A stretch of 64,000 bases of DNA from Rubellimicrobium roseum (GTDB lineage Bacteria > Pseudomonadota > Alphaproteobacteria > Rhodobacterales > Rhodobacteraceae), in assembly GCF_006152145.1 (NCBI RefSeq), contig NZ_VDFV01000015.1:1-64000 (forward strand), in the 5' to 3' direction. Made by a program: the position numbers and the translations under genes. The notes below the pieces were generated by a model, which saw nothing but the letters and a program-made list of their open reading frames with translations, searched no databases and was not told the DNA's origin. Positions 1 to 64,000 of the stretch are shown here, in pieces (positions within the stretch are counted from its first letter, which is position 1; each line of letters starts with the position of its first letter).

Positions 1-139
1 CGTGAAGGCGCACCGTTCGGCGCCGAGCACGAAAGGGGGACCCGGCCGGAGGCGGTCGGCATCTCGCGGGGAGAGTGGACACAACCGCGCCGACCTTGTT
101 CCTACGGCAACCCCGCCGGACTGCTCGCGTCGTCCAGGC

Positions 140-753
140 CGGTTTATCCAAGGCTTGGGCGGTCCGTAGATAGGCTAGATCGGCAGGAAAGAACGACTCG
201 ATGGCCAGTTCGGAGAGGCCGACGTCGAGTGCGGTGCCGAACACGGTGGTGGTCAAGATGAGGCGCAGCGGCCGCGCTTGGGCGTCGGTGGCCAACTCCA
301 GCGGCATGGCAAGCCTACCCTCGAGGGCAGGCCTGGCCGGGGGCGGGCGTGGGGCGGCAACGGGCAACCCAGAAGTTTGCCCAGACGCGCCGATAGTGCC
401 GCGTAGGGACGGTCTCGTTCTGCCGGGTCCGCCAGGCGAGAAGTTGGTCGCACCAGTTGCGGATGCATGGCGCCAAGCCGTCGGCATACAGGTTGATCCG
501 CAGCATATTGGCCGCGGGGCCGAGAAGGGGCAGCGCTACCCCAACGAGCAGGTGCGCCAGGCCCTCGTCGGCGGCAACCAGGGTCCAGGGCCGGTTCTGG
601 TCTAGGGCCAGTTCACCACGAGCGCCGGATTAGGAGCATGGCCCTTGGGACGGCATCGACCAAGCGCTGGGAGGCAGCGAGGTCGAGCTGGCTGAAGTGC
701 CTTCGGCGGCGAGGCCGGATCAGCGCTCCGAAGCTGGGCGGGTCTTCGGTCAT
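140..753 (-). pseudogene. Decayed XRE-family regulator with MmyB-like ligand-binding domain
   Basis: Three collinear pieces on the minus strand resemble an XRE regulator with a MmyB-like ligand-binding domain. From 753 an N-terminus beginning MTEDPPSFGALI and including FSQLDLA matches the start of such HTH proteins, but it stops at about 613 without completing the HTH domain. From about 601 to 410 another frame reads LVAADEGLAHLLVG and LRINLYADGLAP, typical of the ligand-binding core. From about 400 to 140 a third frame gives LTTTVFGTALDVGLSELAIE followed by SFFPAD, the usual C-terminus. The whole is about 200 codons instead of roughly 260, so there is an internal deletion plus at least one frameshift. 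Family assignment is from remembered consensus; the decay is seen directly. Confidence 0.7.
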
Positions 754-1447
754 TCCAACAATCTGCGCCGGGCACCGCCGCATGACTCTGACCTTCAAGG
801 TGATCGCCTGACGTCCGACCTCGCTCCACCGTCGGACCGCGGCGGTCCCAAGGAGACCTGCGCAACCAAGAAGACCCGAGATGACTAAGCTCTTCGCACC
901 ATCCGATCTCCGCCTGGACGGGCCTGCCCACCTACTAACGAGCGTGATCCTTGCTGCCTTGGCTCTAACCCTCTGCTCGCTGACAGACCTCACACTGGTC
1001 CTTCTCCGCGCTGCGGGCCTGCTGCTGACGATGGGAGCCTGCATCCTCGCCGTGGCCGTACGCCCTACGAGCCCGGCCTAAGGCGTGGCCCTCACCTTGC
1101 CCCTAGCTCCGCTTGGGTCGCGACCAACGTCGCCCCGCCGCTCCTGGGCTTGATCCAGCCCAACGCCTTGGGCTGAGGGCTCTTTCTCGGTCGGACCGCC
1201 GCACTGGCAAGTTTGGCGGGGCTGGATCAGGCGCACCGGTCCGACCACTGAAGTTGTATGTCACAGGCGTGACGACCAGAAGCCTGTCACAGAAGTACAC
1301 CGCCTGTGCGCCTCAACGATGCTTCTCGCTGACAGTCCGCACGGTGCTTGTCGAGGAGATCTCTCAGTGGGATCCCGCATAGGGCCGCGCCGTGTGCAGA
1401 GGCCGATCATCGAGCAATAGCGGCACGACGGGCCGTTGGCCGTATTC
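754..1447. other. Intergenic stretch without a supported gene
   Basis: No convincing gene is seen. The only notable reading frame is 881-1081 (+), 66 codons, with two hydrophobic stretches, but it has a weak ribosome-binding site and no recognisable homology, so it is not called. The upstream half presumably held the promoter of the decayed XRE regulator. Confidence 0.5.
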
Positions 1448-2587
1448 CTACCCGAACACCCGATCGGCCACCACGCGAAACCGTTCGACCGTGCCTTCGA
1501 CGTCGCGGAGCTTGTCAAGTCCGAACAGGCCCACGCGGAAGCTGCGGAAGCTTTCGGGCTCGTCCACCTGGAGCGGCACACCCGCGGCGATCTGCATGCC
1601 TTCTGCGGCGAAGCGGCGGCCCGACTGCACCTCGGGATCGTCGGTGAAGCAGACGACGACGCTGGGCGCCTCCCAGCCCGGCGCGGCGACTGACACACAG
1701 CCCTTCTGCTTCAGCATGTCCCGGACCGCGCGGCCAAGCTCCCATTGCGCCACCTTGGCCCGTTCGAGGCCGAAGGCGCGCGTCTCGTCCATCATGTCGC
1801 GGAACTGGCGCAACGAGTCGGTGGGCAACGTGGCGTGGTAGGCGTGCCCGCCCGCCTCGTAGGCAGACATGATCGAGGTCCACTTCTTGAGGTCCAGCGC
1901 AAAGCTGTTGGACGTGGTGACCTCCAGCCGTGCCCTGGCGCGCTCGGACATCATCACGAGACCCGCCGCCGGGGTCGAGGACCAGCCCTTCTGCGGGGCC
2001 GAGATTAGCACGTCCACCCCGGTCGACCTCATGTCCACCCAGACGCACCCGGAGGCCACGCAGTCGAGGACCATCAGCGCGCCCACCTCGTGCGCTGCTT
2101 CCGCCAGCGCCCGGATGTAGTCGTCCGATAGGATGAGGCCTGACGAAGTCTCGACGTGGGGAGCGAAGACGGCGTCGGGCCGGGCCTCGCGAATCGCGGC
2201 CGTAACCTCCTCGATGGGCGCAGGGGCATAGCGAGACGGGGCTGCGTCGCCCTGCGAGCGGGCCTTGAAGATGGTGGTCCGGGCCGCAAAGCCACCCGCC
2301 TCGAAGATCTGCGTCCAACGATAGGAGAACCAGCCGTTGCGCACGACCAACGCGTGGGCCCCAGACCCGAACTGGCGCGCGACGGCCTCCATGGCATAGG
2401 TGCCCCCGCCCGGGATCACCGCTACCGCCTCTGCGCCATAGACCTCCTTCAGGCCGGCCGAGATGTCCCGCATCACGCCTTGGAAGAGCTTTGACATGTG
2501 GTTCAGGGAGCGGTCGGTGAAGACGACCGAGAACTCCAGGAGGCCATCGGGGTCAACTGGGGTCTGGCGGGACTGTGCGCCGTCCAT
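1448..2587 (-). CDS. Class V PLP-dependent aminotransferase (alanine-glyoxylate/serine-pyruvate type)
   Basis: The 379-residue product is a fold-type I, class V aminotransferase of the alanine:glyoxylate / serine:pyruvate family; the exact amino donor cannot be told from sequence. The glycine-rich cofactor loop IPGGGTYAMEAVARQ is near residues 59-72, and the expected Schiff-base lysine is in SAPQKGWSSTP at about residue 200, preceded by the aspartate-containing VLDCVASG at about 173-180. The ATG at 2587 is chosen because an AGGAGA ribosome-binding site lies just upstream; a longer frame reaches 2728 without a comparable signal. The gene is divergent from the yghU-like gene. Residues typical of a cytosolic enzyme are seen; there is no signal peptide. 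Confidence 0.88.
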   Translation of the reverse strand: MDGAQSRQTPVDPDGLLEFSVVFTDRSLNHMSKLFQGVMRDISAGLKEVYGAEAVAVIPGGGTYAMEAVARQFGSGAHALVVRNGWFSYRWTQIFEAGGFAARTTIFKARSQGDAAPSRYAPAPIEEVTAAIREARPDAVFAPHVETSSGLILSDDYIRALAEAAHEVGALMVLDCVASGCVWVDMRSTGVDVLISAPQKGWSSTPAAGLVMMSERARARLEVTTSNSFALDLKKWTSIMSAYEAGGHAYHATLPTDSLRQFRDMMDETRAFGLERAKVAQWELGRAVRDMLKQKGCVSVAAPGWEAPSVVVCFTDDPEVQSGRRFAAEGMQIAAGVPLQVDEPESFRSFRVGLFGLDKLRDVEGTVERFRVVADRVFG

Positions 2588-2864
2588 CGGCTTGTCTCCT
2601 TTCTTCGTTTGAAGGAAGCCTAGGCCACCGCCTGTCTGCCGGAAAGGGGAGCGTCCACCGGTTTCCCACCATCCAAGGTCAGGCCGGCAAATTCGCCGTT
2701 GCTTGGCGTTAAGGCCGTCATGAGCCATGCTTTGAGCCCCGCGGCACCAGGCCGAGCCGTCCCTGCCGCAGCTGAACCGATCGGGCGTGGCATCCTCGTC
2801 GTTGCCTCAGCCCAGGTTGCCCTAGATCCCTCACCACTCGGACCAGCGAGGTTGGGCGCCCCAC

Positions 2865-3758
2865 ATGAACGGCTCGGACACTTATACCCCACCGAAGGTC
2901 TGGGCATGGGACCAGGAGAACGGCGGCGAGTTCGCCCGGATCAACCGCCCGGTCGCCGGGGCCACGCATGACAAGGAACTGCCTGTCGGACGGCACCCCA
3001 TCCAGCTTTACTCCCTAGCCACCCCAAACGGGGTGAAGGTCACCGTGATGCTGGAGGAGCTGCTCGCGATGGGTCATTCAGGGGCCGAGTACGACTCCTG
3101 GCCGATCCGAATCAACGAGGGCGACCAGTTCGGCAGCGGCTTCGTGGCCATCAACCCGAACTCCAAGATTCCGGCGATGGTGGACCGCAGCGCTCGCACG
3201 CCGATCCGGGTGTTCGAGTCCGGCTCCATCCTGATCTACCTGGCCGAGAAGTTCGGGGCCTTCCTGCCGACCGACCCGGCGGAACGAGCCGAATGCCTGT
3301 CCTGGCTGTTTTGGCAGGTCGGCAGCGCCCCGTATCTTGGGGGCGGGTTCGGCCATTTCTATGCCTATGCCCCGGCCAAGTTCCGCTACCCCATCGACCG
3401 CTTCACGATGGAAGTGAAGCGCCAGCTGGACGTTCTGGACCGCCGGCTGGCCGGGCAGGGGTTCGTGGCGGGCCGCGACTACACTATCGCCGACATGGCC
3501 ATCTGGCCGTGGTACGGGCAGCTCGTGCTAGGCCGGCTCTACAACGCGGCCGAGTTCCTGGACGTCGGGTCCTACGAGCATGTCAGCCGATGGGCGCAAA
3601 TCATCGATGCGAGACCGGCCGTGCGGCGCGGGCGCATGGTGAACAACACGTTCGGCGAACCCGCGATGCAGTTGCACGAGCGGCACGACGCCAGCGACTT
3701 CGAAAGTAGGACACAGGACAAGGTCGGGCAGCGGGGCGGCACGTCGTCGTCGGATTAG
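2865..3758 (+). CDS. yghU: Glutathione-dependent disulfide-bond oxidoreductase, Nu-class GST (YghU-like)
   Basis: The 297-residue protein follows E. coli YghU nearly end to end: an N-terminal extension (TPPKVWAWDQENGGEFA), the thioredoxin-fold segment with the Nu-class TPNGVKVTVMLEELL motif near residues 54-68, NPNSKIPA, ESGSILIYLAEKFG, then the all-helical domain with GGGFGHFYAYAP and DYTIADMAIWPWYG, and the terminal HERHDASDFE. Nu-class enzymes bind two glutathione molecules and reduce disulfides rather than conjugating xenobiotics (family knowledge). No close ribosome-binding site supports the ATG at 2865, but the conserved N-terminus starts there. The downstream SDR gene has its own strong site and is 153 bases away. 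Confidence 0.92.
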   Translation: MNGSDTYTPPKVWAWDQENGGEFARINRPVAGATHDKELPVGRHPIQLYSLATPNGVKVTVMLEELLAMGHSGAEYDSWPIRINEGDQFGSGFVAINPNSKIPAMVDRSARTPIRVFESGSILIYLAEKFGAFLPTDPAERAECLSWLFWQVGSAPYLGGGFGHFYAYAPAKFRYPIDRFTMEVKRQLDVLDRRLAGQGFVAGRDYTIADMAIWPWYGQLVLGRLYNAAEFLDVGSYEHVSRWAQIIDARPAVRRGRMVNNTFGEPAMQLHERHDASDFESRTQDKVGQRGGTSSSD

Positions 3759-3911
3759 CAAGCGGCGGCCAGTCTGCCTTCATGACGGAGCTCTGGTTTC
3801 TCCACAGCCTCCCTTCGTGAAGCTGCAACCTGGCCGGGCTTTCAGCGCGACAGGGGCGCCTCGCGACGAGCGAACCTGTTCGTCGACACGATCAACCATC
3901 TGGAGGGACGT

Positions 3912-4697
3912 ATGGAGTTCGAAGGCAAGGTCGCCCTGATCACCGGAGGCAGCTCCGGGATCGGCCGCGCGACGGTTCTGCGCCTGGCCGCTGGAGGGTG
4001 TGTGGTCGGCGTCCTGGGACATGGTCGGGACAAGGTCGAGCGAGTGGTGTCGGAGGTTCGTCAAGCGGGCGGTCGGGCGCTCCCGCTTGTGGCGGATGTG
4101 ACCTCTGCCGAGGAGGTGCAAGCCGCGTTCGAGGGTCTTGTGGGCGAGTTCGGTCGGCTCGACTACCTGTTCGCTAACGCGGGCATCAACGGCGTCTGGG
4201 CCCCCATCGACGAGATCACGCCAGAGGAATGGGATCGCACGATCGCCACGAACCTGCGCGGAACCTATCTCACGCTCCACTATGGCGTGCCGCACCTCAA
4301 GCGTGCAGGCGGCGGGGCGGTGGTCATCACGGCCTCGGTGAACGGGACACGCATCTTTTCGAATGCGGGCGCCACCGCCTACAGCGCCACCAAGGCCGCG
4401 CAGGTCGCAATGACGCAGATGCTTGCGCTGGAGTTGGCGAAGTTCCGCATCCGAGTGAACGTCGTCTGCCCGGGCGCCGTCGAAACCGCAATCGACCAGA
4501 GCACGACCAAGCGCCATGAGGAACTGGCCGGTGAGCCCGTCGAGTACCCGGAAGGCGAGATCCCCTTGACGGACGGCGATCCCGGCACGGCGGAGGAGGT
4601 GGCGGAGCTGGTGGCCTTCCTGCTTTCGGACCGCGCACGTCACATCTCTGGGACACCGGTCTGGATCGACGGTGCCGAGTCGCTGCTGGTGGGTTGA
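3912..4697 (+). CDS. Short-chain dehydrogenase/reductase
   Basis: A 261-residue classical SDR. The NAD(P)-binding TGGSSGIG is at residues 11-18, NAG at 89-91, the catalytic serine probably S142 in ITASVNG, and the YxxxK pair Y157/K161 in AYSATKAA. PG at the end of the substrate loop (VVCPGAVETAI) is also present. The substrate cannot be predicted; the closest general class is glucose/ribitol dehydrogenase-like SDRs. A GGAGGG ribosome-binding site sits 6 bases before the ATG at 3912. It stands alone, followed by a transposase scar. Confidence 0.88.
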   Translation: MEFEGKVALITGGSSGIGRATVLRLAAGGCVVGVLGHGRDKVERVVSEVRQAGGRALPLVADVTSAEEVQAAFEGLVGEFGRLDYLFANAGINGVWAPIDEITPEEWDRTIATNLRGTYLTLHYGVPHLKRAGGGAVVITASVNGTRIFSNAGATAYSATKAAQVAMTQMLALELAKFRIRVNVVCPGAVETAIDQSTTKRHEELAGEPVEYPEGEIPLTDGDPGTAEEVAELVAFLLSDRARHISGTPVWIDGAESLLVG

Positions 4698-4798
4698 GTT
4701 CAGGAAGCGCGCTGCCCGGCGCAAGATGGCGGAGGCAGGCAGAACTCCGGCAGTTCTCAGCTGGTGAGACAGTGTGGCGGGCCACCCTTATCCACGCG

Positions 4799-4960
4799 GT
4801 TCAGGGGTTCGTTTCGGAGCTTGGAGGCGAAGCTTTCGACAGGTCCGTTCTCCCAAGGATGACCTGGCTCAATGCAGACGGTCTTGGACCCGGCTGCCGC
4901 AGTCCAGTCCTGCACGGCTTGGGTCACGAAATCCGGGCCAGATGGCCTCAGCTCCCGGCA
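4799..4960 (-). mobile_element. IS3-family transposase (OrfB) fragment
   Basis: About 54 codons on the minus strand carry the second half of a DDE integrase core: SGPDFVTQAVQDW followed by KTVCIEPGHPWENGPVESF and SKLRNEPLN, which correspond to the DNGPEF and SPWENGYCESFNGKLRDE motifs of IS2/IS3-type OrfB. The catalytic Asp-Asn pair is changed to Pro-Ser and the downstream tail is missing, so it is a dead remnant. No terminal repeats or target duplication could be found. Confidence 0.75.
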
Positions 4961-5464
4961 TCGAGAAAGGCCCCGGCCTCCGAGCCCGGCCCGCCGGGTC
5001 ATGGTGCAGGCGACATTCCCGACAACCGCATGTGAGCTTGGGCGTGACCGCAAGGCGCGCTTTGTCCGATCGGGCTCCGACCTGCGATCTGCAGCGCGAT
5101 GGGATATCGTCCATACGGTGTTGATCTAGCTGTTGCGGCAAAGCTCCTCACATGAGCCGTTCGTGAAGCACCAGAAAATGTGATGGTTGCCGCCCTGCTT
5201 GGATGGCGTCGCGAGATGCCAAGATCGCGGTGTTCAGCGCCGCAAGGAGAGAGGACGTCAGATAAAGATACGAAGTTGAAATGGATCTGGCCAGGAACGT
5301 GTTCCAGTTCCACGACGCCAGAATGAGAGGACATCGGAAGTTCCGCTTGAAGGTGCCCGGCCGCAGTTCCGGCCGCTCGTGGCGAACCAGCCGCCCGCCA
5401 TGATGGCCTGTAGAAGTGCGAGTTGCTGGGTGAGGGTCGAGGAAAACAAGCCGCTCCTTGGCCG
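4961..5464. other. Intergenic stretch downstream of the transposase scar
   Basis: About 500 bases with no supported gene. Base composition is less GC-biased than around it, and short broken frames run through both strands. It may be the rest of the decayed insertion sequence, but no motif proves this. Confidence 0.4.
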
Positions 5465-6088
5465 TTACTGAATCCTCGGACTGAACAGGAGCTTGATGAA
5501 GGTCCGGAACAGGAGCACCTGCTGCGCGGTCACGGTCGGTTGGCGCAGGGCTCTCGAGAGCACAATGCCTCCTTCGACCACCCCGTTGACCATGTCGGCG
5601 AGCCCGTCGAAGTCGACCGGCTCACGCGGAGGGTAAACCGCGGCAATGTCATCGATCATGCTGCGGAAGCGCGTCCGCCAGGACAGGACAGCCTTGCGGT
5701 TCATCTCCCGCACGCCGGCATCGAAGAGGCGATCTTGGTAGACGGCGGTGGCGACGATGCAGCCCGGATGACCATTGGGCATATCCTCGAGAAGCTCGGC
5801 CATGAACTTCAGGGCAATGAGCGCCACCTGGAGGGGATCGTCCGAGAGGTCATGCGCTCGGGACATGACACCGTCGAGAAGCTTGTTCTCATGGGCGAGG
5901 TAACGCTCGATGAGCGCACGTGCCAACGCGTTCTTGTCCGGAAAGTGGTAGAAGAACCCGCCCTTGGTGATTTCCACCGCGGCAACGATCTCCTCGATCG
6001 AGGTCGCGTCGAAGCCTTTGGCAAGAACCGCCTCATGGGCGACGTCGAGGATCCGGGTGCGCGTGTCCTGAGGCTTCGTGACGGCCAT
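5465..6088 (-). CDS. TetR/AcrR-family transcriptional regulator
   Basis: The 207-residue product has the N-terminal TetR DNA-binding helix-turn-helix: TRTRILDVAHEAVLAKGF, then TSIEEIVAAVEITKGGFFYH, FPDKNALARALIERY (residues about 8-62). The remainder is an all-helical ligand domain resembling TetR_C_33-type regulators (HPGCIVATAVYQ, DMVNGVVEGGIVLSRAL). The ATG at 6088 directly precedes the conserved domain. It is divergent from the homocysteine-methyltransferase-like gene, so it probably represses that gene and itself through the 192-base shared region, where a perfect inverted repeat lies at 6213-6228. The ligand is unknown. Confidence 0.9.
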   Translation of the reverse strand: MAVTKPQDTRTRILDVAHEAVLAKGFDATSIEEIVAAVEITKGGFFYHFPDKNALARALIERYLAHENKLLDGVMSRAHDLSDDPLQVALIALKFMAELLEDMPNGHPGCIVATAVYQDRLFDAGVREMNRKAVLSWRTRFRSMIDDIAAVYPPREPVDFDGLADMVNGVVEGGIVLSRALRQPTVTAQQVLLFRTFIKLLFSPRIQ

Positions 6089-6212
6089 GGGCTGCCTCCA
6101 CTGTACCGGCGGTGCAGTTGTGCGGGCCACAACGCCCCGGCCGAGGTCGTTCCGGGAGTATAGGCCTTCGACAAACCAAACGAATTTCTGGCGCTCTCTA
6201 CTATACCGCAAG

Positions 6213-6228
6213 TTCTCTGGAGAGAGAA
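6213..6228. promoter_or_regulatory. Perfect inverted repeat, candidate TetR operator
   Basis: TTCTCT-GGAG-AGAGAA, two 6-base arms around a 4-base spacer, sits between the divergent TetR gene and the methyltransferase-like gene. An A/T-rich TACTAT hexamer at 6199-6204 could be a -10 element just upstream. Position and symmetry fit a TetR-type operator; binding is inferred only. Confidence 0.45.
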
Positions 6229-6280
6229 TGCCATGTTGAGGCATCTGAAGGCCATTCGAGCATTTCGAAAGGACCTGCAT

Positions 6281-7228
6281 ATGACCCGCATTGAACGCCT
6301 CCTGTCCACCGCACGGCCTTGGTTGGCCGATGGCGGCCTTGAGACATCGCTGATCTATCATGACGGCCTCGACCTGCCGTCCTTTGCTGCCTTCGTGCTT
6401 TACGGGAGTGACGGGGGCCGCGCGGCGCTTCGGCGCTACTTCGAACGCTACATCGATGTGGCACAGGCGCATGGAACCGGCTTCGTGCTCGACACCGCGA
6501 CCTGGCGGGCCGGTACGCGCTGGGGCCGGGCGCTGGGTTACGACGAGGCGGCGATCCGCTCGATCAATGCCGAGGCTATTCAGTTTGCGGAAGAGCTGCG
6601 GCGCCAGCACGAGACGGAGGCCACACCCATCGTGATCAACGGCATCGTCGGACCTTCGGGGGACGGCTACGTCGTGGGCGCAGAGCTTCCGGCAGCCGAG
6701 GCCGAGGCGCTGCACCGGGCGCAAGTCGGGGCCTTGGCGGAGGCCGGCGCCGACCTCATAACCGCCACGACGATGAACCATGCCGGCGAGGCCATCGGCA
6801 TCGTGCGCGCAGCCAAGGCCGCCGGCGTGCCCGTCGCGGTGTCCTTCACCGTCGAGACGGACGGCTGCCTCCCTTCGGGGCAGTCCCTGGCCGAGGCGAT
6901 CGGGGACACCATGGACGCGACGGACGGCGCGCCGGTCTACTTCATGGTCAACTGCGCCCATCCGAGCCATTTCGCGGATGTGCTGCGGGGCGACTGGGTC
7001 CGGCACGTGAGCGGCGTGCGCGCCAACGCCTCGCGGATGAGCCATGCGGAGCTCGACGCGGCCACGGAGCTCGACGCGGGCGACCCGGAGGAGTTCGGAC
7101 AGCTCAGCGCAGCTTTCCGACACGTCTTGCCGAACCTGCGCCTGCTGGGTGGCTGCTGCGGCTCGGACCACCGGCACATCGGCTGCACGGCCCGACACAT
7201 CGGTGCTTCGGCTCACGTGGCGGCCTGA
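6281..7228 (+). CDS. Homocysteine S-methyltransferase family protein (MmuM-like)
   Basis: The 315-residue protein belongs to the betaine/homocysteine S-methyltransferase fold. The N-terminal WLADGGLETSLIYHDG is the family opening, and the three zinc ligands are in place: a Cys in FMVNCAHP (about residue 222) and the Cys pair in LLGGCCGSD near the C-terminus. Such enzymes move a methyl group from S-methylmethionine or another donor to a thiol, usually homocysteine; the donor here is not predictable. The ATG at 6281 has GAAAGGA upstream; an in-frame ATG at 6233 would add 16 residues and sit on the operator, so the later start is preferred. Divergent from tetR; an alpha/beta hydrolase follows. 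Confidence 0.85.
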   Translation: MTRIERLLSTARPWLADGGLETSLIYHDGLDLPSFAAFVLYGSDGGRAALRRYFERYIDVAQAHGTGFVLDTATWRAGTRWGRALGYDEAAIRSINAEAIQFAEELRRQHETEATPIVINGIVGPSGDGYVVGAELPAAEAEALHRAQVGALAEAGADLITATTMNHAGEAIGIVRAAKAAGVPVAVSFTVETDGCLPSGQSLAEAIGDTMDATDGAPVYFMVNCAHPSHFADVLRGDWVRHVSGVRANASRMSHAELDAATELDAGDPEEFGQLSAAFRHVLPNLRLLGGCCGSDHRHIGCTARHIGASAHVAA

Positions 7229-7325
7229 CCGCATCGAGTCCACGGCTCTGGGCAGGACCGAGCCTTCGGTCCTGGCCGACCGGCTTTGCCGGCCGCTCGT
7301 CCTTTTCTGATTGCATGAGATTGAC

Positions 7326-8153
7326 ATGACCCAAATCCTTCGAGCCCATGACGTCGATCTGGGCAACGGCATCACGCTTCCCGTGAGGGAGCAGGGCGAT
7401 CCCAATGGTCCGCCGCTGATCCTCCTGCACGGCAACACCGACAGCTGGCGCAGCTTCGAGCCGGTCCTGCCGTTCCTTCCGGCCCGGCTGCGCGCCATCG
7501 CCATCACGATGCGCGGACACGGGGATGCCACGAAGCCCCCCACGGGCTACGCGCCGGCCGACTTCGCGGCGGACGTCGTGGCCCTGCTCGATGCGCTCGG
7601 CCTGCCAAGGGCGGTGATCTGCGGGCACTCCTTCGGGGGCCTCGTCGCGCAGATGGTCGCTCTCGGTCATCCCGAGCGGGCCGAGGGCCTCGTGCTCGCC
7701 GGCGCCTTTCCCGGCATGGAGGGCAACCCCGCCATCCAGGACTTCTGGGACGGCACGATCGTCCATCTGGGCGACGAGCTCGACCTGGACTTCGCCCGCG
7801 AGTTCCAGGCGGGCTGCGTGGCGCAGTCGCCGGCCCCGCCCATCGTCGAGATGGCCGCACGGGAGAGCGTCCGGACGCCAGGATGGGTGTTTCGCGAGTC
7901 CGTCCATAGGGCGATGGCGCTCGACCTCCGGCCCGAGTTGTCCCGCATCCGTGTGCCGACCCTGCTGATCTGGGGCGGACAGGACGGCTTCGTCTCCCGT
8001 GACGACCAGGAGGACCTGCGGCGCGGCATCCCCGGCGCCCGGCTGCTCGCCTACGAGGAGGCCGGCCATGCCGTCCACTGGGAGGAGCCCGAGCGTTTCG
8101 CACGCGACCTTACAGACTTCGTGGACCGTCTGCGTTCCCGACGCGCCGCCTAG
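7326..8153 (+). CDS. Alpha/beta-fold hydrolase
   Basis: The 275-residue product is a soluble alpha/beta hydrolase. The oxyanion-hole LLHGNTDSW is near residue 36, the nucleophile serine is in ICGHSFGGLVA near residue 101, the acid is probably Asp in IWGGQDGF and the base histidine is in EAGHAVHWEEP near the C-terminus, so the triad is complete. Substrate is unknown; the set is closest to the haloalkane dehalogenase/peroxidase/esterase group. An alternative in-frame ATG at 7311 would add five residues; neither start has a good ribosome-binding site. It follows the methyltransferase-like gene by 97 bases and is probably co-regulated by the TetR protein. Confidence 0.85.
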   Translation: MTQILRAHDVDLGNGITLPVREQGDPNGPPLILLHGNTDSWRSFEPVLPFLPARLRAIAITMRGHGDATKPPTGYAPADFAADVVALLDALGLPRAVICGHSFGGLVAQMVALGHPERAEGLVLAGAFPGMEGNPAIQDFWDGTIVHLGDELDLDFAREFQAGCVAQSPAPPIVEMAARESVRTPGWVFRESVHRAMALDLRPELSRIRVPTLLIWGGQDGFVSRDDQEDLRRGIPGARLLAYEEAGHAVHWEEPERFARDLTDFVDRLRSRRAA

Positions 8154-8464
8154 GCCGGGGCTCCGGTCATCCTTTCCGCCCCGCCCGCGGATGGCGGGAG
8201 CGCAACCCATCATTGTATCAACCCAAGGTTGTACAATTATGGCAATCACTTTTTCGCCTCGCTCGTCCACCGCCAAGCCATTCTTTAGGATCTGACCGGC
8301 GGTCCAAGGCATCTCGGCAATCATCCCCTGCAGGACATCGGACGGAGGCCCGATCAGCTCCGCCGTCATCGGCCCGCTTCTCGGGCCACCGAAGGCCGCT
8401 GACAATCGGGCTGCCGGTTCTCGCTCCTTTCGACCATCCACTTTTACTACAAAGGATCATTTCC
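8154..8464. other. Intergenic region with a palindrome, upstream of the TPR gene
   Basis: No gene is seen in this 311-base stretch. It contains the inverted repeat at 8213-8236 annotated separately and is noticeably richer in A/T near 8205-8260 than the surrounding coding DNA, as expected for a promoter region. Confidence 0.5.
8213..8236. promoter_or_regulatory. Near-perfect inverted repeat, candidate operator
   Basis: Left arm TTGTATCAACC (8213-8223) and right arm GGTTGTACAA (8227-8236) are reverse complements apart from one extra T in the left arm, around a CAA centre. It lies 229 bases before the TPR gene. The regulator is unknown. Confidence 0.4.
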
Positions 8465-10216
8465 ATGCTTCGCCTTCCCCTTCGCGCCCTGTTCCTGTCG
8501 TCGGCGCTTGTCACTCCCGCTGTCGCCCACGAGGGCGAGCGCCACGAGACGGCCCCTCCACGTACCGAGCTCTTTGCGCCAGGAGTGCAGCATGTCGCCG
8601 CCGGATCGGCATCCCCGTCAGAAGTCCAAGCCTCCACTTCGACCGTCCCGCTTGGCGGGGCCGTGCTCGTTTCGGGCCTCGGCGACTACGACCTTGATAT
8701 TGAAGCCCCCGCCGACCCCGCCGCGAGCCTCTGGTTCGACCAAGGCTTGGGCCATCTCTGGGGCTTCAACCATGCCGAGGCCGTGCGCGCCTTCCACCGT
8801 GCCCAGGAGATCGACCCGGGCTGCGCTCTCTGCTTCTGGGCCGAAGCACATGCTCTCGGGCCCAACATCAACGATGGGATGCATCCGGAGGCCGAGGCAC
8901 GCGCCTGGGAAGCCGCGAACCGCGCGGCCGATCTCGCCGCGACGCCGCTCGAGCGGGCGCTGACGGAGGCGCTCCTGGCCCGCTATGCGGAACCCGGCAG
9001 CGGTGACCGCGCTGCCCTGAACCAAGCCTATGCAGAGGCCATGTCCGGGGCCGCCGCGCAGTTCCCGGGCAACGCCGACGTCCAGGCTTTCGCCGCGGAT
9101 GCCTGGATGGTGGTGCGGCCCTGGGACTACTGGGAGGCCGGAGGCGAGACCCCCAACGAGGTGGGCGCGACGGTTCTCGCACATCTGGAGGCGGCCCTTG
9201 CCCTCGCACCCGACCACCCGGGGGCGCTGCACCTCTACATTCATGCCGTGGAGGCCTCAGCCGATCCTGCCCAGGGCGAGGATGAGGCCGACCGGCTCGC
9301 GGCGCTCGATCTCGCGGCGGGGCACCTCGCGCATATGCCCTCGCACATCTACAACCGGATCGGCCGCTACGCCGACGCGATCGCCGTGAACGAGGCCGCC
9401 ATCGCCGCCGACGAGGCGTTCCTGGCGCGGTCCGGCGGCGAGGTCAGTCAACTCTACCGCTACGGCTACGTCCCCCACAACGTCCACTTCCTCCTCGTGG
9501 CCGCGCAGTCGGCCGGCGCGGCGGAGCCGGCGGTGGCGGCGGCCGATCGGCTGGCCGCCATCACGTCGGACGAGGTCTCGGCCGATCTGGCTTGGGTGCA
9601 GGCGATCCGTACCGCGCCGTTCACCGTGCACGCGCAGATGAGCGACGCAGCCACCATCCTCGCGCTTCCCGATCCCGGGCCCGAGTTCCCGCTGCTCCGG
9701 GGCTTCCGGCACTATGCGCGCGGTCTGGCCTTCGTTCGCGAGGGCGACCTCGGGGCCGCGCGGAGCGAGTGCGCCGCCATCGAGGCGATGATCGCGAAGG
9801 CCGACTTCGCGGACCTCGAGGCCCAGTACATGCCCGCGCGCGACCTCCTCGGGATCGCGAGCCGCATCGTCGCGGCAAGGGTGGCCGAGGCGGAGGGCGA
9901 TGGCGAGGCCGCGGTGGTTCTCCTTGAGGAAGCCGTCGCGATCGAGGTCACGATCCCCTACATGGAGCCCCCCTACTGGTACGCCCCCGTTCACCGCACG
10001 CTCGGCGCGGTCCTGCTCGGGCAGGGGCGGGCGGCCGAGGCGCGGGACGCATTCCAGGCCGCTCTGGCCCGGGCGCCGCGCGATGCCTGGACATTCTGGG
10101 GTCTCTGGCAGGCGGAAGAGCTGATGGGCGAGGGCTCCCGGACCGACCAGGCCCGTCAGGCCTTCCACGAAGCCTGGCTGGGCGGGCCGGAGCGGCCCAC
10201 CGCCGATCGGCTCTGA
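8465..10216 (+). CDS. Secreted tetratricopeptide-repeat protein
   Basis: A 583-residue protein with an N-terminal signal peptide (MLRLPLRALFLSSALVTPAVAHEG, cleavage after VAHE or TPAVA likely). The mature part is alpha-helical with TPR-type repeats: DQGLGHLWGFNHAEAVRAF followed by DPGCALCFWAEAHALG, later LEAALALAPDHPGALHLYIH and GAVLLGQGRAAEARDAFQAA near the C-terminus. Family members of this kind are found as uncharacterised periplasmic proteins. Two cysteines in CALCF could be structural. The ATG at 8465 (AAAGGATC upstream) starts exactly at the signal peptide. It is transcribed alone and ends before a strong hairpin at 10278. Confidence 0.8.
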   Translation: MLRLPLRALFLSSALVTPAVAHEGERHETAPPRTELFAPGVQHVAAGSASPSEVQASTSTVPLGGAVLVSGLGDYDLDIEAPADPAASLWFDQGLGHLWGFNHAEAVRAFHRAQEIDPGCALCFWAEAHALGPNINDGMHPEAEARAWEAANRAADLAATPLERALTEALLARYAEPGSGDRAALNQAYAEAMSGAAAQFPGNADVQAFAADAWMVVRPWDYWEAGGETPNEVGATVLAHLEAALALAPDHPGALHLYIHAVEASADPAQGEDEADRLAALDLAAGHLAHMPSHIYNRIGRYADAIAVNEAAIAADEAFLARSGGEVSQLYRYGYVPHNVHFLLVAAQSAGAAEPAVAAADRLAAITSDEVSADLAWVQAIRTAPFTVHAQMSDAATILALPDPGPEFPLLRGFRHYARGLAFVREGDLGAARSECAAIEAMIAKADFADLEAQYMPARDLLGIASRIVAARVAEAEGDGEAAVVLLEEAVAIEVTIPYMEPPYWYAPVHRTLGAVLLGQGRAAEARDAFQAALARAPRDAWTFWGLWQAEELMGEGSRTDQARQAFHEAWLGGPERPTADRL

Positions 10217-10277
10217 GCCGGAGCGGGGCAGACGACAGGCGGCGGCTTCTGGATCGCTCCAGTCCCCCGGCCCCAGC

Positions 10278-10303
10278 GGGCGCCGCGCGATGGCGCGGCG
10301 CCC
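10278..10303. terminator. Perfect GC-rich hairpin between convergent genes
   Basis: An 11-base stem (GGGCGCCGCGC with its exact complement) closes a GATG loop and is followed by GTCGGACTTT. It lies between the end of the TPR gene (+) and the end of the methyltransferase gene (-), so it could stop transcription from both sides. Confidence 0.7.
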
Positions 10304-10331
10304 GTCGGACTTTCATGGCCGACCGATACGA

Positions 10332-11423
10332 TCAGGGTCGTGCTACGAAGTAGGCGTTGAATGGGTCGTGCGGCAGCCGCGTCACGGTGACATTGGCGAA
10401 GCCTGCCCTTTCCAGCATCTCGGTCGCCGTCTCCATGCCCCACATGGCGCCCAGGCCCTGACCGCCTTGGCCCAGCGACACGGGCGTGCAGTGCATGGTG
10501 GACATCATGTAGAGGAATGGCGCGATCGGGTGGGCGAGGTTGTTCTCGAGCCGACTCGATGCTCCGAACTCCACCATCAGAAACACTCCACCGGGGCGGA
10601 GCGCCTTGTGAGCGGACCGGAGCACCGCCTGAGGATCGGCTTGGTCATGGATCGCATCGAACGCGAACAGGACGTCGAACTCGCCGTCCAACCCCCGAGA
10701 CAGGTCCTGGGACCGGAAGGCGAGGTTCCGCAGCCCCTTGCTCCACGCTGCCGCCTCGGCCGGAGCGAAGGCCGCCTCGCACAGATCGATCCCGCTGAAG
10801 CGGCTCCGGGGAAAGCGTTCGGCCAGCAGGAGAAGCGCCCGGCCGGCGCCGCAGCCCAAGTCCGCCACGTCGATGCCGGCCTCCAGCCGGTCGGTCAGCC
10901 CATCGACGAGGGGCAGGATCGATCCCACAAGCGGCATCACCGTGGTCTGGTAACTGACCTCGCCCATGACCTCGTGGAAGCGGCCGTAATGGTGGTAGTG
11001 CATGCCCTCCCCATCATGGAAGCGGGCAAGGATCTCCTCTTCCAGCGCGCTGACCACGCTGGGGAACTGCATGGTGGCGGCCAGGTTCTTGACCGAGCCC
11101 TCGCGGGTCAGGAAGGCCGCGTGCTCGCGCGGGAGGGTGTAAGTTCCTGCGACAGGGTCGTAGGTCACGACGCGCGCGGCGACCATCACGCCCAGCCATT
11201 CGCGCACATAGCGCTCGGCCAGCTTCGCGCGGCGGGCCAACTCGACCGAGGTGCAGGGCGAGGCGGCGGCCATTTCGTCGAAGAGCCATGTCCGGTGACC
11301 GATGGAGGCCATCAGCGCCAGGGCCGCGCCGTTCAGCGCCGTCAGCATCTGGCCCGCGAAGGCCTTGGCCTTGGCTTCGTCGAAGGCGGTTTGCCGCGCG
11401 AGACTTGGTTCATGATGCGTCAT
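10332..11423 (-). CDS. Class I SAM-dependent methyltransferase with N-terminal winged-helix domain (module 1)
   Basis: The 363-residue protein has an N-terminal winged-helix dimerisation/recognition domain (residues about 40-110, with ELARRAKLAERYVREWLG) followed by a Rossmann methyltransferase domain. The SAM-binding motif I is VADLGCGAGRALLLLAERFP at about residue 185, with the acidic GIDLCE after it, DVLFAFDAIHDQADP as motif IV and LRPGGVFLMVEFG as post-motif. This layout is that of the Rv2258c-like methyltransferases; the substrate is unknown. An AAGGAGA site supports the ATG at 11423. It is divergent from a GlxA-type regulator and clearly paralogous to the gene at 17076-18146. Confidence 0.85.
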   Translation of the reverse strand: MTHHEPSLARQTAFDEAKAKAFAGQMLTALNGAALALMASIGHRTWLFDEMAAASPCTSVELARRAKLAERYVREWLGVMVAARVVTYDPVAGTYTLPREHAAFLTREGSVKNLAATMQFPSVVSALEEEILARFHDGEGMHYHHYGRFHEVMGEVSYQTTVMPLVGSILPLVDGLTDRLEAGIDVADLGCGAGRALLLLAERFPRSRFSGIDLCEAAFAPAEAAAWSKGLRNLAFRSQDLSRGLDGEFDVLFAFDAIHDQADPQAVLRSAHKALRPGGVFLMVEFGASSRLENNLAHPIAPFLYMMSTMHCTPVSLGQGGQGLGAMWGMETATEMLERAGFANVTVTRLPHDPFNAYFVARP

Positions 11424-11569
11424 GTCAATCTCCTTGGGATCAATCCGAATGGGGTCCGGGAGCCGCCGATCTGGCGCGAGCCGGATGGCCGGGGAGCTAC
11501 CGGCAGGACGGCTCATGTGATAGGTTCGGATCCGATGGAAACGGGCCGGATCGGAACGGAGCCGCCGCC

Positions 11570-12640
11570 ATGGCCGAGGCGCGTCCGCTGAGAACGGTGG
11601 TCGTCGGAGCGCCAGAGGTCGGCGCCGCCGGAACCATGGCGCTGCTGGACGTGCTCTCCTCTGTCGGACGGAGCTGGGAGGTGCTCCACGGGCGGCCCCC
11701 GCAGCCGCCGGTCTTCGCCCCCAGGCTCCTTACCCTAGATGGTCAGGCGCTGACCTTGCGCAATGGGCTCGCTCTCACGCCGCACGGACGGCTGGACGGG
11801 ACGCCCGCGCCCGACCTCGTCATCGTGCCCGAGCTCCTCGTCAGCCCCCTGGCGCCCTTGCCTGCGCATTATGCTCCTGTCGCGGACTGGCTGCGCGGGG
11901 CTCATGCCTCGGGTGCGCTCGTCACCTCCGTCTGCTCGGGCGTGCTTCTTCTGGCAGAGGCGGGCCTGTTGGATGGGGAGGAGGCCACGTCGCATTGGGC
12001 GTTCTGCGACGTGATCGCCCGCCGTTTCCCGAAGGTGCGGCTGCGCAAGGAGCGCATCCTCGTGCCCACCGGGCCGGGCCACCGCATCGTCACCGCAGGC
12101 GGCGCCTCCTCGTGGTACGATCTCCTCCTTTATCTCATCGCCCGCTTCGCCGGATCTGACCGGGCGCGGCAGGCGGCCAAGGTGTTCCTCATCGAGGCGC
12201 ATGCCGAGGGCCAACTCCCCTTCGCCGGACTCACGGCTAGGCGCCAGCACGAGGACCGGCTCGTCGCCGAGGCCCAGCTCTGGCTGGCGGACGGCTACGT
12301 GACCGCAAACCCCGTCCGGGAGATGGTGGCCCGCAGCGGGCTGACTGAGCGCGGGTTCCATGCCCGCTTCAAGCGCGCCACGGGGCTTGCGCCCATGGAC
12401 TACGTACAGGTCCTGCGGATCGAGGAGGCCAAGCATCTGCTGGAGACCACCGACCTGCCTGTGGACGAGGTCGCCGAGGCGGTGGGCTACCAAGAGCCCG
12501 CGAGCTTCCGCCGCCTGTTCCGCCGCGCGGTGGGCGTCACCGCCTCGGCCTACCGTCGGCGCAACCTCCTGCCGGCGGTGGTGTCAGCGGAGCCTGCGGC
12601 GGACCTGGAGGCCAAGAGCCGCGCCCCCCGAACTCGCTAG
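11570..12640 (+). CDS. GlxA-family AraC-type transcriptional regulator with DJ-1/PfpI domain (module 1)
   Basis: The 356-residue protein joins an N-terminal DJ-1/PfpI amidotransferase-like domain (residues 1-190) to a C-terminal AraC helix-turn-helix pair. In the first domain, PDLVIVPELL and the nucleophile-elbow-like TSVCSGVLLLAEAGLLDG are visible, followed by ERILVPTGPGHRIVTAGGASSWYDLLLYLIARF. In the second, NPVREMVARSGLTERGFHARF and ATGLAPMDYVQVLRIEEAK form the HTH, and VAEAVGYQEPASFRRLFRR the signature. In this family the DJ-1 domain senses a small molecule and is not known to be an enzyme. The start is ATG 11570; the 146-base gap to the divergent methyltransferase gene should carry the shared promoter. 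Confidence 0.88.
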   Translation: MAEARPLRTVVVGAPEVGAAGTMALLDVLSSVGRSWEVLHGRPPQPPVFAPRLLTLDGQALTLRNGLALTPHGRLDGTPAPDLVIVPELLVSPLAPLPAHYAPVADWLRGAHASGALVTSVCSGVLLLAEAGLLDGEEATSHWAFCDVIARRFPKVRLRKERILVPTGPGHRIVTAGGASSWYDLLLYLIARFAGSDRARQAAKVFLIEAHAEGQLPFAGLTARRQHEDRLVAEAQLWLADGYVTANPVREMVARSGLTERGFHARFKRATGLAPMDYVQVLRIEEAKHLLETTDLPVDEVAEAVGYQEPASFRRLFRRAVGVTASAYRRRNLLPAVVSAEPAADLEAKSRAPRTR

Positions 12641-12927
12641 TGCGGTAGCAGAAGCGCGACGGTGGTCGGATGTGGTCCCCGATCCAGGGCGGGCCGGGCT
12701 GATCAGCATCCGGAAGACCGTTGTTTTGAAGCATACGCTCGTCGAAGGGAAGCCACATGGAGACCAGCCAATGGCTGGCCCAGTGCAGCCCACGAGATCC
12801 GGAGACGCCGTGTAGGCAGGTCGAAGCTGAAAGGCATGACATCCTGTGGTTCCATCCTGCGCGCGAATGCTGGGGAAGGACGGCGTCGAACTCCGCGCCG
12901 AAGCCGTCCTTGGAGGGATCAGGCTCG

Positions 12928-14073
12928 TCAGTGCGTATGGGCGCGGGGGTCGTCGGGCATGCCCTCGATCATGTTCACGGTGAAGCCCGCTTCCTTGAAG
13001 GTGTCGATGCTGCCGACGGACTCCATGGCCGCGAGGTCCACCACGGTGATCGAACCGTCGTTAAGCCCATCGATGTTCATGAGCCCGTTCTGGACGAACG
13101 CGAGCGCCCCGTCCGCCGAGAAGGTCATGTGGTGCGCCCCCGGAGCGGTGCCCACGGCCCCGAGGTGCCGGGGGTTGCGAGGGTCCGAGATGTCGAAAGC
13201 GTTCACGTGGCCGGGGGCGGCGGTGGTCACATAGGCCCTGGCGTTCTCCTCGTCGAAGTAGACCTCGAGCGCCATGCCCTGCCCGAGAGCCGTGAAGTCG
13301 AAGCCCTGCCGGAACGCGAAGGCCTCCGCCCCTGGGTCCCACTCGGCGATCCAAAGGTCGCCCTGGGGGATGTTGGTGACATAGGCCACCGGCGGCTCGG
13401 CATGCGGCACAAAGAAGATCTCCACCGGCCCCGAGGGCGCCTCGGCCCCCGCCGCCCGGGTGGAGTGGACGGCAACCACCTCGCCTGTCTGGAGGTCGAG
13501 CTCGGTGACGCTGTCGCCGTACTCGCCCATCACGGCCGGGTTCGCGGTGCTCGTCACGAGGATGCGCCCGAGGTCCTCGCGGACCGTGATGCCGTGGGGC
13601 CAGGGCTCGGGCAGGTCCCAGACCTCCTCCACCTCGTCCGTGGCGAGGTCGCCGACGATGACCTTGGAACTGCCCATGCAGGTGAGGAACCAGCGACCCG
13701 TGGCAGGCGAGAAGGCGACATCCTCGCCCACGACGCAGTCGGGAACGGCGATCTCGGTCCGTCGGTAGGGCTGGGCCGTCATGTCGAAGACATGGAGCAC
13801 CGGCGAGCCCAGCGAGGTCACATAGGCGCGGGTCCGGTCGGGGTTGTAGAAGATGTGGTGTCCCACCGTTCCAGTGGGCAGCGGATACTCGACCAGGACC
13901 TCGCCGAAGTCGGGCGAGGCGGGATCGATGTCGAGCACCGCCATGCCCTCCCGGCGGGGCTCGGTGGTCATGCCCTTGGTCTCGAAGAGAACAAGGGCGG
14001 TCTGCTCGGCCATGGCGGCGCCTGCCAATGCCAAGGTCGCCGCGCTGGCGAGAAGGGTCGTTCGGAATGTCAT
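12928..14073 (-). CDS. Secreted YncE-like beta-propeller protein
   Basis: The 381-residue product starts with a clear signal peptide (MTFRTTLLASAATLALAGAAMAEQ). The mature chain is made of repeated beta-propeller blades of the YVTN/lactonase type: AVLDIDPASPDFGEVL, RAYVTSLGSPVLHVFDM, GRILVTSTANPAVMGEYGD, VAYVTNIPQGDLWIAEWD, RAYVTTAAPGHVNAFDISDP and ALAFVQNGLMN. These proteins are periplasmic or extracellular and often of unknown ligand. A histidine-containing C-terminus (DDPRAHTH) ends the protein. GGAG precedes the ATG at 14073. It is located between the two regulator/methyltransferase modules and divergent from the MATE gene; no catalytic residues can be named. Confidence 0.78.
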   Translation of the reverse strand: MTFRTTLLASAATLALAGAAMAEQTALVLFETKGMTTEPRREGMAVLDIDPASPDFGEVLVEYPLPTGTVGHHIFYNPDRTRAYVTSLGSPVLHVFDMTAQPYRRTEIAVPDCVVGEDVAFSPATGRWFLTCMGSSKVIVGDLATDEVEEVWDLPEPWPHGITVREDLGRILVTSTANPAVMGEYGDSVTELDLQTGEVVAVHSTRAAGAEAPSGPVEIFFVPHAEPPVAYVTNIPQGDLWIAEWDPGAEAFAFRQGFDFTALGQGMALEVYFDEENARAYVTTAAPGHVNAFDISDPRNPRHLGAVGTAPGAHHMTFSADGALAFVQNGLMNIDGLNDGSITVVDLAAMESVGSIDTFKEAGFTVNMIEGMPDDPRAHTH

Positions 14074-14396
14074 GATCGTATCTCCGTAGGGAACGGGTCG
14101 TTCCGCGCGCGATTTGCTGCCAAGGCCGACCATGACGTCCTGCTAGGCGACCAGCCTGCTCCTGCCGAGGTTCGGATCGGCCAGAACCGGGCCGTTTCGG
14201 CCGACACCGTCGCAGAAGGCGAAGATGCGGTCCTTCGGATAGAGAGATCTGGGGCCAGGCAACAACAATGCGGGGTTGTGGCCGATACGGCCCGGAGCTG
14301 GCCGATGCGGCTCTGACGGCATTGGCTGTGCCCGAGTAGGCCCGGGGCTTCCGGCGCCATCCGGCCCCGGCGCAGCACATTTCTCGGAGCCTTCAG
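14074..14396. other. Divergent promoter region of the beta-propeller and MATE genes
   Basis: A 323-base stretch between divergent genes. No gene is supported. No inverted repeat stands out; the region presumably carries both promoters. Confidence 0.5.
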
Positions 14397-15815
14397 ATGT
14401 CTCTTTCCCTCTCCCGGCCCTTGGGCCAGCCGCGGTCCCGTGCCTCAATGAGCTGGACGGACCGACTCGGCGAAACCGGCGCGCTTGTCCGCCTGGCCGT
14501 TCCCATCATGCTGATCGCCCTGGTCAACATGGGCATGAGCGTGACCGACGCGGCCATGGTGTCGGCGCTCTTCGGCACCGATGCCTTTGCCGCCGTGGCG
14601 GTTGGCAGCGACCTTTATTCCATTCTCTTCTATGTGGGCGCAGGCGTCGTCGCCGGTCTCTCGCCCTTCTATACGGCGGCAGCGGTGCAGGAGGATGCCG
14701 CCGGGGCGGCTCGCCTCGAGCGCATCGGCTGGCGCCTCGTCGCGCTCTGCGCTCTGGTGGCCGTGCCCGCCGTCTGGTTCGCGCCGCGCTGGCTCGTGAC
14801 TTTCGGTCTCGATGCGGACCTTCTCACTCAGGGGCGGGGCTACACCCGTACCATGGCGCTGACGCTCCTGCCGATGCTGGGCGTCGTGCTCCTGCGCACG
14901 CTGCTGACGGCGGCAGGGCGTCCCAATCTCTTTCTCAAGGTCACGCTGACCATGCTGCCGCTGAATGCGGCCACCAACTGGGTCCTGATGACCGGGCCCG
15001 GACCCCTGCCGGCCTTTGGTCCCACCGGCGCGGGCCTGTCCTCGTTCCTAGTGGCCTGCGGGACGCTGCTGGTGCTTCTGCTCGTGCTGCGGCGCGCGTC
15101 GCGGCGACCGGCGGACGCGAAGCGATCCCCTCCTGTCGCCTGGACCGAGCTTGCGCCCGTTCTCCGGGTCGGGCTTCCCATCGGGGTGGCCACCGTCGCG
15201 GAAGTGGGCATCTGGCTCGGTGCCACGCTCTACGCTGCGCGCTTCGGCACGGTCGAGGTCGCCGCTCATACGCTCGCCCTGAGGACGGCCGGAGTCGCTT
15301 ATGCCGTGCCCACAGCCCTTCTCCAGGCCAGCATGGTCCGCATCGCCCGGGCCGAGGCGCTGGGCGACGCGCGGGCGTCCAGGTCCGTCGTTACCAGCAG
15401 CCTGGGGTTGTCGGTCGCGTTCGGAGCGGCGCTCTGCCTTGTGCTGCTCAGCCTGGCGACTCCCCTGGCTCATGCAGTCTTCGACGATGGCGAGCTCGGC
15501 AAGGCAGCGGCGCAACTGGCGGGTTGGCTCCTCGCGATCCTGGGCGTGACGGAGCTGGTCCTGGGACCGGGTTCAGCGGCGACGGGCCTGCTCAGGGGGC
15601 GGAAGGATGCCCGTGCGCCCATGGTCCATGTGCTGGTCGGGCACTGGCTGGTGGGACTGCCGCTTGCGCTCTGGCTCGGCGCCGGGCTGGGGCTTGGCGT
15701 CGTCGGGCTCTGGTGCGCCCTGGGTCTCGGCACGCTGGTGGCTGCGGGGCTTTCGGTCGGGCGGCTGTGGTTGCATGGCAGGAACCGGGCGTCCGCAGCA
15801 ATGCAGGCGGCGTGA
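14397..15815 (+). CDS. MATE-family multidrug/metabolite exporter
   Basis: The 472-residue protein has about twelve hydrophobic segments arranged as two pseudo-symmetric halves, as in the NorM/DinF family of Na+ or H+-coupled exporters. Characteristic segments are LVRLAVPIMLIALVNMGMSV and TDAAMVSALFGTDAFAAVAVG in the first half, and VLRVGLPIGVATVAEVGIW with TLYAARFGTVEVAAHTLALR in the second. The ATG at 14397 has a GGAG upstream; a second ATG at 14448 (MSWTDRLG) is possible and would remove a basic 17-residue lead. It sits in the middle of the GlxA/methyltransferase region and could export a methylated product, but that is inference. Confidence 0.88.
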   Translation: MSLSLSRPLGQPRSRASMSWTDRLGETGALVRLAVPIMLIALVNMGMSVTDAAMVSALFGTDAFAAVAVGSDLYSILFYVGAGVVAGLSPFYTAAAVQEDAAGAARLERIGWRLVALCALVAVPAVWFAPRWLVTFGLDADLLTQGRGYTRTMALTLLPMLGVVLLRTLLTAAGRPNLFLKVTLTMLPLNAATNWVLMTGPGPLPAFGPTGAGLSSFLVACGTLLVLLLVLRRASRRPADAKRSPPVAWTELAPVLRVGLPIGVATVAEVGIWLGATLYAARFGTVEVAAHTLALRTAGVAYAVPTALLQASMVRIARAEALGDARASRSVVTSSLGLSVAFGAALCLVLLSLATPLAHAVFDDGELGKAAAQLAGWLLAILGVTELVLGPGSAATGLLRGRKDARAPMVHVLVGHWLVGLPLALWLGAGLGLGVVGLWCALGLGTLVAAGLSVGRLWLHGRNRASAAMQAA

Positions 15816-15822
15816 CGGTCGC

Positions 15823-15847
15823 GAAGGGGCGTGCGATACGCCCCTTC
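15823..15847. terminator. Hairpin between convergent MATE and GlxA genes
   Basis: GAAGGGGCGT and ACGCCCCTTC form a perfect 10-base stem with a GCGAT loop. The 3-prime arm overlaps the stop codon of the minus-strand regulator gene. Its place between two convergent genes suggests a bidirectional terminator. Confidence 0.65.
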
Positions 15848-16901
15848 ACTTCATGACGGTCTTGGTGCCCGCCGCGAACTCCGGCACCTGAAAACGTCGC
15901 CGGTAGGCTCCGGGCGCCATGCCGGTCGTGCGCTTGAAGAGGCGGCGGAAGAAGGCGGGCTCCTCGTAGCCCACCTGCCAGCTGATCTCGTCCACCGAGG
16001 CCGCCGTCCGCTCAAGGCGCCGCTTGGCCTCCTCGACCCGAAGGCGCTGGATATAGGCGATCGGGCTCAGGCCCGTCGCCGACGCGAAGCGGCGCTTGAA
16101 GGTCCGCTCCGCCAGGCCCGAGCGGCGGACCATCTCTTCCACCGGATTGGCGACCTGAAAGTGCCGCGCCACCCAGTCCTGCGCCGTCTGGATGGCCGAG
16201 TCGCCATGGTCGACGCGTCCCTCGAAGACGATGTAGGGCGCAAGGCCGTCCTGATGCCATTGCAGGGCGAAGGCGCGGGCCACCTCCTGGGCGGCGGTCG
16301 CGCCTGCGTACCGGGCGATCAGATATAGCACGAGGTCGTGCCAGGTCATCGACGCCCCCGAGGAGATCAGCTCCTCCTGTCGTCCCGCAACCACCAGCAC
16401 GCGCTCGGGGTGGATCGGCACCCGAGGGAAGGCCGAGGCGAACTGGCGGGCGTAGCCGTAATGCACCGTCGCGTCGACGCTGTCGAAGAGGCCCGTCTCG
16501 GCCAGCAGGAAAATCCCGGAGCAGGCCGAGCAGAGCAGGGCGCCCCGCGTGTGCATGGCGGTGAGCCACGCGACGAGCTCGGGGTGGCGTCCCGCGATCC
16601 AGCCTTCGGGGGGCAAGACCACCGAAGGCACAATCACGATGTCGGTCGCGGGAACCTCGGCCACCGCCCTGTGAATGCTGATCGGGATGCCGCTGGCCAG
16701 AGACAGCGGTCCGGAACGGGCACCCACGATCTCGACGCGGAAGGGCGAGGGCTGCGGCGGGCCGCCGCCCAGCGTCGGCAGGAACGCGAAGGCGCTCAGC
16801 ACATCGAAGATGCCCGTCAGCGTCGAGACCGCGCCCTCGGGCAGGGCGAGCAGGCTGACGTGCAGTGGCGCGGGGACGGCGGTCGGGCTCGTGTCCGGCA
16901 T
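15846..16901 (-). CDS. GlxA-family AraC-type transcriptional regulator with DJ-1/PfpI domain (module 2)
   Basis: A 351-residue relative of the regulator at 11570-12640. The N-terminal DJ-1/PfpI domain shows VSLLALPEGAVSTLTGIFDV, DIVIVPSVVLPPEGW and the elbow-like LLCSACSGIFLLAETGLFDS. The C-terminal AraC pair shows NPVEEMVRRSGLAERTFKRRF, ATGLSPIAYIQRLRVEEAK and VGYEEPAFFRRLFKR. AAGGAG precedes the ATG at 16901. It is divergent from the methyltransferase gene at 17076 across 174 bases, repeating the arrangement of module 1 in mirror image. It probably controls that gene; the sensed molecule is unknown. Confidence 0.88.
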   Translation of the reverse strand: MPDTSPTAVPAPLHVSLLALPEGAVSTLTGIFDVLSAFAFLPTLGGGPPQPSPFRVEIVGARSGPLSLASGIPISIHRAVAEVPATDIVIVPSVVLPPEGWIAGRHPELVAWLTAMHTRGALLCSACSGIFLLAETGLFDSVDATVHYGYARQFASAFPRVPIHPERVLVVAGRQEELISSGASMTWHDLVLYLIARYAGATAAQEVARAFALQWHQDGLAPYIVFEGRVDHGDSAIQTAQDWVARHFQVANPVEEMVRRSGLAERTFKRRFASATGLSPIAYIQRLRVEEAKRRLERTAASVDEISWQVGYEEPAFFRRLFKRTTGMAPGAYRRRFQVPEFAAGTKTVMK

Positions 16902-17075
16902 CGAAGGCTCCTTGACCGGAGAATACGCGCGGACGTCCCGCCGCGCCACGCCGTCCTGCTCCGGCGGCACGAATGGCCCGGTTCTGGCATGGGCCGCTCT
17001 GCCGCGCGGCGCGGGTCCGAGCGAGGTTGCCCGCACCCTCGGGACGCTCCCGAGCGACTGATCAAGGATTCAGAG

Positions 17076-18146
17076 ATGAAGGACTACCATTCGCATATCG
17101 ACCCCGCGAAGCTCGACGCGTTTGTGGGACAGGCGGTGCAGGACATCTCGGCCGCCTATGCCGGCGTGATGGTCAGCCTGGGCGACAAGCTTGGGCTCTA
17201 CACGGCCATGGCGGGCGCCGGACCCTTGAGTTCGCGCGAGGTCGCGAGCCGGTCCGGCTGCGCGGAGCGCTACGTCCGCGAGTGGCTCGGCTCGCAGGTC
17301 GCGGGCGGCTACGTCGTCTACCACGACATCAGCGACACCTATGAGCTTCCGCCGGAGCAGGCCTTCGTGCTGGCCGATCCCGACAGCCCGGTCTTCATGC
17401 CCACGGCCTGGAACATCCCCGCTTCCATGTGGGCGGACGAGCCCAAGGCACTGGAAGCGTTTCGCACCGGCAAGGGCATTGCCTGGGGCGACCACGACGA
17501 CAGGCTCGTCTGCGGGGTCGCAGCCTTCTACCGCAACGCCTACCGCCCGAGCCTCGTGCCGCTGTGGCTGCCTTCGCTCGACGGGGTGGTCGCAAAGCTG
17601 GAGGCCGGCGCGAAGATTGCGGATGTCGGCTGCGGTCACGGGCATTCGACCCTGCTGATGGCCGAAGCCTTCCCGAGGTCGCGCTTCTGGGGATTCGACA
17701 ACCACCAGCCCTCGCTCGACGAGGCGCGGGACCATGCCGATGGGGCAGGGGTACGCAACGCCAGCTTCCATGTGGCACGGGCGGACGACTATCCGGGCGA
17801 GGGCTACGACCTCATCTGCTTCTTCGACGCCCTCCACGACATGGGCGACCCGGTGGCCGCCGCCACGCGCGCGGCCCGGAGGCTCGCGCCGGGTGGTTCG
17901 GTGATGCTGGTCGAGCCCTTCGCCAACGACCGCGTCGGGCAGAACGTCTCGCCGGTGGCGCGGATGTACTACTCCGCTTCCGCAACGGTCTGCTGCGCTC
18001 ATGCGATCTCGGACGGCGGCCACATGGTGCTCGGGGCGCAGGCGGGCGAGGCGCGCCTGCGGGAGGTGTTCCGCAAGGCCGGCTTCACGCAGTTCCGGCG
18101 GGCGTTCGAGACACCGTTCAATCTGGTGCTCGAAGCAAGGATCTGA
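17076..18146 (+). CDS. Class I SAM-dependent methyltransferase with N-terminal winged-helix domain (module 2)
   Basis: The 356-residue protein repeats the architecture of the module 1 enzyme: a winged-helix region with VASRSGCAERYVREWLGSQV and TYELPPEQAFVL (residues about 50-110), then the Rossmann domain with motif I ADVGCGHGHSTLLMAEAFP near residue 183, WGFDNHQPS after it, YDLICFFDALHDMGDP and LAPGGSVMLVEPFAND. Both paralogs share the FPRSRF segment. A histidine and cysteine cluster near TVCCAHAISDGGH may help shape the pocket. Substrate unknown. The ATG at 17076 opens the conserved sequence. A double hairpin follows the stop. Confidence 0.85.
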   Translation: MKDYHSHIDPAKLDAFVGQAVQDISAAYAGVMVSLGDKLGLYTAMAGAGPLSSREVASRSGCAERYVREWLGSQVAGGYVVYHDISDTYELPPEQAFVLADPDSPVFMPTAWNIPASMWADEPKALEAFRTGKGIAWGDHDDRLVCGVAAFYRNAYRPSLVPLWLPSLDGVVAKLEAGAKIADVGCGHGHSTLLMAEAFPRSRFWGFDNHQPSLDEARDHADGAGVRNASFHVARADDYPGEGYDLICFFDALHDMGDPVAAATRAARRLAPGGSVMLVEPFANDRVGQNVSPVARMYYSASATVCCAHAISDGGHMVLGAQAGEARLREVFRKAGFTQFRRAFETPFNLVLEARI

Positions 18147-18184
18147 ACCAAAGATCCGAGGCTGGCCCGGCCATGGCCGGCCTC
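18139..18184 (+). terminator. Two stacked hairpins after the module 2 methyltransferase gene
   Basis: GGATCT and AGATCC (18139-18157) form a small stem spanning the stop codon. Directly after it, GAGGCTGGCC pairs with GGCCGGCCTC (18158-18184, one G-U pair) around a CGGCCAT loop. Together they look like a terminator although no T tract follows. Confidence 0.5.
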
Positions 18185-18370
18185 TCCGGCGGGACCTGAA
18201 CGGCGCAAGCCCACCCGTCCATGGGTCTCCATCATGGGTCATGAGAAGCCCTCAGGGTGTTCCTCGCTCTTGATGGCGCGTGCCTCCGCGGCCCGACCTC
18301 CATTGCCACAGCGGACGATGACGCACGGAGACGGGGACAGCCTTTACCTTCAGCATCTCAGGACTCCCTC

Positions 18371-18616
18371 ATGACCACGGATCCTTGTCCGGTTCCCTCC
18401 CGCCGTTCGCCCTGGCCGTTGCTTGTGACGAACATCCCTATCCTCTTACGACTTGCTGCCGACCGCCTGGCCGAACGGATTGCCCGCCAGCACATCGAGC
18501 ATATGAACGACCACCGTCTGTATGGCCTTCGTCGCGACGAGCCGTCCGGCGCAGCCAGACCAGCCGCCGGCTCTGCCCGCCCCGCGGCATGGCTGCTGCT
18601 GGCCCGGTCCCTTTGA
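18371..18616 (+). CDS. Small protein, possibly DUF1127 (YjiS)-like
   Basis: An 81-codon frame with a basic N-terminal half and LAERIARQHIEHMNDHRLYG followed by LRRDEPSG. The second part resembles the DUF1127 core, in which a short helix is followed by a DDRLLRDIGLTRxD-type motif; here the Asp-Ile before GL is missing. CAGGA lies before the ATG. DUF1127 proteins are small arginine-rich regulators in alphaproteobacteria. The match is weak and the frame lies in a decayed region, so it may itself be eroded or spurious. Confidence 0.3.
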   Translation: MTTDPCPVPSRRSPWPLLVTNIPILLRLAADRLAERIARQHIEHMNDHRLYGLRRDEPSGAARPAAGSARPAAWLLLARSL

Positions 18617-18739
18617 TCATCGAGAGCCAATCCCATCGGAGCTGAAAAGGGATGCGGTGAGAGGGGAACCCCCGAGCGTGACCGTGAGACCAGTTCCATG
18701 CTTTTGGTCGCTTCCTTCAGACCGGCATCCTGCATGGAT

Positions 18740-19160
18740 TCAGGTTCCAAGTCGCCGCCGGTCCTGCGAACGTAATGGTCGGATGGCTGCTGTCGCTTCG
18801 GAAGGTGCCTTCCCTATGGCGTTGGCCGCTTCAAGGGTTCTGAAACGCTGGCGACAGCGCACGAGGGTTACCCCCATCCTGCCGCTGGAACATGCGGCGA
18901 GAAAGGCGACGTCGGCATAGCGTGCGGCAGTGACCACGTTGTCCGTCGGCTGCGCAGTGATCCCAAGCATCTGCTTCGCTTTTTTGATGCGGAGTGCCTG
19001 CACGTATTTCACCTACGCATCGCCCGTGGTCCTGCAGAACCTGCGGGTGAGAAGGTCCGTCTGGGGAAGCCAGCCTGCCTCGCCCTTGAAATCACAGTGG
19101 TGCATGCAATGCCGCGCAGGCGGGAGCATCGACGCCATCAGGAAGATCCTGCTTCTCGCC
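18740..19160 (-). pseudogene. Remnant of a third GlxA/AraC-type regulator
   Basis: On the minus strand, KYVQALRIKKAKQMLGITAQ followed by PTDNVVTAARYADVAF and GRMGVTLVRCRQRF (19012 down to about 18842) is recognisably the second half of an AraC helix-turn-helix pair of the GlxA type (YVQALRIEEAKQMLE ... VGYADVAFFRRLFRR ... MGVTPGRYRQRF in intact relatives). Just upstream, LLTRRFCRTTGDA ends in a stop codon exactly where the ATGxxP link should be. Several conserved residues are replaced (FFRRLFRR has become FLAACSSG). The DJ-1 part is essentially lost. Confidence 0.65.
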
Positions 19161-19228
19161 GAGGCCGGGCTGAAAGCGATCAACGGAGAACCGGGCGGGC
19201 GAACAGAGACACAAAAATCCTGACGCTC

Positions 19229-19573
19229 CCCGCCCGCAGACACTATTCCTACCCGCAACGCGCACTCCGGAGCGCTGAGCGGTCTCGCGAGATGCACCTC
19301 AAAATTGGCGGCACCGTTCTTCCGACACCTGACGCAGGGCTTCATATGGGCAGGCAGGATAGGCCGTGCCTCATAGCCCATTCGGGCCAGCGCGCGCCTC
19401 AGATGTGCACCGCCTCACGCTTCCGTCGCCGCGCCACAGCTTGGCTGGCTGGACGAGGGCGGCCAGCAGACGATGGCGTCTCGGTCTCCTGCAAGGGACC
19501 GCCCCCAAGGACCAGCCCCGTGTGCTCCCAACACGGTCTTCGCCAGATCGCGCTCGACCATGGTCATCTCCAT
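19229..19573 (-). mobile_element. IS110-family transposase remnant
   Basis: The minus strand opens with MEMTMVERDLAKTVLGAHGA, which matches the DEDD-transposase N-terminus of IS110 elements (MEITTVGLDLAKNVFQVHG in intact copies), with the first catalytic Asp kept as ERD rather than GLD. After a frame change, MGYEARPILPAHMKPCVRCR and KNGAANFEVHLARP match the GHEVRLIPPAYVKPYVKRQKNDAADAEAICEA region. The remaining two thirds are missing and both frames are broken. No insertion boundaries are discernible. Confidence 0.65.
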
Positions 19574-19692
19574 CAGAACCGCTCTCCCTTGTGGCCTGTC
19601 GGACCCAGCACGGCACACCACCAAAGCCCAGACGTTCCAAGGACGACCGCACGAGCATCTTTGGCGGCCTAGAAGGATCGGTTGAAGAGTTT

Positions 19693-20568
19693 CTACAAGT
19701 AGCTCCGAACCAAGCTTCCGGCTACGAGGCTCCAGCCATCCGCGACCACGAAGAATGCGAGCTTGAAAGGCAGGGCCACGATGGCTGGTGGGACCATCAT
19801 CATGCCCATCGACATGAGGACCGCGGCGACCACCAGATCTATGATCAGGAACGGCAGATAGATCAGGAAGCCGATCTGGAAGGCCCGCGTGAGTTCGCTC
19901 AGGAGAAAGGACGGAACGAGGACCGACAGGGGGGCGTCCGCGGGGGCGATGCCCGGGTCGAGCTGCGGGCGCAGGGCCACCAGCGCATCAAAGGTGTCCG
20001 CTGCGACACGGCCTGCCATGAAGATCCGGAACGGGGCAAGGGCGGCCGTGAACGCCTGCTCGAGCGGAAGACGCCCCTCGACGAAGGGCTGAACTCCGGT
20101 GGCCCAAGCTTCGGCGAGAACCGGCTCCATCACGAACCAGGTCAGGAACAGCGCAAGCGTCACGAGGAGCATGTTGGGTGGGGCCTGCTGCAGGCCCAAG
20201 GCTTGTCGCAGGATCGACAGAACGGTCACCACGAACGGAAAGCAGGTGACCATGATCGCCAGCCCCGGAACGAGGCTCAGAACCGTCACGAGCACCAGAA
20301 GCTGAAGCGAGCGCGTGGCCAGCGATCCGTCACCGCCCAGGTTCAGCGTCACCTCCTGCGCCACGGCAGGTCCGGCCGACATCGCCAACGCCGTCAGCAA
20401 GGCCAGCGGAACGATTCGGCACCCATCTCCTGACCGACTGCCGGTCAGGAGCGGCCAGTGCCGGGGCCCGGACCGCCGGACCGTCGCGGGTTGGCAATTC
20501 GACCATGCGGAGGAGCCGAGGCTGCCAAGTCCCGCTGTCGCAGCACCGGGGGTCTTGGTCCGGATCAT
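19693..20568 (-). CDS. fliP: Flagellar type III export protein FliP
   Basis: FliP forms the core export gate (FliP5-FliQ4-FliR1) in the flagellar basal body. The family motifs are clear: LQLLVLVTVLSLVPGLAIMV, FPFVVTVLSILRQALGLQQA, PPNMLLVTLALFLTWFVM, LLSELTRAFQIGFLIYLPFL and VLMSMGMMMVPP. The ATG at 20568 overlaps the fliN stop as ATGA, so translation is coupled. At 291 residues it is longer than usual (about 245): some 50 residues precede the predicted signal segment PLALLTALAMSAGPAVAQ. A later non-ATG start is possible but no candidate is obvious. It is the last gene of the minus-strand fliF-fliH-fliN-fliP unit. Confidence 0.93.
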   Translation of the reverse strand: MIRTKTPGAATAGLGSLGSSAWSNCQPATVRRSGPRHWPLLTGSRSGDGCRIVPLALLTALAMSAGPAVAQEVTLNLGGDGSLATRSLQLLVLVTVLSLVPGLAIMVTCFPFVVTVLSILRQALGLQQAPPNMLLVTLALFLTWFVMEPVLAEAWATGVQPFVEGRLPLEQAFTAALAPFRIFMAGRVAADTFDALVALRPQLDPGIAPADAPLSVLVPSFLLSELTRAFQIGFLIYLPFLIIDLVVAAVLMSMGMMMVPPAIVALPFKLAFFVVADGWSLVAGSLVRSYL

Positions 20569-20858
20569 GTTAGGTCGCCCTGTGGACGCGCGACCTCGGT
20601 CAGCCGCACCGCGAGCTGGCCGCCGTCGCCTCCCGGCAGTTCCTGCAGCTCACCACGGGCGATGAGGCGCTCTCCGATGTAGAGTTCCACCGGATCGTCG
20701 ATGCGCCGGTCGAGCGGCATCACGGCTCCCGGTCCCATCTTCAGCAGGTCGCGTACGAGCGGGCGAGCCCGCCCCACCGAGATCGTCACTTCGATGGGCA
20801 GGGCGCGCAACGGGTGGTCAGCCCCGAGGGGCGCGAGGGGGGAGGACGGTTCATCCAT
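20565..20858 (-). CDS. fliN: Flagellar motor switch protein FliN
   Basis: The 97-residue product is essentially one SpoA domain: HPLRALPIEVTISVGRARPL, VRDLLKMGPGAVMPLDRRID and DPVELYIGERLIARGEL, the conserved FliN core that sits at the base of the C-ring and binds FliM and FliH. The start at 20858 has AAAGG upstream and overlaps the fliH stop by 8 bases; an upstream in-frame ATG at 20882 would add eight residues. It ends in the ATGA overlap with fliP. FliM is not encoded in the window. Confidence 0.92.
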   Translation of the reverse strand: MDEPSSPLAPLGADHPLRALPIEVTISVGRARPLVRDLLKMGPGAVMPLDRRIDDPVELYIGERLIARGELQELPGGDGGQLAVRLTEVARPQGDLT

Positions 20859-21427
20859 GACGGACCTTTCCGGAGGTGGCATCGAGAAGGGTGGACAGCG
20901 CCTCGCGCAGGGCGAGAAGGCAGGCGTCGAGGTCCAGGTCCGACTCGCCCTCGCGTGAGGTGAGCCGCGCGGCCTGGAGCCCCAGCGCGGGATCGGGCCG
21001 CAGTTGCGCGGGCAGCCCCGGTGGCAGGCAGGCCCGCACGGCCCCGAGGCGTTCGGGGTGCAGGTGAATGACCAAAGGAGTCGCGCTGTCGGCGCGCGCC
21101 GCGTCGAGCAGGGCCTGCACCAGCCAGGGCGCCACGGCCTGGGCCGCGATGGCCGGCAGGAGACGGTCGATCAGCAGCTCGAACAGCGGCCGCAGCGACG
21201 CGAGGACCTGGCCACGCGCTTCGGCGTAGTTGAAGGTCATATCCTGCAGTTTGCCGGCAAGATCGGCCGACAGCCGGTCCGACCGGGTGTCGGCCTCGGC
21301 CCGTCCGGCCGCGAGGCCCTCGGCCTGTCCCGCGGCGAAGCCCTCCAGCCAGCCAGTCGGCGGACGGGCCGGGCGGCGCATCCTGAGCCAGACCCGACGA
21401 ATCGAAGGATTCGAGCACAAGCCCCAT
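20851..21427 (-). pseudogene. fliH: fliH, interrupted by a 4-base repeat frameshift
   Basis: FliH regulates the export ATPase FliI. The start ATG at 21427 lies one base after the fliF stop and reads MGLVLESFDSSGLAQDAPPG and so on to ADWLAG. The rest of the protein is in another frame, from WLEGFAAGQAEGLAAGRAEA through DLDLDACLLALREALSTLLD to the stop at 20851. The break falls at three tandem copies of CCAG on the plus strand (21345-21356); with two copies the frame is continuous (ADWLEGFAAGQAEG) and gives about 190 residues. The span, 577 bases, is 573 plus 4. Either a true mutation, a reversible slippage site or a sequence error. Confidence 0.85.
21345..21356. repeat. (CCAG)3 tetranucleotide repeat inside fliH
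   Basis: Three perfect tandem copies of CCAG (CTGG on the coding strand) mark the exact point at which the fliH frame breaks. Loss of one unit restores the reading frame. Confidence 0.9.
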
Positions 21428-21428
21428 G

Positions 21429-23009
21429 TCAGGCGCCTCCGCGCGGTGCGCTCGCCTGGGCCGGGACGCCGCGGTCGTCGAGCCACGCCTGCAGGATCTG
21501 GGCGGTTTCCTCCTGCCGTTCCTCGATCAGCCGCCGCAGCCGCGCGGCCGGGTCGGCGGCCTCGGAGCCGGGGAGGGCAGCCTCGGCGAAGTCGGCAGTC
21601 AGCAACCCGCCGGCCGGCCGCATCGGCGGAAAACCGTCCATGGCACCGTCGGGGCCCGCCAATGCCGGGACCGGCGGCAACAGGTCCGGCTCGCGCCTCG
21701 GCCGCAGGAGCGGGCGCACCACGAAAAGCCCGAGCACGATCGCCACCAGGGCGAGCAGCGCGGGACGCAGGAGCGACGCGATGTCGATCGGTCGGTCCTG
21801 TGGCGCCCCGGGCTCGCTGCCCAGGGCCGCCGGAGACTCGAACGGCATGGACTTTACGGTGATGACGTCGCCGCGCTGCGTGTCGAGGCCCACGGCCGAG
21901 GCCACGAGTTCGCTCAGCGCCGCGAGTTCCTCCTCGGGCCGGGGGGTCAGGGTGGTGACGCCGTCCGCGTCCGTGGTCGCGATGTCGTTGACGAGGACCG
22001 CCACGGTGAGCCGCCGCACGGCGCCGGGCGCGCGAAGGACCTCGCGCGAGGACTCGGACACCTCGAAATTGGTGACGCTGCGGGACGTCTCCTCCGAGGA
22101 GCGGTTTGCGCCGCCCTCCTGCGCCTTGCCGTCGGGCAGGTTCGACGCCACCGTCACGCCCGCCCCGCCCTGCTGGCCGGACGACTCGCTTTCCTCGGTC
22201 TCCGTTGAGATCGCCACCCGGCCTTCGGGATCGAAGCTGCGCTCGCTCAGGCGCTCGGTCTCGGTCACGGTTTCGACCGAGACCTCGACCACCGCGTTGC
22301 CGACGCCCACCCTGGCCTCGAGGAGCCGCTCCGCCCGCTGCGCGAGGTCCCCGGCGCGCGACTCGGGCGCCTCCTCCCGATCGGCGACGAGGCCGCGCTC
22401 CGCGTCGATCACGGCGACATCGTCCGGGGCGAGCCCGGGGACCGCCGCGGCGACGAGGTGGCGCAGCGCGTCGGCCTGATCGGGCCCCAGCGGCCCCGCG
22501 CCCGTGGTCACGGTCACCGCCGCCGTGGGCGCCTCCTCGCGACGGAACGGGCGGCTCGCGCCGGCCGAGATGTGGACCCGCGCCGTGCGGATCGTCGGCA
22601 CGGCCAGGATGGTCCGTGCGAGCTCCCCCTCCTTGGCCCGCCAGTAGGCGGCGTCGAACATCTGCGAGGTCGTCCCGAAGCCCGACAGCGAATCGAGCAG
22701 TTCGTAACCCTTGGCCGACGTCGCGGGCAGGCCCTCGGCGGCCAGCGTCACCCGTTCGAGGTCGCGAGCCGATTCGGGCACCCAGATCGCATCGCCGCGC
22801 ACCTCGTAGGGGATGCCGCGCGATTCGAGCGCGGCGACGACCTCTCCGGCGGCAGCGGGATCGAGGCCGGCATAGAGCAGGGCCATCTCGCCCGGGCCGG
22901 GACCGCGCGCCAGAAGCGCGATGGCCACGAAGGTCGCCAGCGTCGCCCCCAGCACGACGGCGCGACGGCGCCCGTCGAGCTTGCCCCAGATCGAAATCAG
23001 GTTGTCCAA
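21429..23009 (-). CDS. fliF: Flagellar MS-ring protein FliF
   Basis: The 526-residue protein builds the membrane-embedded MS ring. It has an N-terminal membrane segment (AVVLGATLATFVAIALLARG, about residues 17-36), the YscJ/FliF ring-building motifs (LLYAGLDPAAAGEVVAALE, GIPYEVRGDAIWVPES, RTARVHISAGASRPFRREE), the large periplasmic domain, a second membrane segment (LLRPALLALVAIVLGLFVVR, near 430) and a cytoplasmic tail with RLRRLIEERQEETAQILQAW that contacts FliG. Its length is close to the alphaproteobacterial norm. It heads the minus-strand operon and is divergent from fliL across a 120-base region. Confidence 0.94.
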   Translation of the reverse strand: MDNLISIWGKLDGRRRAVVLGATLATFVAIALLARGPGPGEMALLYAGLDPAAAGEVVAALESRGIPYEVRGDAIWVPESARDLERVTLAAEGLPATSAKGYELLDSLSGFGTTSQMFDAAYWRAKEGELARTILAVPTIRTARVHISAGASRPFRREEAPTAAVTVTTGAGPLGPDQADALRHLVAAAVPGLAPDDVAVIDAERGLVADREEAPESRAGDLAQRAERLLEARVGVGNAVVEVSVETVTETERLSERSFDPEGRVAISTETEESESSGQQGGAGVTVASNLPDGKAQEGGANRSSEETSRSVTNFEVSESSREVLRAPGAVRRLTVAVLVNDIATTDADGVTTLTPRPEEELAALSELVASAVGLDTQRGDVITVKSMPFESPAALGSEPGAPQDRPIDIASLLRPALLALVAIVLGLFVVRPLLRPRREPDLLPPVPALAGPDGAMDGFPPMRPAGGLLTADFAEAALPGSEAADPAARLRRLIEERQEETAQILQAWLDDRGVPAQASAPRGGA

Positions 23010-23129
23010 GAGGGATCCTCCCGCGGCCGAGGCTTCTGCCCCACATCGGCAGAATGCCGGCGCAGCCTTAAGATTCGGTTAGCTCCTCCCGGTTTATGTG
23101 AGGGCGATCGCTTCGACCGGAGAACCCGC

Positions 23130-23618
23130 ATGACCGCTGCATCCGACGCGCCCGCCCCGGACAAGCCCAAGGCGTCCCGGCTGCCCCTGATCCTCGGCCT
23201 CGTCCTGGCCCTGGTCGGGGCGGCGGGGGGCTTCGCGGCCGTGCACCTGGGGTTGCTGGGCCAGCCGCACGACGAGCCCGCCCCTGCTGCGGAGGAGGCG
23301 CACCTGCCCGAGCTGGCCCCCGCCGCCTTCGTGGTCCTGCCGCCCCTGGTGGTGAACCTCAGCGCCGAGGGCGCGCGGCGCTTCCTGCGCTTCGCCGGCC
23401 AGCTCGAGGTCGCGCCCGAGCACCTGGACGAGGTGACCGCCCTCACGCCCCGGGTGGTGGACGTGCTGAACGGCTACCTGCGCGCGCTCGAGCCGCAGGA
23501 GGTCGAGGACCCGGCCGCCCTTCTCAAGCTGCGGGCGCAGATGCTGCGGCGCGTGCAGGTCGTGGCCGGCGGGGACCGCGTGCGGGACCTCCTGGTCATG
23601 GAATTCGTCATCAACTGA
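23130..23618 (+). CDS. fliL: Flagellar basal-body-associated protein FliL
   Basis: The 162-residue protein is a single-pass inner-membrane protein: a short cytoplasmic lead, a membrane segment LPLILGLVLALVGAAGGFAA (about residues 18-37), a linker and the periplasmic FliL domain (FVVLPPLVVNLSAEGARRFL, RFAGQLEVAP, VVDVLNGYLRAL, VRDLLVMEFVIN). FliL associates with the stator and supports torque. GGAG precedes the ATG at 23130. It starts the plus-strand unit that leads to motA. Confidence 0.92.
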   Translation: MTAASDAPAPDKPKASRLPLILGLVLALVGAAGGFAAVHLGLLGQPHDEPAPAAEEAHLPELAPAAFVVLPPLVVNLSAEGARRFLRFAGQLEVAPEHLDEVTALTPRVVDVLNGYLRALEPQEVEDPAALLKLRAQMLRRVQVVAGGDRVRDLLVMEFVIN

Positions 23619-23633
23619 TTCGGGGAGAGCGAC

Positions 23634-24005
23634 GTGGAGATCCTGTCCGATCTGAGCGACATCCTCCTGGGCGCGGGCGCCCTGGGGGCGGGTTCCTACT
23701 GCCTCGTGCTGTCCCACCGCCTGCGCCGATTCACCGACCTGGAAAAGGGCGTGGGCGGGGCGGTCGCGGTCCTGTCGGCGCAGGTGGACGACCTGTCCCG
23801 CACTCTCCGCCGGGCCGAGGGGGCGGCCAAGGAGTCGGTGGTCACGCTCGCCCAGGCCTCCGAGCGGGCCGAGGCCGCGGGCCATCGGCTCGAGCTTCTC
23901 ATGGCCTCCCTGCACGACCTGCCGGAGGCGGCCGAGGACGAACCCAAGGCCCCCGCCACCCCCGTCTTCATCCGGCATCGCGGTAGCCTCGGGCGGGCGG
24001 CATGA
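23634..24005 (+). CDS. Membrane-anchored coiled-coil protein of the flagellar cluster
   Basis: The 123-residue product has one hydrophobic segment (ILLGAGALGAGSYCLVL, about residues 10-26), then a heptad-like helical region (GGAVAVLSAQVDDLSRTLRR, SVVTLAQASERAEAAGHRLE) and a flexible Pro-rich C-terminus. It starts with GTG at 23634 behind GGGGAGAG. It is not recognised as a named family, but the position between fliL and a MotE-like gene, with the next gene starting in an ATGA overlap, makes a flagellar role very likely. Confidence 0.75.
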   Translation: MEILSDLSDILLGAGALGAGSYCLVLSHRLRRFTDLEKGVGGAVAVLSAQVDDLSRTLRRAEGAAKESVVTLAQASERAEAAGHRLELLMASLHDLPEAAEDEPKAPATPVFIRHRGSLGRAA

Positions 24006-24553
24006 GCCCCCGGCGCCGACCGACCCGCCGCGTGCTGCCGGTCGTGGCCGGGATGCTCTTCCTGTCGGCCGCTGTCCGGCTTGGCGGCGGGGTGGGCGAG
24101 GTGCTGGCCGAAGCGGGCACGGCCGGCGAGCCGGCCGCCTCGGGTCAGCCCACCGCCGAGCTCCTGGCCGCCTTTCAGGCGCGGGAGGAGCGGCTGGCCG
24201 CGCGCGAGACCGCCCTGGACGCTCGCATGGAGGAGCTCGCCGCGGCCGAAGCCGAGCTGTCGGCGCAGATTGCCACCCTCGAGGAGGTCGAGGCTTCGCT
24301 GTCGGCGACGCTGGCCCTTGCGGAGACGGCGGCGCAGGAGGACGTGGCCCGGCTCGCCCGCGTCTACGAGGCCATGAAGCCGCAGGACGCGGCGGCGCTC
24401 TTCGCGGCCATGGACCCGGGCTTCTCGGCCGGCTTCCTCGCGCTCATGCGACCCGAGGCGGCCGCGGCGCTGATGACCAACCTCGACCCGCAGGCCGCCT
24501 ACGCGATCAGCGCGGTGCTCGCGGGGCGCAACGCCCGCGCTCCCACCGAATGA
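24002..24553 (+). CDS. MotE-like flagellar periplasmic protein
   Basis: A 183-residue protein: an N-terminal membrane/signal segment (VLPVVAGMLFLSAAVRLGGG), a central coiled coil rich in Ala-Glu-Leu (LLAAFQAREERLAARETALD onward), and a C-terminal MgtE_N-like four-helix part (ARVYEAMKPQDAAALFAAMD, LMRPEAAAALMTNLDPQ). This is the layout of MotE, the rhizobial chaperone of the stator-associated protein MotC. It overlaps the previous gene as ATGA and is followed by motA after 65 bases. Confidence 0.78.
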   Translation: MSPRRRPTRRVLPVVAGMLFLSAAVRLGGGVGEVLAEAGTAGEPAASGQPTAELLAAFQAREERLAARETALDARMEELAAAEAELSAQIATLEEVEASLSATLALAETAAQEDVARLARVYEAMKPQDAAALFAAMDPGFSAGFLALMRPEAAAALMTNLDPQAAYAISAVLAGRNARAPTE

Positions 24554-24618
24554 GGCCGGCGTTCCGGAAATATTAACCTCCGCCTGCCAGGATCGGACCA
24601 GGAGACGAGGGATTCGGC

Positions 24619-25485
24619 ATGATCGGCATCATCGGCATCGTGATCATCTTCGTGATGGTCTTCGGGGGCTACCTGCTGGCCGGGGGCAAGCTCGGCATCA
24701 TCCTCAAGGCACTGCCTTTCGAGCTCATGATGATCGGTGGCGCGGCCGTGGGCGCCTTCGTGATCGCGAACGACGGGGCCTCGATCAAGCACACGCTCAA
24801 GGACATGGCCAAGGTCTTCAAGGGGCCGCGCTGGAAGCCCGACGACTACCGCGACCTCCTCTGCCTGCTCTTTGCGCTGATCCGGATCAGCCGTTCGAAC
24901 CCCGTGGCGCTCGAGGAGCATATCGAGAACCCGAAGGAGTCGTCCCTGTTCGGCAAGTATCCCCGCATCCAGGCCGACAAGGAGGCCGTAGCGCTGATCT
25001 GCGACACGCTGCGCGCGGGCTCCATGAACTACGACGACCCGCATCAGGTCGAGGAGATCCTCGAGGCGCGCATGGAGGCGACGCAGCATCACGCGATGCA
25101 TTCGACCCATGCGCTCCAGTCCGTGGCCGATGGCCTTCCGGCGTTGGGCATCGTCGCGGCGGTGCTGGGGGTCATCAAGACCATGGCCTCGATCGACCAG
25201 CCGCCCGAGGTGCTGGGCAAGATGATCGGCGGCGCGCTGGTGGGCACCTTCCTGGGAGTGTTCCTGGCCTACGGCCTCGTCGGGCCTTTCGCCGCCAAGC
25301 TCAAGACCATCCTCGAGGAGGACGCCCACTTCTACCAACTCATCCGGCAGGTGCTGGTGGCGAACCTCCATGCCCATGCGCCCAACATCTGCATCGAGGT
25401 CGGCCGGCAGGCCACCCCCGGCCCCAGCCGTCCCAGCTTCGCCGAGCTCGAAGAGGCCCTCAAGGCCGCCAAGGAGGCCGCATGA
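24619..25485 (+). CDS. motA: Flagellar motor stator protein MotA
   Basis: The 288-residue protein is the proton-channel stator subunit A. It has four membrane segments (IGIIGIVIIFVMVFGGYLLA, ELMMIGGAAVGAFVIA, ALGIVAAVLGVIKTM, GALVGTFLGVFLAYG), the cytoplasmic loop with RISRSNPVALEEHIENPKES, and the conserved PALGIVAAVLG and GTFLGVFLAYGLVGPFA proline/glycine motifs. AGGAGACGAGGG precedes the ATG at 24619. No motB follows: the next gene, overlapping as ATGA, encodes a large unknown periplasmic protein, so MotB must be elsewhere. Confidence 0.95.
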   Translation: MIGIIGIVIIFVMVFGGYLLAGGKLGIILKALPFELMMIGGAAVGAFVIANDGASIKHTLKDMAKVFKGPRWKPDDYRDLLCLLFALIRISRSNPVALEEHIENPKESSLFGKYPRIQADKEAVALICDTLRAGSMNYDDPHQVEEILEARMEATQHHAMHSTHALQSVADGLPALGIVAAVLGVIKTMASIDQPPEVLGKMIGGALVGTFLGVFLAYGLVGPFAAKLKTILEEDAHFYQLIRQVLVANLHAHAPNICIEVGRQATPGPSRPSFAELEEALKAAKEAA

Positions 25486-27755
25486 GAGCGCTCCTTCTGG
25501 CCGCCGCCCTAATCTGGAGCAGCGGGGCCGCTGCCCAGACCATCAGCATTCGCGGCGGAGAGCACGCGGAGTTCAGTCGTCTCGTCCTGCCGCTGCCGGA
25601 CGGGGCGAGCTGGTCCTTCGCGCCAGCACCCGGGGGCTACGAGCTGCGCCTGCCGCCCGGAGTCCGCTATGACCTGGGCCGCGCCTTTGATCGGATTCCC
25701 CGCGACCGCATCCGGTCGCTTCGGGCCGGGGAGGATGGGCGGCTCGGTCTGGACGTGGACTGCGACTGCCATGCGCAAGCCTACGTCTTCGGACGCGTGG
25801 GCCTTGTGATCGACGTCATCGACGGCGCCCCGCCCCCAGGTGGCCTCGCGCCGGGCCGGCCCGGCGCGGGCCGGCTCATGTCCGGGTTGCTGCCCCTTCT
25901 CCCGCAAGGGCCGACGGGTCCTCTGCTTGGTCCCCTGGCCGACTTGCCCTTGGCGACTCCCCGGCAGGCGGCTTCATCCCCGGACGCAGCGCCGACCGGG
26001 GACGCAGCGCACTTGGAGCAGATGCGTCGCGCCATTCTCGAAGGCTTCGCGCAGGCAGCGACCCAGAACCTCCTGGATATCCGGCCCGGCCGACAGAGTC
26101 CGGCTGCCGAGGAGCCATCCTCGTCGGATCACCCGGTCCAAGGACGCGATCCAGTCCCCACAGGAGCCAGCGACTCGGGACGCCTCGAAGGAACGCCGCC
26201 CAGCCTCGCCGGGGCGGAGCCACGACCCGGCGTGACCCTGCGCAGCGCCGTGGATGCGCCGGCCTCAGAACGGCCGTTGGGTGCGACCGGCAGCCCTTGC
26301 TTGGACGACGCGCTGCTCGACCTGGCCAGTTGGGCCGGCAGTGGCCTCTTCGGAGCCGAGTTCGCGGCGCGCATGGCCCAGGTCTCGGACGGGAGGGACC
26401 GCCTGGATCCCATAGCCGTGGAGGATCTGGCCCGGACCTATCTCGCCTTCGGCTTCGGGCGCGAGGCCATCCGCGCGCTCGAAATGGATGGGACCTCGTC
26501 CCGCGACAGGGATCTCCTGCATCTGCTCGCTCGCTTGGTGGATGGCGAACCCGCGCCTGCCGACGCCTTGGACGATCAGGCCGGTTGCCTCGGCGCCGTC
26601 GCGTTCTGGCGCGCCCTGGCTCGCGACACGATCCGCGGCACCGACCAGCGGGAACGGACCGCCATGACGGTGGCGCTGCGGTCCTTGCCGGACGAGCTGC
26701 GCGATCACCTCGCGCCACGGCTGTCCGGCCTGTTCCTAAAGGCGGGCGATGCCTTGGGCGCAGAAGAAATCGCCGCTCTGTCCGAGGACGGGACGAGCCC
26801 TGCGACGCAACTCGCCCGGGTTGCCATCCTGGAGGAGATCGAGGGCGCCGCACCGGCCTTGGCCGAGCTGGAGCGCATCGCCGCGACCGATCCCCGCATG
26901 ACGCCTGAGGCGATGGTCGACCTCTTGGACCTTTCTCTGGATCAGGGGCGCCCGGTTCCCGAGGAGACCCTGGAACTGGCCCGCGCGCTCCGCTTCGAGC
27001 ATGGCGGGGCCACAGGCCGAAAGCTGCTGGTGGCCGAAGCCCGTGCGCTCTCCGCAAGCGGCCGGTTCGAGCAGGCGCTGTCGCTCCTGATTGCACAACG
27101 TATGGAGGACCCTGACGAGGATCTTGACCTGGCCCTCGCCGAGGTGGCGGCTGTGTTGACCCGGGACCTGCCGGATGCCGAATTCTTGGAACTGGCCCTT
27201 GGCGAGCCGCTGCGGATCCTGCCGGCCCAGGCCGCCCGTCCTGTGGTCGAGCGCTTGGCTGACCTGGGCTTTCCGGATGAGGCCCGCCGTCTGTCGAGCG
27301 GGACCTCGGTTGCAAGGGAAGGGCCCGTGTCGAGCGCACGTCCGACAACCCAGGCAGCCGATGAGGCTACGGAAGCTCGGCAGGAAAGCGGAGTCGCCGC
27401 GCCTGACGGCGATGCGACGCCCCGGCAGGCAGTTTCCTCGTTATCAGACGCCGTCATATCGCTTCGCCCGCAGGTCGAGGCGCCTGCCGCAGAGCCGCCC
27501 GGGTCGAATCTTGGTGACGCGGAGGCGCGCCTGCCCTCGGCCAGGGTGCCCGCCGACACCTTGGAGCCGCCCGTGACAATGCCAGCAGCGGAACGCGCGG
27601 CCGACCCTCCCGAAGTGTCGGAACAGGTTGGCGAGGCAGTCCAGTCGGTCATGCCGGATGCCCTGACCCTTGCAGAGCGTCGGGCGCTTCTGGCCACGGC
27701 GGGTGAGGTTCGGGCGCGGGCGCGGGCGCTGCTGGAGCAGTCCCCGATGGAGTAA
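25482..27755 (+). CDS. Large secreted protein of unknown function, translationally coupled to motA
   Basis: The 757-residue product has a signal peptide (MRALLLAAALIWSSGAAAQ). Residues about 20-110 form a beta-rich AMIN-like region (ISIRGGEHAEFSRLVLPLPD, FGRVGLVIDVIDG). A low-complexity Pro/Ala/Ser linker follows to about 250, then a helical region that looks like degenerate TPR/SEL repeats (DLARTYLAFGFGREAIRALE, LAELERIAATDPRMTPEAMV, ALSASGRFEQALSLLIAQRM), and a disordered tail. Overlap with motA as ATGA and the flagellar neighbours argue for a stator- or basal-body-related role, perhaps replacing MotC. No specific family is recognised beyond that. Confidence 0.75.
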   Translation: MRALLLAAALIWSSGAAAQTISIRGGEHAEFSRLVLPLPDGASWSFAPAPGGYELRLPPGVRYDLGRAFDRIPRDRIRSLRAGEDGRLGLDVDCDCHAQAYVFGRVGLVIDVIDGAPPPGGLAPGRPGAGRLMSGLLPLLPQGPTGPLLGPLADLPLATPRQAASSPDAAPTGDAAHLEQMRRAILEGFAQAATQNLLDIRPGRQSPAAEEPSSSDHPVQGRDPVPTGASDSGRLEGTPPSLAGAEPRPGVTLRSAVDAPASERPLGATGSPCLDDALLDLASWAGSGLFGAEFAARMAQVSDGRDRLDPIAVEDLARTYLAFGFGREAIRALEMDGTSSRDRDLLHLLARLVDGEPAPADALDDQAGCLGAVAFWRALARDTIRGTDQRERTAMTVALRSLPDELRDHLAPRLSGLFLKAGDALGAEEIAALSEDGTSPATQLARVAILEEIEGAAPALAELERIAATDPRMTPEAMVDLLDLSLDQGRPVPEETLELARALRFEHGGATGRKLLVAEARALSASGRFEQALSLLIAQRMEDPDEDLDLALAEVAAVLTRDLPDAEFLELALGEPLRILPAQAARPVVERLADLGFPDEARRLSSGTSVAREGPVSSARPTTQAADEATEARQESGVAAPDGDATPRQAVSSLSDAVISLRPQVEAPAAEPPGSNLGDAEARLPSARVPADTLEPPVTMPAAERAADPPEVSEQVGEAVQSVMPDALTLAERRALLATAGEVRARARALLEQSPME

Positions 27756-27820
27756 GCCTTAAGGTTTCTACAACCTGGAGCGGGTTAAGCTCTGTTCCGT
27801 GCAGCAGAAGGCAGCCGACC

Positions 27821-28696
27821 ATGACAGGAGCGCGTCTCGAAGCGCCCGCCCGACACCTGCCCCACCGATCGATGTTCAGGGCCGTGACGATCCGGCTCCG
27901 GTCGGCGGACGAGCGATGCGCGTCGCAACCTGTTGGGCGTTGCGGCGACGGGACGCGGCGCTCCTTGGAGCGCCGGAGTCACCTGCGACCTGACGCTCGG
28001 CCCGTTCGGGGCCGATGCAGCGGAGCCCTCATATTGGCCATGATGATCGGCCTCCTAGCCAGCCCGTCCTGGGCCGACGATTCGGATCTGTGCCTACTTG
28101 CCGCGCAGGATGCGAGCCGATTGTCCGGCGTGCCCTTATCCGTGCTGCTCGCCATCTCCCTGACCGAGACGGGGGGCGGCGCGGGACGACCTTGGCCCTG
28201 GACCGTCAACATGGAAGGTGAAGGACACTGGTTCGCCACCCGCAACGAGGCGCTGGCGTTCGCCGAGGCGCGTCACGCGGGCGGCGCCGAAAGCTTCGAT
28301 GTCGGCTGCTTCCAGATCAACTGGCAGTGGCATCACCGGAACTTTGTGTCCATCGACCAGATGTTCGATCCCCTGGCCAACGCGACCTATGCGGCGAGCT
28401 TCCTCAGCAGCCTGGCCGAGGAGGGCCGGAACTGGTCCGAGGCCGCCGGGGCCTTCCATTCCCGCACGCCCGAGCACGCGGCACGCTATCGCACGAAGTT
28501 CGACGAGAACCTTGCCACGGCCATCGCGGCCGGCGCGGACGAGGGGCGGCTGTCCGGTCCTCTCGCCTTGTCGGGCGATCGGCTCGCGCAGGGTGCGCCT
28601 TCCCCCAGCGAGCCGCGCGTGAACACCTTCCCTCTCCTTCAGCCCACGCGCGCGGCGCCACGCCTCGGCTCGCTCGTGCCCTTGGGAGACGGCTGA
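27821..28696 (+). CDS. Transglycosylase SLT-domain protein of the flagellar cluster
   Basis: The product contains a lysozyme-like lytic transglycosylase domain: CLLAAQDASRLSGVPLSVLL then AISLTETGGG with the catalytic Glu (ETGG), FDVGCFQINWQWHHRNF and ANATYAASFLSSLAEEGRNW. Enzymes of this kind open peptidoglycan for rod assembly, and in this cluster the gene sits directly before flhA. The first ATG (27821, AAGG upstream) gives 291 residues with a long arginine-rich lead before the hydrophobic signal ILAMMIGLLASPSWADD, so a later start close to 28040 is possible. The C-terminal 60 residues are probably disordered. Confidence 0.82.
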   Translation: MTGARLEAPARHLPHRSMFRAVTIRLRSADERCASQPVGRCGDGTRRSLERRSHLRPDARPVRGRCSGALILAMMIGLLASPSWADDSDLCLLAAQDASRLSGVPLSVLLAISLTETGGGAGRPWPWTVNMEGEGHWFATRNEALAFAEARHAGGAESFDVGCFQINWQWHHRNFVSIDQMFDPLANATYAASFLSSLAEEGRNWSEAAGAFHSRTPEHAARYRTKFDENLATAIAAGADEGRLSGPLALSGDRLAQGAPSPSEPRVNTFPLLQPTRAAPRLGSLVPLGDG

Positions 28697-28699
28697 GCC

Positions 28700-30781
28700 A
28701 TGCCCCCCCTTTCCGTCGCCAGCCTGTTCCAGCCACGCGTCCTGCTCGCGCTCGCGCTCATGGCGGTGATCGTCATGATGGTGCTGCCTGTCCCGGCCTG
28801 GATCCTGGACATCGGTCTCGCGATCTCCTTTGCGCTGGCCATCCTGATCTTCACCGTCACCCTGTTCATCGAGCGGCCGCTCGACTTCTCGGCCTTTCCT
28901 TCGATCCTGCTCGCCTCGCTGATGCTGAGGCTCTCGCTCAACGTCTCGTCGACCAAGCTCATCATCGGACAGGGCCACACCGGGACCGATGCGGCGGGCC
29001 ATGTGATCGAGGGCTTTGCCATGTTCGTGATGGGCGGGCAGGTGCTCCTGGGCATCGTGGTCTTCCTCGTGCTGCTGATCGTCAACTTCGTCGTCATCAA
29101 CAAGGGTGCCGCCCGGATGGCCGAGGTGGGCGCGCGCTTCGCGCTCGACGCCATGCCCGGTAAGCAACTCGCCATCGATGCGGACGTGGCCGCCGGTGCC
29201 ATCACCCATGCCGAAGCCAGGGCGCGGCGCGAGCGCGAGAGCCAGGAAACCACCTTCTTCGGCTCGCTCGATGGCGCGTCCAAGTTTGTCAAGGGCGACG
29301 CGGTGGCGGGGCTCCTCATCACGGCGCTGAACCTTCTCGTGGGCCTCGCAATGGGCGTGTTCGTCCACGACATGCCCGCCAGCAAGGCTTTCGAGACCTA
29401 TGCCATCCTGACCGTGGGCGACGGCCTGGTCAGCCAGATCCCGGCCGTCATCATTGCGGTCGGCACGGCTTTGCTCCTGGCGCGCGGCGGATCCAACCAG
29501 ACCACCGACACGGCGATCCTGGAGCAGCTGAGCCGCTATCCGGCCGCCATCGCCACGGTGGCCCTGCTCATGGCGATGTTCGCCGTCGTGCCGGGCATGC
29601 CGTTCCTGCCCTTCATGCTGGGGGCGGCAGGCCTGGGCTACACGGCCTGGCGGCTGACCCGGCGCCCGTCGGGACAGGTCGCCTCGCCGGTCACGGAGCC
29701 GGCCGCGCCCTTGCGCAAGGCCTCCATGGGCGACCTGCTCGACCTGGACGATATCCATGTGGAGTTCGCGCCGGATCTCGTGGACATGGTGCTGGATCCC
29801 GCGACCGGGCTCGACGTGCGCATCGGCAACATGAGGACCCACGTCGCCACGGCCTTTGGCCTCGTCCTTCCGGAAATCCGGCTCACCGACAACGCCATGC
29901 TGCCGACGGGGTCCTATCGAATCAAGGTGCAAGGTGTGGAGCAGGCCCGCGACCGGCTGCACCCGGGGCGCGTTCTGGCGCTTCTCTCGGGCGGGGACCC
30001 GAGCGGGCTGGCGGGAGAGGACGTGCGCGAGCCCGTGTACGGGGCGCCCGCCCGCTGGATCGCCACGACGGAGCAGGAGACGGCGGCGCTGGCGGGCCTG
30101 ACCACCGTCTGGCCCGCCGAGATGCTGGCCACCCATCTGCTGGAGGTCATCAAGCGCAATTTCGCGCGTTTGATGACGCTGCGGGCACTGCGCCGCCTTC
30201 TCGACGAGATGGTCGCCTTGTCCGACTCCGCCCGCGCAGAGGCGAACCGCCGGATGCTCGACGAACTCATCCCCGAGCGCGTGCCTGTGGACCTGCTGCT
30301 GTCGGTGCTCCGGCTCCTTCTTGAAGAGCGGGTCTCGATCCGCAACCTGCCCCTCATCTTGGAGGCCATCGCCGAGGCACGGCCTGTCTTTCCCACCGCA
30401 GAGGCCATCGCCGAGCATGTGCGACAGCGCCTGGGATTTCAGCTCGTCGCTGAGATTCGGCGGGCCGACGGAACGATCCCGCTCGTCCAGCTCGCCCCGG
30501 AATGGGAAGAGATCTTCGCCACCTACCAGATCGGTTCGGAGCGCGGCCCCGCGGACGTGGCGCTCCCGCCCGATGAGTTCAATCGGCTCGCGGGCGCCAT
30601 CGCCGAGAAGGTGGCCCAGGCAGCCGAGCAGGGCACCTATCCGGCTCTCGTCACCTCCATGCGGCGGCGGCGTTTCTTGCGGACGGTGCTGGCGGCCAAG
30701 GGGATCGCCAATCCCGTGCTTTCCTTCGAGGAGATCGGGATCGACGCGCGCCCGGCCCTGGTCGGTCTGGTGCCGGCATGA
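28700..30781 (+). CDS. flhA: Flagellar type III export gate protein FlhA
   Basis: The 693-residue protein forms the nonameric export gate. About eight N-terminal membrane segments are followed by the FHIPEP motif region (FPSILLASLMLRLSLNVSST, VDFVVINKGAARMAEVGARF in the form IVNFVVINKGAARMAEV, FALDAMPGKQLAIDADV, GASKFVKGDAVAG) and a large cytoplasmic domain (IRLTDNAMLPTGSYRIKVQG, HLLEVIKRNFARLMTLRALR, RLLLEERVSIRNLPLILEAI). It starts three bases after the transglycosylase stop. Length and motifs are normal, so this gene appears intact. Confidence 0.96.
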   Translation: MPPLSVASLFQPRVLLALALMAVIVMMVLPVPAWILDIGLAISFALAILIFTVTLFIERPLDFSAFPSILLASLMLRLSLNVSSTKLIIGQGHTGTDAAGHVIEGFAMFVMGGQVLLGIVVFLVLLIVNFVVINKGAARMAEVGARFALDAMPGKQLAIDADVAAGAITHAEARARRERESQETTFFGSLDGASKFVKGDAVAGLLITALNLLVGLAMGVFVHDMPASKAFETYAILTVGDGLVSQIPAVIIAVGTALLLARGGSNQTTDTAILEQLSRYPAAIATVALLMAMFAVVPGMPFLPFMLGAAGLGYTAWRLTRRPSGQVASPVTEPAAPLRKASMGDLLDLDDIHVEFAPDLVDMVLDPATGLDVRIGNMRTHVATAFGLVLPEIRLTDNAMLPTGSYRIKVQGVEQARDRLHPGRVLALLSGGDPSGLAGEDVREPVYGAPARWIATTEQETAALAGLTTVWPAEMLATHLLEVIKRNFARLMTLRALRRLLDEMVALSDSARAEANRRMLDELIPERVPVDLLLSVLRLLLEERVSIRNLPLILEAIAEARPVFPTAEAIAEHVRQRLGFQLVAEIRRADGTIPLVQLAPEWEEIFATYQIGSERGPADVALPPDEFNRLAGAIAEKVAQAAEQGTYPALVTSMRRRRFLRTVLAAKGIANPVLSFEEIGIDARPALVGLVPA

Positions 30782-30830
30782 CGGAAGTGCGTATCCCGTC
30801 AAACCGGCGCGGTCGATGGGCGGGGGTGGC

Positions 30831-31622
30831 ATGAACCCCGAACTGACCGAAAGCTTGATGCCGCTCTTGAACCTCGCGCACGAGGGCCTCTGGCAGGGTT
30901 TTGTCGTGTTCCTGCGCGTCGGCTCCATGCTGGCGCTCCTGCCTCTGTTCGGAGAGATGGCCATCCCTGCGCGGGTACGGCTCGGACTCGGGCTCGCCTT
31001 CACCTTGGTTGCGCTGCCGGCCGTGGCGGGGACACTGCCGCATCCCGGCACGTCGGCGCCGACCTTGCTGCTTGTGGTGGGCGAGGTCGCGACGGGACTC
31101 GTCTTTGGCTTCGGGCTCAGGCTCTTCGTGCTGGCGCTGCAGACGGCCGGGGCGATGGCTGCGCAGGCCACTTCGCTGTCACAGCTCTTCGGCGGGGGAC
31201 CGGGGGCGGAGCCTTCGCCGGCAATGACCCATGTGCTGGTCGTGGGTGGGCTGGCCTTGGCGGGGCTGCTGGGGCTTCCTGCCCAAGCGGCCGCCTACAT
31301 CCTGCAAAGCTACCAGCTGGTCCCGCCGGGAACGATCCTGGATCCAGCGCTTTTGCTCGAGGCAGGCGTGGCCGAGGTTGGGCGCGCCTTCGCGCTGGCC
31401 TTCTCGCTTTCGGCCCCCTTCGTCGCGGCGGCGCTCCTCTACAACCTGACCTTGGGCGTCATCAACCGGGCGATGCCGCAGCTCATGGTCACCTTCATCG
31501 GTGCGCCGGCGATGACGGCAGGAGGTCTCGCCCTGTTTGCCTTGGCCGCGCCCGTCATGCTGACAGCCTGGGTCGCGGCCTTGCAGACCTTCTTAGCCGA
31601 TCCATTCCATGGGGCGCCATGA
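30831..31622 (+). CDS. fliR: Flagellar export gate protein FliR
   Basis: The 263-residue integral membrane protein caps the FliP/FliQ export gate. Hydrophobic segments include FVVFLRVGSMLALLPLFGEM, RVRLGLGLAFTLVALPAVAG, LLLVVGEVATGLVFGFGLRL and FVAAALLYNLTLGVINRAMP followed by QLMVTFIGAPAMTAGGLAL. The ATG at 30831 fits the family N-terminus; an ATG at 30816 would add five glycines. Its stop overlaps the flhB start as ATGA. No fliQ is present next to it. Confidence 0.93.
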   Translation: MNPELTESLMPLLNLAHEGLWQGFVVFLRVGSMLALLPLFGEMAIPARVRLGLGLAFTLVALPAVAGTLPHPGTSAPTLLLVVGEVATGLVFGFGLRLFVLALQTAGAMAAQATSLSQLFGGGPGAEPSPAMTHVLVVGGLALAGLLGLPAQAAAYILQSYQLVPPGTILDPALLLEAGVAEVGRAFALAFSLSAPFVAAALLYNLTLGVINRAMPQLMVTFIGAPAMTAGGLALFALAAPVMLTAWVAALQTFLADPFHGAP

Positions 31623-32710
31623 GCCAGGACGCCGAGGACGAGAGCGAAAAGAGCTTTGAGCCGACCCAGCGCCGTCTGGAGGACGCGCGCAAGCGCGGCG
31701 AGGTCCCGCAATCGGCCGACCTCGTCACTGCCGCCGCCTATGCCGGCCTGCTGCTGTCAGCCTCGGTCTTCGGAGCGTCTTCCTTGCTGGCGCTCGGAGC
31801 CGGGCTGGCGACCCTTCTGGCCCAAGCGCCGTCCCTTGCGGAGCAGGTTTTCGTGGGCAGCCCGCAGCCGCTCTGGGCCGATCTGTTCGCCCTCACCGGC
31901 GGGGCGATCTGGGTCTGGTTCGCTCTTCCGGCTGGGGCGGCGCTTCTGTGCCTCGTGGCGCAGGGAGCGCTCGTGGTCGCTCCACAGAAGCTCGCGCCGC
32001 AACTGTCCCGCGTTTCGCCCCTGGCGCAAGCGCGGCAGAAATTCGGCCATCACGGCCTCGTGGAGTTTGGCAAGGGCCTGTTCAAGATTGCTCTTTATGC
32101 GGCGGCGCTGGGCTGGACCCTGGCGCAGGCCACGCCCGACCTGGTCGGGGCGTCGGGGCAGCCGGCACCGCAGGTCATTGAGGTCCTGCTCGGTCTCACC
32201 GTCGTCCTCCTGGGCAAGGTGGTGGCCGTGGCTCTGGTGCTCGGAGCGGCGGATCTCCTCTGGCAGCGGCTGGCTTTCCTGCGTCGCCATCGCATGAGCC
32301 GGAAGGAGATGACGGACGAGATGAAGGAGGCCGAAGGCGATCCCCACCTCAAGCAAGAGCGCCGGCAGAAAGGTATCAGCATCGCCATGAACCGGATGTT
32401 AAACGACGTGCCCTCGGCTTCTGTCGTGATCGTGAATCCTACCCATTATGCGGTCGCCCTCCGCTGGGACCGGGCCTCCGGGGGGGCACCCGTCTGCGTG
32501 GCCAAAGGCGTGGACGAGATCGCGGCTCGCATTCGCGAGCGGGCCATGGCCGCCGGCGTGCCGATCCACCGCGACCCACCCACGGCCCGGGCCATCCACG
32601 CCAGCGTCGAAGTCGGGGAGCAGGTCCGCCGCCCCGAATGGCGCGCTGTGGCCGCCGCCATCCGGTTCGCCGAAGGGCTTCGAGATCGCGCCAGGAAGGG
32701 TCCGGGATGA
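31619..32710 (+). CDS. flhB: Flagellar export substrate-specificity switch FlhB
   Basis: The 363-residue protein has four membrane segments and a cytoplasmic domain with the autocleavage site NPTH (Asn273 in VVIVNPTHYAVALRW), which switches export from rod/hook to filament substrates. The N-terminal KSFEPTQRRLEDARKRGEVP and the linker RMSRKEMTDEMKEAEGDPHL are typical. It overlaps fliR upstream and the coiled-coil gene downstream, both as ATGA. Confidence 0.96.
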   Translation: MSQDAEDESEKSFEPTQRRLEDARKRGEVPQSADLVTAAAYAGLLLSASVFGASSLLALGAGLATLLAQAPSLAEQVFVGSPQPLWADLFALTGGAIWVWFALPAGAALLCLVAQGALVVAPQKLAPQLSRVSPLAQARQKFGHHGLVEFGKGLFKIALYAAALGWTLAQATPDLVGASGQPAPQVIEVLLGLTVVLLGKVVAVALVLGAADLLWQRLAFLRRHRMSRKEMTDEMKEAEGDPHLKQERRQKGISIAMNRMLNDVPSASVVIVNPTHYAVALRWDRASGGAPVCVAKGVDEIAARIRERAMAAGVPIHRDPPTARAIHASVEVGEQVRRPEWRAVAAAIRFAEGLRDRARKGPG

Positions 32711-33096
32711 CGACACGCGAACTCGCGCCCTTGGTGAGGCTGGCGGGCTTGGCCTGCGACGCCGCCGAGGCGCGTCTGGCGGCCCTTCGCCGTGACGAGA
32801 CCGAACTGCGTCGGCAGATCGCCGCGCTGGACGCGGCACGTCGGGCCCGTCTGACCGAGGCCCGGGCAACCGATGTCACCTTGCGATCCGGCGTGGATTT
32901 GCGCTGGGAGGGGTGGATCGACCGAAGGACATCGGCTCTTGGAGCCGAACTGGCCCGACTTCTTGCACGAATAGAGATGGCGCGTGACGAACTGACGACC
33001 GCCTTCGGCCGCCGCAGCGCGACCGACACCCTTGCCGCCCAGGCCCGTGCGCAGGCGGTGGCGCGCCGCCTCAAGGCAGAGGAGCGCGGCTGGTAG
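32707..33096 (+). CDS. Small coiled-coil protein after flhB (FliJ-like by shape)
   Basis: A 129-residue, highly charged, almost entirely helical protein (CDAAEARLAALRRDETELRR, QIAALDAARRARLTEARATD, SALGAELARLLARIEMARDE). It has no recognisable motif. Coupling to flhB by ATGA overlap and the helical-hairpin look are compatible with a FliJ-type export chaperone or ATPase stalk, but this is inference from shape and place only. Confidence 0.7.
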   Translation: MTTRELAPLVRLAGLACDAAEARLAALRRDETELRRQIAALDAARRARLTEARATDVTLRSGVDLRWEGWIDRRTSALGAELARLLARIEMARDELTTAFGRRSATDTLAAQARAQAVARRLKAEERGW

Positions 33097-33489
33097 GGCC
33101 TGGATCGGCGATCCGTATCTGCAACAGCTTTGCTGCTCCGCAACTTGACCGGGTCGTGCTGCCCGGCTCTGGAGGGTGGCATGAGCGTTCAGCCCTGGTT
33201 GATGGGCGTGCCGACCGAGCCGCTTTGGCCGCACTCCCCGAAGTCTCGGGGCATAGCTCGCGTGGGAGGCCGGCGAGTCCTGAGCGGCATCCCCCAAGTC
33301 CCGCGCAACGGCTTACGATGGCAGGATTCCCCGGTGGTCTGCAGTCCGGCGGTACCCTCTTGGGGGTTACACCTCTCGAACCTGCTGTCAGGACAGATGC
33401 GAAGATGGCGATGGAGGTGGTCGGTGGCGGCTTGAGAGGCCGGATCTGCATGAAGTGGCGGCGAGTCAGAGGGACCAAAGGGGAGGCCA
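33097..33489. other. Intergenic stretch between the flagellar block and the lipoprotein gene
   Basis: About 390 bases with no supported gene on either strand; frames present are short, lack ribosome-binding sites and have no recognisable motif. Confidence 0.5.
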
Positions 33490-33798
33490 TCATCGGCTGA
33501 CGAAGGCGCCGACAGCGATGAGGGCACTATGTGACCTCGCCGCCCCCGAGGATGGGATCTTGCTGGCAGCCGAATGCTGCGCGAACTCCGGAACGGGACG
33601 GGTCAGTCGCTGCATGTGCCTCGTCATGCACCGATGATACGCGAGGGAGGCCATGTCCGGGGCATAGGAAAAGCATGGCGCGGCGCCCGAAGGCATGAGG
33701 CCACCGGATGGCGCGCAACCTGTGATTGAAAGCCCGGCTGCGAAGGCGAGGGGAAGCAAGAGATGGCGCGCGCAGTCCGCAGTTAACCGGTCCGTCAT
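33490..33798 (-). CDS. Small putative lipoprotein
   Basis: The 102-residue frame begins MTDRLTADCARHLLLPLAFA and continues AGLSITGC, which is an n-region, a hydrophobic core and a lipobox (Ile-Thr-Gly-Cys), so signal peptidase II processing and outer- or inner-membrane anchoring are expected. The mature part contains PCFSYAPDMASLAYHRCMTR with two cysteines. The ATG at 33798 is chosen because it starts the signal sequence; the frame extends to 33873. No family is recognised. Confidence 0.55.
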   Translation of the reverse strand: MTDRLTADCARHLLLPLAFAAGLSITGCAPSGGLMPSGAAPCFSYAPDMASLAYHRCMTRHMQRLTRPVPEFAQHSAASKIPSSGAARSHSALIAVGAFVSR

Positions 33799-34020
33799 GC
33801 TGTCGTCCCAGAAGGATGGAAGCGATGGTGGGAGTTCTTGCAGGCCGGGAGCATCCGTCGACTTTGTCGACACCTTCGCGGCCGATCGTGACGCGCAAAG
33901 GCACCCGGCGACCGGCCGATGGCCGCAACCCGATTAGGACGGCGAGTCGTTAAGGCCAGCTTACTACGGCCTTATCCGAAGCGAAGAATTTGTGTCGCAC
34001 TGATCATGTCTGCCCCCGCA

Positions 34021-34038
34021 GCGGGCCCGAAAGCCCGC
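34021..34038. promoter_or_regulatory. Hairpin in the leader of the chaperone gene
   Basis: GCGGGC and GCCCGC form a 6-base stem around CCGAAA, 34 bases before the chaperone ATG. It could act as a leader structure or as a terminator of upstream transcription; no T tract follows. Confidence 0.3.
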
Positions 34039-34072
34039 AGATTGACGCGACACGGGCTTCAGGAGAGCTGGA

Positions 34073-34510
34073 ATGAGACTACGGGGTTATCTGCTTGCCG
34101 CAGTGATTGCCGGTGCTTCGCTCGGGGCCGTGCCGCCCCGGGCGGCCGAGGCGGGCGCGCTGTCCATCTCGCCCACCGAGCTGCTGTTGCCGGCGACCGG
34201 GCAGACGGCCTTCGTCACGCTGCGGGCAGCGGGCCGAGAGGTCATCCAAGGGCAGATCCGGATCGTGCGCTGGACGCGCGAGGGCGGCCAGGACGCCTAT
34301 GCGCCCACCCGCGACGTGGTGGCGAGTCCTCCGGCCATGCGGCTCGCGCCGAACCAGGAAATGACGGTCCGGCTGGTTCGCCGGTCGAATGCGCCGGTCC
34401 GCGACCGCGAGTGCTACCGCGTCCTCATCGACCAGCTTCCAGGCGCGCAGGAGGACGGCGTGGCCGTCCAGCTCACCATCCGCCATTCCCTGCCCCTGTG
34501 CTTCGGCTGA
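34073..34510 (+). CDS. Truncated Csu-type periplasmic fimbrial chaperone
   Basis: The 145-residue product has a signal peptide (MRLRGYLLAAVIAGASLGAV, followed by PPRAAEAG) and the first immunoglobulin-like domain of a PapD/CsuC-type chaperone: LSISPTELLLPATGQTAFVT, IRIVRWTREGGQDAY, SPPAMRLAPNQEMTVRLVRR, CYRVLIDQLP and the G1 donor strand VAVQLTIRHSLPL. The second domain (about 90 residues) is missing: a stop follows LCFG and no continuing frame is found before the usher. Chaperones of this class deliver subunits to the usher. GGAGAG precedes the ATG. Confidence 0.8.
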   Translation: MRLRGYLLAAVIAGASLGAVPPRAAEAGALSISPTELLLPATGQTAFVTLRAAGREVIQGQIRIVRWTREGGQDAYAPTRDVVASPPAMRLAPNQEMTVRLVRRSNAPVRDRECYRVLIDQLPGAQEDGVAVQLTIRHSLPLCFG

Positions 34511-34538
34511 CCCGCGACAGGATGGCTTCGGGGGTGCA

Positions 34539-36995
34539 TTGAAGGACGCAACGGAGGCACATGGGTCACCCATCGGCGCCGCCACACCGGGCCGGCCGAT
34601 CGCGACGGCTTGGCGGCTTGCGGTCCTGTCCAGCGCACTGATCGCCTTGTCCGCTCCCGTGACCGCCCAGACCTACTCGATCGGGGACCTCGCGCAGTTC
34701 GACACGGCCCTCCCGGTCGTTCCCGGCGAGGGCGGGACGGAAGCAACCCTCTATCTGCTGGTCTACGTCAACGGGCGCAACACGGGCCTCGTGGCGGAGT
34801 TCAGCCGGAATCCAGGGACCGGTCGCCTGCGCGCGCCGCGCAGCGAGCTTCTCGATGTCGGGATCCAGCCGCCTTTCGGCAGCGGGCGCATAGTGACGCT
34901 CGACCAGATTCCGGGTCTTGCCTATGCCTACGACGAGGCGGCCCAGTCGGTGTCGATCACCGCGCCCGCCCCAATGCTGCGGGTCCAGGACGTCAGCGGC
35001 CAAGGACGTCCGCCTCCGGTCGAGCCCCAGCGGAGCTTCGGGGCCGTCCTGAACTATCACCTCTCCGTCGACCTCAAGGATCCGGACACGGGAGCCGCCG
35101 GCAGCCTCGAGGGACGGCTTTACTCTCCCTTCGGCCTTCTCACGACCCGTGGCTGGTACAGTTCGGTCGACCCCGATGGCGGCCCCGGCTTTCGTCGCCA
35201 GGAAACCGCCCTCATCCACGCCGATCCACGACAGATGCTGATCTTCACGGTCGGCGACCTGTCCTCCTCTGGCCTGCCCTGGTCCCGCTCGATCCGGATG
35301 GCGGGCGTCCAGATCAGGCGCGATTTCTCCCTGCGGGGGGACATCGTCACGAGCCCTCTCCTGTCCTATTCCGGGACCGTCGCCCAGCCCACCGCCATCG
35401 AGGTCTATGTCGACAGCGTGCGGGCTTGGTCCGGCACGGTCGACGCTGGCCCCTTCCGGCTCACCGACGTTCCGCTCATCAATTCGAGCGGCGAAGCGGT
35501 CGTGATCCTGCGGGATGACGCGGGCAACGAGCGCCAGACCGCCGTGCCGTTCTTCGCGACGCGCAATCTCCTCAAGGCGGGGCAGTTCGACGTCTCGCTG
35601 GAGGCGGGGCGCGCCACCCAGGACCTCGGAGGGGACGAGCCGAGCTACGGCCCCGAGACGATGGCATCAGGGACGGTGCGCGTCGGCCTGACCGACCGGC
35701 TCACGATGCAGGGCCATGTCGAACGGACCGAGGACCTCCTGGCCTACAGCGCCGGAGCCTCGACGGTCCTCCTCAATGCGGCCGAGGTCGGTCTCGCGTT
35801 CGGCCGCAGCCGCTATGGGGACATCACGGGGAAGCTCCTGCACCTCGACATGCGCACCGAGGTCGCCGGCCTTGACGTCCAGTTCTCCACGACCCGCGTC
35901 TCCGAGAACTACCTCGACATGGCCTATGTCGCGGGCCTTGGACAGATCGACGGCACAGGGCTCTTCGACGAGGTGAGCCTCCGCCCGGCTCTGGCGCAGG
36001 ATGCGCTGTCACTCACCCTCCCGATGGGGTTCGACGACAGCAGCATCGGGCTGAGCGTCGTGAACCTGGAGGACCACGAACGTCACAGCACCATCGTCGC
36101 CGCCTCCTATGCGCGATCCCTGCGCTGGCGGGACTCCTCTCTCCGGATGAGCGCGTTCCGCGATCTTGAGACGGATCAGGCCGGGCTTTCCGTGGGCTTC
36201 TCGATGCCGCTCGGTCATCGGACCACGACCTCGTCGGAGATCAGCCGCGATCCGGACGGCGGCTATGGCTTGGCCTCGGGCTTCCGCCGGATGCTCGATT
36301 CGGACGTGGGGAGCCGCGGCTACGGCCTGGTCCTGTCCTCCAACCGGGAAGGGGAGCTTTCGGGGCAGGCCGATGCCAGCCTTCGGACGGGTTTCGGCGT
36401 CGGCCAGATCACCGTCCACCGCGACACCTCGGGCGAAACCTCCGCCATCGGCAGCCTGGAGGGATCGCTCGTCGCCGGCGGGGGCGCCATCCTGGCCGGT
36501 CAGAGGGTCGATGATGGCTTCGCCGTGGTCGACGTCGGCGTTCCCGGCATCGAGGTGGAGCTCAACAACCAGCCGGTTGCGGTCACCGATCCCTTCGGCC
36601 ACGCGCTCGTTCCGGGGCTCCTGTCCTACTACGACAACCGGATCTCGATCGATCCGAACGACCTGCCTCTCGGGGCGGCGCCCGATGCCACGGCGGCGAC
36701 CGTTGCGCCGGCTTACCGGTCCGGCACCGTCGTCGACTTCGGGTCCGCGCTGGCGCCCTCTGCGCTCGTGGTGCTGAAGGACCCGCAAGGCCAAGTCATT
36801 CCGGTCGGAGCGGTCGCCCGTCTCGCCGGCCGCGGCGAGTTCGTCGTGGGCTACGACGGCGAGGTCTGGTTGGAGGGACTCCGCTCCCGCAACACCCTGG
36901 AGGTCCGGACGGCCACGGGCACCTGCATGGCCGAGTTCGACTATCGCGGCGACCCCGGGGACGTAGTCGTTCTGGAGGATGTGGTATGCCGATGA
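34539..36995 (+). CDS. Fimbrial outer-membrane usher (CsuD-like)
   Basis: The usher is a 24-strand outer-membrane pore that secretes and assembles pilus subunits. Visible parts are a signal segment (AVLSSALIALSAPVTAQTYS), the N-terminal domain with ATLYLLVYVNGRNTGLVAEF, the plug and barrel (FSLRGDIVTSPLLSYSGTVA, VDSVRAWSGTVDAGPFRLTD, RDDAGNERQTAVPFFATRNL) and C-terminal DPFGHALVPGLLSYYDNRIS, RGEFVVGYDGEVWLEGL. No ATG lies near the signal peptide; TTG at 34539 is the likeliest start, giving about 818 residues, and is uncertain. Its stop overlaps the next gene by 10 bases. Confidence 0.88.
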   Translation: MKDATEAHGSPIGAATPGRPIATAWRLAVLSSALIALSAPVTAQTYSIGDLAQFDTALPVVPGEGGTEATLYLLVYVNGRNTGLVAEFSRNPGTGRLRAPRSELLDVGIQPPFGSGRIVTLDQIPGLAYAYDEAAQSVSITAPAPMLRVQDVSGQGRPPPVEPQRSFGAVLNYHLSVDLKDPDTGAAGSLEGRLYSPFGLLTTRGWYSSVDPDGGPGFRRQETALIHADPRQMLIFTVGDLSSSGLPWSRSIRMAGVQIRRDFSLRGDIVTSPLLSYSGTVAQPTAIEVYVDSVRAWSGTVDAGPFRLTDVPLINSSGEAVVILRDDAGNERQTAVPFFATRNLLKAGQFDVSLEAGRATQDLGGDEPSYGPETMASGTVRVGLTDRLTMQGHVERTEDLLAYSAGASTVLLNAAEVGLAFGRSRYGDITGKLLHLDMRTEVAGLDVQFSTTRVSENYLDMAYVAGLGQIDGTGLFDEVSLRPALAQDALSLTLPMGFDDSSIGLSVVNLEDHERHSTIVAASYARSLRWRDSSLRMSAFRDLETDQAGLSVGFSMPLGHRTTTSSEISRDPDGGYGLASGFRRMLDSDVGSRGYGLVLSSNREGELSGQADASLRTGFGVGQITVHRDTSGETSAIGSLEGSLVAGGGAILAGQRVDDGFAVVDVGVPGIEVELNNQPVAVTDPFGHALVPGLLSYYDNRISIDPNDLPLGAAPDATAATVAPAYRSGTVVDFGSALAPSALVVLKDPQGQVIPVGAVARLAGRGEFVVGYDGEVWLEGLRSRNTLEVRTATGTCMAEFDYRGDPGDVVVLEDVVCR

Positions 36996-37927
36996 TGCGT
37001 GTCCTGGGCATCTTTGTGATCGCCCTGGCCGGGTTGATGCTGGGACCGGGCAAGGCCCGGGCGCAAAGCACGTTCACCTGTCACCTCCTGATCGATCCGT
37101 TCGATTTCGGCGACGTTTCCGTGCGCGACGGGGTCGTCCACCGGACGTCCCAGACCCTCCGGATCGAGTGCCGCAACGGGCCGCCCAAGGGCTCGGTCAT
37201 GCTTTGTCTCAATCTCGGGGCGGGCAGCGGCGGGGCCGGCGGAGGCAACACGCCGCGCTACATGCGGCGGCTCGACAACGCTGCGCTTTCCTATCAGATC
37301 AGCCGCACTGCGAGCGGCCCGGCCTGGGGCAACGAGCAGATCCCGATCTCGCTCAACGGGAGCGGCAAGGCCAACCTGCGCCTCCCGATGTTCGCCGAGA
37401 TTGTCGCGCAGGGGGCGGGCGTCGGCGGTGGTGACTACATCTCCACCTTCACCTCCGCGGATTTCGTGTTCACCTACGGGGAGGGGGCGTCCTGTTCCCT
37501 CGCGGGGCCGGTCGACGGCACCCTTACGGTCAGGGCCAACGTCGTGCCGAGCTGCACCGTCAGCGTTGGAGCCATGGCGTTCGGCAGCATCCCGGGAGCC
37601 ATCACGAGCCCGATCAACGCTCAGGCGAGCCTTTCCGTCACCTGCACGAACGCGGTGCCCTACCGGATCGCTCTTGGGCAGGGGCTTGGCCCTTCGGTCA
37701 CGAATCCGCGCGAGCGGCAGATGAGGAACGGAGCCTCCGCCCTGACCTACGGGCTCTACAAGGACTCGGGTCGAAGCTCCCCCTGGGGTTGGGCCGGTGC
37801 CGACGAGATGGCCGCGACCGGGACGGGGCTCCAGCAGCTCTACTCGGTCTTCGGCCAGATCGAGGCAGGCCAGTCCGGACAGATCGGCACCTACGCGGAC
37901 TCGGTCGTGGTCACGATCACCTACTGA
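36986..37927 (+). CDS. Two-domain spore coat U (SCPU) pilus tip protein, CsuE-like
   Basis: The 313-residue protein has a signal peptide (MRVLGIFVIALAGLMLGPGK then ARAQS) and two SCPU domains. The first (about 27-175) has CHLLIDPFDFGDVSVRDG, LRIECRNGPP and YISTFTSADFVFTYGEG; the second (about 180-313) has PSCTVSVGAMAFGSIPG, ASLSVTCTNAVPYRIALGQG and a C-terminal GTYADSVVVTITY beta-strand. Two-domain SCPU proteins are tip adhesins in Csu pili. It starts inside the usher gene, so translation is coupled. A second ATG at 36992 is possible. Confidence 0.87.
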   Translation: MPMMRVLGIFVIALAGLMLGPGKARAQSTFTCHLLIDPFDFGDVSVRDGVVHRTSQTLRIECRNGPPKGSVMLCLNLGAGSGGAGGGNTPRYMRRLDNAALSYQISRTASGPAWGNEQIPISLNGSGKANLRLPMFAEIVAQGAGVGGGDYISTFTSADFVFTYGEGASCSLAGPVDGTLTVRANVVPSCTVSVGAMAFGSIPGAITSPINAQASLSVTCTNAVPYRIALGQGLGPSVTNPRERQMRNGASALTYGLYKDSGRSSPWGWAGADEMAATGTGLQQLYSVFGQIEAGQSGQIGTYADSVVVTITY

Positions 37928-38133
37928 TCGGCCGGGGCGCCGAAGGCTCTTGCCTCCGCAAGGCAGGTCCCTGAGTGGACCCGGTTGATCTCACCCATCC
38001 AGCTACGCCTTCGTCGACCTGGCCCGCAGCTTGACCGTGGAATTCCCGGGCTGGCCTCCCGTCTCCTGCATGCGCCCGGTTCGTCGGGGCTTACCTGGTC
38101 GGGGCGAGCCGGATCGGGCCGCATGAAGCGGAG

Positions 38134-38155
38134 GGGGCCCGGCCGGCCGGGCCCC
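38134..38155. terminator. 22-base perfect palindrome between convergent genes
   Basis: GGGGCCCGGCC followed immediately by its exact complement, giving a long GC stem (closed through a few central bases) between the SCPU gene (+) and the esterase gene (-). It fits a bidirectional terminator. Confidence 0.6.
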
Positions 38156-38172
38156 GGAGCGCGAGGACCCGT

Positions 38173-40338
38173 TCAGTCCAGTGCGCCGATGCTCCAGAGC
38201 ATCGTCTCGCCCGAGCTGTCGTCGGTGGCGTCGTTGTCGGTGACGAGCCAAGCGGTGCCGTCCGGCTGGATGGCCAATCCCTCGACCTTCTCCAGCACGA
38301 CGCCGCCCGTGGCGCGCAGGTCGGGCAGCAGGTCACGGACCACCTCGCGCGGGACGACCGGGAGTTCGCCGCCGAGCGGTGCGGGACGCAGGTCCGCCAC
38401 GGGCACGCGGGTCACGAGCTTGGTCGCGGCCGCCGCGCCTGCTTGGTTGTCACGCTCCACGAGGTAGAGCCAGTCGCCTTGGGCCGCCATGTCGCCCAGG
38501 CCCACCCAGCCCTCGCCCGCAGGGGCGGACAGCGGATAGAGCACCGCGCCCCAGCTTTGGGCCGCCGGGTCATAGGCCACGAGCTTCGTCCGGTCCGCCG
38601 GGTCGCCTTCGGCGGGGCGCTGCATGGCAACCCAGACGGTGCCATCCACCACGGCCACGCCCTCCGAGCCGAAGCGGCCCTCGGCCAGCAGCCCCTCGGG
38701 GAAGGCGATCTCCTCGGCGATGACGCCCTCGGCGTCCACGCGCAGGAGCGCCTGGGGCACCCCCTCGTCCGCGTGGCCTTCGGAAACCAGCCAGAAGCCA
38801 CCCTGCCCATCGGCGGCGATGCCTTCGAGATCCAGCTTCTCGGCCGGCGCGCCGTCCCGCGTCACCGTCACCGCTCCGGTGATCCGGGCCGGGTGCTGCG
38901 TCGTGTCGATGGTGAAGAGGCGGGGCTCGGCTCCGTAGGCGCTGTCGCTCACGGCGTGGAGCGTGCCGGCCCGTGCCGGGTCGGCAGCCAGGCCCGAGAG
39001 CGCCCCCCAGCCCAAGAGCTCGGCCGTGCCTTCCGAGGTCAGGGTCGGATAGGCCGGCGCGCCCTCGTGCCGCTGGTAGATCATGACATGGGCGCGGGCG
39101 AGGCCGTCGCCACCCAGGTCCGCCTCGTTCGCCGTCGCCAGCAATCCGCGCGAGGGGATCGCGACCGCCCCCTCGGGAGAGACGCCCGAGGGCAGGAGTT
39201 GCAGCAGGACGGGCGCGGCCGGGTCAGTCATGTCGTAGACGCCCACGACCGAGGCGCGCTCGGCCAGCAGGAATAGGAGCGGCGTGCCGTCGAAGGTGGC
39301 GAAGGCCAATCCCTCGGGCTCCACGCCCTTGGAGTCGGACCGGCCCTCGGGGTAGTGGCCCAGGGCCGCCACGGCCCGCTCAAAGCTCGCGCCGCTTTCG
39401 TGGACGACGCGGCCCTCGCGGTCAACGACGGTGAAGCCGCGCGCGCCGCCGTTCCAGTCGCCCTCGTTGGCCATGGCGAGGTGGTCGTCGTCGATCCACT
39501 GGACCGCATCGGGCTCGCGCAGGCGCTGGGGCTGCGACTCGGTAAAGGACAGCCGCCCGTCCTCGGTCAGGTCCACGCCTTCGAGGTCCACGGCGCCGGC
39601 CGAAAAGTCCGCGATTACCTGCCCGTCCCGCGACAGGAGGACGACATGGTTGTTCTCCTGGAGCGTGACCGCGATCTCGCCCGACGCGTTGATGTCCACG
39701 AACTCGGGCTCGGGGTCCTCGGGGGCGACCTCGGCCAAGCCGGTCAGCTCGGCGCGGACCAGGCCCGCGCAGTCGGGCAGGCCCCCGGCGAGGGTCAGGA
39801 TCGCGACATGGCCCGCCGGCATCTGCGGCAGCGCGCCGTCGTTCACCTCTTCGTCGCGCTCGTTCTCGACCGCGACCGCAAGGAAGCTGCCGTCGGGCGC
39901 GAGCGCCACGCTGTCGGGCTGGCCGCCCAGGTCGCAGCGGCCACGCTCCTCCCCCGAGGCGATGTCCAGCGCGAGAAGCGCGCCCGAGGGCTCGGTGAAG
40001 CTCTCCGAGGTGTTGAGCGCCACGAAGGCCGTGGTCCCCAGCACCGAGACCGAGGTGGGCTCGCCTTCGAGCGCCACGTTGCCGAGCGGCTTCGGCGCGG
40101 CCGGGTCCGTGATGTCGATGCGGCCCAGCGCGCCCAGGGGGCTGTCGGTATAGACGAGCGTCAGGCCGTCGTCGGTGGCGGCGATGATCTCGGCCGAGCT
40201 TTCGGCAGCGCGGTCCTCGCCCTCGGCGCGGTTGAGCGGGGTGGCGAAGCTCGCGACGCGGTCGAAGGAGGTCTGGGCGACGGCCGCGCCGGCCAGCAGG
40301 GCGGCCGCGGAGGTGAGGCAGGTCAGTCTCGGGATCAC
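38173..40338 (-). CDS. Secreted phytase-like esterase / choice-of-anchor protein
   Basis: The 721-residue product has a signal peptide (PRLTCLTSAAALLAGAAVAQ). The N-terminal two thirds is a beta-propeller of the choice-of-anchor I type (IDITDPAAPKPLGNVALEGE, SVLGTTAFVALNTSESF, AVQWIDDDHLAMANEGDWNG, GVEPEGLAFATFDGTPLLFL), and the last 270 residues form an esterase-like-activity-of-phytase domain (LSGLAADPARAGTLHAVSDS, KLDLEGIAADGQGGFWLVSE, VEGLAIQPDGTAWLVTDNDA). It starts with GTG at 40338 behind CAGGAGAA, where the signal peptide begins; a longer frame extends further upstream but is antisense to phnC. It faces the phn operon, and a Pho-box-like repeat is just upstream. Confidence 0.83.
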   Translation of the reverse strand: MIPRLTCLTSAAALLAGAAVAQTSFDRVASFATPLNRAEGEDRAAESSAEIIAATDDGLTLVYTDSPLGALGRIDITDPAAPKPLGNVALEGEPTSVSVLGTTAFVALNTSESFTEPSGALLALDIASGEERGRCDLGGQPDSVALAPDGSFLAVAVENERDEEVNDGALPQMPAGHVAILTLAGGLPDCAGLVRAELTGLAEVAPEDPEPEFVDINASGEIAVTLQENNHVVLLSRDGQVIADFSAGAVDLEGVDLTEDGRLSFTESQPQRLREPDAVQWIDDDHLAMANEGDWNGGARGFTVVDREGRVVHESGASFERAVAALGHYPEGRSDSKGVEPEGLAFATFDGTPLLFLLAERASVVGVYDMTDPAAPVLLQLLPSGVSPEGAVAIPSRGLLATANEADLGGDGLARAHVMIYQRHEGAPAYPTLTSEGTAELLGWGALSGLAADPARAGTLHAVSDSAYGAEPRLFTIDTTQHPARITGAVTVTRDGAPAEKLDLEGIAADGQGGFWLVSEGHADEGVPQALLRVDAEGVIAEEIAFPEGLLAEGRFGSEGVAVVDGTVWVAMQRPAEGDPADRTKLVAYDPAAQSWGAVLYPLSAPAGEGWVGLGDMAAQGDWLYLVERDNQAGAAAATKLVTRVPVADLRPAPLGGELPVVPREVVRDLLPDLRATGGVVLEKVEGLAIQPDGTAWLVTDNDATDDSSGETMLWSIGALD

Positions 40339-40383
40339 AAGGTTCTCCTGGAGCGAAGTCTGACGACTGCTTGGCCCGGCCGC

Positions 40384-40401
40384 GTAACAGGACGGTGACG
40401 G
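40384..40401 (-). promoter_or_regulatory. Candidate Pho box of the phytase-like gene
   Basis: On the minus strand CCGTCAC-CGTC-CTGTTAC is an 11-base-spaced direct repeat close to the PhoB consensus CTGTCAT-N4-CTGTCAT (5 or 6 of 7 positions in each half). It lies 46 bases before the GTG of the phytase-like gene, a usual place for PhoB activation. Confidence 0.5.
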
Positions 40402-40486
40402 ACCGGGTCCGGCAGGACCGCCCGTCAGATCCTTGCCGCCGTCCTGCCCCCCAAGGAGCGGCCGGGCCATCTGACGGGAGGCCGAG

Positions 40487-40526
40487 ATGTCACCGAACCT
40501 CCATGCAACGGAAACAGGGCTGTCAT
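40487..40526 (+). promoter_or_regulatory. Candidate tandem Pho boxes of the phnCDE operon
   Basis: ATGTCAC (40487), CCTCCAT (40498), CGGAAAC (40509) and CTGTCAT (40520) are spaced at 11 bases, one helical turn, in the same phase. The outer two fit the PhoB half-site well, the inner two poorly. The block lies 47 bases before the phnC start. This is a pattern-based guess. Confidence 0.4.
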
Positions 40527-40572
40527 CGAGAGCGCCTATCCCCCTTTCCAGACATCCGGGGACGGAGCCGCC

Positions 40573-41394
40573 ATGCTGGTGATCGAGGATCTGACGCGTC
40601 AGTTCGGGGCGAATCGCGCGGTCGACCGGGTCTCGCTGGCCCTGGAGCGTCCCGCCATGGTCGGCGTCATCGGGCGTTCGGGGGCCGGGAAGTCGACCCT
40701 CCTGCGCATGATCAACCGCCTGACCCAGCCGACCGGGGGCCGCATCCTCTTCGAGAGCCGCGACGTGACCGCGCTGCGCGGGGCCGAGCGCCGGGCCTGG
40801 CAGGCGCAGTGCGCCATGATCTTCCAGCAGTTCAACCTGGTGCCGCGTCTCGACGTCGTGTCCAACGTGCTGCACGGCACGCTGAACCGCCGCGGGACCC
40901 TGGCCGCGCTCTTTTCCCTTTGGCCCGAGGCCGACATCCGCCGGGCGGTGCAGATCCTGGATCGGCTGGGCATCGCCGGGCACGCCTCGAAGCGGGCGGA
41001 GGCGCTGTCGGGTGGCCAGCAGCAGCGCGTGGCCATCGCGCGGGCCCTCATGCAGGACCCGCGCATCATCCTCGCCGACGAGCCCATCGCCTCGCTCGAT
41101 CCCATGAACGCGGCCACCGTCATGGACGCGCTGCGCCGCATCCACGAGGAGGACGGGCGCACCGTGATCTGCAACCTCCATACGCTCGACACCGCGCGGG
41201 CCTACTGCGACCGGATCGTGGGGATGCGCGACGGGCGCGTGGTCTTCGACGGCACGCCCGAACAACTCACCCGCGGCGTGGCCCGCGACATCTACGGCGC
41301 CGACGAGAGCTTCTCGGAGGAGGCCACCTCCACCAGCATCGACCGCCCCCCGGCCGTGGCCGCGCTCCTGCGCGAGGCCGAGGCGCTGGGCTGA
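40573..41394 (+). CDS. phnC: Phosphonate ABC transporter ATP-binding protein PhnC
   Basis: The 273-residue ATPase powers phosphonate uptake with PhnD and PhnE. Walker A is GRSGAGKST (about residues 35-43), the Q-loop QQFNLV, the signature [15 protein letters not shown], Walker B IILADEP and the H-loop [21 protein letters not shown] and SLDPMNA are typical of PhnC. GGAG precedes the ATG at 40573. First gene of the plus-strand phnCDE1E2 unit and divergent from the phytase-like gene. Confidence 0.95.
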
Positions 41395-41451
41395 CCCCTT
41401 CACCCTGGCCCGGGCGGCAGGGACCGCCGGGCCATCCAACGGAGACCTCTC

Positions 41452-42366
41452 ATGAAGACGACGATCGCCCTCCTGCTTGCCGGTGCCGCGGCCGCCCCCA
41501 TGGCGATGGCGCAGGACGCCGCCCCCATCACCGAGTTCCGCATCGGCCTTCTGGGCGGCGAGAACGCGCAGGACCGCCTCGCCTCCAACGAGTGCCTGAA
41601 GGGCTATGCCGAGGAAGCGCTGGGCGTGCCGGTCTCGCTATTCGCGCCCGCCGACTACAACGGCGTGATCCAGGGCCTGCTGGGCGGCACGCTCGACATG
41701 GCGTGGCTGGGCGCCTCGTCCTATGCGGCCGTCTACGTCGACAACCCCGACGCGGTCGAGCCGGTGCTGGTCAAGACCAACCTCGACGGGTCGTTCACCT
41801 ACCATTCCATCGGCATCGCGCGGGCCGACTCGGGCGTCGCGTCGCTGGCCGACATGGAAGGCAAGCGCTTCGGCTTCGGCGACCCGAACTCGACCTCGGG
41901 CTATCTGATCCCGCTCGTGGAGATCCCCGCGCAGGGCTACTCGATGGTGCCGGGCGAATACTTCGGCGACGTCGTCTTCACCGGCGGGCACGAGCAGACG
42001 ATCCTCGCCGTCGCGAACGGCGACGTGGACGCGGGCGTGACCTGGGCCGACGGCTTGGGCGACTGGGCCGAAGGCTACAACTCGGGCGCGCTGCGCAAGG
42101 CCGCCGACGCGGGCCTCGTGGACATGAACGACCTCGTGGAGATCTGGCGCTCGGAGCCGATCCCCGAGGGCCCGGTGGTGCTGCGCAAGGACCTGCCGGC
42201 CGAGGTGAAGGCCACGATGACCGATCTCGTCCGGAACCTCGTCACCACCGACCAGGAGTGCGCCTATGGCGTGGCGGCGGGCGAGACGGCGGGCTTCTCG
42301 CCGGTGACGCACGACGCCTACGAGACGATCATCGCGATCCGCGAAGCCGAAATCGCCGCGAACTGA
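41452..42366 (+). CDS. phnD: Phosphonate ABC transporter substrate-binding protein PhnD
   Basis: The 304-residue periplasmic protein has the signal peptide MKTTIALLLAGAAAAPMAMA and a type II binding fold. Family motifs are FRIGLLGGENAQDRLASNEC, YNGVIQGLLGGTLDMAWLG then ASSYAAVYV, VASLADMEGKRFGFGDPNST followed by SGYLIP, and GGHEQTILAVANGDVDAGVT. A cysteine pair (ECLKG and QECAYG) may form a disulfide. GGAG precedes the ATG. Binds phosphonates (2-AEP-like ligands are usual) for PhnC/E. Confidence 0.95.
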   Translation: MKTTIALLLAGAAAAPMAMAQDAAPITEFRIGLLGGENAQDRLASNECLKGYAEEALGVPVSLFAPADYNGVIQGLLGGTLDMAWLGASSYAAVYVDNPDAVEPVLVKTNLDGSFTYHSIGIARADSGVASLADMEGKRFGFGDPNSTSGYLIPLVEIPAQGYSMVPGEYFGDVVFTGGHEQTILAVANGDVDAGVTWADGLGDWAEGYNSGALRKAADAGLVDMNDLVEIWRSEPIPEGPVVLRKDLPAEVKATMTDLVRNLVTTDQECAYGVAAGETAGFSPVTHDAYETIIAIREAEIAAN

Positions 42367-42414
42367 GCCGGTGACGGGCGCGGGTCCCGCGAGGGGGCCC
42401 GCGTCCTCCATGCC

Positions 42415-43275
42415 ATGACCGACAGCTCCCTTCCCCCGCCGGCCGCCGCCGAGGCCTATCTCGCGCTGACCCGTCGGCGCCGCCTTCTGGGCGGCGTCCT
42501 CCTCGCGCTGTTCCTGGCCAGCCTCGTCGCCGGCTGGCGCGTGGTGGAGGAACGCAGCGCCGGCGGTTTCCTCGACGGGCTGCCGCAGCTTCTCGACTTC
42601 CCGGCCAGCCTCGTGGCGGAGGCCTGGGAGCGGCGGGCCGACCTGCCGCGCCTGATCTGGGATCATGTTCCCTCCCTGGTCGAGACCATCAACATCGCCG
42701 CCGTCGCCACCCTGGCCGGGGCCTTGGCCGGGCTCGTCCTGTCGCTGCTCTGCACCCGGGGCCTCGCCCCCTGGCCGGGCGGGATCTGGATCTTCCGGCG
42801 CCTGACGGACGTCCTGCGCGCCGTGCCGGACGTGGTGATCGCGCTCGTGCTCATCTTCGTGCTGGGCGGCGGGCCGGTGCCGGCGATGATCGCGATCGCG
42901 CTCCATACGGCGGGCGCCCTGGGCAAGCTCTTCTCCGAGGTGACCGAGGCGGTGGACCTGCGGCCCGTCGAGGGGCTGGCCTCCACCGGCGCGACCTGGG
43001 GACAGCGCATGGCCTTGGCCGTGGTGCCGCAGGTGGCGCCGAACTGGCTGTCGTATGCGCTGCTGCGCTTCGAGATCAACGTCCGCGCTTCGGCCATCCT
43101 GGGCTTCGTGGGGGCGGGGGGCATCGGATACGACCTGAGGAACGCCATGACCTTCGGGCAGGGCCGCTTCGACGTGGCGGCGGCGATCTTCCTTCTGCTC
43201 TTCGTCACCATCGTCGCCATCGACCAGACCAGCGCGCGGCTGCGCCGCCGCCTCGTGCAGGGAGCCGTCCTGTGA
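42415..43275 (+). CDS. phnE: Phosphonate ABC transporter permease PhnE (first copy)
   Basis: The 286-residue inner-membrane permease has an N-terminal membrane segment (LLGGVLLALFLASLVAGWRV), further hydrophobic spans and the EAA-type cytoplasmic loop VRPVEGLASTG in the form DLRPVEGLASTGATWGQRMA. The family motifs ETINIAAVATLAGALAGLVL and RASAILGFVGAGGIGYDLR are present. It overlaps the second permease gene as GTGA. Confidence 0.94.
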   Translation: MTDSSLPPPAAAEAYLALTRRRRLLGGVLLALFLASLVAGWRVVEERSAGGFLDGLPQLLDFPASLVAEAWERRADLPRLIWDHVPSLVETINIAAVATLAGALAGLVLSLLCTRGLAPWPGGIWIFRRLTDVLRAVPDVVIALVLIFVLGGGPVPAMIAIALHTAGALGKLFSEVTEAVDLRPVEGLASTGATWGQRMALAVVPQVAPNWLSYALLRFEINVRASAILGFVGAGGIGYDLRNAMTFGQGRFDVAAAIFLLLFVTIVAIDQTSARLRRRLVQGAVL

Positions 43276-44591
43276 CCGCGCTCGCCCAACCCTCGCCGCT
43301 GCCTGCCGTGCTGCGCGCCATGCGCCGCCGGCGCCTCGTTGCCCTGTCGTTGCCCGTGCTGCTGCTTGCCTATCTGGCCTATGTCGTCGTGGCCTTCGAC
43401 GTGGCGGGGCTCGCGCAGCGGGCGCGGCTCGACAACGCGGCGATCCTTCTCGCGGACAGCTGGAGCCATCGGACCCACGTCACCCGCGACAACCGCTCGG
43501 GCGAGGTCCGGGTGGCCATCGACGGCGACCGGCGGGGCACCTACGCCCCGGAGCGCTGGCCGGGCTGGGTGCGCGCCGGGGACGGCGCGACCGTGGTGGA
43601 CCTGCCCGACGGCCATTCCGTCACCTTCGCCGCTGACGGCGCGGTGACCTACGCCCAGCCGGGCGAGTCTCCGCTGACGATCCGCGTCGTGGACGGAAAG
43701 GTGACCTCGGACCTTTCCGGGCCGGTCCCCGACTGGGTGAGCGCGAGCGACACGCGCGTTGCGGTCACCACCGAGGCGGGGCGGCTCGCGGTCACGCGGA
43801 ACAAGGCCGAGGTCATGCGGACCCTGCCGGGCTGGGCGATGTTCTGGTTCACGCTCGACAGCCCCTATCACGGCCATCTGCTGCCCGAGATCCTCTTCGG
43901 GCCCCGGATCGACCCCGAGCGGCCGAACCTTTCGGGGGCCTGGGAGGATTTCTGGGGCAATCCGCTCTGGCGGCACGGCGACGTGGCCTGGGCGCTGGGC
44001 GAGACGATGCTGATGGCCTTTCTCGGCACCGTGGGCGCGGCCGCGCTGGCCCTGCCGCTCGCGTTCCTCGCGGCGCGCAACGTGACGCCCGTGCGGGCGC
44101 TGCGATTCGGGGTGCGGCGGGTCTTCGACTTCGTGCGCGGGGTGGACGCGCTGATCTGGACCATCGCCCTCTCGCGCGCCTTCGGGCCGGGGCCGCTGAC
44201 GGGCACGCTGGCCATCGTCCTGACCGACATGGGAACCTTCGGGAAGCTCTTCTCGGAGGCCGTCGAGAACATGGACGGGCGACAGGTGGAGGGCGTGGCC
44301 TCCACGGGGGCGAGCCCGCTCCTGCGGTGGCGCTTCGGGGCGATCCCGCAGCTCGTGCCGATCCTGGCGAGCCAGGTGCTCTACATGTTCGAATCGAACG
44401 TCCGCAGCTCGACCATCATCGGGGCGATCACGGGGGGCGGGATCGGGCTGCTGCTCACCCAGGCGATGCAGACGGGCAAGGACTGGGAGGACGTGACCTA
44501 CTACGTGGTGCTGATCCTCCTGATGGTCTTCGCGCTCGACGCGGTGTCGGGCCGGGTGCGCCGCCGCATCATCCGCGGGCGGGAGGTCTGA
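43272..44591 (+). CDS. phnE2: Phosphonate ABC transporter permease PhnE (second copy, long form)
   Basis: The 439-residue protein starts with GTG at 43272. After one membrane segment (LVALSLPVLLLAYLAYVVVA) it has a periplasmic insertion of about 180 residues made of beta-strand-like repeats (ADSWSHRTHVTRDNRSGEVR, VTYAQPGESPLTIRVVDGKV), then the permease domain with ETMLMAFLGTVGAAALALPL, the EAA loop REVEGVASTG-like RQVEGVASTGASPLLRWRFG and SNVRSSTIIGAITGGGIG. The enlarged form is common as the second PhnE in alphaproteobacteria. With the first copy it probably forms a heterodimeric channel. Confidence 0.92.
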   Translation: MTALAQPSPLPAVLRAMRRRRLVALSLPVLLLAYLAYVVVAFDVAGLAQRARLDNAAILLADSWSHRTHVTRDNRSGEVRVAIDGDRRGTYAPERWPGWVRAGDGATVVDLPDGHSVTFAADGAVTYAQPGESPLTIRVVDGKVTSDLSGPVPDWVSASDTRVAVTTEAGRLAVTRNKAEVMRTLPGWAMFWFTLDSPYHGHLLPEILFGPRIDPERPNLSGAWEDFWGNPLWRHGDVAWALGETMLMAFLGTVGAAALALPLAFLAARNVTPVRALRFGVRRVFDFVRGVDALIWTIALSRAFGPGPLTGTLAIVLTDMGTFGKLFSEAVENMDGRQVEGVASTGASPLLRWRFGAIPQLVPILASQVLYMFESNVRSSTIIGAITGGGIGLLLTQAMQTGKDWEDVTYYVVLILLMVFALDAVSGRVRRRIIRGREV

Positions 44592-44594
44592 GGG

Positions 44595-45206
44595 ATGCTC
44601 GACGCCGAGGGTCCAGTCATCGGCCCGAACTGCGAGGTCCGCGAGAGCCGGCTGGGGCGCTTCACCGAGGTGGGGGAGGGAACGCGCCTCCTCCATGTCG
44701 CGATGGGGGACTATTCCTACTGCGACCGCTTCTGCGACATCGCCCATGCCGAGATCGGCCGCTTCGGCAACATCGCGGCCTTCGTGCGGATCGGGCCCAC
44801 GGACCATCCGCTGCGGACGGCGTCGCTCCATCATTTCCTCTACCGTTCGTCGAAGTACTGGGCGGACGCGGAGGACGATCCCGACTTCTTCGCGCAGCGG
44901 CGGTCGCGCACCGCGCGGATCGGCCACGACACCTGGATCGGCCACAGCGCCGTGGTGAAGCCCGAGGTGACGGTGGGCCACGGCGCGGTGGTGGCCGCCG
45001 GGGCGGTCGTGACGCGGGACGTGGAGCCCTACGTCATCGTCGCCGGGGTGCCGGCGCGCGTCATCCGGGACCGCCAGCCGCGCCGCATCGCCGAGCGCCT
45101 GATGGCGCTGGCGTGGTGGGACTGGAGCCATGAGCGGCTGCGCGCGGCGCTGCCCGACTTCCGCACGCTCCGCGCCGAGGCCTTCCTGGAGAAGCACGGC
45201 GGCTGA
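44595..45206 (+). CDS. Phosphonate-operon hexapeptide-repeat acyltransferase
   Basis: The 203-residue protein is a left-handed beta-helix transferase: [40 protein letters not shown] with [27 protein letters not shown] and [20 protein letters not shown] followed by [10 protein letters not shown]. It matches the transferase family regularly found in phn operons (TIGR03308-like), distinct from the GNAT-type PhnO. It probably acetylates aminoalkylphosphonates or an intermediate; experimental assignment is not known to me. It starts four bases after phnE2. Confidence 0.88.
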
Positions 45207-45385
45207 GGCGGCGCGGGGAGCGGGCGAGGTCGGGCGGGCGTGGGGCGGCATGGGCGGTCCTTCGAGGGCGTCGATGGGCCCAGCCTGCCGGACAGGGGTT
45301 AACGGTTCCTTCGACCACCGAACGGTCCCTTCCCGATCCGCGCAACACCCCGGGGCACTGTGGTATGCGCCCCAGATTCGCCGGA

Positions 45386-46135
45386 TCAGGCCGCGCCCTC
45401 CTCGGCCAGCACCAGCGCGACCCGGTCGCCCCCGAACCAGGTGCTGCCGAACTCGACCGGGTTCCCCTTGGGGTCGGCGTTGACATGGGTGGAGCGCAGG
45501 AGCGCGGCGGGGAGCGCCAGCCGCAGCCGCGCGGCCTGGTCGGGCGTCGCCAGCACCGCCGCGAGGCGGGTGGTCGCACGGCGGTAGTCGGGCACCCCGG
45601 AGGCCGCGAGCGCCGCCGTGACCGACGGCTCCCGGCCGAGATGGGCGGGCAGGTCGGGGAAGCGCGCGGCTGGGAAGGCGCTGCGGAAGAGCGCCACGGG
45701 CTCGCCGTCCGCGAGGCCCGTGCCCTCCCAGACATGGACCGGGTCGCCGGGGAAAAGGTGGAGCGCCTCGGCCTCGGGGGCGTCGGCGGCGCGGGTGACG
45801 AGCGTGAGGCCCGCGCGCGAGGGGAAGCGCCCGGAGGCGCGGATGTTCTCGGAGAAGCGGACGCGGGGACCGATGGGATAGTCGGCCGGGGGGGCAAGGA
45901 CGAAGCTGCCCGCGCCGCGCCGGGTCGCCACCAGCCCCTCGCGCGCGAGGCGGGCCAGCGCCTCTCGTACCGTGTGGCGATGGACGCCGAAGCGGGTGGC
46001 GAGGTCGGATTCCGAGGGCAGCCGGTCGCCGGGTCGGAAGCGCCCCGCCGCGAGGTCGCCGCGCAGGGCCTCGGCCACAGCGCCGCGCAGGCCGCGGGCC
46101 GGGTCGGGATGTCGCTCGGGCGGGCGGGTCGTCAT
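45386..46135 (-). CDS. phnF: Phosphonate-operon GntR regulator PhnF
   Basis: The 249-residue repressor has an N-terminal GntR winged helix (RGLRGAVAEALRGDLAAGRF, RPGDRLPSESDLATRFGVHR, HTVREALARLAREGLVATRR) and a C-terminal UTRA ligand domain (YPIGPRVRFSENIRASGRFP, HLFPGDPVHVWEGTGLADGE). It is divergent from phnG across 60 bases that contain an inverted repeat (46161-46177), so it very likely controls both. Its ligand is unknown. Confidence 0.92.
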   Translation of the reverse strand: MTTRPPERHPDPARGLRGAVAEALRGDLAAGRFRPGDRLPSESDLATRFGVHRHTVREALARLAREGLVATRRGAGSFVLAPPADYPIGPRVRFSENIRASGRFPSRAGLTLVTRAADAPEAEALHLFPGDPVHVWEGTGLADGEPVALFRSAFPAARFPDLPAHLGREPSVTAALAASGVPDYRRATTRLAAVLATPDQAARLRLALPAALLRSTHVNADPKGNPVEFGSTWFGGDRVALVLAEEGAA

Positions 46136-46160
46136 GGGGTTGTCACAGGAGGCTGTTACC

Positions 46161-46177
46161 TGTCTAGTTGTATAGAA
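46161..46177. promoter_or_regulatory. Candidate PhnF operator
   Basis: TGTCTAGTTGTATAGAA holds TCTA and TAGA arms around GTTGTA, in the middle of the short phnF-phnG divergent region. GntR/HutC-type operators are short A/T-flanked palindromes of this kind. The placement 19 bases before the phnG start suits a repressor. Confidence 0.5.
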
Positions 46178-46195
46178 CGGGAGGCGGCCGTCCAG

Positions 46196-46657
46196 ATGGA
46201 TGGAAGCGGACAGATGGCGGTGGCGGAGCGGCCGGGCTGGATGGGCCTGTGCGCCCGCGCGCCGGGGGCGCGGCTGATGGAACTGGTGGGGGCGCTGGGA
46301 CCCCGGCCCGCCTTTGCCTGGCTGCGGGTCCCGGAGATCGGGAGCGTGATGATCCGGGGCCGCGCGGGCGGCACGGGCGCGGCCTTCCACCTGGGCGAGA
46401 TGACGGCCACGCGCGGGGCGCTGCGGCTGTCCTGCGGGACGGTGGGGCACGGCTGGGTGCAGGGGCGCGACAAGGCCGCCTGCGAGGCCGCCGCGCTGGT
46501 GGACGCGCTGATGCAGACCGGGGCGGCGGCGCGGGTGCGCGCGGCCGTGCTGGAGCCGCTGGAGCGCGAGGCGCTGGCGCAGCGCCGGGCGCGGGCCGCG
46601 AAGGCGGCGGCGACGCGGGTGGAGTTCTTCACGCTGGTGCGGGGGGAGGATCAATGA
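46196..46657 (+). CDS. phnG: C-P lyase core subunit PhnG
   Basis: The 153-residue protein matches PhnG, part of the PhnGHIJ core that, with PhnI, transfers the phosphonate to ribose-1-carbon of ATP. Family segments are LMELVGALGPRPAFAWLRVP, EIGSVMIRGRAGGTGAAFHL, GEMTATRGALRLSCGTVGHG and WVQGRDKAACEAAALVDALM. The ATG at 46196 precedes these; the stop overlaps the phnH start as ATGA. Confidence 0.93.
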   Translation: MDGSGQMAVAERPGWMGLCARAPGARLMELVGALGPRPAFAWLRVPEIGSVMIRGRAGGTGAAFHLGEMTATRGALRLSCGTVGHGWVQGRDKAACEAAALVDALMQTGAAARVRAAVLEPLEREALAQRRARAAKAAATRVEFFTLVRGEDQ

Positions 46658-47223
46658 CCGGGCTGGACGCGCTGTCGGGCGGCTTCGCCACGCCGGCTCT
46701 CGACTCGGCGCGCGCGTTTCGCGCGGCCATGGAGGCCCTCGCGCGGCCGGGCACGATCCGCGAGGTGGCGGGCGCGGCGCCGCCGGGGCCGCTGTCGCCC
46801 GCCGCCGGGGTGCTGATCCTGACGCTCTGCGATCCGTCCACGCCGCTGCATCTGGCGGGCGGCTGGGATGTTCCGGCCGTGCGGGACTGGGTGGCCTTCC
46901 ATGCCGGGGCACCGCTGGTCGCGGCGGAGCGGGCGGCCTTCGCGGTGGGGGACTGGGCGGCGCTGCGGCCGCTGGGGCGGTTCGCGCAGGGGACGCCGGA
47001 CTACCCGGACCGCTCGGCCACGCTGATCGTGGAAGTGCCGCGGCTGGCCGCCGACGGCGCGCGGCTGACGGGGCCGGGAATCCGGGGCGAGACGTGGCTG
47101 TCGCTTCCCGCGCCGGTGGAGCCGCTGGTCGCGAACGCGGCGCGCTTCCCGCTGGGGGTGGACCTGTTCCTGACCCATGGGCACCGCCTCGCGGCGCTGC
47201 CGCGTTCGACGAGGATCGGCTGA
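46654..47223 (+). CDS. phnH: C-P lyase core subunit PhnH
   Basis: The 189-residue PhnH is a PLP-transferase-like scaffold without cofactor. Matching segments are GGFATPALDSARAFRAAMEA, LARPGTIREVAG, LLTLCDPSTPLHLA in the form LILTLCDPSTPLHL, GTPDYPDRSATLIVEV, LTGPGIRGETWLSLPAP and FPLGVDLFLTHGHRLAALPR. It is coupled to phnG (ATGA) and to phnI (TGATG). Confidence 0.93.
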   Translation: MTGLDALSGGFATPALDSARAFRAAMEALARPGTIREVAGAAPPGPLSPAAGVLILTLCDPSTPLHLAGGWDVPAVRDWVAFHAGAPLVAAERAAFAVGDWAALRPLGRFAQGTPDYPDRSATLIVEVPRLAADGARLTGPGIRGETWLSLPAPVEPLVANAARFPLGVDLFLTHGHRLAALPRSTRIG

Positions 47224-48311
47224 TGTACGTGGCGGTCAAGGGGGGCGAGGCGGCGATCGACGCGGCGCATGGGTGGCTGGCCGAGGAGCGGCGGGGCGAC
47301 GCCCGCGTGCCGGAGCTGACGGTCGCACAGATCCGCGAGCAGATGACGCTGGCCGTGGACCGGGTGATGGCGGAAGGGTCGCTCTGGGACCCGGACCTCG
47401 CGGCGCTGGCGATCAAGCAGGCGCGGGGGGACCTGATCGAGGCGGTGTTCCTCCTCCGCGCCTACCGGACGACGCTGCCCCGGTTCGGGGCATCCGTGCC
47501 GGTGGACACGGGCGCGATGCTCTGCGACCGACGCGTGTCGGCGACCTTCAAAGACCTGCCGGGCGGGCAGGTGCTGGGGCCGACCTTCGACTACACGCAC
47601 CGGCTTCTGGATTTCGCGCTGATGGCCGAGGGGGAGGTGCCCCCCGCGCGGGAGCGGACGGCGGAGCCGGGGCCCGTGCCGCACGTGGTGGCGGTGCTGG
47701 ACCGCGAGGGGCTGATCCAGCGGGAGGCGGAGGGAGAGGGCCCGGTGCCGGACCTGACGCGGGAGCCCCTGGAGTTGCCCGCCGACCGGGCGCTGCGGCT
47801 CCAGGCGCTGGCGCGGGGGGACGAGGGATTCCTGCTGGGGTTGGCCTATTCCACGCAGCGGGGCTACGGGCGGACGCACGCCTTCGTGGGCGAGCTGCGC
47901 ACCGGGACAGTGACGGTCGAGGTGGAGGTGCCCGAGCTGGGTTTCGCCATCGCGCTGGGCGAGGTGGTGCTGACCGAGTGCGAGACGGTGAACCAGTTCG
48001 CGGGGAGCCGGACCGAGCCGCCGCAGTTCACGCGCGGCTACGGGCTGACGCTGGGGCGGACGGAGCGCAAGGCGCTGGCCATGTCGCTGGTGGACCGCGC
48101 GCTGCGCTGGCGGGAGCTGGGCGAGGACTTCGTGGGGGCGCCGGCGCAGGACGAGGAGTTCGTGCTGAGCCATTGCGACAACGTGCAGGCGACGGGCTTC
48201 CTCGAACACATCAAGCTGCCGCATTACGTGGATTTCCAGTCCGAACTGGAGCTGGTCCGGCGCCTGCGGCGCGAGGCGGCCGAGGGTGCGACGCGGGAGG
48301 CGGCGGAATGA
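47223..48311 (+). CDS. phnI: C-P lyase core subunit PhnI
   Basis: The 362-residue PhnI is the nucleosidase-like subunit that, with PhnG and PhnH, makes alpha-D-ribose-1-phosphonate-5-triphosphate from the phosphonate and ATP. Segments: MYVAVKGGEAAIDAAHGWLA, LAALAIKQARGDLIEAVFLL then RAYRTTLPRFG, LPGGQVLGPTFDYTHRLLDF, LAYSTQRGYGRTHAFVGELR and HCDNVQATGFLEHIKLPHYV, followed by DFQSELELVR. Start overlaps the phnH stop; stop overlaps the phnJ start (ATGA). Confidence 0.95.
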   Translation: MYVAVKGGEAAIDAAHGWLAEERRGDARVPELTVAQIREQMTLAVDRVMAEGSLWDPDLAALAIKQARGDLIEAVFLLRAYRTTLPRFGASVPVDTGAMLCDRRVSATFKDLPGGQVLGPTFDYTHRLLDFALMAEGEVPPARERTAEPGPVPHVVAVLDREGLIQREAEGEGPVPDLTREPLELPADRALRLQALARGDEGFLLGLAYSTQRGYGRTHAFVGELRTGTVTVEVEVPELGFAIALGEVVLTECETVNQFAGSRTEPPQFTRGYGLTLGRTERKALAMSLVDRALRWRELGEDFVGAPAQDEEFVLSHCDNVQATGFLEHIKLPHYVDFQSELELVRRLRREAAEGATREAAE

Positions 48312-49134
48312 CGGACTACAACTTCGCCTATCTCGACGAGGACACCAAGCGGATGATCCGCCGCGCGATCCTCAAGGCGCTGGCGGTGCCGGGGTATCAG
48401 GTGCCCTTCGCCAGCCGCGAGATGCCCATGCCCTATGGCTGGGGGACGGGGGGTGTGCAGGTCTCGGCGGCGATCCTGACGCCGGAGGACGTGATGAAGG
48501 TCATCGACCAGGGGGCGGACGACACGACCAACGCCGTCTCGATCCGCCGCTTCTTCGAGAAGACGGCCGGGGTGGCGACGACGACCCGCACGGCCGAGGC
48601 CACCGTCATTCAGACCCGCCACCGCATTCCCGAGACGCCGCTGCGCGAAGGGCAGGTGCTCGTCTATCAGGTGCCGATCCCCGAGCCGCTGCGGTTCCTG
48701 GAGCCGCGCGAGACCGAGACGCGGCGGATGCACGCGCTGGAGGACTACGGGCTCATGCACGTCAAGCTCTATGAGGACATCGCGCGGCACGGACGCATCG
48801 CCACCTCCTACGCCTATCCGGTGAAGGTCGAGGGGCGGTACGTCATGGACCCGTCGCCCATCCCGAAGTTCGACAACCCCCGGCTGAAAAGCGAGGCGAT
48901 CCAGCTTTTCGGCGCGGGGCGCGAGCAGCGGATCTATGCCCTGCCGCCGCATTGCCGCGTGGAGAGCCTCGATTTCGAGGACCATCCCTTCGAGGCGAGC
49001 AAGGCCGATCATCCCTGCGCGCTCTGCGGGGCGACGGGGAGCTACCTCGACGAGGTCATCACCGACGACGCGGGCGGGCGGATGTTCGTCTGCTCGGACA
49101 CCGACTTCTGCGCCACCCGGCGCGGGGAGGCCGC

Positions 49135-49138
<4 letters not shown>
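48308..49138 (+). CDS. phnJ: C-P lyase catalytic radical-SAM subunit PhnJ
   Basis: The 276-residue PhnJ cleaves the C-P bond using a [4Fe-4S] cluster and SAM. The cysteine motif CALC-x21-C-x5-C is complete (Cys237, 240, 262, 268; the last in VCSDTDFC). Other hallmarks: FAYLDEDTKRMIRRAILKAL, VPFASREMPMPYGWGTGGVQ, GADDTTNAVSIRRFFEKTAG and HALEDYGLMHVKLYEDIARH. It overlaps phnI and phnK as ATGA, so the core complex is translated in register. Confidence 0.97.
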
Positions 49139-49905
<767 letters not shown>

Positions 49906-49907
49906 CC

Positions 49908-50579
49908 ATGATCCGTGTCGAGGATGTCTCCAAGACCTTCACGCTCCACACGCAGGGCGGGGCCCGGATCGCGGTGATGCGCGGGGCGTCGCTGTCGGTG
50001 GAGCCGGGCGAATGCGTGGCGCTGGTGGGCCGGTCGGGCGCGGGCAAGTCCACGCTGATGCGCATGGTGCAGGGCAACTACCGCACGGACGGGGGCCGCA
50101 TCCTCGTGGGGGGGCTCGACGTGGCGCGGGCCGCCCCGCGCGAGATCCTGGCCTTGCGGCGCGAGACGCTGGGCTGGGTCAGCCAGTTCCTGCGCGTGAT
50201 CCCGCGCGTGCCCACGCTCGACGTGGTGGCCGAGCCGCTGCGGAACGTGGGCGTCGCCCCCGACGAGGCGCGGGCGCGGGCGGCGGCGCTGCTGTCCCGG
50301 CTCAACCTGCCCGAGGCGCTGTGGGCGCTGTCGCCCACGACCTTCTCGGGCGGGGAGCAGCAGCGCGTGAACATCGCGCGGGGCTTCGTGAATCCCACTC
50401 CGGCGCTCCTGCTCGACGAGCCTACGGCGAGCCTCGACCCGGTGAACCGGCGGGTGGTGCTGGACCTCATCCATGAGGCCAAGGCGCGGGGGGCGGCGAT
50501 CCTGGGCATCTTCCACGACGCCGAGGCGCGGGCGGAGGTCTGCGACCGCGAGGTGGACGTGACGGGGTTCGCGCGGTGA
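49908..50579 (+). CDS. phnL: C-P lyase ABC-type subunit PhnL
   Basis: The 223-residue ABC ATPase completes the C-P lyase assembly. Walker [30 protein letters not shown], signature FSGGEQQRVNIARGFVNPTP, Walker B LLLDEPTASLDPVNRRVVLD and GIFHDAEARAEVCDREVDV are typical of PhnL. Its last codons overlap the phnN start (GTGA). Confidence 0.95.
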   Translation: MIRVEDVSKTFTLHTQGGARIAVMRGASLSVEPGECVALVGRSGAGKSTLMRMVQGNYRTDGGRILVGGLDVARAAPREILALRRETLGWVSQFLRVIPRVPTLDVVAEPLRNVGVAPDEARARAAALLSRLNLPEALWALSPTTFSGGEQQRVNIARGFVNPTPALLLDEPTASLDPVNRRVVLDLIHEAKARGAAILGIFHDAEARAEVCDREVDVTGFAR

Positions 50580-51118
50580 GCGGGCGGCTGGTCGCCGTGG
50601 TGGGGCCTTCGGGCGTGGGCAAGGACAGCCTGATCGACGCGCTGTGCGGCGCGAGGCCCTGGTTCCACCGGGTGCGGCGCACGATCACCCGCCCGCCCGG
50701 CGCGGGGGAGCGCTTCGACAGCGTGAGCGCCGAGGTCTTCGAGCGCATGCGCCGCGACGGGGCCTTCTGCCTGCACTGGGCGGCGCACGGGCTGCGCTAC
50801 GGGCTGCGCGCCGAGGTGGAGGCGCGCGTCGCGGGGGGACAGGACGCGGTGGCCAACCTGTCGCGAGGGGCGCTGCCCGAGGCGGCGCTCGTGTTCCCGC
50901 GCCTGCTGGTCCTGAACCTGACGGCCAGCCCCGAGGTCCTGGCCGAGCGGCTGGCGGGGCGCGGGCGCGAAGAGGCGGAGGCCATCCGGGCGCGGCTCGG
51001 GCGGGCCGACCTGGAGGTGCCCGACGGCCCCTGGACCGCCGTCACGATCCGCAACGACGGCCCGCTGGAGGACACGCTCGCGCGCGCGGTGGCCGCCCTT
51101 CAGCCGGAAAGGGCGTAG
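50576..51118 (+). CDS. phnN: Ribose 1,5-bisphosphate phosphokinase PhnN
   Basis: The 180-residue kinase makes PRPP from ribose 1,5-bisphosphate, the last step of C-P lyase product recycling. The P-loop GPSGVGKDS is at residues 10-18, RRTITRPPGAGERFDSVSAE follows, and GLRYGLRAEVEARV is the guanylate-kinase-like substrate region. It begins with GTG at 50576 and converges on the DUF1045 gene, overlapping it by 19 bases. Confidence 0.93.
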   Translation: MSGRLVAVVGPSGVGKDSLIDALCGARPWFHRVRRTITRPPGAGERFDSVSAEVFERMRRDGAFCLHWAAHGLRYGLRAEVEARVAGGQDAVANLSRGALPEAALVFPRLLVLNLTASPEVLAERLAGRGREEAEAIRARLGRADLEVPDGPWTAVTIRNDGPLEDTLARAVAALQPERA

Positions 51119-51765
51119 CGGTGGCGCAGGCGGAAGCGGCCGTCCGGGCCCTGCACGACGTGGCCCAGCGCCGCCAGCCGGAAGGGTCGGGGCAGCGGCG
51201 GCGGGTGACGGTCGAGGAGCGCGCGCGCGGCCTCCTCCTGCGCCTCGTCCAGGGGGCCGGTCAGCGTGACGTGGAAGCGGAAGCGGTCGAGGACATGCGG
51301 GTAGCCCCAGCGGAGAAGATGCGACTCTTCCTGCGGGTCGAGCCCGGCCGCGCGGCGGCGGGCAAGGTCGGCGTCGGTGAGGGCCGCGCGGAAGGCGTCG
51401 AGCCCGGTCACGCAGGCGGCGGCCAGCGCGTCGATGGGGCCCGTGTCGCCCTCGGGCACGAGGGCGAGGAAGCGGCCGATGCGGGCGAGGACGAGGCCCG
51501 GGGCCTGCGCCGGGGCCAGGCGGGCGGCGAGCGCGGCGATCGCCTGTTCGAGGTCGGCCTCGGCGTGCCCCTCGGTCAGGCGGAAGGGGGCCTTCAGCGT
51601 GGCGTGGAGTCCGTAGCGGCGCGGCTCCTCGGTGAGGGCCCCGAGGGCCGGATCGGGGTGGGGCCGCTCGCGTCCTGCCCTGGGGTCCCAGCCGAGCCAG
51701 CGCGCGCCCCAGTCGGCCAGATCGCCTTCGGGCACCCAGTAGATTGCATGACGGACGGATGACAT
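51100..51765 (-). CDS. DUF1045 protein, 2H-phosphoesterase-like, phosphonate cluster
   Basis: The 221-residue protein belongs to DUF1045, a family tied to phn operons. It begins SSVRHAIYWVPEGDLADWGA and contains two His-x-Thr motifs: HATL in YGLHATLKAPFRL and HVTL in FRFHVTLTGPLDE. Paired HxT motifs are the hallmark of 2H phosphoesterases, which hydrolyse cyclic phosphodiesters. PhnP, the cyclic ribosyl phosphodiesterase of the E. coli operon, is absent here, so this gene may supply the step (inference). Start at 51765 overlaps the phnM start by two bases on the other strand. Confidence 0.88.
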   Translation of the reverse strand: MSSVRHAIYWVPEGDLADWGARWLGWDPRAGRERPHPDPALGALTEEPRRYGLHATLKAPFRLTEGHAEADLEQAIAALAARLAPAQAPGLVLARIGRFLALVPEGDTGPIDALAAACVTGLDAFRAALTDADLARRRAAGLDPQEESHLLRWGYPHVLDRFRFHVTLTGPLDEAQEEAARALLDRHPPPLPRPFRLAALGHVVQGPDGRFRLRHRYALSG

Positions 51766-52957
51766 GACGCTCGACCTTTCCTTCGCCGATGCCGCGGACG
51801 CGGCGGATGTGACACGCGGGCTCGTGCTCGCCAATGCCCGGCTGGTGCTGCCCGACCGGGTGATGCGGGGATCGGTCGCCGTGGAGCGGGGCCGGATCGT
51901 CGCGGTCGAGGAAGGGGACCGCGTGCCGGGCGGGGCGGTGGACTGCCGGGGGGACCTGGTGGGACCGGGCTTCGTCGAGCTGCACACCGACAACCTCGAA
52001 TGGCACATCGAGCCGCGCCCCCGCGTGGACTGGCCGCACGCGGCGGCGATCCTCGCGCATGACGCGGAACTGGCGGGGGCGGGGATCACCACCGTCTTCG
52101 ACGCGCTGCGGGTGGGGGTGGTGCTGTCCGGAGGGCCCGCGGCCGAGACGCGCTACGCCCGCGGCGTGGCGACCGAGATCCTGGCGCTGCGGCGCGAGGG
52201 GGCGCTGCGGATCGACCACCGCCTCCACCTGCGCGCCGAGGTCTGCTCGGAGACGCTGCTGGAGGAGCTGTCGGAATTCGGGCCGAACGACGGCGTGGGC
52301 CTCCTGAGCCTGATGGACCACACGCCGGGGCAGCGCCAGTTCCGCGACGTCGACAAGCTGCGGGCCTATGTCATCGGCAAGCAGGGCCTCTCCGAGGAGG
52401 AGTTCCAGGCCCATATCCAGGCGAGCCGGGCGCTGCGCGACCGGGTGGGCGCGCGGCACGAGGCGGGCGCGGTGCAGGCGGCCCGCCGGCTGGGCGCGGT
52501 GCTGGCCAGCCACGACGACACGGACGAGGCGCAGGTCGCGGCCTCGGCGGCTTTGGGTGCGCGGCTTGCCGAATTCCCGACCACGCGCGAGGCGGCCAGC
52601 GCCTGCCGCGACCACGGGATCGCCGTGATGATGGGGGCGCCGAACCTGATCCGGGGCGGCTCGCATTCGGGCAACGTCGCGGCGGCCGAGCTGGCCGAGG
52701 CGGGGCTTCTGGACGTGGTGTCGTCGGACTACGTGCCCTCGGCGCTGCTGGCCTCGGCCTTCGCGCTGGCGCGGCTCTGGCACGGGGACCTCGCGCGGGC
52801 CTGGGCCTGCGTGAGCGCCGCGCCGGCGCGGGCGGCGGGCCTCCAGGACCGGGGCCGGATCGAGGTCGGGGCCCGGGCGGACCTGCTGCGGGTGGGCGAG
52901 GTGGCCGGTCATCCGGTGCCGCGCGGCGTCTGGTGCGAGGGCGAGCGCGTGGCCTGA
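51764..52957 (+). CDS. phnM: Alpha-D-ribose 1-methylphosphonate 5-triphosphate diphosphatase PhnM
   Basis: The 397-residue amidohydrolase removes pyrophosphate from the C-P lyase intermediate. LANARLVLPDRVMRGSVAVE, GPGFVELHTDNLEWHIEPRP (metal-binding region), DALRVGVVLSGG, LMDHTPGQRQFRD, LASHDDTDEAQVAASAALGA and GGSHSGNVAAAELAEAGLLD are present. The first ATG (51764) shares two bases with the start of the divergent DUF1045 gene; a GTG at 51809, nearer the conserved region, is a plausible alternative that would drop a low-complexity lead. Confidence 0.94.
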   Translation: MTLDLSFADAADAADVTRGLVLANARLVLPDRVMRGSVAVERGRIVAVEEGDRVPGGAVDCRGDLVGPGFVELHTDNLEWHIEPRPRVDWPHAAAILAHDAELAGAGITTVFDALRVGVVLSGGPAAETRYARGVATEILALRREGALRIDHRLHLRAEVCSETLLEELSEFGPNDGVGLLSLMDHTPGQRQFRDVDKLRAYVIGKQGLSEEEFQAHIQASRALRDRVGARHEAGAVQAARRLGAVLASHDDTDEAQVAASAALGARLAEFPTTREAASACRDHGIAVMMGAPNLIRGGSHSGNVAAAELAEAGLLDVVSSDYVPSALLASAFALARLWHGDLARAWACVSAAPARAAGLQDRGRIEVGARADLLRVGEVAGHPVPRGVWCEGERVA

Positions 52958-52964
52958 CGGGCGC

Positions 52965-53105
52965 TCAGCGCAGGATCCAGCCCGCGCCGCCCGCCGGGGC
53001 GTCCTCCGCCGCTCCGGGCGGGCGCCCCCGGGCGGCGAGCGCGAAGACGGGGCCGGGTCGGTGACCGGCGCCCCGGCGAAGGCGGCGCCACAGCGCGTTC
53101 CACAT
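52965..53105 (-). CDS. Possible small basic protein
   Basis: A 46-codon frame starting MWNALWRRLRRGAGHRPGPV with GGGGGAC upstream of the ATG. Small tryptophan/arginine-rich proteins occur in this group, but composition alone cannot exclude chance. It is convergent with phnM. Confidence 0.2.
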   Translation of the reverse strand: MWNALWRRLRRGAGHRPGPVFALAARGRPPGAAEDAPAGGAGWILR

Positions 53106-53236
53106 GGATCGTCCCCCGGACCTGTGCGGCGCCAGGATGCGGGACGACCGAAACGGGGGCGTGACAGCCGGGCGGGCCCGCCCCGGGCGGCGCGGGGTCC
53201 GAAGGCGCGCGGAGGGGGCCCGAAGGTCCACGGACC

Positions 53237-53530
53237 TCAGGCGGCTTCGTCAAGGAGCTCGTCGAGGTAGACGCCCTCGTCCACCATCTCGACCAGCCAC
53301 CGCCCCAGGCTGAAGCCCGGGATGCGGATGAAGCCGTAGGCCTCCAGCGCGTCCTTCGCCGTGATCCGGCCCTCGTCCATGGCCTGCACCAGGTCCACGA
53401 GCCGCTCCACCCGCGCGCGCGCCTCGGCCTCGTCGAGTCCAGGGACAGGGCCTTCGCCGAGCGCGCCGAGCAGCCGGTCGCGGAGGTCGTCGAGGTGAGC
53501 CCGGCTGGCCGGATTGTGCAGGTGCATCAT
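53237..53530 (-). CDS. Hypothetical acidic helical protein
   Basis: The 97-residue product is predicted mostly helical and acidic: SRAHLDDLRDRLLGALGEGP, EARARVERLVDLVQAMDEGR, ITAKDALEAYGFIRIPGFSL and LVEMVDEGVYLDELLDEAA. No family is recognised. AAGG precedes the ATG at 53530; the frame itself extends to 53593. Codon use matches the neighbours. It is transcribed in the same direction as arsH, 117 bases after the arsH stop. Confidence 0.55.
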   Translation of the reverse strand: MMHLHNPASRAHLDDLRDRLLGALGEGPVPGLDEAEARARVERLVDLVQAMDEGRITAKDALEAYGFIRIPGFSLGRWLVEMVDEGVYLDELLDEAA

Positions 53531-53647
53531 GCGGAGACCTTCGTCGTGGCGGCCCGGGCGCCGGCCCGCCCGGCGGCCCCCGTCGGGCTCCATTCTGGCA
53601 CGGTTGTGTCGCCGTTCCGTGACAGCCGGCCGTCGCGCCGCCCGGCG

Positions 53648-54364
53648 TCAGAGGCGATCGAGACCGACCCGCGCCGCGAGCGCGGCCGCCGCCTCCTTGC
53701 GCTCGCTGTAGCGGTCGGTGAGGTGGTCGGACAGGCCGCGGGTCAGGAGCGTGAACTTCACCAGCTCCTCCATCACGTCCACGACGCGGTCGTAGAAGGC
53801 CGAAGGCCTCATGCGCCCCTCCTCGTCGAACTCCTGCCAGGCCTTGGCCACCGAGGACTGGTTGGGGATGGTGATCATCCGCATCCAGCGGCCCAGCACC
53901 CGCATCTGGTTCACGGCGTTGAAGCTCTGCGAGCCGCCCGAGACCTGCATGAGCGCGAGCGTGCGCCCTTGGGTGGGCCGGATCGCGCCTCCGGGCAGCG
54001 GGATCCAGTCGATCTGCGCCTTCATCACCGCCGACATCGCGCCGTGCCGCTCGGGGCTGGTCCAGACCTGGCCTTCGGACCAGAGCATGGCCTCCCGCAG
54101 CTCGGCGACCTTGGGGTGATCGGCCGGAGCGTCGTCGGGCAGCGGCAGCCCGTTCGCGTGATAGATCCGCGTCTCGGCCCCCATGGCCTCCAGAAGGCGC
54201 TGCGCCTCGAAGGTCAGGAAGCGGCTGTAGGACCGTTCGCGCAGCGAGCCGTAGAGCAGGAGAAGGCGCGGCGGATGGGCGGGGGGCGCCGCCGAGAGCC
54301 GGGCAGGGTCCGGCCGCTCGAAGGCGCCCGGCGCGAGGTTCGGGAGGTCGGGCCGGTCAGCCAG
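53648..54364 (-). CDS. arsH: ArsH-type NADPH-dependent FMN reductase, non-standard start
   Basis: ArsH is a flavoprotein that oxidises trivalent organoarsenicals in the cytoplasm. [20 protein letters not shown] (FMN-binding P-loop), [60 protein letters not shown] and [20 protein letters not shown] are hallmark segments. The first in-frame ATG (54184) lies after the P-loop, so it cannot be the true start. The conserved N-terminus [19 protein letters not shown] begins at CTG 54364, giving 238 residues; a start at an upstream ATG would need a frameshift. No other arsenic genes are in view. Confidence 0.82.
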
Positions 54365-54577
54365 GGCGCGGCCCTCCCGAACGAGGCGGCCAGCCCCCGG
54401 CGGGCTCGGGTGGACGCGGTCCAGGCGCGCGGATGGCGGCGGGGGCAGGCGGGGTGCTCATGATCCCAGAAAGAGGGAAAGCGTGGCCGAGGGCAAGGGA
54501 CGGGCGGAGCGGCCCGTGCGGGCGCCGATCCCTCCCGCGATGGCGCGGATGGGGACCGGCGAGGCGTCCGGCGGGGG

Positions 54578-54609
54578 CGGGGCGCCGGTTCGAAGACCGG
54601 CGAGCCCCG
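54578..54609 (-). terminator. Hairpin downstream of the helicase gene
   Basis: CGGGGC-GCCGGT pairs with ACCGGC-GCCCCG, with a two-base bulge, around a TCGAAG loop. It lies 55 bases after the helicase stop and before arsH, consistent with a terminator of the helicase transcript. The GGTTCGA string resembles a tRNA T-loop but the rest of a tRNA is absent. Confidence 0.4.
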
Positions 54610-54663
54610 GACCACGCGAGGCGCCGGGAGGGCGTTCCGAAGGCCGGGTCGCCCCCGTCCCGG

Positions 54664-56694
54664 TCAGCGCCGGGGCGCCTTCGGCTTGAGGACGCGCTTG
54701 CCGCCGGGCCGGGCCGGGCCGGGCTTGGGGCCGCGGGACGTGGCGGGGGCCTTGGCCGGCCTCACGGCGCTCCGGTCCTGCGTGTCGCGCGCCCGGACCC
54801 CCGGCGTCCGGGGGGCGGCCTTCTCGGGGGGCCGCTTGCCGGTCTTCCAGCGGGGCTTGTCGGCCGCCGTGTCAGCGGCGTCCTCACGGGACCGCCCGGC
54901 CCTGGGGGAGTCGGTCCGCTCGCGGGCCGGCGTGCTGCGGGGCTCCTGACGCTCGACGGACGGCTCGGCCGCAGGGGCCGCCGTCGCCGGGGTCGCTTCG
55001 GGCCGCTGGGCGTCGATGGCGCGCGGCTCCGCGTCCCGGGGCGGACGCGACCCGTGCGCCGGGCGGCCCTTCCACGGGGCGGGGCGCTCGGCGCGCTCCA
55101 GCACGGGCTCGCCTTCGAGCCGCCGCATGGCGACGCCGGAGACGACCTCGACGCCCTCGGGGAAGCGGGAGGCCGAGGCGGCGGCGATCTGGACGAAGGT
55201 CTCGTCCTCCTGCACGCGGATTGCGCCGATGGCGGCCTTGGTGATGCCGCCCGCCTCGCAGACCTTGGGCAGCAGCCAGCGCGCCTCGGCGCGGCCCGAC
55301 CGGCCCACCGCCAGCGAGAACCAGACCGAGTCGCCGAAGGCCGCGCGCTCGCGCGGGGCCGGGCGGCCCGGGGCAGCGGCGTCCGACAGCTCCTCGGGGG
55401 CGGAGCGGCCCTCGCGCCAGAGCCGCACGAAGGCGGCGGCCACGCGCTCGGCCCCGTGGCGGTCGAGCAGCAGGGCCGCCAGCGCGGCCTCGTCCTCGGG
55501 CTCGGCGGCCAGGGCGGGGTGTTCGAGGATGCGGGCGTCGTCGCGGGCCTTCACCTCGTCGGCCGAGGGGGCGCTGCCCCATTCGGCCACGACGCGGGCG
55601 CCCTGCAGCAGGCGCTGGGCCTTCTTGAACTCGGCGGGCGTGACGATCAGCGCCGAGACGCCCTTGGCCCCGGCCCGGCCCGTGCGGCCCGAGCGGTGCA
55701 GCAGGGTCTCCGAGTTCGTCGGCAGGTCCGCGTGGATCACCAGCTCCAGCCCCGGCAGGTCGATGCCGCGCGCCGCCACGTCCGTGGCGATGCAGACCCG
55801 GGCGCGGCCGTCGCGCAGGGCCTGGAGCGCGTGGGTGCGCTCGGCCTGGCTCAGCTCGCCCGACAGCGCCACGACCTGGAAGCCGCGGTTGCCCATCCGC
55901 GCGAGCAGGTGGTTCACGTTGGCCCGCGTCTTGCAGAAGACGATCGCGGTCTGCGCGTCGTGGAGGCGCAGGAGGTTGAAGATCGCGGGCTCGCGGTCGC
56001 GCACCGCCACGCTGAGGGCGCGGTATTCGATGTCGACGTGCTGGCGCGCCTCGCCGGCGGTCTGGAGGCGCAGCGCGTCCCGCTGGAGCGTCTTGGCCAG
56101 CTCCTCGATGGCGCGGGGCACGGTGGCCGAGAACATCAGCGTCCGGCGGTCGGCGGGCGCGGCGCCCAGGATGAACTCGAGGTCCTCGCGGAAGCCGAGG
56201 TCCAGCATCTCGTCGGCCTCGTCCAGCACGGCGGCCCGGAGGCCCGCGAGGTCGAGGCTGCCGCGCTCGATGTGGTCGCGAAGGCGGCCCGGCGTCCCCA
56301 CGACGATGTGGGGTCCGCGCTCCAGGGCGCGGCGCTCGTTGCGGATGTCCATGCCGCCCACGCAGGTCGCGACCTGCGCCCCGGCCTCGCCATAGAGCCA
56401 CCCCAGCTCGCGCGCGACCTGCAGCGCCAGTTCGCGGGTGGGCGCGATGACGAGCGCCACCGGCGCCTCGGCGGGGGACAGGCGGTCGGCGCCGGCCAGG
56501 ATCTCAGGCGCGACGGCCAGGCCGAAGGCCACCGTCTTGCCCGAGCCGGTCTGGGCCGACACGAGGAGGTCGCGGCCCTCCGCCTCGGGGGCCAGGACGG
56601 ATTCCTGGACGGGGGTCAGGCTGGCATAGCCCTTGGTGGCCAGCGCCGCGGCCAGGGGCGCGGCCAGATCGAGTTGGGTCATGGTTGTCGCCAA
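54664..56694 (-). CDS. DEAD-box ATP-dependent RNA helicase
   Basis: The 676-residue protein carries all helicase motifs: Q motif YASLTPVQESVLAPEAEGRD, Walker A AQTGSGKT (about 49-56), PTRELALQVA, TPGRLRDH, DEAD in VLDEADEMLDLGF, SAT in MFSATVPRAIEELAKTL, then ATDVAARGIDLPGLELVIHA and HRSGRTGRAGAKG. A DbpA-type RNA-binding domain follows (VGRSGRAEARWLLPKVCEAG, AIGAIRVQEDETFVQIAAAS), and the last 130 residues are a disordered, Lys/Arg/Pro-rich tail. It may act in 50S ribosome assembly or cold adaptation. A second start at 56682 is equally possible. Confidence 0.9.
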   Translation of the reverse strand: MATTMTQLDLAAPLAAALATKGYASLTPVQESVLAPEAEGRDLLVSAQTGSGKTVAFGLAVAPEILAGADRLSPAEAPVALVIAPTRELALQVARELGWLYGEAGAQVATCVGGMDIRNERRALERGPHIVVGTPGRLRDHIERGSLDLAGLRAAVLDEADEMLDLGFREDLEFILGAAPADRRTLMFSATVPRAIEELAKTLQRDALRLQTAGEARQHVDIEYRALSVAVRDREPAIFNLLRLHDAQTAIVFCKTRANVNHLLARMGNRGFQVVALSGELSQAERTHALQALRDGRARVCIATDVAARGIDLPGLELVIHADLPTNSETLLHRSGRTGRAGAKGVSALIVTPAEFKKAQRLLQGARVVAEWGSAPSADEVKARDDARILEHPALAAEPEDEAALAALLLDRHGAERVAAAFVRLWREGRSAPEELSDAAAPGRPAPRERAAFGDSVWFSLAVGRSGRAEARWLLPKVCEAGGITKAAIGAIRVQEDETFVQIAAASASRFPEGVEVVSGVAMRRLEGEPVLERAERPAPWKGRPAHGSRPPRDAEPRAIDAQRPEATPATAAPAAEPSVERQEPRSTPARERTDSPRAGRSREDAADTAADKPRWKTGKRPPEKAAPRTPGVRARDTQDRSAVRPAKAPATSRGPKPGPARPGGKRVLKPKAPRR

Positions 56695-56844
56695 GCAGGG
56701 GGTGCGCGCACCCGATGGGGGCCGTCCTGTCCCCCGTCGCGGCCGGGCCGTCCGGCGCCCGCCACGCCCCGGAACGTCGAGGCCAAGCGCCGCCCCTACG
56801 CCCTGGCCCGGCCGATGTCAAAGGCAAAGCGCGGCGCGGGGGCC

Positions 56845-57600
56845 TCAGGGCCGGACGGCCGGGGCCTCCAGAGGAAGGCCCGCGGCGCGCGACATGAGGT
56901 AGAGCTCGAGCGCCACGTAGTCGGGGGAGCCCGCCGCGAAGGGCTTGGCCCGGATGCCCGTCAGGCAGTTGCCGAAGCGCCGGTGGAGGCCGCCCATCTC
57001 CTCCCACTGGAGCCGGTACTGGGGGTAGCCGGTGGGATGGGCCTCGGGGATCGGGGCCGCGCCGAGCCGTCCGCCCGCATGGTCGTCGTGGCAGTTGGCG
57101 CAGGCGAGGTTGAGCTGGCCCATCCGGGCCGTGAAAAGCACCCGGCCCGTCTCGCGCCAAGGGTCGAGCCGGGGGTCGGGGTCCGGCGCGATGGGGCGGC
57201 CGTCCGACTGCCGCGCCACATAGGCGGCGAGCGCGAGGAGCGGGCGGCTCTCGTGCTCCAGCGCCTCGGCGCCCTGATGCCGCGTCCGGCAGAGCGCGAT
57301 CCGGCCCGAAAGATCGACCGGAGCCCCGGAGGCCTCGTCCCAGGCGGGATAGCGCGCGGCGACGCCGGCCATGCTTTGCGCCGCCTCGCCGTGGCAGCCG
57401 GCGCAGGACCGGCCTGCGGGCCCTTCGGGGGCCTCCCACAGGGCGGCGCCCTCGGCCACCCAGAGCATTCCCGGATTCGACATCTCGTCGTCCTGCATCG
57501 CGCGCAGCTCGGGGCTCATCATCTCGTAGCCCGTCCGCCGGTCCTCGGCCGCGGCGGCCGTGGCCAGCCCCCCGGCCAGAAGCGCGGCGCGGAGGATCAT
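56845..57600 (-). CDS. soxA: Sulfur oxidation diheme c-type cytochrome SoxA
   Basis: The 251-residue product has a signal peptide (MILRAALLAGGLATAAAA) and two heme-binding CxxCH sites, CAGCH (near residue 66) and CANCH in LACANCHDDHAGG. The active-site cysteine sits in FGNCLTGIRAKPF. With SoxX, SoxA joins thiosulfate to the SoxY cysteine in the periplasm. The start overlaps the soxZ stop as ATGA. No soxB follows, although soxB commonly follows soxA. Confidence 0.93.
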   Translation of the reverse strand: MILRAALLAGGLATAAAAEDRRTGYEMMSPELRAMQDDEMSNPGMLWVAEGAALWEAPEGPAGRSCAGCHGEAAQSMAGVAARYPAWDEASGAPVDLSGRIALCRTRHQGAEALEHESRPLLALAAYVARQSDGRPIAPDPDPRLDPWRETGRVLFTARMGQLNLACANCHDDHAGGRLGAAPIPEAHPTGYPQYRLQWEEMGGLHRRFGNCLTGIRAKPFAAGSPDYVALELYLMSRAAGLPLEAPAVRP

Positions 57601-57914
57601 CCGACGGTCAGCGTGCGGCGCTCGCTGTGCTCCTGCCCGGCCTCGTCGGTCCAGAGAAGCTCCACCTCGGCGGTCTCGGTGGCGCGCAGGAAGAAGCCCA
57701 GGAACGGGTTCGCGGCGATGGCCGGGAAGATCTCGGCGCGGAACACCTCCTCGCCGGCGTAGAGGCAGCGCAGCTCGTGGATGATGTCGCGCGGCACGAG
57801 GTTGCCGTCCGCGCCGGTGCGGAAGCCCGTCTCCATGGGATGCGAGATGAGGATCTTGACCTCGACGATGTCGCCGGGGGCGGCGGTCTCGGGGATGTTG
57901 ACCATGGCCACCAT
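57597..57914 (-). CDS. soxZ: Thiosulfate oxidation carrier subunit SoxZ
   Basis: The 105-residue SoxZ has the immunoglobulin-like beta fold that pairs with SoxY. AAPGDIVEVKILISHPMETG, FRTGADGNLVPRDIIHELRC, AEIFPAIAANPFLGFFLRAT and VELLWTDEAGQEHSERRTLT are hallmark segments. It has no signal peptide and is probably exported together with the Tat-signal SoxY. One base separates it from soxY. Confidence 0.93.
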   Translation of the reverse strand: MVAMVNIPETAAPGDIVEVKILISHPMETGFRTGADGNLVPRDIIHELRCLYAGEEVFRAEIFPAIAANPFLGFFLRATETAEVELLWTDEAGQEHSERRTLTVG

Positions 57915-57915
57915 G

Positions 57916-58368
57916 TCAGCTCTCCGCGCAGGCGGGGGCCGTGACGATGACGTCCGTCACGGCGGACCAGAGGGAGCCATCGCTCATCCGCGCGACGGCG
58001 TGGACGTTCTGCGTGCCGTTGAGCCGGATGCGCGTCTCGGCTGCGGCCCGCCCCGAGCGCGGCGTGAAGTGGAAGCGGATCACGTCGGGCCGGGGGTTCA
58101 GCTCGTTGAAGATGGCGACCTCCTCCACGAAGTCCTCGGCGGTCATGGGGCTTTCGACCGAGACCTTGAGCGGCACCGCGTTGCCGTTCTCCACAAGGAG
58201 CGGCACGTCGAGCGTGACGCGCCCCTCGGTCATGGGGGCGCCGCCCGTGAAGTCGTCGAGCGCGGCGCGAAAGGCCTCGGGCGTGGCGGCGGCGGGCGAG
58301 AGTCGCAGCGCGAGCGGCGCGGCGAGCGCCAGCCTCACCACGGTCCGGCGCGAGGGACAATGGGTCAT
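57916..58368 (-). CDS. soxY: Sulfur carrier SoxY with atypical C-terminus
   Basis: The 150-residue protein has a Tat-type signal (SRRTVVRLALAAPLALRL) and the SoxY domain: FRAALDDFTGGAPMTEGRVT, LDVPLLVENGNAVPLKVSVE, AEDFVEEVAIFNELNPRPDV, IRLNGTQNVHAVARMSDGSL. SoxY normally ends with a GGCGG swinging arm bearing the sulfur-carrying Cys. Here the end reads VIVTAPACAES: the Cys is kept, four residues from the end, but the glycines are not, and no GGCGG appears in other frames. It overlaps soxX as ATGA. Confidence 0.88.
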   Translation of the reverse strand: MTHCPSRRTVVRLALAAPLALRLSPAAATPEAFRAALDDFTGGAPMTEGRVTLDVPLLVENGNAVPLKVSVESPMTAEDFVEEVAIFNELNPRPDVIRFHFTPRSGRAAAETRIRLNGTQNVHAVARMSDGSLWSAVTDVIVTAPACAES

Positions 58369-58787
58369 TCCGAACCTCCTTTCAGGGTGGCGAGGAAGGC
58401 CGCGACGTTCTCGACCTCCTGCGCCGACAGGATCGTAGCGCCCTGCCAGCGGGCGCCCACCCGTGACAGGCCGTCGAGGCTGTGGAAGGGCGGCATGATC
58501 GTGTCCGGGTTGACCGCGCGGCTATCCACGAGCCGCAGGCGCAGCTCGGGCAGGGTGAGGCGGTCGCCCACGCCGGTCAGGTCGGGGCCGAGATCGCCGG
58601 GGAACGGCACTTGGGGCACGAGCCCGGCGTGGCAGAGGGTGCAGAGGCTCCTCTGCTGGTCGAGGACGAGAGCGCGCCCGCGCGCGGGGTCGCCCGGCGC
58701 GGCGGTGAGCGGCTCGGGCAGGCCCTGCGCCATGGCGGGCACCGCGAAGGCGAGGGCCAGCGCGGGGGCCAGGGCGAGCCGTCGCAT
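58365..58787 (-). CDS. soxX: Sulfur oxidation c-type cytochrome SoxX
   Basis: The 140-residue protein has the signal peptide MRRLALAPALALAFAVPAMA and a mono-heme c-type domain with CTLCH (SLCTLCHAGLVPQVPFPGDL), DLTGVGDRLTLPELRLRLVD and a distal methionine in NPDTIMPPFH. This is the usual SoxX layout; it pairs with SoxA. The ATG at 58787 is chosen because the signal peptide begins there; an upstream extension would be non-conserved. Two bases separate it from the flavoprotein stop. Confidence 0.9.
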   Translation of the reverse strand: MRRLALAPALALAFAVPAMAQGLPEPLTAAPGDPARGRALVLDQQRSLCTLCHAGLVPQVPFPGDLGPDLTGVGDRLTLPELRLRLVDSRAVNPDTIMPPFHSLDGLSRVGARWQGATILSAQEVENVAAFLATLKGGSE

Positions 58788-58788
58788 C

Positions 58789-60048
58789 TCAGCCGAAGGC
58801 CTCGGCCGTGATCGTGCCGTACCAGGCGCGGGCGTAATCGGCCTCGGCGGCGCGGACGGCGGCAGGGGCGCCCAGGGGGCTCGTGCCACCCGCGCCCTCG
58901 ACCTCGGCCAGCGCGCCGTCGGAGGGCTGGTAGACGCCCGCGACTGTGAAGCCGTAGTCGGGCGCGGCGAGGCTGTAGCAGGTGTTGATGAGCTTGGAAG
59001 GGCCGGGCGTGCCGCCGCGCAGGAGCGCGTCGATGGCCTGCGCCGCGACCTTGGCTTGCGCGTTGGCGGAAAAGGCCGACTTGGGCATGGCGCCGGCCAG
59101 GCAGGCGTCGCCGATGACGTGGATGCCGGGCACCAGCGCGGATTCGAAGGTCTCGGGGCTGACCGGGCACCAGCCGGTGGCGTCGGCCACCTCGGCGGCG
59201 GTGGCGATAGTGCCCGCGCGCTGGGGCGGGATGACGTTGGCCACCGCGACGCGGTGCTCGGCGAAGTCGGTCCGAAGCGTCATCGTGCCGGGGTCCACGC
59301 CCACGACCTTGCCGCCCAGCGACACGGGCACCCATTCGATCAGGCCGGGATAGAGCGCGGCCCAGGCCTCCTCGAAGAGCGGGCGCTTGGAGAAGGCGTC
59401 CTTGGCGTCGAGGATCAGGATCTTGGACCGGGGCTTTTGGGCCTTGAGATAATGGGCGATCAGGCTCGCGCGCTCGTAGGGGCCGGGCGGGCAGCGGAAG
59501 GGGTTCTCGGGCACGGCGATGGCAACCACGCCGCCGTCCTCCATGGCCTCGATCTGGCGCCGGAGAAGCTCGGTCTGCGGGCCGGCCTTCCAGGCGTGCG
59601 GCATGACCTCGGCCGCCGCCTCGTCATAGCCGGGCAGGGCGTCGAAACGCAGGTCGATGCCGGGCGAGAGCACCAGCCGGTCGTAGGGCAGGGCGCCATC
59701 CCCGAGGCGGACCTCGCGGCGCTCGGGGTCGATGCCCTGCGCCTCGCCCTCGACCACTGTCAGGCCCCCGGCGCGGAGGGCGTCGTAGCCGAAGGCGATG
59801 GCCTCCATGGGGCTCAGGCCCGCCAGCACCGCGTTGCTGAAGGGACAGGTCCAGTAGGTGGGCTGGCGCTCGACCAGCGTGACCTCGTGGCCCAGCGCGG
59901 CAAGGGCGCGCGCCGCAGTCGCCCCGCCGAATCCGCCGCCGACGACCACGACCCGGCCGGTCCCCTGCGCGCGGGCCTCTCGGCCCAGGAACGGGAGGGC
60001 GAGCGCGGGGCCGCCGGTGGCGAGAAGGCGTCGCCGCGTCAGGCGCAT
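58789..60048 (-). CDS. soxF: Flavocytochrome c sulfide dehydrogenase flavoprotein (FccB/SoxF)
   Basis: The 419-residue flavoprotein has a Tat signal (MRLTRRRLLATGGPALALPF), the FAD-binding VVVVGGGFGGATAARALAAL, and the redox-active cysteines in YWTCPFSNAVL and GWCPVSPETFES. GIHVIGDACLAGAMPKSAFS is the second FAD motif and a C-terminal FCSD domain ends the protein. It oxidises sulfide in the periplasm and passes electrons to its cytochrome c partner, probably the product of the adjacent 60053-60331 gene. AAGGAG precedes the ATG at 60048. Confidence 0.93.
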   Translation of the reverse strand: MRLTRRRLLATGGPALALPFLGREARAQGTGRVVVVGGGFGGATAARALAALGHEVTLVERQPTYWTCPFSNAVLAGLSPMEAIAFGYDALRAGGLTVVEGEAQGIDPERREVRLGDGALPYDRLVLSPGIDLRFDALPGYDEAAAEVMPHAWKAGPQTELLRRQIEAMEDGGVVAIAVPENPFRCPPGPYERASLIAHYLKAQKPRSKILILDAKDAFSKRPLFEEAWAALYPGLIEWVPVSLGGKVVGVDPGTMTLRTDFAEHRVAVANVIPPQRAGTIATAAEVADATGWCPVSPETFESALVPGIHVIGDACLAGAMPKSAFSANAQAKVAAQAIDALLRGGTPGPSKLINTCYSLAAPDYGFTVAGVYQPSDGALAEVEGAGGTSPLGAPAAVRAAEADYARAWYGTITAEAFG

Positions 60049-60052
60049 GGGC

Positions 60053-60331
60053 TCACTCCTTCGCCGCATGGTCAGCCAGCCATTGGGCGATGGCCTGCGA
60101 TTCCTCGGCGGTGAAGCCGCGGGCGATGCGGTCCATCACCGTGGCCTCGCGCGTCCCCTCGCGGTAGGCGGCGAGGGCGGCGGCGATCTCCTCGGCGGAA
60201 CGGCCGCCGAGCGGCATCGCCGCCTCGGCGCCCAAGGCATGGCAGCCGGTGCAGGACAGCGCGCCGGAGGGCGCCTCCTGGGCCGGGGCCGAGGTGGCCA
60301 AGCCCGCGAGGGCGATGGCGAAGGCTCGCAT
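60053..60331 (-). CDS. Small c-type cytochrome (SoxE/FccA-like)
   Basis: The 92-residue protein has a signal peptide (MRAFAIALAGLATSAPA) and a single CxxCH heme site (LSCTGCHALGAEAAMPLGGR), a methionine ligand in EATVMDRIARGF and a C-terminal helix FTAEESQAIAQWLADH. It lies between a Mo-hydroxylase large subunit gene and fccB/soxF, four bases before the latter. It probably serves as the electron acceptor of the flavoprotein; it could also serve the Mo hydroxylase. GGGAG precedes the ATG. Confidence 0.88.
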   Translation of the reverse strand: MRAFAIALAGLATSAPAQEAPSGALSCTGCHALGAEAAMPLGGRSAEEIAAALAAYREGTREATVMDRIARGFTAEESQAIAQWLADHAAKE

Positions 60332-60384
60332 GAGGGTTCGCTCCCTGGGATCGGGCGGGCGGCCGGAGCCGCCGGCCCGCCGCC

Positions 60385-62547
60385 TCAGGTCCTGAGGCTG
60401 GTGCCGTCGAGCGGGAGCTGGCGGACCCGCGTGCCCGTCGCGGCGAAGACTGCGTTGAGGACGGCGGGGGCGGCCACGAAGATCGTGGGCTCGCCCACGC
60501 CGCCCCAGAACCCGCCCGAAGGCCGGATCAGGCTTTCGACCGCCGGCATCTCCCACATGGTGAGGACGGGGTAGGTGTCGAAGTTCTCCTGCTGGACGCG
60601 CCCGCCCTCGACGGTGATCTCGCCGTGGAGCGCCGCGCTCAGGCCCATCGCGAAGGACCCCTCGACCTGGGCCTCGATCTGCTGCGGGTTGACCACGGTC
60701 CCCGGGTCCGTCGCCGCCACGATCCGGTGGATGGTGAGCTGCCCGCGGTCGTCCACGGACACCTCGGCGGCGGCGGCGACGTAGCTGCCGTAGCCCATGT
60801 GCTGCGACAGGCCACGGAATCGGCCCTCGGGCGGGGGCGTGTCCCAGCCGATCCCCTGGGCGGCGGCCTCCAGCACCGCGAGGTGGCGCGGATGGTTCGC
60901 CATGTGCGCCCGGCGGAACTCGAGCGGGTCGCGCCCAGCGGCGTGCGCCAGCTCGTCCATGAAGCTTTCCAGGTAGAAGGCGTTCTGGTTGTTGTTCACC
61001 CCCCGCCAGAAGCCCGGACGCACCGGCGGGTTGCGCATGGCGTGGTCGATGAGGAGGTTGGGGACCGTGTAGCCGAACTGGCCCTCGCCCTCCTCGGCGT
61101 TCAGGCCCTGGAAGGTGAAGGGGTCCTTGCCCTCGTCCAGCATGAAGGGGAGCAGCGTGGCCAGGATCGACTGGCCCGAGATCCGCATGTGCAGGCCCGT
61201 CAGGTTTCCGTCCGCGTCCAGCGCCCCCACCATCCGCGCCTTGGTGATCGGATGGAAGGTGCCGTGGATCATGTCCTCCTCGCGGCTCCAGATGAGCTTG
61301 ACCGGCGTGCCGGGCATCTCCTTGGCGAGGAGCACCGCCTGCCGCGCGTATTCGTGCGAGCTGGCGCGCCGGCCGAAGCCGCCGCCCAGATGCGCGCGGT
61401 AGACCTCGCATTGCGGGATGGGCAGGCCCGAGGCCTCGGAGACGACGGCCAGCACCGCCTCGGCGTCCTGGGTGGCGATCCAGACCTCGCAGCGGTCGGC
61501 CGTGACCCGCGCCGTGGCGTTCATGGGCTCCATGGTCGCGTGATGCTGCCAGGGGAAGTAGTATTCGGCCTCGACCACCTGCGCGGCGCCCTGGATGGCC
61601 GCCTGCACGTCGCCCGCCTGCGTGCCCACGAAGGCCTGCCCGGCGCGCAGCCCCTCGTCCAGCATGGCGTGGATCTCGGCCATCGACAGGTTGGCGTGCT
61701 CGCTGTCGGTCCACTCGACGGGCAGGGCGTCGAGCGCCGTCTTGGCCCGCCACCAGGTGTCCGCGACCACGGCCACCGCGTTGTCGTCCACCTGCACGAC
61801 CTTCTGGACGCCGGGCATCCCCGTCACCGCGCTCGCGTCGAAGCTGGCGAGCTTGGAGCCCAGGACCGGCGCCTGCCGGATCGCGGCGTTCACCATCTCC
61901 GGCATCCGGGTGTCGATGGCGTAGACCTGGCTGCCGTCGAGCTTGCCCAGGGTGTCGAGCCGCTTCACCGGCTTTCCGGCGATGGTCCAGGTGGAGGGGT
62001 CCTTGAGCTGGACCTGCGCCGGCACCTCGACCTGCGCCGCCTCGGCGGCCAGTTCCCCGTAGCGCAGGGTCTGGCCGTCGGGGCCCGAGATGACGCCCTT
62101 GGACACCGTAAGCGTCCCGGGATCGACGCCCCAGCGGTTGGCGGCCGCCTGCAGCAGCATGGCGCGCGCGGCCGCGCCACCTTCGCGGACATACTGCTGC
62201 GAGGCGCGGATACCCTGGCTGCCGTAGGTCCCGAACTCGCCCCAGACCCGGTCGCGCGCGACGTTCTGGCCCGGCGTCGGGTAGTCCCAGGTGACCTTCT
62301 CCCAGTCGGCGTCCAGTTCCTCGGCCACGAGCTGCGCGAGGCCGGTGAGCGTGCCCTGGCCCATCTCGATGCGGGCCACGCGGATCACCACCGTGTCGTC
62401 GGGCCGGATGACGACCCAGGCGTTGATCTCGGGCACGGCGGCCGCGTCCTGCGCGGCGGCGGTGGGAATGCGGAAGCCCAGCGAAAGGCCGCCCGCCGCG
62501 AGGCTCGCGAGGAAGCCGCGGCGCGATAGGCTGAAATGCCGTGTCAT
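60385..62547 (-). CDS. Molybdopterin-binding large subunit of a xanthine-oxidase-family hydroxylase (IorB type)
   Basis: The 720-residue protein starts with a Tat signal (SLSRRGFLASLAAGGLSLGF) and has the Mo-hydroxylase folds: RIEMGQGTLTGLAQLVAEEL, RVWGEFGTYGSQGIRASQQY, HATMEPMNATARV, HLGGGFGRRASSHEYARQAV, PVRPGFWRGVNNNQNAFYLE and EGSFAMGLSAALHGE with a Glu near the C-terminus (VGEPT). This matches the isoquinoline 1-oxidoreductase beta subunit and related aldehyde dehydrogenases; the substrate is unknown. It would be exported to the periplasm together with the FeS subunit. Eleven bases separate it from the small-subunit gene. Confidence 0.9.
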   Translation of the reverse strand: MTRHFSLSRRGFLASLAAGGLSLGFRIPTAAAQDAAAVPEINAWVVIRPDDTVVIRVARIEMGQGTLTGLAQLVAEELDADWEKVTWDYPTPGQNVARDRVWGEFGTYGSQGIRASQQYVREGGAAARAMLLQAAANRWGVDPGTLTVSKGVISGPDGQTLRYGELAAEAAQVEVPAQVQLKDPSTWTIAGKPVKRLDTLGKLDGSQVYAIDTRMPEMVNAAIRQAPVLGSKLASFDASAVTGMPGVQKVVQVDDNAVAVVADTWWRAKTALDALPVEWTDSEHANLSMAEIHAMLDEGLRAGQAFVGTQAGDVQAAIQGAAQVVEAEYYFPWQHHATMEPMNATARVTADRCEVWIATQDAEAVLAVVSEASGLPIPQCEVYRAHLGGGFGRRASSHEYARQAVLLAKEMPGTPVKLIWSREEDMIHGTFHPITKARMVGALDADGNLTGLHMRISGQSILATLLPFMLDEGKDPFTFQGLNAEEGEGQFGYTVPNLLIDHAMRNPPVRPGFWRGVNNNQNAFYLESFMDELAHAAGRDPLEFRRAHMANHPRHLAVLEAAAQGIGWDTPPPEGRFRGLSQHMGYGSYVAAAAEVSVDDRGQLTIHRIVAATDPGTVVNPQQIEAQVEGSFAMGLSAALHGEITVEGGRVQQENFDTYPVLTMWEMPAVESLIRPSGGFWGGVGEPTIFVAAPAVLNAVFAATGTRVRQLPLDGTSLRT

Positions 62548-62558
62548 GCGTCCCTCCC

Positions 62559-63011
62559 TTACAGCAGCTCGGCCGCGCGCTTGATGCCCGCGCGGATCCG
62601 GTTGTAGGTGCCGCAGCGGCAGAGGTTCGTCATCTCGGCCGCGATGTCCTCGTCCGTCGGGTTCGGGTTGGCGGCCAGGAGCGCCGCCGCCGCCATGATC
62701 TGCCCGGACTGGCAGTAGCCGCACTGGGGCACGTCGATCTCCAGCCAGGCCTGCTGGACCGGGTGCGTCCGGTCGGGCGACAGGCCCTCGATGGTGGTGA
62801 TCTCGTCCTCGGGCGCGATGTCCTGGAACTGGACCTGGCAGGAACGCGTCGCCATGCCGCCGATATGCACGGTGCAGGCGCCGCAGGCCGCGATGCCGCA
62901 GCCGTACTTGGTGCCGGTCAGGCCGAGCTGTTCGCGCAGGACCCACAGAAGCGGCGTGTCGGGTTCCGCGTCCACGTCATGTGGAGTGCCGTTCACGATG
63001 ATACGTGGCAT
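62559..63011 (-). CDS. [2Fe-2S] small subunit of the Mo hydroxylase (IorA type)
   Basis: The 150-residue protein carries the two expected clusters: [14 protein letters not shown] with a further Cys in TRSCQVQF, and [19 protein letters not shown] with [11 protein letters not shown]. It lacks a signal peptide, so it probably leaves the cell piggy-back with the Tat-signal large subunit. It is the first structural gene of the hydroxylase unit, preceded by the maturation genes after 48 bases. Confidence 0.93.
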
Positions 63012-63059
63012 TGCTGTCCTCCCTGCGTGCTTCGTTTTGCCACAGCATACGCCGTCCGT

Positions 63060-63680
63060 TCACTCCGGCGAGGAAAATCTCCGGCGCTTGGCGTCATTGT
63101 TCCGGGCGGCGAGGTCCTCCGCCCGGTCGACGTCGAAGACCGCGCCCGGGTCTTTGGTCGCGATCCGCGCCACCCCCGGCCGGTCCCGCAGGAGGCGGCG
63201 TCCGCCCGTGTCGCCCCGCAGCGTCAGAAGCTCGGGGAAAAGGGCGGCGGCATAGGCCACGGGATGCGCGGGCCGGCCGTCGCAGAGGATCTCCGCCGCC
63301 GGGGCTCCGGCGGACAGCGCATCGAGCAGCCGGGCGGCGGCCCCGACCGGCACCCGGGGCATGTCGCCCAGGAAGACCACGACGCCCCGGCAGTCCGGGG
63401 GCAGCGCAAGCAGGCCCCGGCGGAGGGAGGCCGAAAGCCCCTGCGCCCAGTCGGGGGCGCGCGCGATGCGCAGGCGGGCGTCGGTCAGGTCCGCCAGCGC
63501 CGCTTCGACCTCGGGGGCGTCGCAGCCGGTGACGGCGATCACGCCGTCCACGGGGGCCGCGAGCGCGCGGCGCGCGCTGGCCCGCACCAGGGGCTCGCCG
63601 TCCCAGGGCGCGAGGAGCTTGCGCCCGCCGAAGCGCGAGCCCGCGCCGGCGGCCAGGAGCAGCGCGTGGAAGCCGGTCAC
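63060..63680 (-). CDS. MobA-like nucleotidyltransferase (MocA type)
   Basis: The 206-residue protein opens with LLLAAGAGSRFGGRKLLAPW, the NTP-binding motif of Mo-cofactor nucleotidyltransferases, followed by GVVVFLGDMPRVPVGAARLL-like VVVFLGDMPRVPVG and FDVDRAEDLAARN. MocA attaches CMP to molybdopterin for xanthine-oxidase-family enzymes. It starts with GTG at 63680, overlapping the XdhC-like stop (GTGA). Position beside hydroxylase genes supports the role. Confidence 0.87.
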   Translation of the reverse strand: MTGFHALLLAAGAGSRFGGRKLLAPWDGEPLVRASARRALAAPVDGVIAVTGCDAPEVEAALADLTDARLRIARAPDWAQGLSASLRRGLLALPPDCRGVVVFLGDMPRVPVGAAARLLDALSAGAPAAEILCDGRPAHPVAYAAALFPELLTLRGDTGGRRLLRDRPGVARIATKDPGAVFDVDRAEDLAARNNDAKRRRFSSPE

Positions 63681-64000
63681 CCTTCGGCGCCGGCGGCCTC
63701 GGCCCTGGGCCGGGCGATGACGGGCGGGGGACGGCGCTCGATGATCTCGGCGATCACGGCCACCGCGATCTCGCGCGGGCTCCGCGCCAGGATCGGCAGG
63801 CCGATCGGCGCCCGGAGCCGGGCGAGGTCGGCGGGCCCGAGCCCCGCGTCGAGAAGCCGGGCGCGGCGCAGCTCCAGACGGCGGCGCGAGCCCAGGACCC
63901 CGACATAGCCCGCCTCCGAGCGCAGGGCGGCCAGGAGCGCCGCCTGGTCGAGGTCGGCGTCATGGGTCGCGATGGCGATCGCGGTCCAGGCGTCCGGCGC
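63677..64000 (-). CDS. XdhC-family cofactor insertion/sulfuration protein (partial, C-terminal part)
   Basis: Only the last 107 residues lie in the window. WTAIAIATHDADLDQAALLA, LRSEAGYVGVLGSRRRLELR, ARLRAPIGLPILARSPREIA and VAVIAEIIERR are the C-terminal hallmark of XdhC/CoxF proteins that sulfurate the Mo cofactor and deliver it to the large subunit. The start is to the right of the window. It overlaps the MocA-like gene as GTGA. Confidence 0.88.
   Translation of the reverse strand, partial: APDAWTAIAIATHDADLDQAALLAALRSEAGYVGVLGSRRRLELRRARLLDAGLGPADLARLRAPIGLPILARSPREIAVAVIAEIIERRPPPVIARPRAEAAGAEG

Follow-up and report, generated by a model that had tools for sequence, protein, structure and literature searches.

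Six adjacent genes of Rubellimicrobium roseum probably constitute a single regulon for the inducible methylation and export of a small molecule, best read as a detoxification regulon with a patchy and partly plasmid-borne distribution. The genes lie in a window of 64,000 nucleotides (contig NZ_VDFV01000015.1, positions 1 to 64,000), the whole stretch of DNA analysed. With refined starts for all six they are:

10332..11423, minus strand: MT1, HTH_65 plus class I SAM-dependent methyltransferase-type protein (domain profiles; motif I; nearest solved relative 5f8c)
11570..12640, plus strand: REG1, GlxA-type regulator, DJ-1/PfpI plus AraC HTH (domain profiles; Rhodobacterales clade)
12928..14073, minus strand: PROP, secreted beta-propeller of SBP56/methanethiol-oxidase fold (profile, alignment and structure matches)
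14448..15815, plus strand: MATE, NorM-like exporter (domain profile)
15846..16901, minus strand: REG2, GlxA-type regulator, AraC HTH with a DJ-1 domain below the Pfam cut-off (domain profiles; rhizobial/Chelativorans clade)
17076..18146, plus strand: MT2, HTH_65 plus class I SAM-dependent methyltransferase-type protein (domain profiles; motif I; Chelativorans relative)

All six occur in the mirror-image arrangement described in the original prediction. REG1 and MT1 diverge across 146 bp (11424-11569), REG2 and MT2 diverge in the opposite orientation across 174 bp (16902-17075), and PROP and MATE lie between the pairs, mutually divergent across 374 bp (14074-14447). PROP reads as having a signal peptide and MATE carries the MatE domain (111.4 bits against a cut-off of 24.9, in two stretches), in keeping with the secreted propeller and exporter proposed there; NCBIfam NorM-type models score MATE under their cut-offs. 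An Rfam scan gave no match and a tRNA scan found no tRNA. The open-access literature, searched by exact terms, yielded no published description of this six-gene composition, in line with the earlier claim that no such system had been described.

MT1 and MT2 are 37% identical and are the paralogous winged-helix methyltransferases expected. HTH_65, the Rv2258c-like winged helix, scores 114.6 bits in MT1 and 72.8 in MT2 (cut-off 24.1), and Methyltransf_31 scores 72 and 64.3 bits (cut-off 27). Both keep SAM-binding motif I with its acidic residue (VADLGCGAG in MT1, IADVGCGHG in MT2, aligned with ADFGCGSG of PDB 5f8c), and both would be expected to transfer methyl groups from SAM. PDB 5f8c, whose structure record is titled only 'Methyltransferase' and which we take to be Rv2258c, matches MT1 at 334 bits (phmmer) and MT2 at 181-189 bits (BLASTP, whole-genome search). 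The nearest solved relative of MT2 by sequence is TnmJ (PDB 8g5s). Both structures share the two-domain architecture of MT1 and MT2 and align over nearly the full length; TnmJ, however, has AHVGSGGG at motif I, where MT1 and MT2 retain the acidic residue. PMC11181247 places TnmJ among the cofactor-independent oxygenases, which counts against the one-regulon reading.

The regulators, 41% identical to each other, both carry the AraC HTH (HTH_18; REG1 82.2 and REG2 86 bits, cut-off 33.6). The DJ-1 domain that had been ascribed to both passes the cut-off of 26.6 bits in REG1 (30.3) but not in REG2 (21.9). FtrA and GbdR, members of the GlxA family with a DJ-1/PfpI-like sensor and an AraC HTH, are the top two NCBIfam profiles for both; the FtrA profile spans REG2 residues 54-339. 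Neither profile comes near its cut-off, however: FtrA reaches 165 and 177 bits where 425 are required, and GbdR 79 and 71 where 480 are. The partners here, methyltransferases, propeller and MATE pump, are unlike those of the FtrA and GbdR systems.

PROP is not to be taken as a methanethiol oxidase, as it misses both the Pfam SBP56 cut-off (22.6 bits against 34) and that of NCBIfam MtoX (33 against 650). The MtoX profile matches 22/22 PROP relatives (best E 1.2e-13). Foldseek (E 6.1e-15, with the runner-up at 3.6e-12) and VIA-align (Z 38.8 over 348 residues at rmsd 2.6, the runner-up at Z 33.2) both rank 2ECE first among the PDB matches of PROP, which has the SBP56 propeller fold. His-His 72-73 is invariant in 22/22 PROP sequences and aligns with the MtoX HH, and a Glu aligns with MtoX as well. 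Asp118 stands opposite an MtoX His for which one of the three MtoX proteins used has Pro, other ligand positions being uncertain; the alignment stops short of the C-terminal His. PMC5739008 gives His89, His90, His140 and His412 as copper ligands of the Hyphomicrobium methanethiol oxidase (MTO) and describes MTO as secreted. Propeller fold and apparent secretion are thus common to PROP and MTO, whereas SBP56/MtoX proteins are of about 435 aa against 381 aa for PROP. No MauG relative was found in the 64-kb window.

Evidence for shared control comes from operator models learned from other loci, without the window. The combined consensus is ..TGGC.GAAA.G.CCCG.TT..G.C; the 15-site model leaves out the REG1/HMT site of genome G055 (HMT, homocysteine S-methyltransferase; a slash marks divergent genes), which is identical to the Litoreibacter one. 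Four predicted GlxA operators were obtained, each facing a gene:

11534..11559, minus strand: facing MT1, 111 bp ahead of start (REG1 model second best in 64 kb, 12.4; combined model fifth, 8.9)
14180..14205, minus strand: facing PROP, 107 bp ahead of start (combined model best in the 64-kb window, 19.7; REG1-only first, REG2-only second)
14277..14302, plus strand: facing MATE, 146 bp ahead of start (combined model third, 15.4; rank 3 for either single model; ranks 2 (tied) and 3 in the second build)
16963..16988, plus strand: facing MT2, 88 bp ahead of start (REG2 model best, 20.0; combined second, 16.7; REG1 model eighth, 7.3)

The top three sites of the window are 14180-, 11534- and 14277+ for the REG1 model and 16962+, 14181- and 14276+ for the REG2 model; for each single model the gap of the other regulator is poor or absent among the best sites. 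A second model build gave the same outcome, with the top three all inside the cluster's three intergenic gaps. That each model matches its own gap is to be expected from homology. The two diverging predicted sites in the 374-bp PROP/MATE gap, top-three under both single models, are not expected on that ground, and two sites of at least 15.4 within 374 bp occurred in 0/300 Markov windows. Against the one-regulon reading stand the MT1 site, weak in the combined model, and the background of real control DNA, which is higher than that of Markov DNA: 506 kb of it holds 5 sites of at least 15, a density of about 0.6 per 64 kb where Markov DNA has 0.16. Two of the five (18.4 and 15.0) overlap on opposite strands in locus L033. 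On balance the two regulators, MT1, MT2, PROP and MATE appear to share a predicted operator.

Outside the training set, 5/5 REG/BBE gaps contain the best site of their locus (one tied), facing the oxidase, and a Rhodospirillales REG/PROP gap has a site at 14.8. Chelativorans, whose MT2/REG2 gap belonged to the training set, shows a second site at -157 of PROP, scoring 25.2. PROP lacks a site of its own in Tropicimonas, Litoreibacter, Silicimonas and Jannaschia (best forward 4.5 within 400 bp). This fits co-transcription with MT1 or HMT in the first three, but not clearly in Jannaschia, where PROP follows a 1-kb gap in its operon. On contig C59 a site at 2 mismatches lies between genes reading as RTX-type and dprA and faces no gene start.

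Two genes preceding the cluster were also considered:

6278-7228, plus strand: homocysteine S-methyltransferase (domain profile)
7311 or 7326 to 8153, plus strand: alpha/beta hydrolase (domain profile)

The same pair occurs about 2 kb from REG2/MT2 in two Sinorhizobium plasmids. The HMT-ABH-TPR stretch (6278-10216) was left out of the regulon, having no upstream site among the best window sites, and membership of the methyltransferase and hydrolase is doubtful.

Taken as one regulon, the six genes suggest the following circuit. REG1 and REG2 would be ligand-sensing activators of the GlxA type, from related but separate lineages, binding similar operators 88-146 bp upstream of MT1, PROP, MATE and MT2. 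A small, probably toxic molecule would be sensed by both and the genes switched on; MT1 and MT2 would methylate that molecule, or two related molecules, with SAM, and the MATE pump would export the product. Once secreted, the SBP56-like PROP may act on it too, its periplasmic role being perhaps that of a copper-dependent thiol oxidase. The MddA-like, homocysteine S-methyltransferase or flavin-monooxygenase genes found in related operons hint at a thiol-like substrate.

Parts of the cluster recur together in other genomes and plasmids. Tropicimonas has REG1/MT1-PROP-MATE followed by a decarboxylase, and Chelativorans has MT2/REG2-PROP. The exact six-gene order was in no other locus examined, the nearest being Pseudosulfitobacter plasmid NZ_CP022420.1, where a stretch of about 12 kb carries five of the six, all but PROP, with two small genes between REG1 and MT1. 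In the flanking DNA examined, 6/8 loci whose PROP is 53-65% identical have a full-length REG relative no more than 4 kb away, as do 0/15 loci with a more distant PROP. REG1 and MT1 are divergent in all nine other family or Rhodobacterales MT1 loci examined (at least 47%); REG2 is divergent from MT2 in 30/30 of the best 30 of 260 MT2 plasmid records. MATE relatives are found in 5/394 family genomes at E<=1e-60, the genome itself included, and in 2/72,556 plasmids at E<=1e-50, both also with REG1 and MT1. The six genes are not obligate partners, since PROP was not found in plasmids at 1e-20 and PROP and MATE are absent from 5/5 rhizobial REG2/MT2 loci viewed. Further points against one regulon are Roseovarius, where the regulator accompanying PROP and MATE is of the cupin-AraC type and no GlxA gene adjoins them, and MT1 relatives in Planctomyces and Rubrobacter, which have no GlxA gene nearby. 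Genes of other loci were called by a home-made codon-usage script that overlooked some: it called none in L065 and L074-L077, missed REG2 in L128 and gave an antisense frame for the window REG2. In such loci the relatives of the window genes were located by tblastn.

A narrower form of the regulon, in which methanethiol, hydrogen sulfide or a toxic (di)thiol or selenol is S-methylated by MT1 and MT2 while PROP oxidises thiol in the periplasm, is possible but doubtful. The relation of the PROP fold to SBP56/methanethiol oxidase and the MtoX matches across PROP relatives favour it, and homocysteine S-methyltransferase takes the place of MT1 in Jannaschia and G055. G055 also has MauG and an ArsO/TMM-like flavin monooxygenase, though arsenic fits ArsO-like monooxygenases equally, and PROP misses the family cut-offs. 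MddA-like genes, resembling the methanethiol S-methyltransferase MddA, occur in related operons of G274 (REG1/MT1-MATE-MddA-like-decarboxylase), G055 and G257, and in G231 beside HMT without GlxA. Their products nevertheless score 226-245 bits, under the cut-off of 270, and 4/6 MddA-like loci of the family sample lack any module gene; the R. roseum genome has no MddA match at E<=1e-40. Of two comparable operons, that of G274 has the MddA-like gene and that of Tropicimonas has PROP, which speaks for this form, but the odds are lowered because the two genes differ in position. Methyltransferases of H2S and methanethiol, MddM1 and MddH, are treated in PMC12904073.

Alternatively, though this is unlikely, the cluster could tailor and export a secondary metabolite whose synthesis is encoded elsewhere in the genome, methylation serving self-protection or maturation. 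Metabolite export is common among MATE pumps. TnmJ, the nearest solved relative of MT2, is placed in tiancimycin biosynthesis in PMC9464397. However, reading through the genes around the cluster revealed no recognisable synthase, and in four annotated rhizobial plasmids, whose gene tables are incomplete, REG2/MT2 stands among unrelated genes. It is very improbable that two unrelated GlxA/methyltransferase units, a propeller and a MATE gene came together by chance: the exact order is not seen elsewhere and subsets occur alone (rhizobial REG2/MT2; distant PROPs with other neighbours), but rare genes co-occur repeatedly and the PROP/MATE gap holds predicted operators.

Of the rows, L066 was left out of the trees (same genome as L124), L136, which has stops in its matched range, was dropped from A2, and L143 was dropped as a fragment. 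In the first trees REG1 falls in a Rhodobacterales clade (support 100/100) and MT1 in one of 12 rows (97/93), the nearest relatives of both being Rhodobacterales, whereas REG2 groups with rhizobia and Chelativorans (100/98). MT2 fell in no strongly supported small clade of the same tree set; its closest rows are from the same organisms as those of REG2 (76-77% to Chelativorans). MT2 and REG2 share 69-77% of their residues with the pairs of Chelativorans and rhizobia, but 37% and 41% with MT1 and REG1. As the first trees drew warnings of long branches meeting, trees were rebuilt for AU tests, leaving out as long branches or duplicates L097 (a copy of L065), L075 and L079 for the enzymes and L097, L094 and L100 for the regulators. 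Local inverted duplication of an ancestral GlxA/methyltransferase unit in this genome, as the original prediction had it, is extremely improbable: mirror orientation, paralogous pairs and similar operator architecture would suit it, but each copy has much closer relatives in other lineages than its partner is, AU tests reject sister placement of the enzymes and of the regulators (p 1.5e-41 and 3.8e-63), and 5f8c matches MT1 far better than MT2. The proposed methylation and export system thus keeps its recurring parts and apparent shared operator but loses its duplication origin. What is rejected is duplication within this genome; the pair may have been duplicated very long ago, before both lineages spread. 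The locus is best explained as a composite of a Rhodobacterales-type REG1/MT1 and a rhizobial-type REG2/MT2 around PROP and MATE.

In its most specific form, distinctly unlikely as a whole, the regulon, of Rhodobacterales and partly of rhizobia and Chelativorans, would detoxify a thiol or similar soft nucleophile, such as a dithiol antibiotic made by competitors that live with algae or plants. The compound would be methylated, exported by MATE and oxidised in the periplasm by a new copper branch of the SBP56 propellers, two GlxA/methyltransferase units having merged with regulators recognising similar operators. More generally, the locus gives a shared context to HTH_65 methyltransferases, an SBP56-like propeller, a GlxA subfamily and a MATE clade of unknown or uncertain role, and supplies a predicted operator of defined sequence together with a few candidate classes of inducer and substrate. 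It suggests that two regulator/enzyme units of different origin may be merged into one circuit via similar DNA sites.

Two regulator/methyltransferase modules flanking a propeller and an exporter, as the original prediction had it, are still observed after the ORFs were re-called and their Pfam and NCBIfam domains assigned. The six genes are as follows.

10332-11423, minus strand: MT1, methyltransferase-type protein (HTH_65 and methyltransferase domains)
11570-12640, plus strand: REG1, GlxA-type regulator (DJ-1/PfpI and AraC HTH)
12928-14073, minus strand: PROP, secreted beta-propeller (SBP56/MtoX matches sub-threshold only)
14448-15815, plus strand: MATE, exporter (MatE)
15846-16901, minus strand: REG2, GlxA-type regulator (AraC HTH and DJ-1/PfpI, the DJ-1 part below cut-off)
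17076-18146, plus strand: MT2, methyltransferase-type protein (HTH_65 and methyltransferase domains)

Open-access literature searched by exact terms gave no description of this gene composition, and within that scope the claim that no such system has been described holds. Both HTH_65 matches of the genome lie inside the window, and an MT2 relative at E<=1e-30 occurs in 2 of 8 genomes of the genus, the window's own and G250 (49%). The flagellar gene fliP is present in 5 of the 8, and the flagellar genes adjoining it are kept in all four congeners having it. Of the window proteins from left of fliP, those tested gave no match above 60 bits in the ~14-29 kb fetched beyond fliP from each of these four. 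The six genes therefore appear to occupy a variable stretch. By reading, a flagellar gene block spans 19693-33096 (the comparison covered the fliP neighbourhood) and 46654-52957 resembles a phosphonate C-P lyase (phn) cluster. At 5465-10216 a TetR-type regulator (by reading) is followed by a homocysteine S-methyltransferase (HMT), an alpha/beta hydrolase and a TPR protein whose start resembles a signal peptide; the HMT-hydrolase pair is also found ~2 kb from REG2/MT2 in two Sinorhizobium plasmids (L152, L158). Here and below a slash between genes marks divergence and a hyphen same-strand order.

The two modules had been read as an inverted duplication that diversified into a small-molecule methylation/export system. 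In pairwise comparison MT1 and MT2 are 37% identical and REG1 and REG2 41%, and together with the trees of their relatives these alignments speak against local copies. Across 248 sampled family genomes the two enzymes have separate relatives, those of MT1 at 47-60% identity in G036, G217, G110 and G004, those of MT2 at 49-51% in G004, G091 (two), G177 and G217, with weaker ones (37-41%) in G172, G164 and G033. G217 and G004 carry one relative of each, on different contigs, and G147 has a 101-residue MT2-like piece (71%) at a contig end. Chelativorans xinjiangense is 76% identical to MT2 and 71% to REG2, and rhizobial plasmid genes 72-76% and 69-75%. In trees of 31 rows each, REG2 groups with rhizobia and Chelativorans (support 100/98), REG1 with Rhodobacterales (100/100), and MT1 falls in a 12-row clade including Planctomyces and Rubrobacter (97/93); Chelativorans and rhizobia are the nearest rows to MT2, which no strongly supported small clade holds. 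In AU tests (28 rows each, long or duplicate rows dropped), forcing MT1 and MT2 together lowers the log-likelihood by 252 units (p-AU 1.5e-41), and joining REG1 and REG2 lowers it by 176 (p-AU 3.8e-63). Local duplication of a regulator/enzyme pair is thus ruled out, each pair being nearer to another lineage than to its partner and sister placement being rejected. On these sequence comparisons, REG1/MT1 and REG2/MT2 are separate lineages lying together in the window. Exchange of partners between regulators and enzymes is possible.

In 9 of 9 other family or Rhodobacterales loci examined whose MT1 relative reaches 47% or more (L065, L068, L069, L121, L122, L124, L153, L154, L193), REG1 is divergent from MT1, with two small genes in between in L153; no REG relative lies beside the MT1 relatives of Planctomyces and Rubrobacter. 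MT2 has a match at 1e-30 in 260 plasmid records, and in all of the best 30 of these REG2 is divergent from MT2 within 300 bases. In five loci (L067, L070, L071, L073, L184) an alpha/beta-hydrolase protein precedes an MT2 relative (48-50%) on the same strand; that of L067, the one scanned, has a fused LuxR-type HTH, so a different regulator accompanies the same kind of enzyme.

Parts of the cluster recur jointly elsewhere. With the PROP alignment as query, a pattern-seeded, non-exhaustive scan of a genome collection of 84,980 species yielded 23 loci. PROP is 53-65% identical in eight, six of which have a full-length REG relative within 4 kb. These six, and four MATE relatives, are arranged as listed (FMO, ArsO/TMM-like flavin monooxygenase).

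Arrangement of genes around PROP and MATE relatives
Tropicimonas: REG1/MT1-PROP-MATE (MATE 45%)
Litoreibacter: REG1/MT1-FMO-PROP
Jannaschia: REG1/HMT-FMO..PROP
Silicimonas: REG1/MT1-PROP..MATE (MATE only 33%)
Rhodospirillales MAG: REG/PROP
Chelativorans: MT2/REG2 PROP
G274 (MATE relative): REG1/MT1-MATE
G055 (MATE relative): REG1/HMT...FMO-MATE
G257 (MATE relative): HMT...MATE, without GlxA
G244 (MATE relative): regulator reading as cupin-AraC

The Halomonas and Roseovarius PROP loci are without a full-length REG relative within 4 kb and have a cupin-AraC regulator instead (Roseovarius scanned, Halomonas assigned to the same family by similarity). In Halomonas rhizosphaerae a GlxA-type HTH piece (L126, 20875-21135; 63% to REG1 over 87 residues) lies ~9.7 kb from PROP, where the fetched DNA ends. 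The 15 more distant PROP loci all lack a full-length REG relative in the stretches fetched. Among 14 of them (L129-L142), nine have PROP next to a multi-pass-reading protein with an AHAFGxRYDLPLPL-like start; two of these proteins were scanned and matched no Pfam or NCBIfam family. MATE relatives are rare, in 5 of 394 family genomes at 1e-60 (window's included) and in 2 of 72,556 plasmids at 1e-50, both with REG1 and MT1. On the Ruegeria plasmid, one of these two, MATE is ~7 kb from REG1. The mobilizable (PLSDB typing) Pseudosulfitobacter pseudonitzschiae plasmid NZ_CP022420.1 (L153) carries five of the genes within ~12 kb across the plasmid origin (MATE 61%, REG2 66%, MT2 65%, REG1 55%, MT1 59%); PROP is absent from it.

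A shared operator for the two regulators is predicted. Models were trained on the REG1/enzyme gaps of 10 other loci and the REG2/MT2 gaps of 6 other loci, and hold 30.8 and 36.7 bits of information respectively (three base shuffles each, 19-21 and 25-27); most sites have the frame TGKC-N8-NCCG. The three best sites in the 64-kb window, both strands, are 14180(-), 11534(-) and 14277(+) for REG1 and 16962(+), 14181(-) and 14276(+) for REG2. Sites 11534 and 16962 are expected from gap homology; no such expectation holds for the two in the PROP/MATE gap. On the REG2/MT2 gap the REG1 model reaches 7.3, eighth in the window, and in the window's REG1/MT1 gap the best REG2-model site has a poor score of 3.1; the two models therefore overlap without being identical. 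A combined model of 15 sites ranks 14180 (19.7), 16963 (16.7) and 14277 (15.4) ahead of an unrelated site (10.3) and the MT1 site (8.9). Across 300 first-order Markov windows the mean was 0.16 hits scoring 15.4 or more; no window reached 19.7 or had two such hits inside 374 bp. Real control loci are noisier, with five hits of at least 15 in 506 kb (maximum 18.6); two of these five overlap each other, one on each strand.

Outside training, the best site of the locus lies in 5 of 5 gaps between a regulator and a BBE-type FAD oxidase (one tied), facing the oxidase; the gap preceding the G091 regulator gives 19.2 and the Rhodospirillales REG/PROP gap 14.8. Chelativorans PROP has an additional site (25.2) at -157, the MT2/REG2 gap there being a training locus. 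In the 16 tested PROP loci that have no REG relative next to PROP (L126, L127, L129-L142), no site in the 400 bp upstream exceeds 10.4, and where PROP lies behind MT1 or HMT in the same orientation (L121-L124) it has no site of its own. The four predicted window sites lie 88-146 bp before MT2, PROP, MT1 and MATE, each facing its gene, as would be expected for activators. A pattern from the three strong window sites found no further site in the 4.85-Mb genome at one mismatch or fewer, a single site at two mismatches and eight sites at three (reversed control, four); its exact matches are circular, but the lack of other close matches is not. The GlxA regulators of the oxidase loci (L115-L119, five genomes; berberine-bridge type by Pfam for L115, by similarity for L116-L119) fall on REG1's side of the regulator tree with moderate support (90/83); these loci have a predicted operator in the gap, and in 4 of 5 an HMT after the oxidase. 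On NZ_CP022420.1, carrier of both modules, a predicted GlxA operator (L153, 121-146; 16.6) precedes a vanadium-dependent haloperoxidase by ~77 bp.

The AlphaFold2 model of PROP (22 sequences, mean pLDDT 90.4) has SBP56 of Sulfolobus (2ECE) as its best Foldseek match (E 6.1e-15; next 3.6e-12), with a VIA-align Z of 38.8 over 348 residues (next 33.2). The PROP profile aligns to three MtoX proteins, each above the NCBIfam cut-off, with 97% probability over 324 columns at 21% identity; of the 22 PROP relatives, all are matched by the MtoX profile (best E 1.2e-13) and 19 by that of SBP56. Invariant PROP residues include HH72-73, His160, Glu218, Glu270 and His314-315. Likely copper ligands of MTO are given as His89, His90, His140 and His412 in PMC5739008, and PMC10362175 reports activity lost in human SELENBP1 mutants of H73, H74, H137, H140, D189 or E252. 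PROP keeps the HH pair and aligns a Glu to an invariant MtoX Glu, whereas the remaining His positions have no clear alignment. PROP counts as a relative of SBP56/MtoX rather than an established member, and at 1e-10 nothing in the window's genome matches MtoX.

MT1 matches PDB 5f8c at 334 bits and MT2 matches TnmJ at 173 bits. In PMC11181247 TnmJ appears as a cofactor-independent oxygenase. The acidic residue of SAM motif I, absent in TnmJ, is kept in MT1 and MT2, which makes methyl transfer the better, if unproven, guess. As to substrate, the G274 operon, without PROP, has an MddA-like protein after MATE (226 bits; cut-off 270). In Tropicimonas PROP sits between MT1 and MATE, and the fetched DNA has no MddA-like gene. 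In G055 and G257 such a gene is inside the HMT cluster having MATE. At 1e-40, MddA-like genes occur in 6 of 246 family-sample genomes, two in HMT clusters (G055, G231) and four without module genes nearby. A ~180-210-residue protein that reads as secreted stands beside HMT or MddA-like genes in L192, L194 and L204, and one of the same kind in the MT1-FMO operon of L153; two members scanned had no Pfam or NCBIfam match. As a lead only, the combination of MddA-like protein, HMT, MauG and flavin monooxygenase points to methyl-sulfur or similar soft-nucleophile chemistry.
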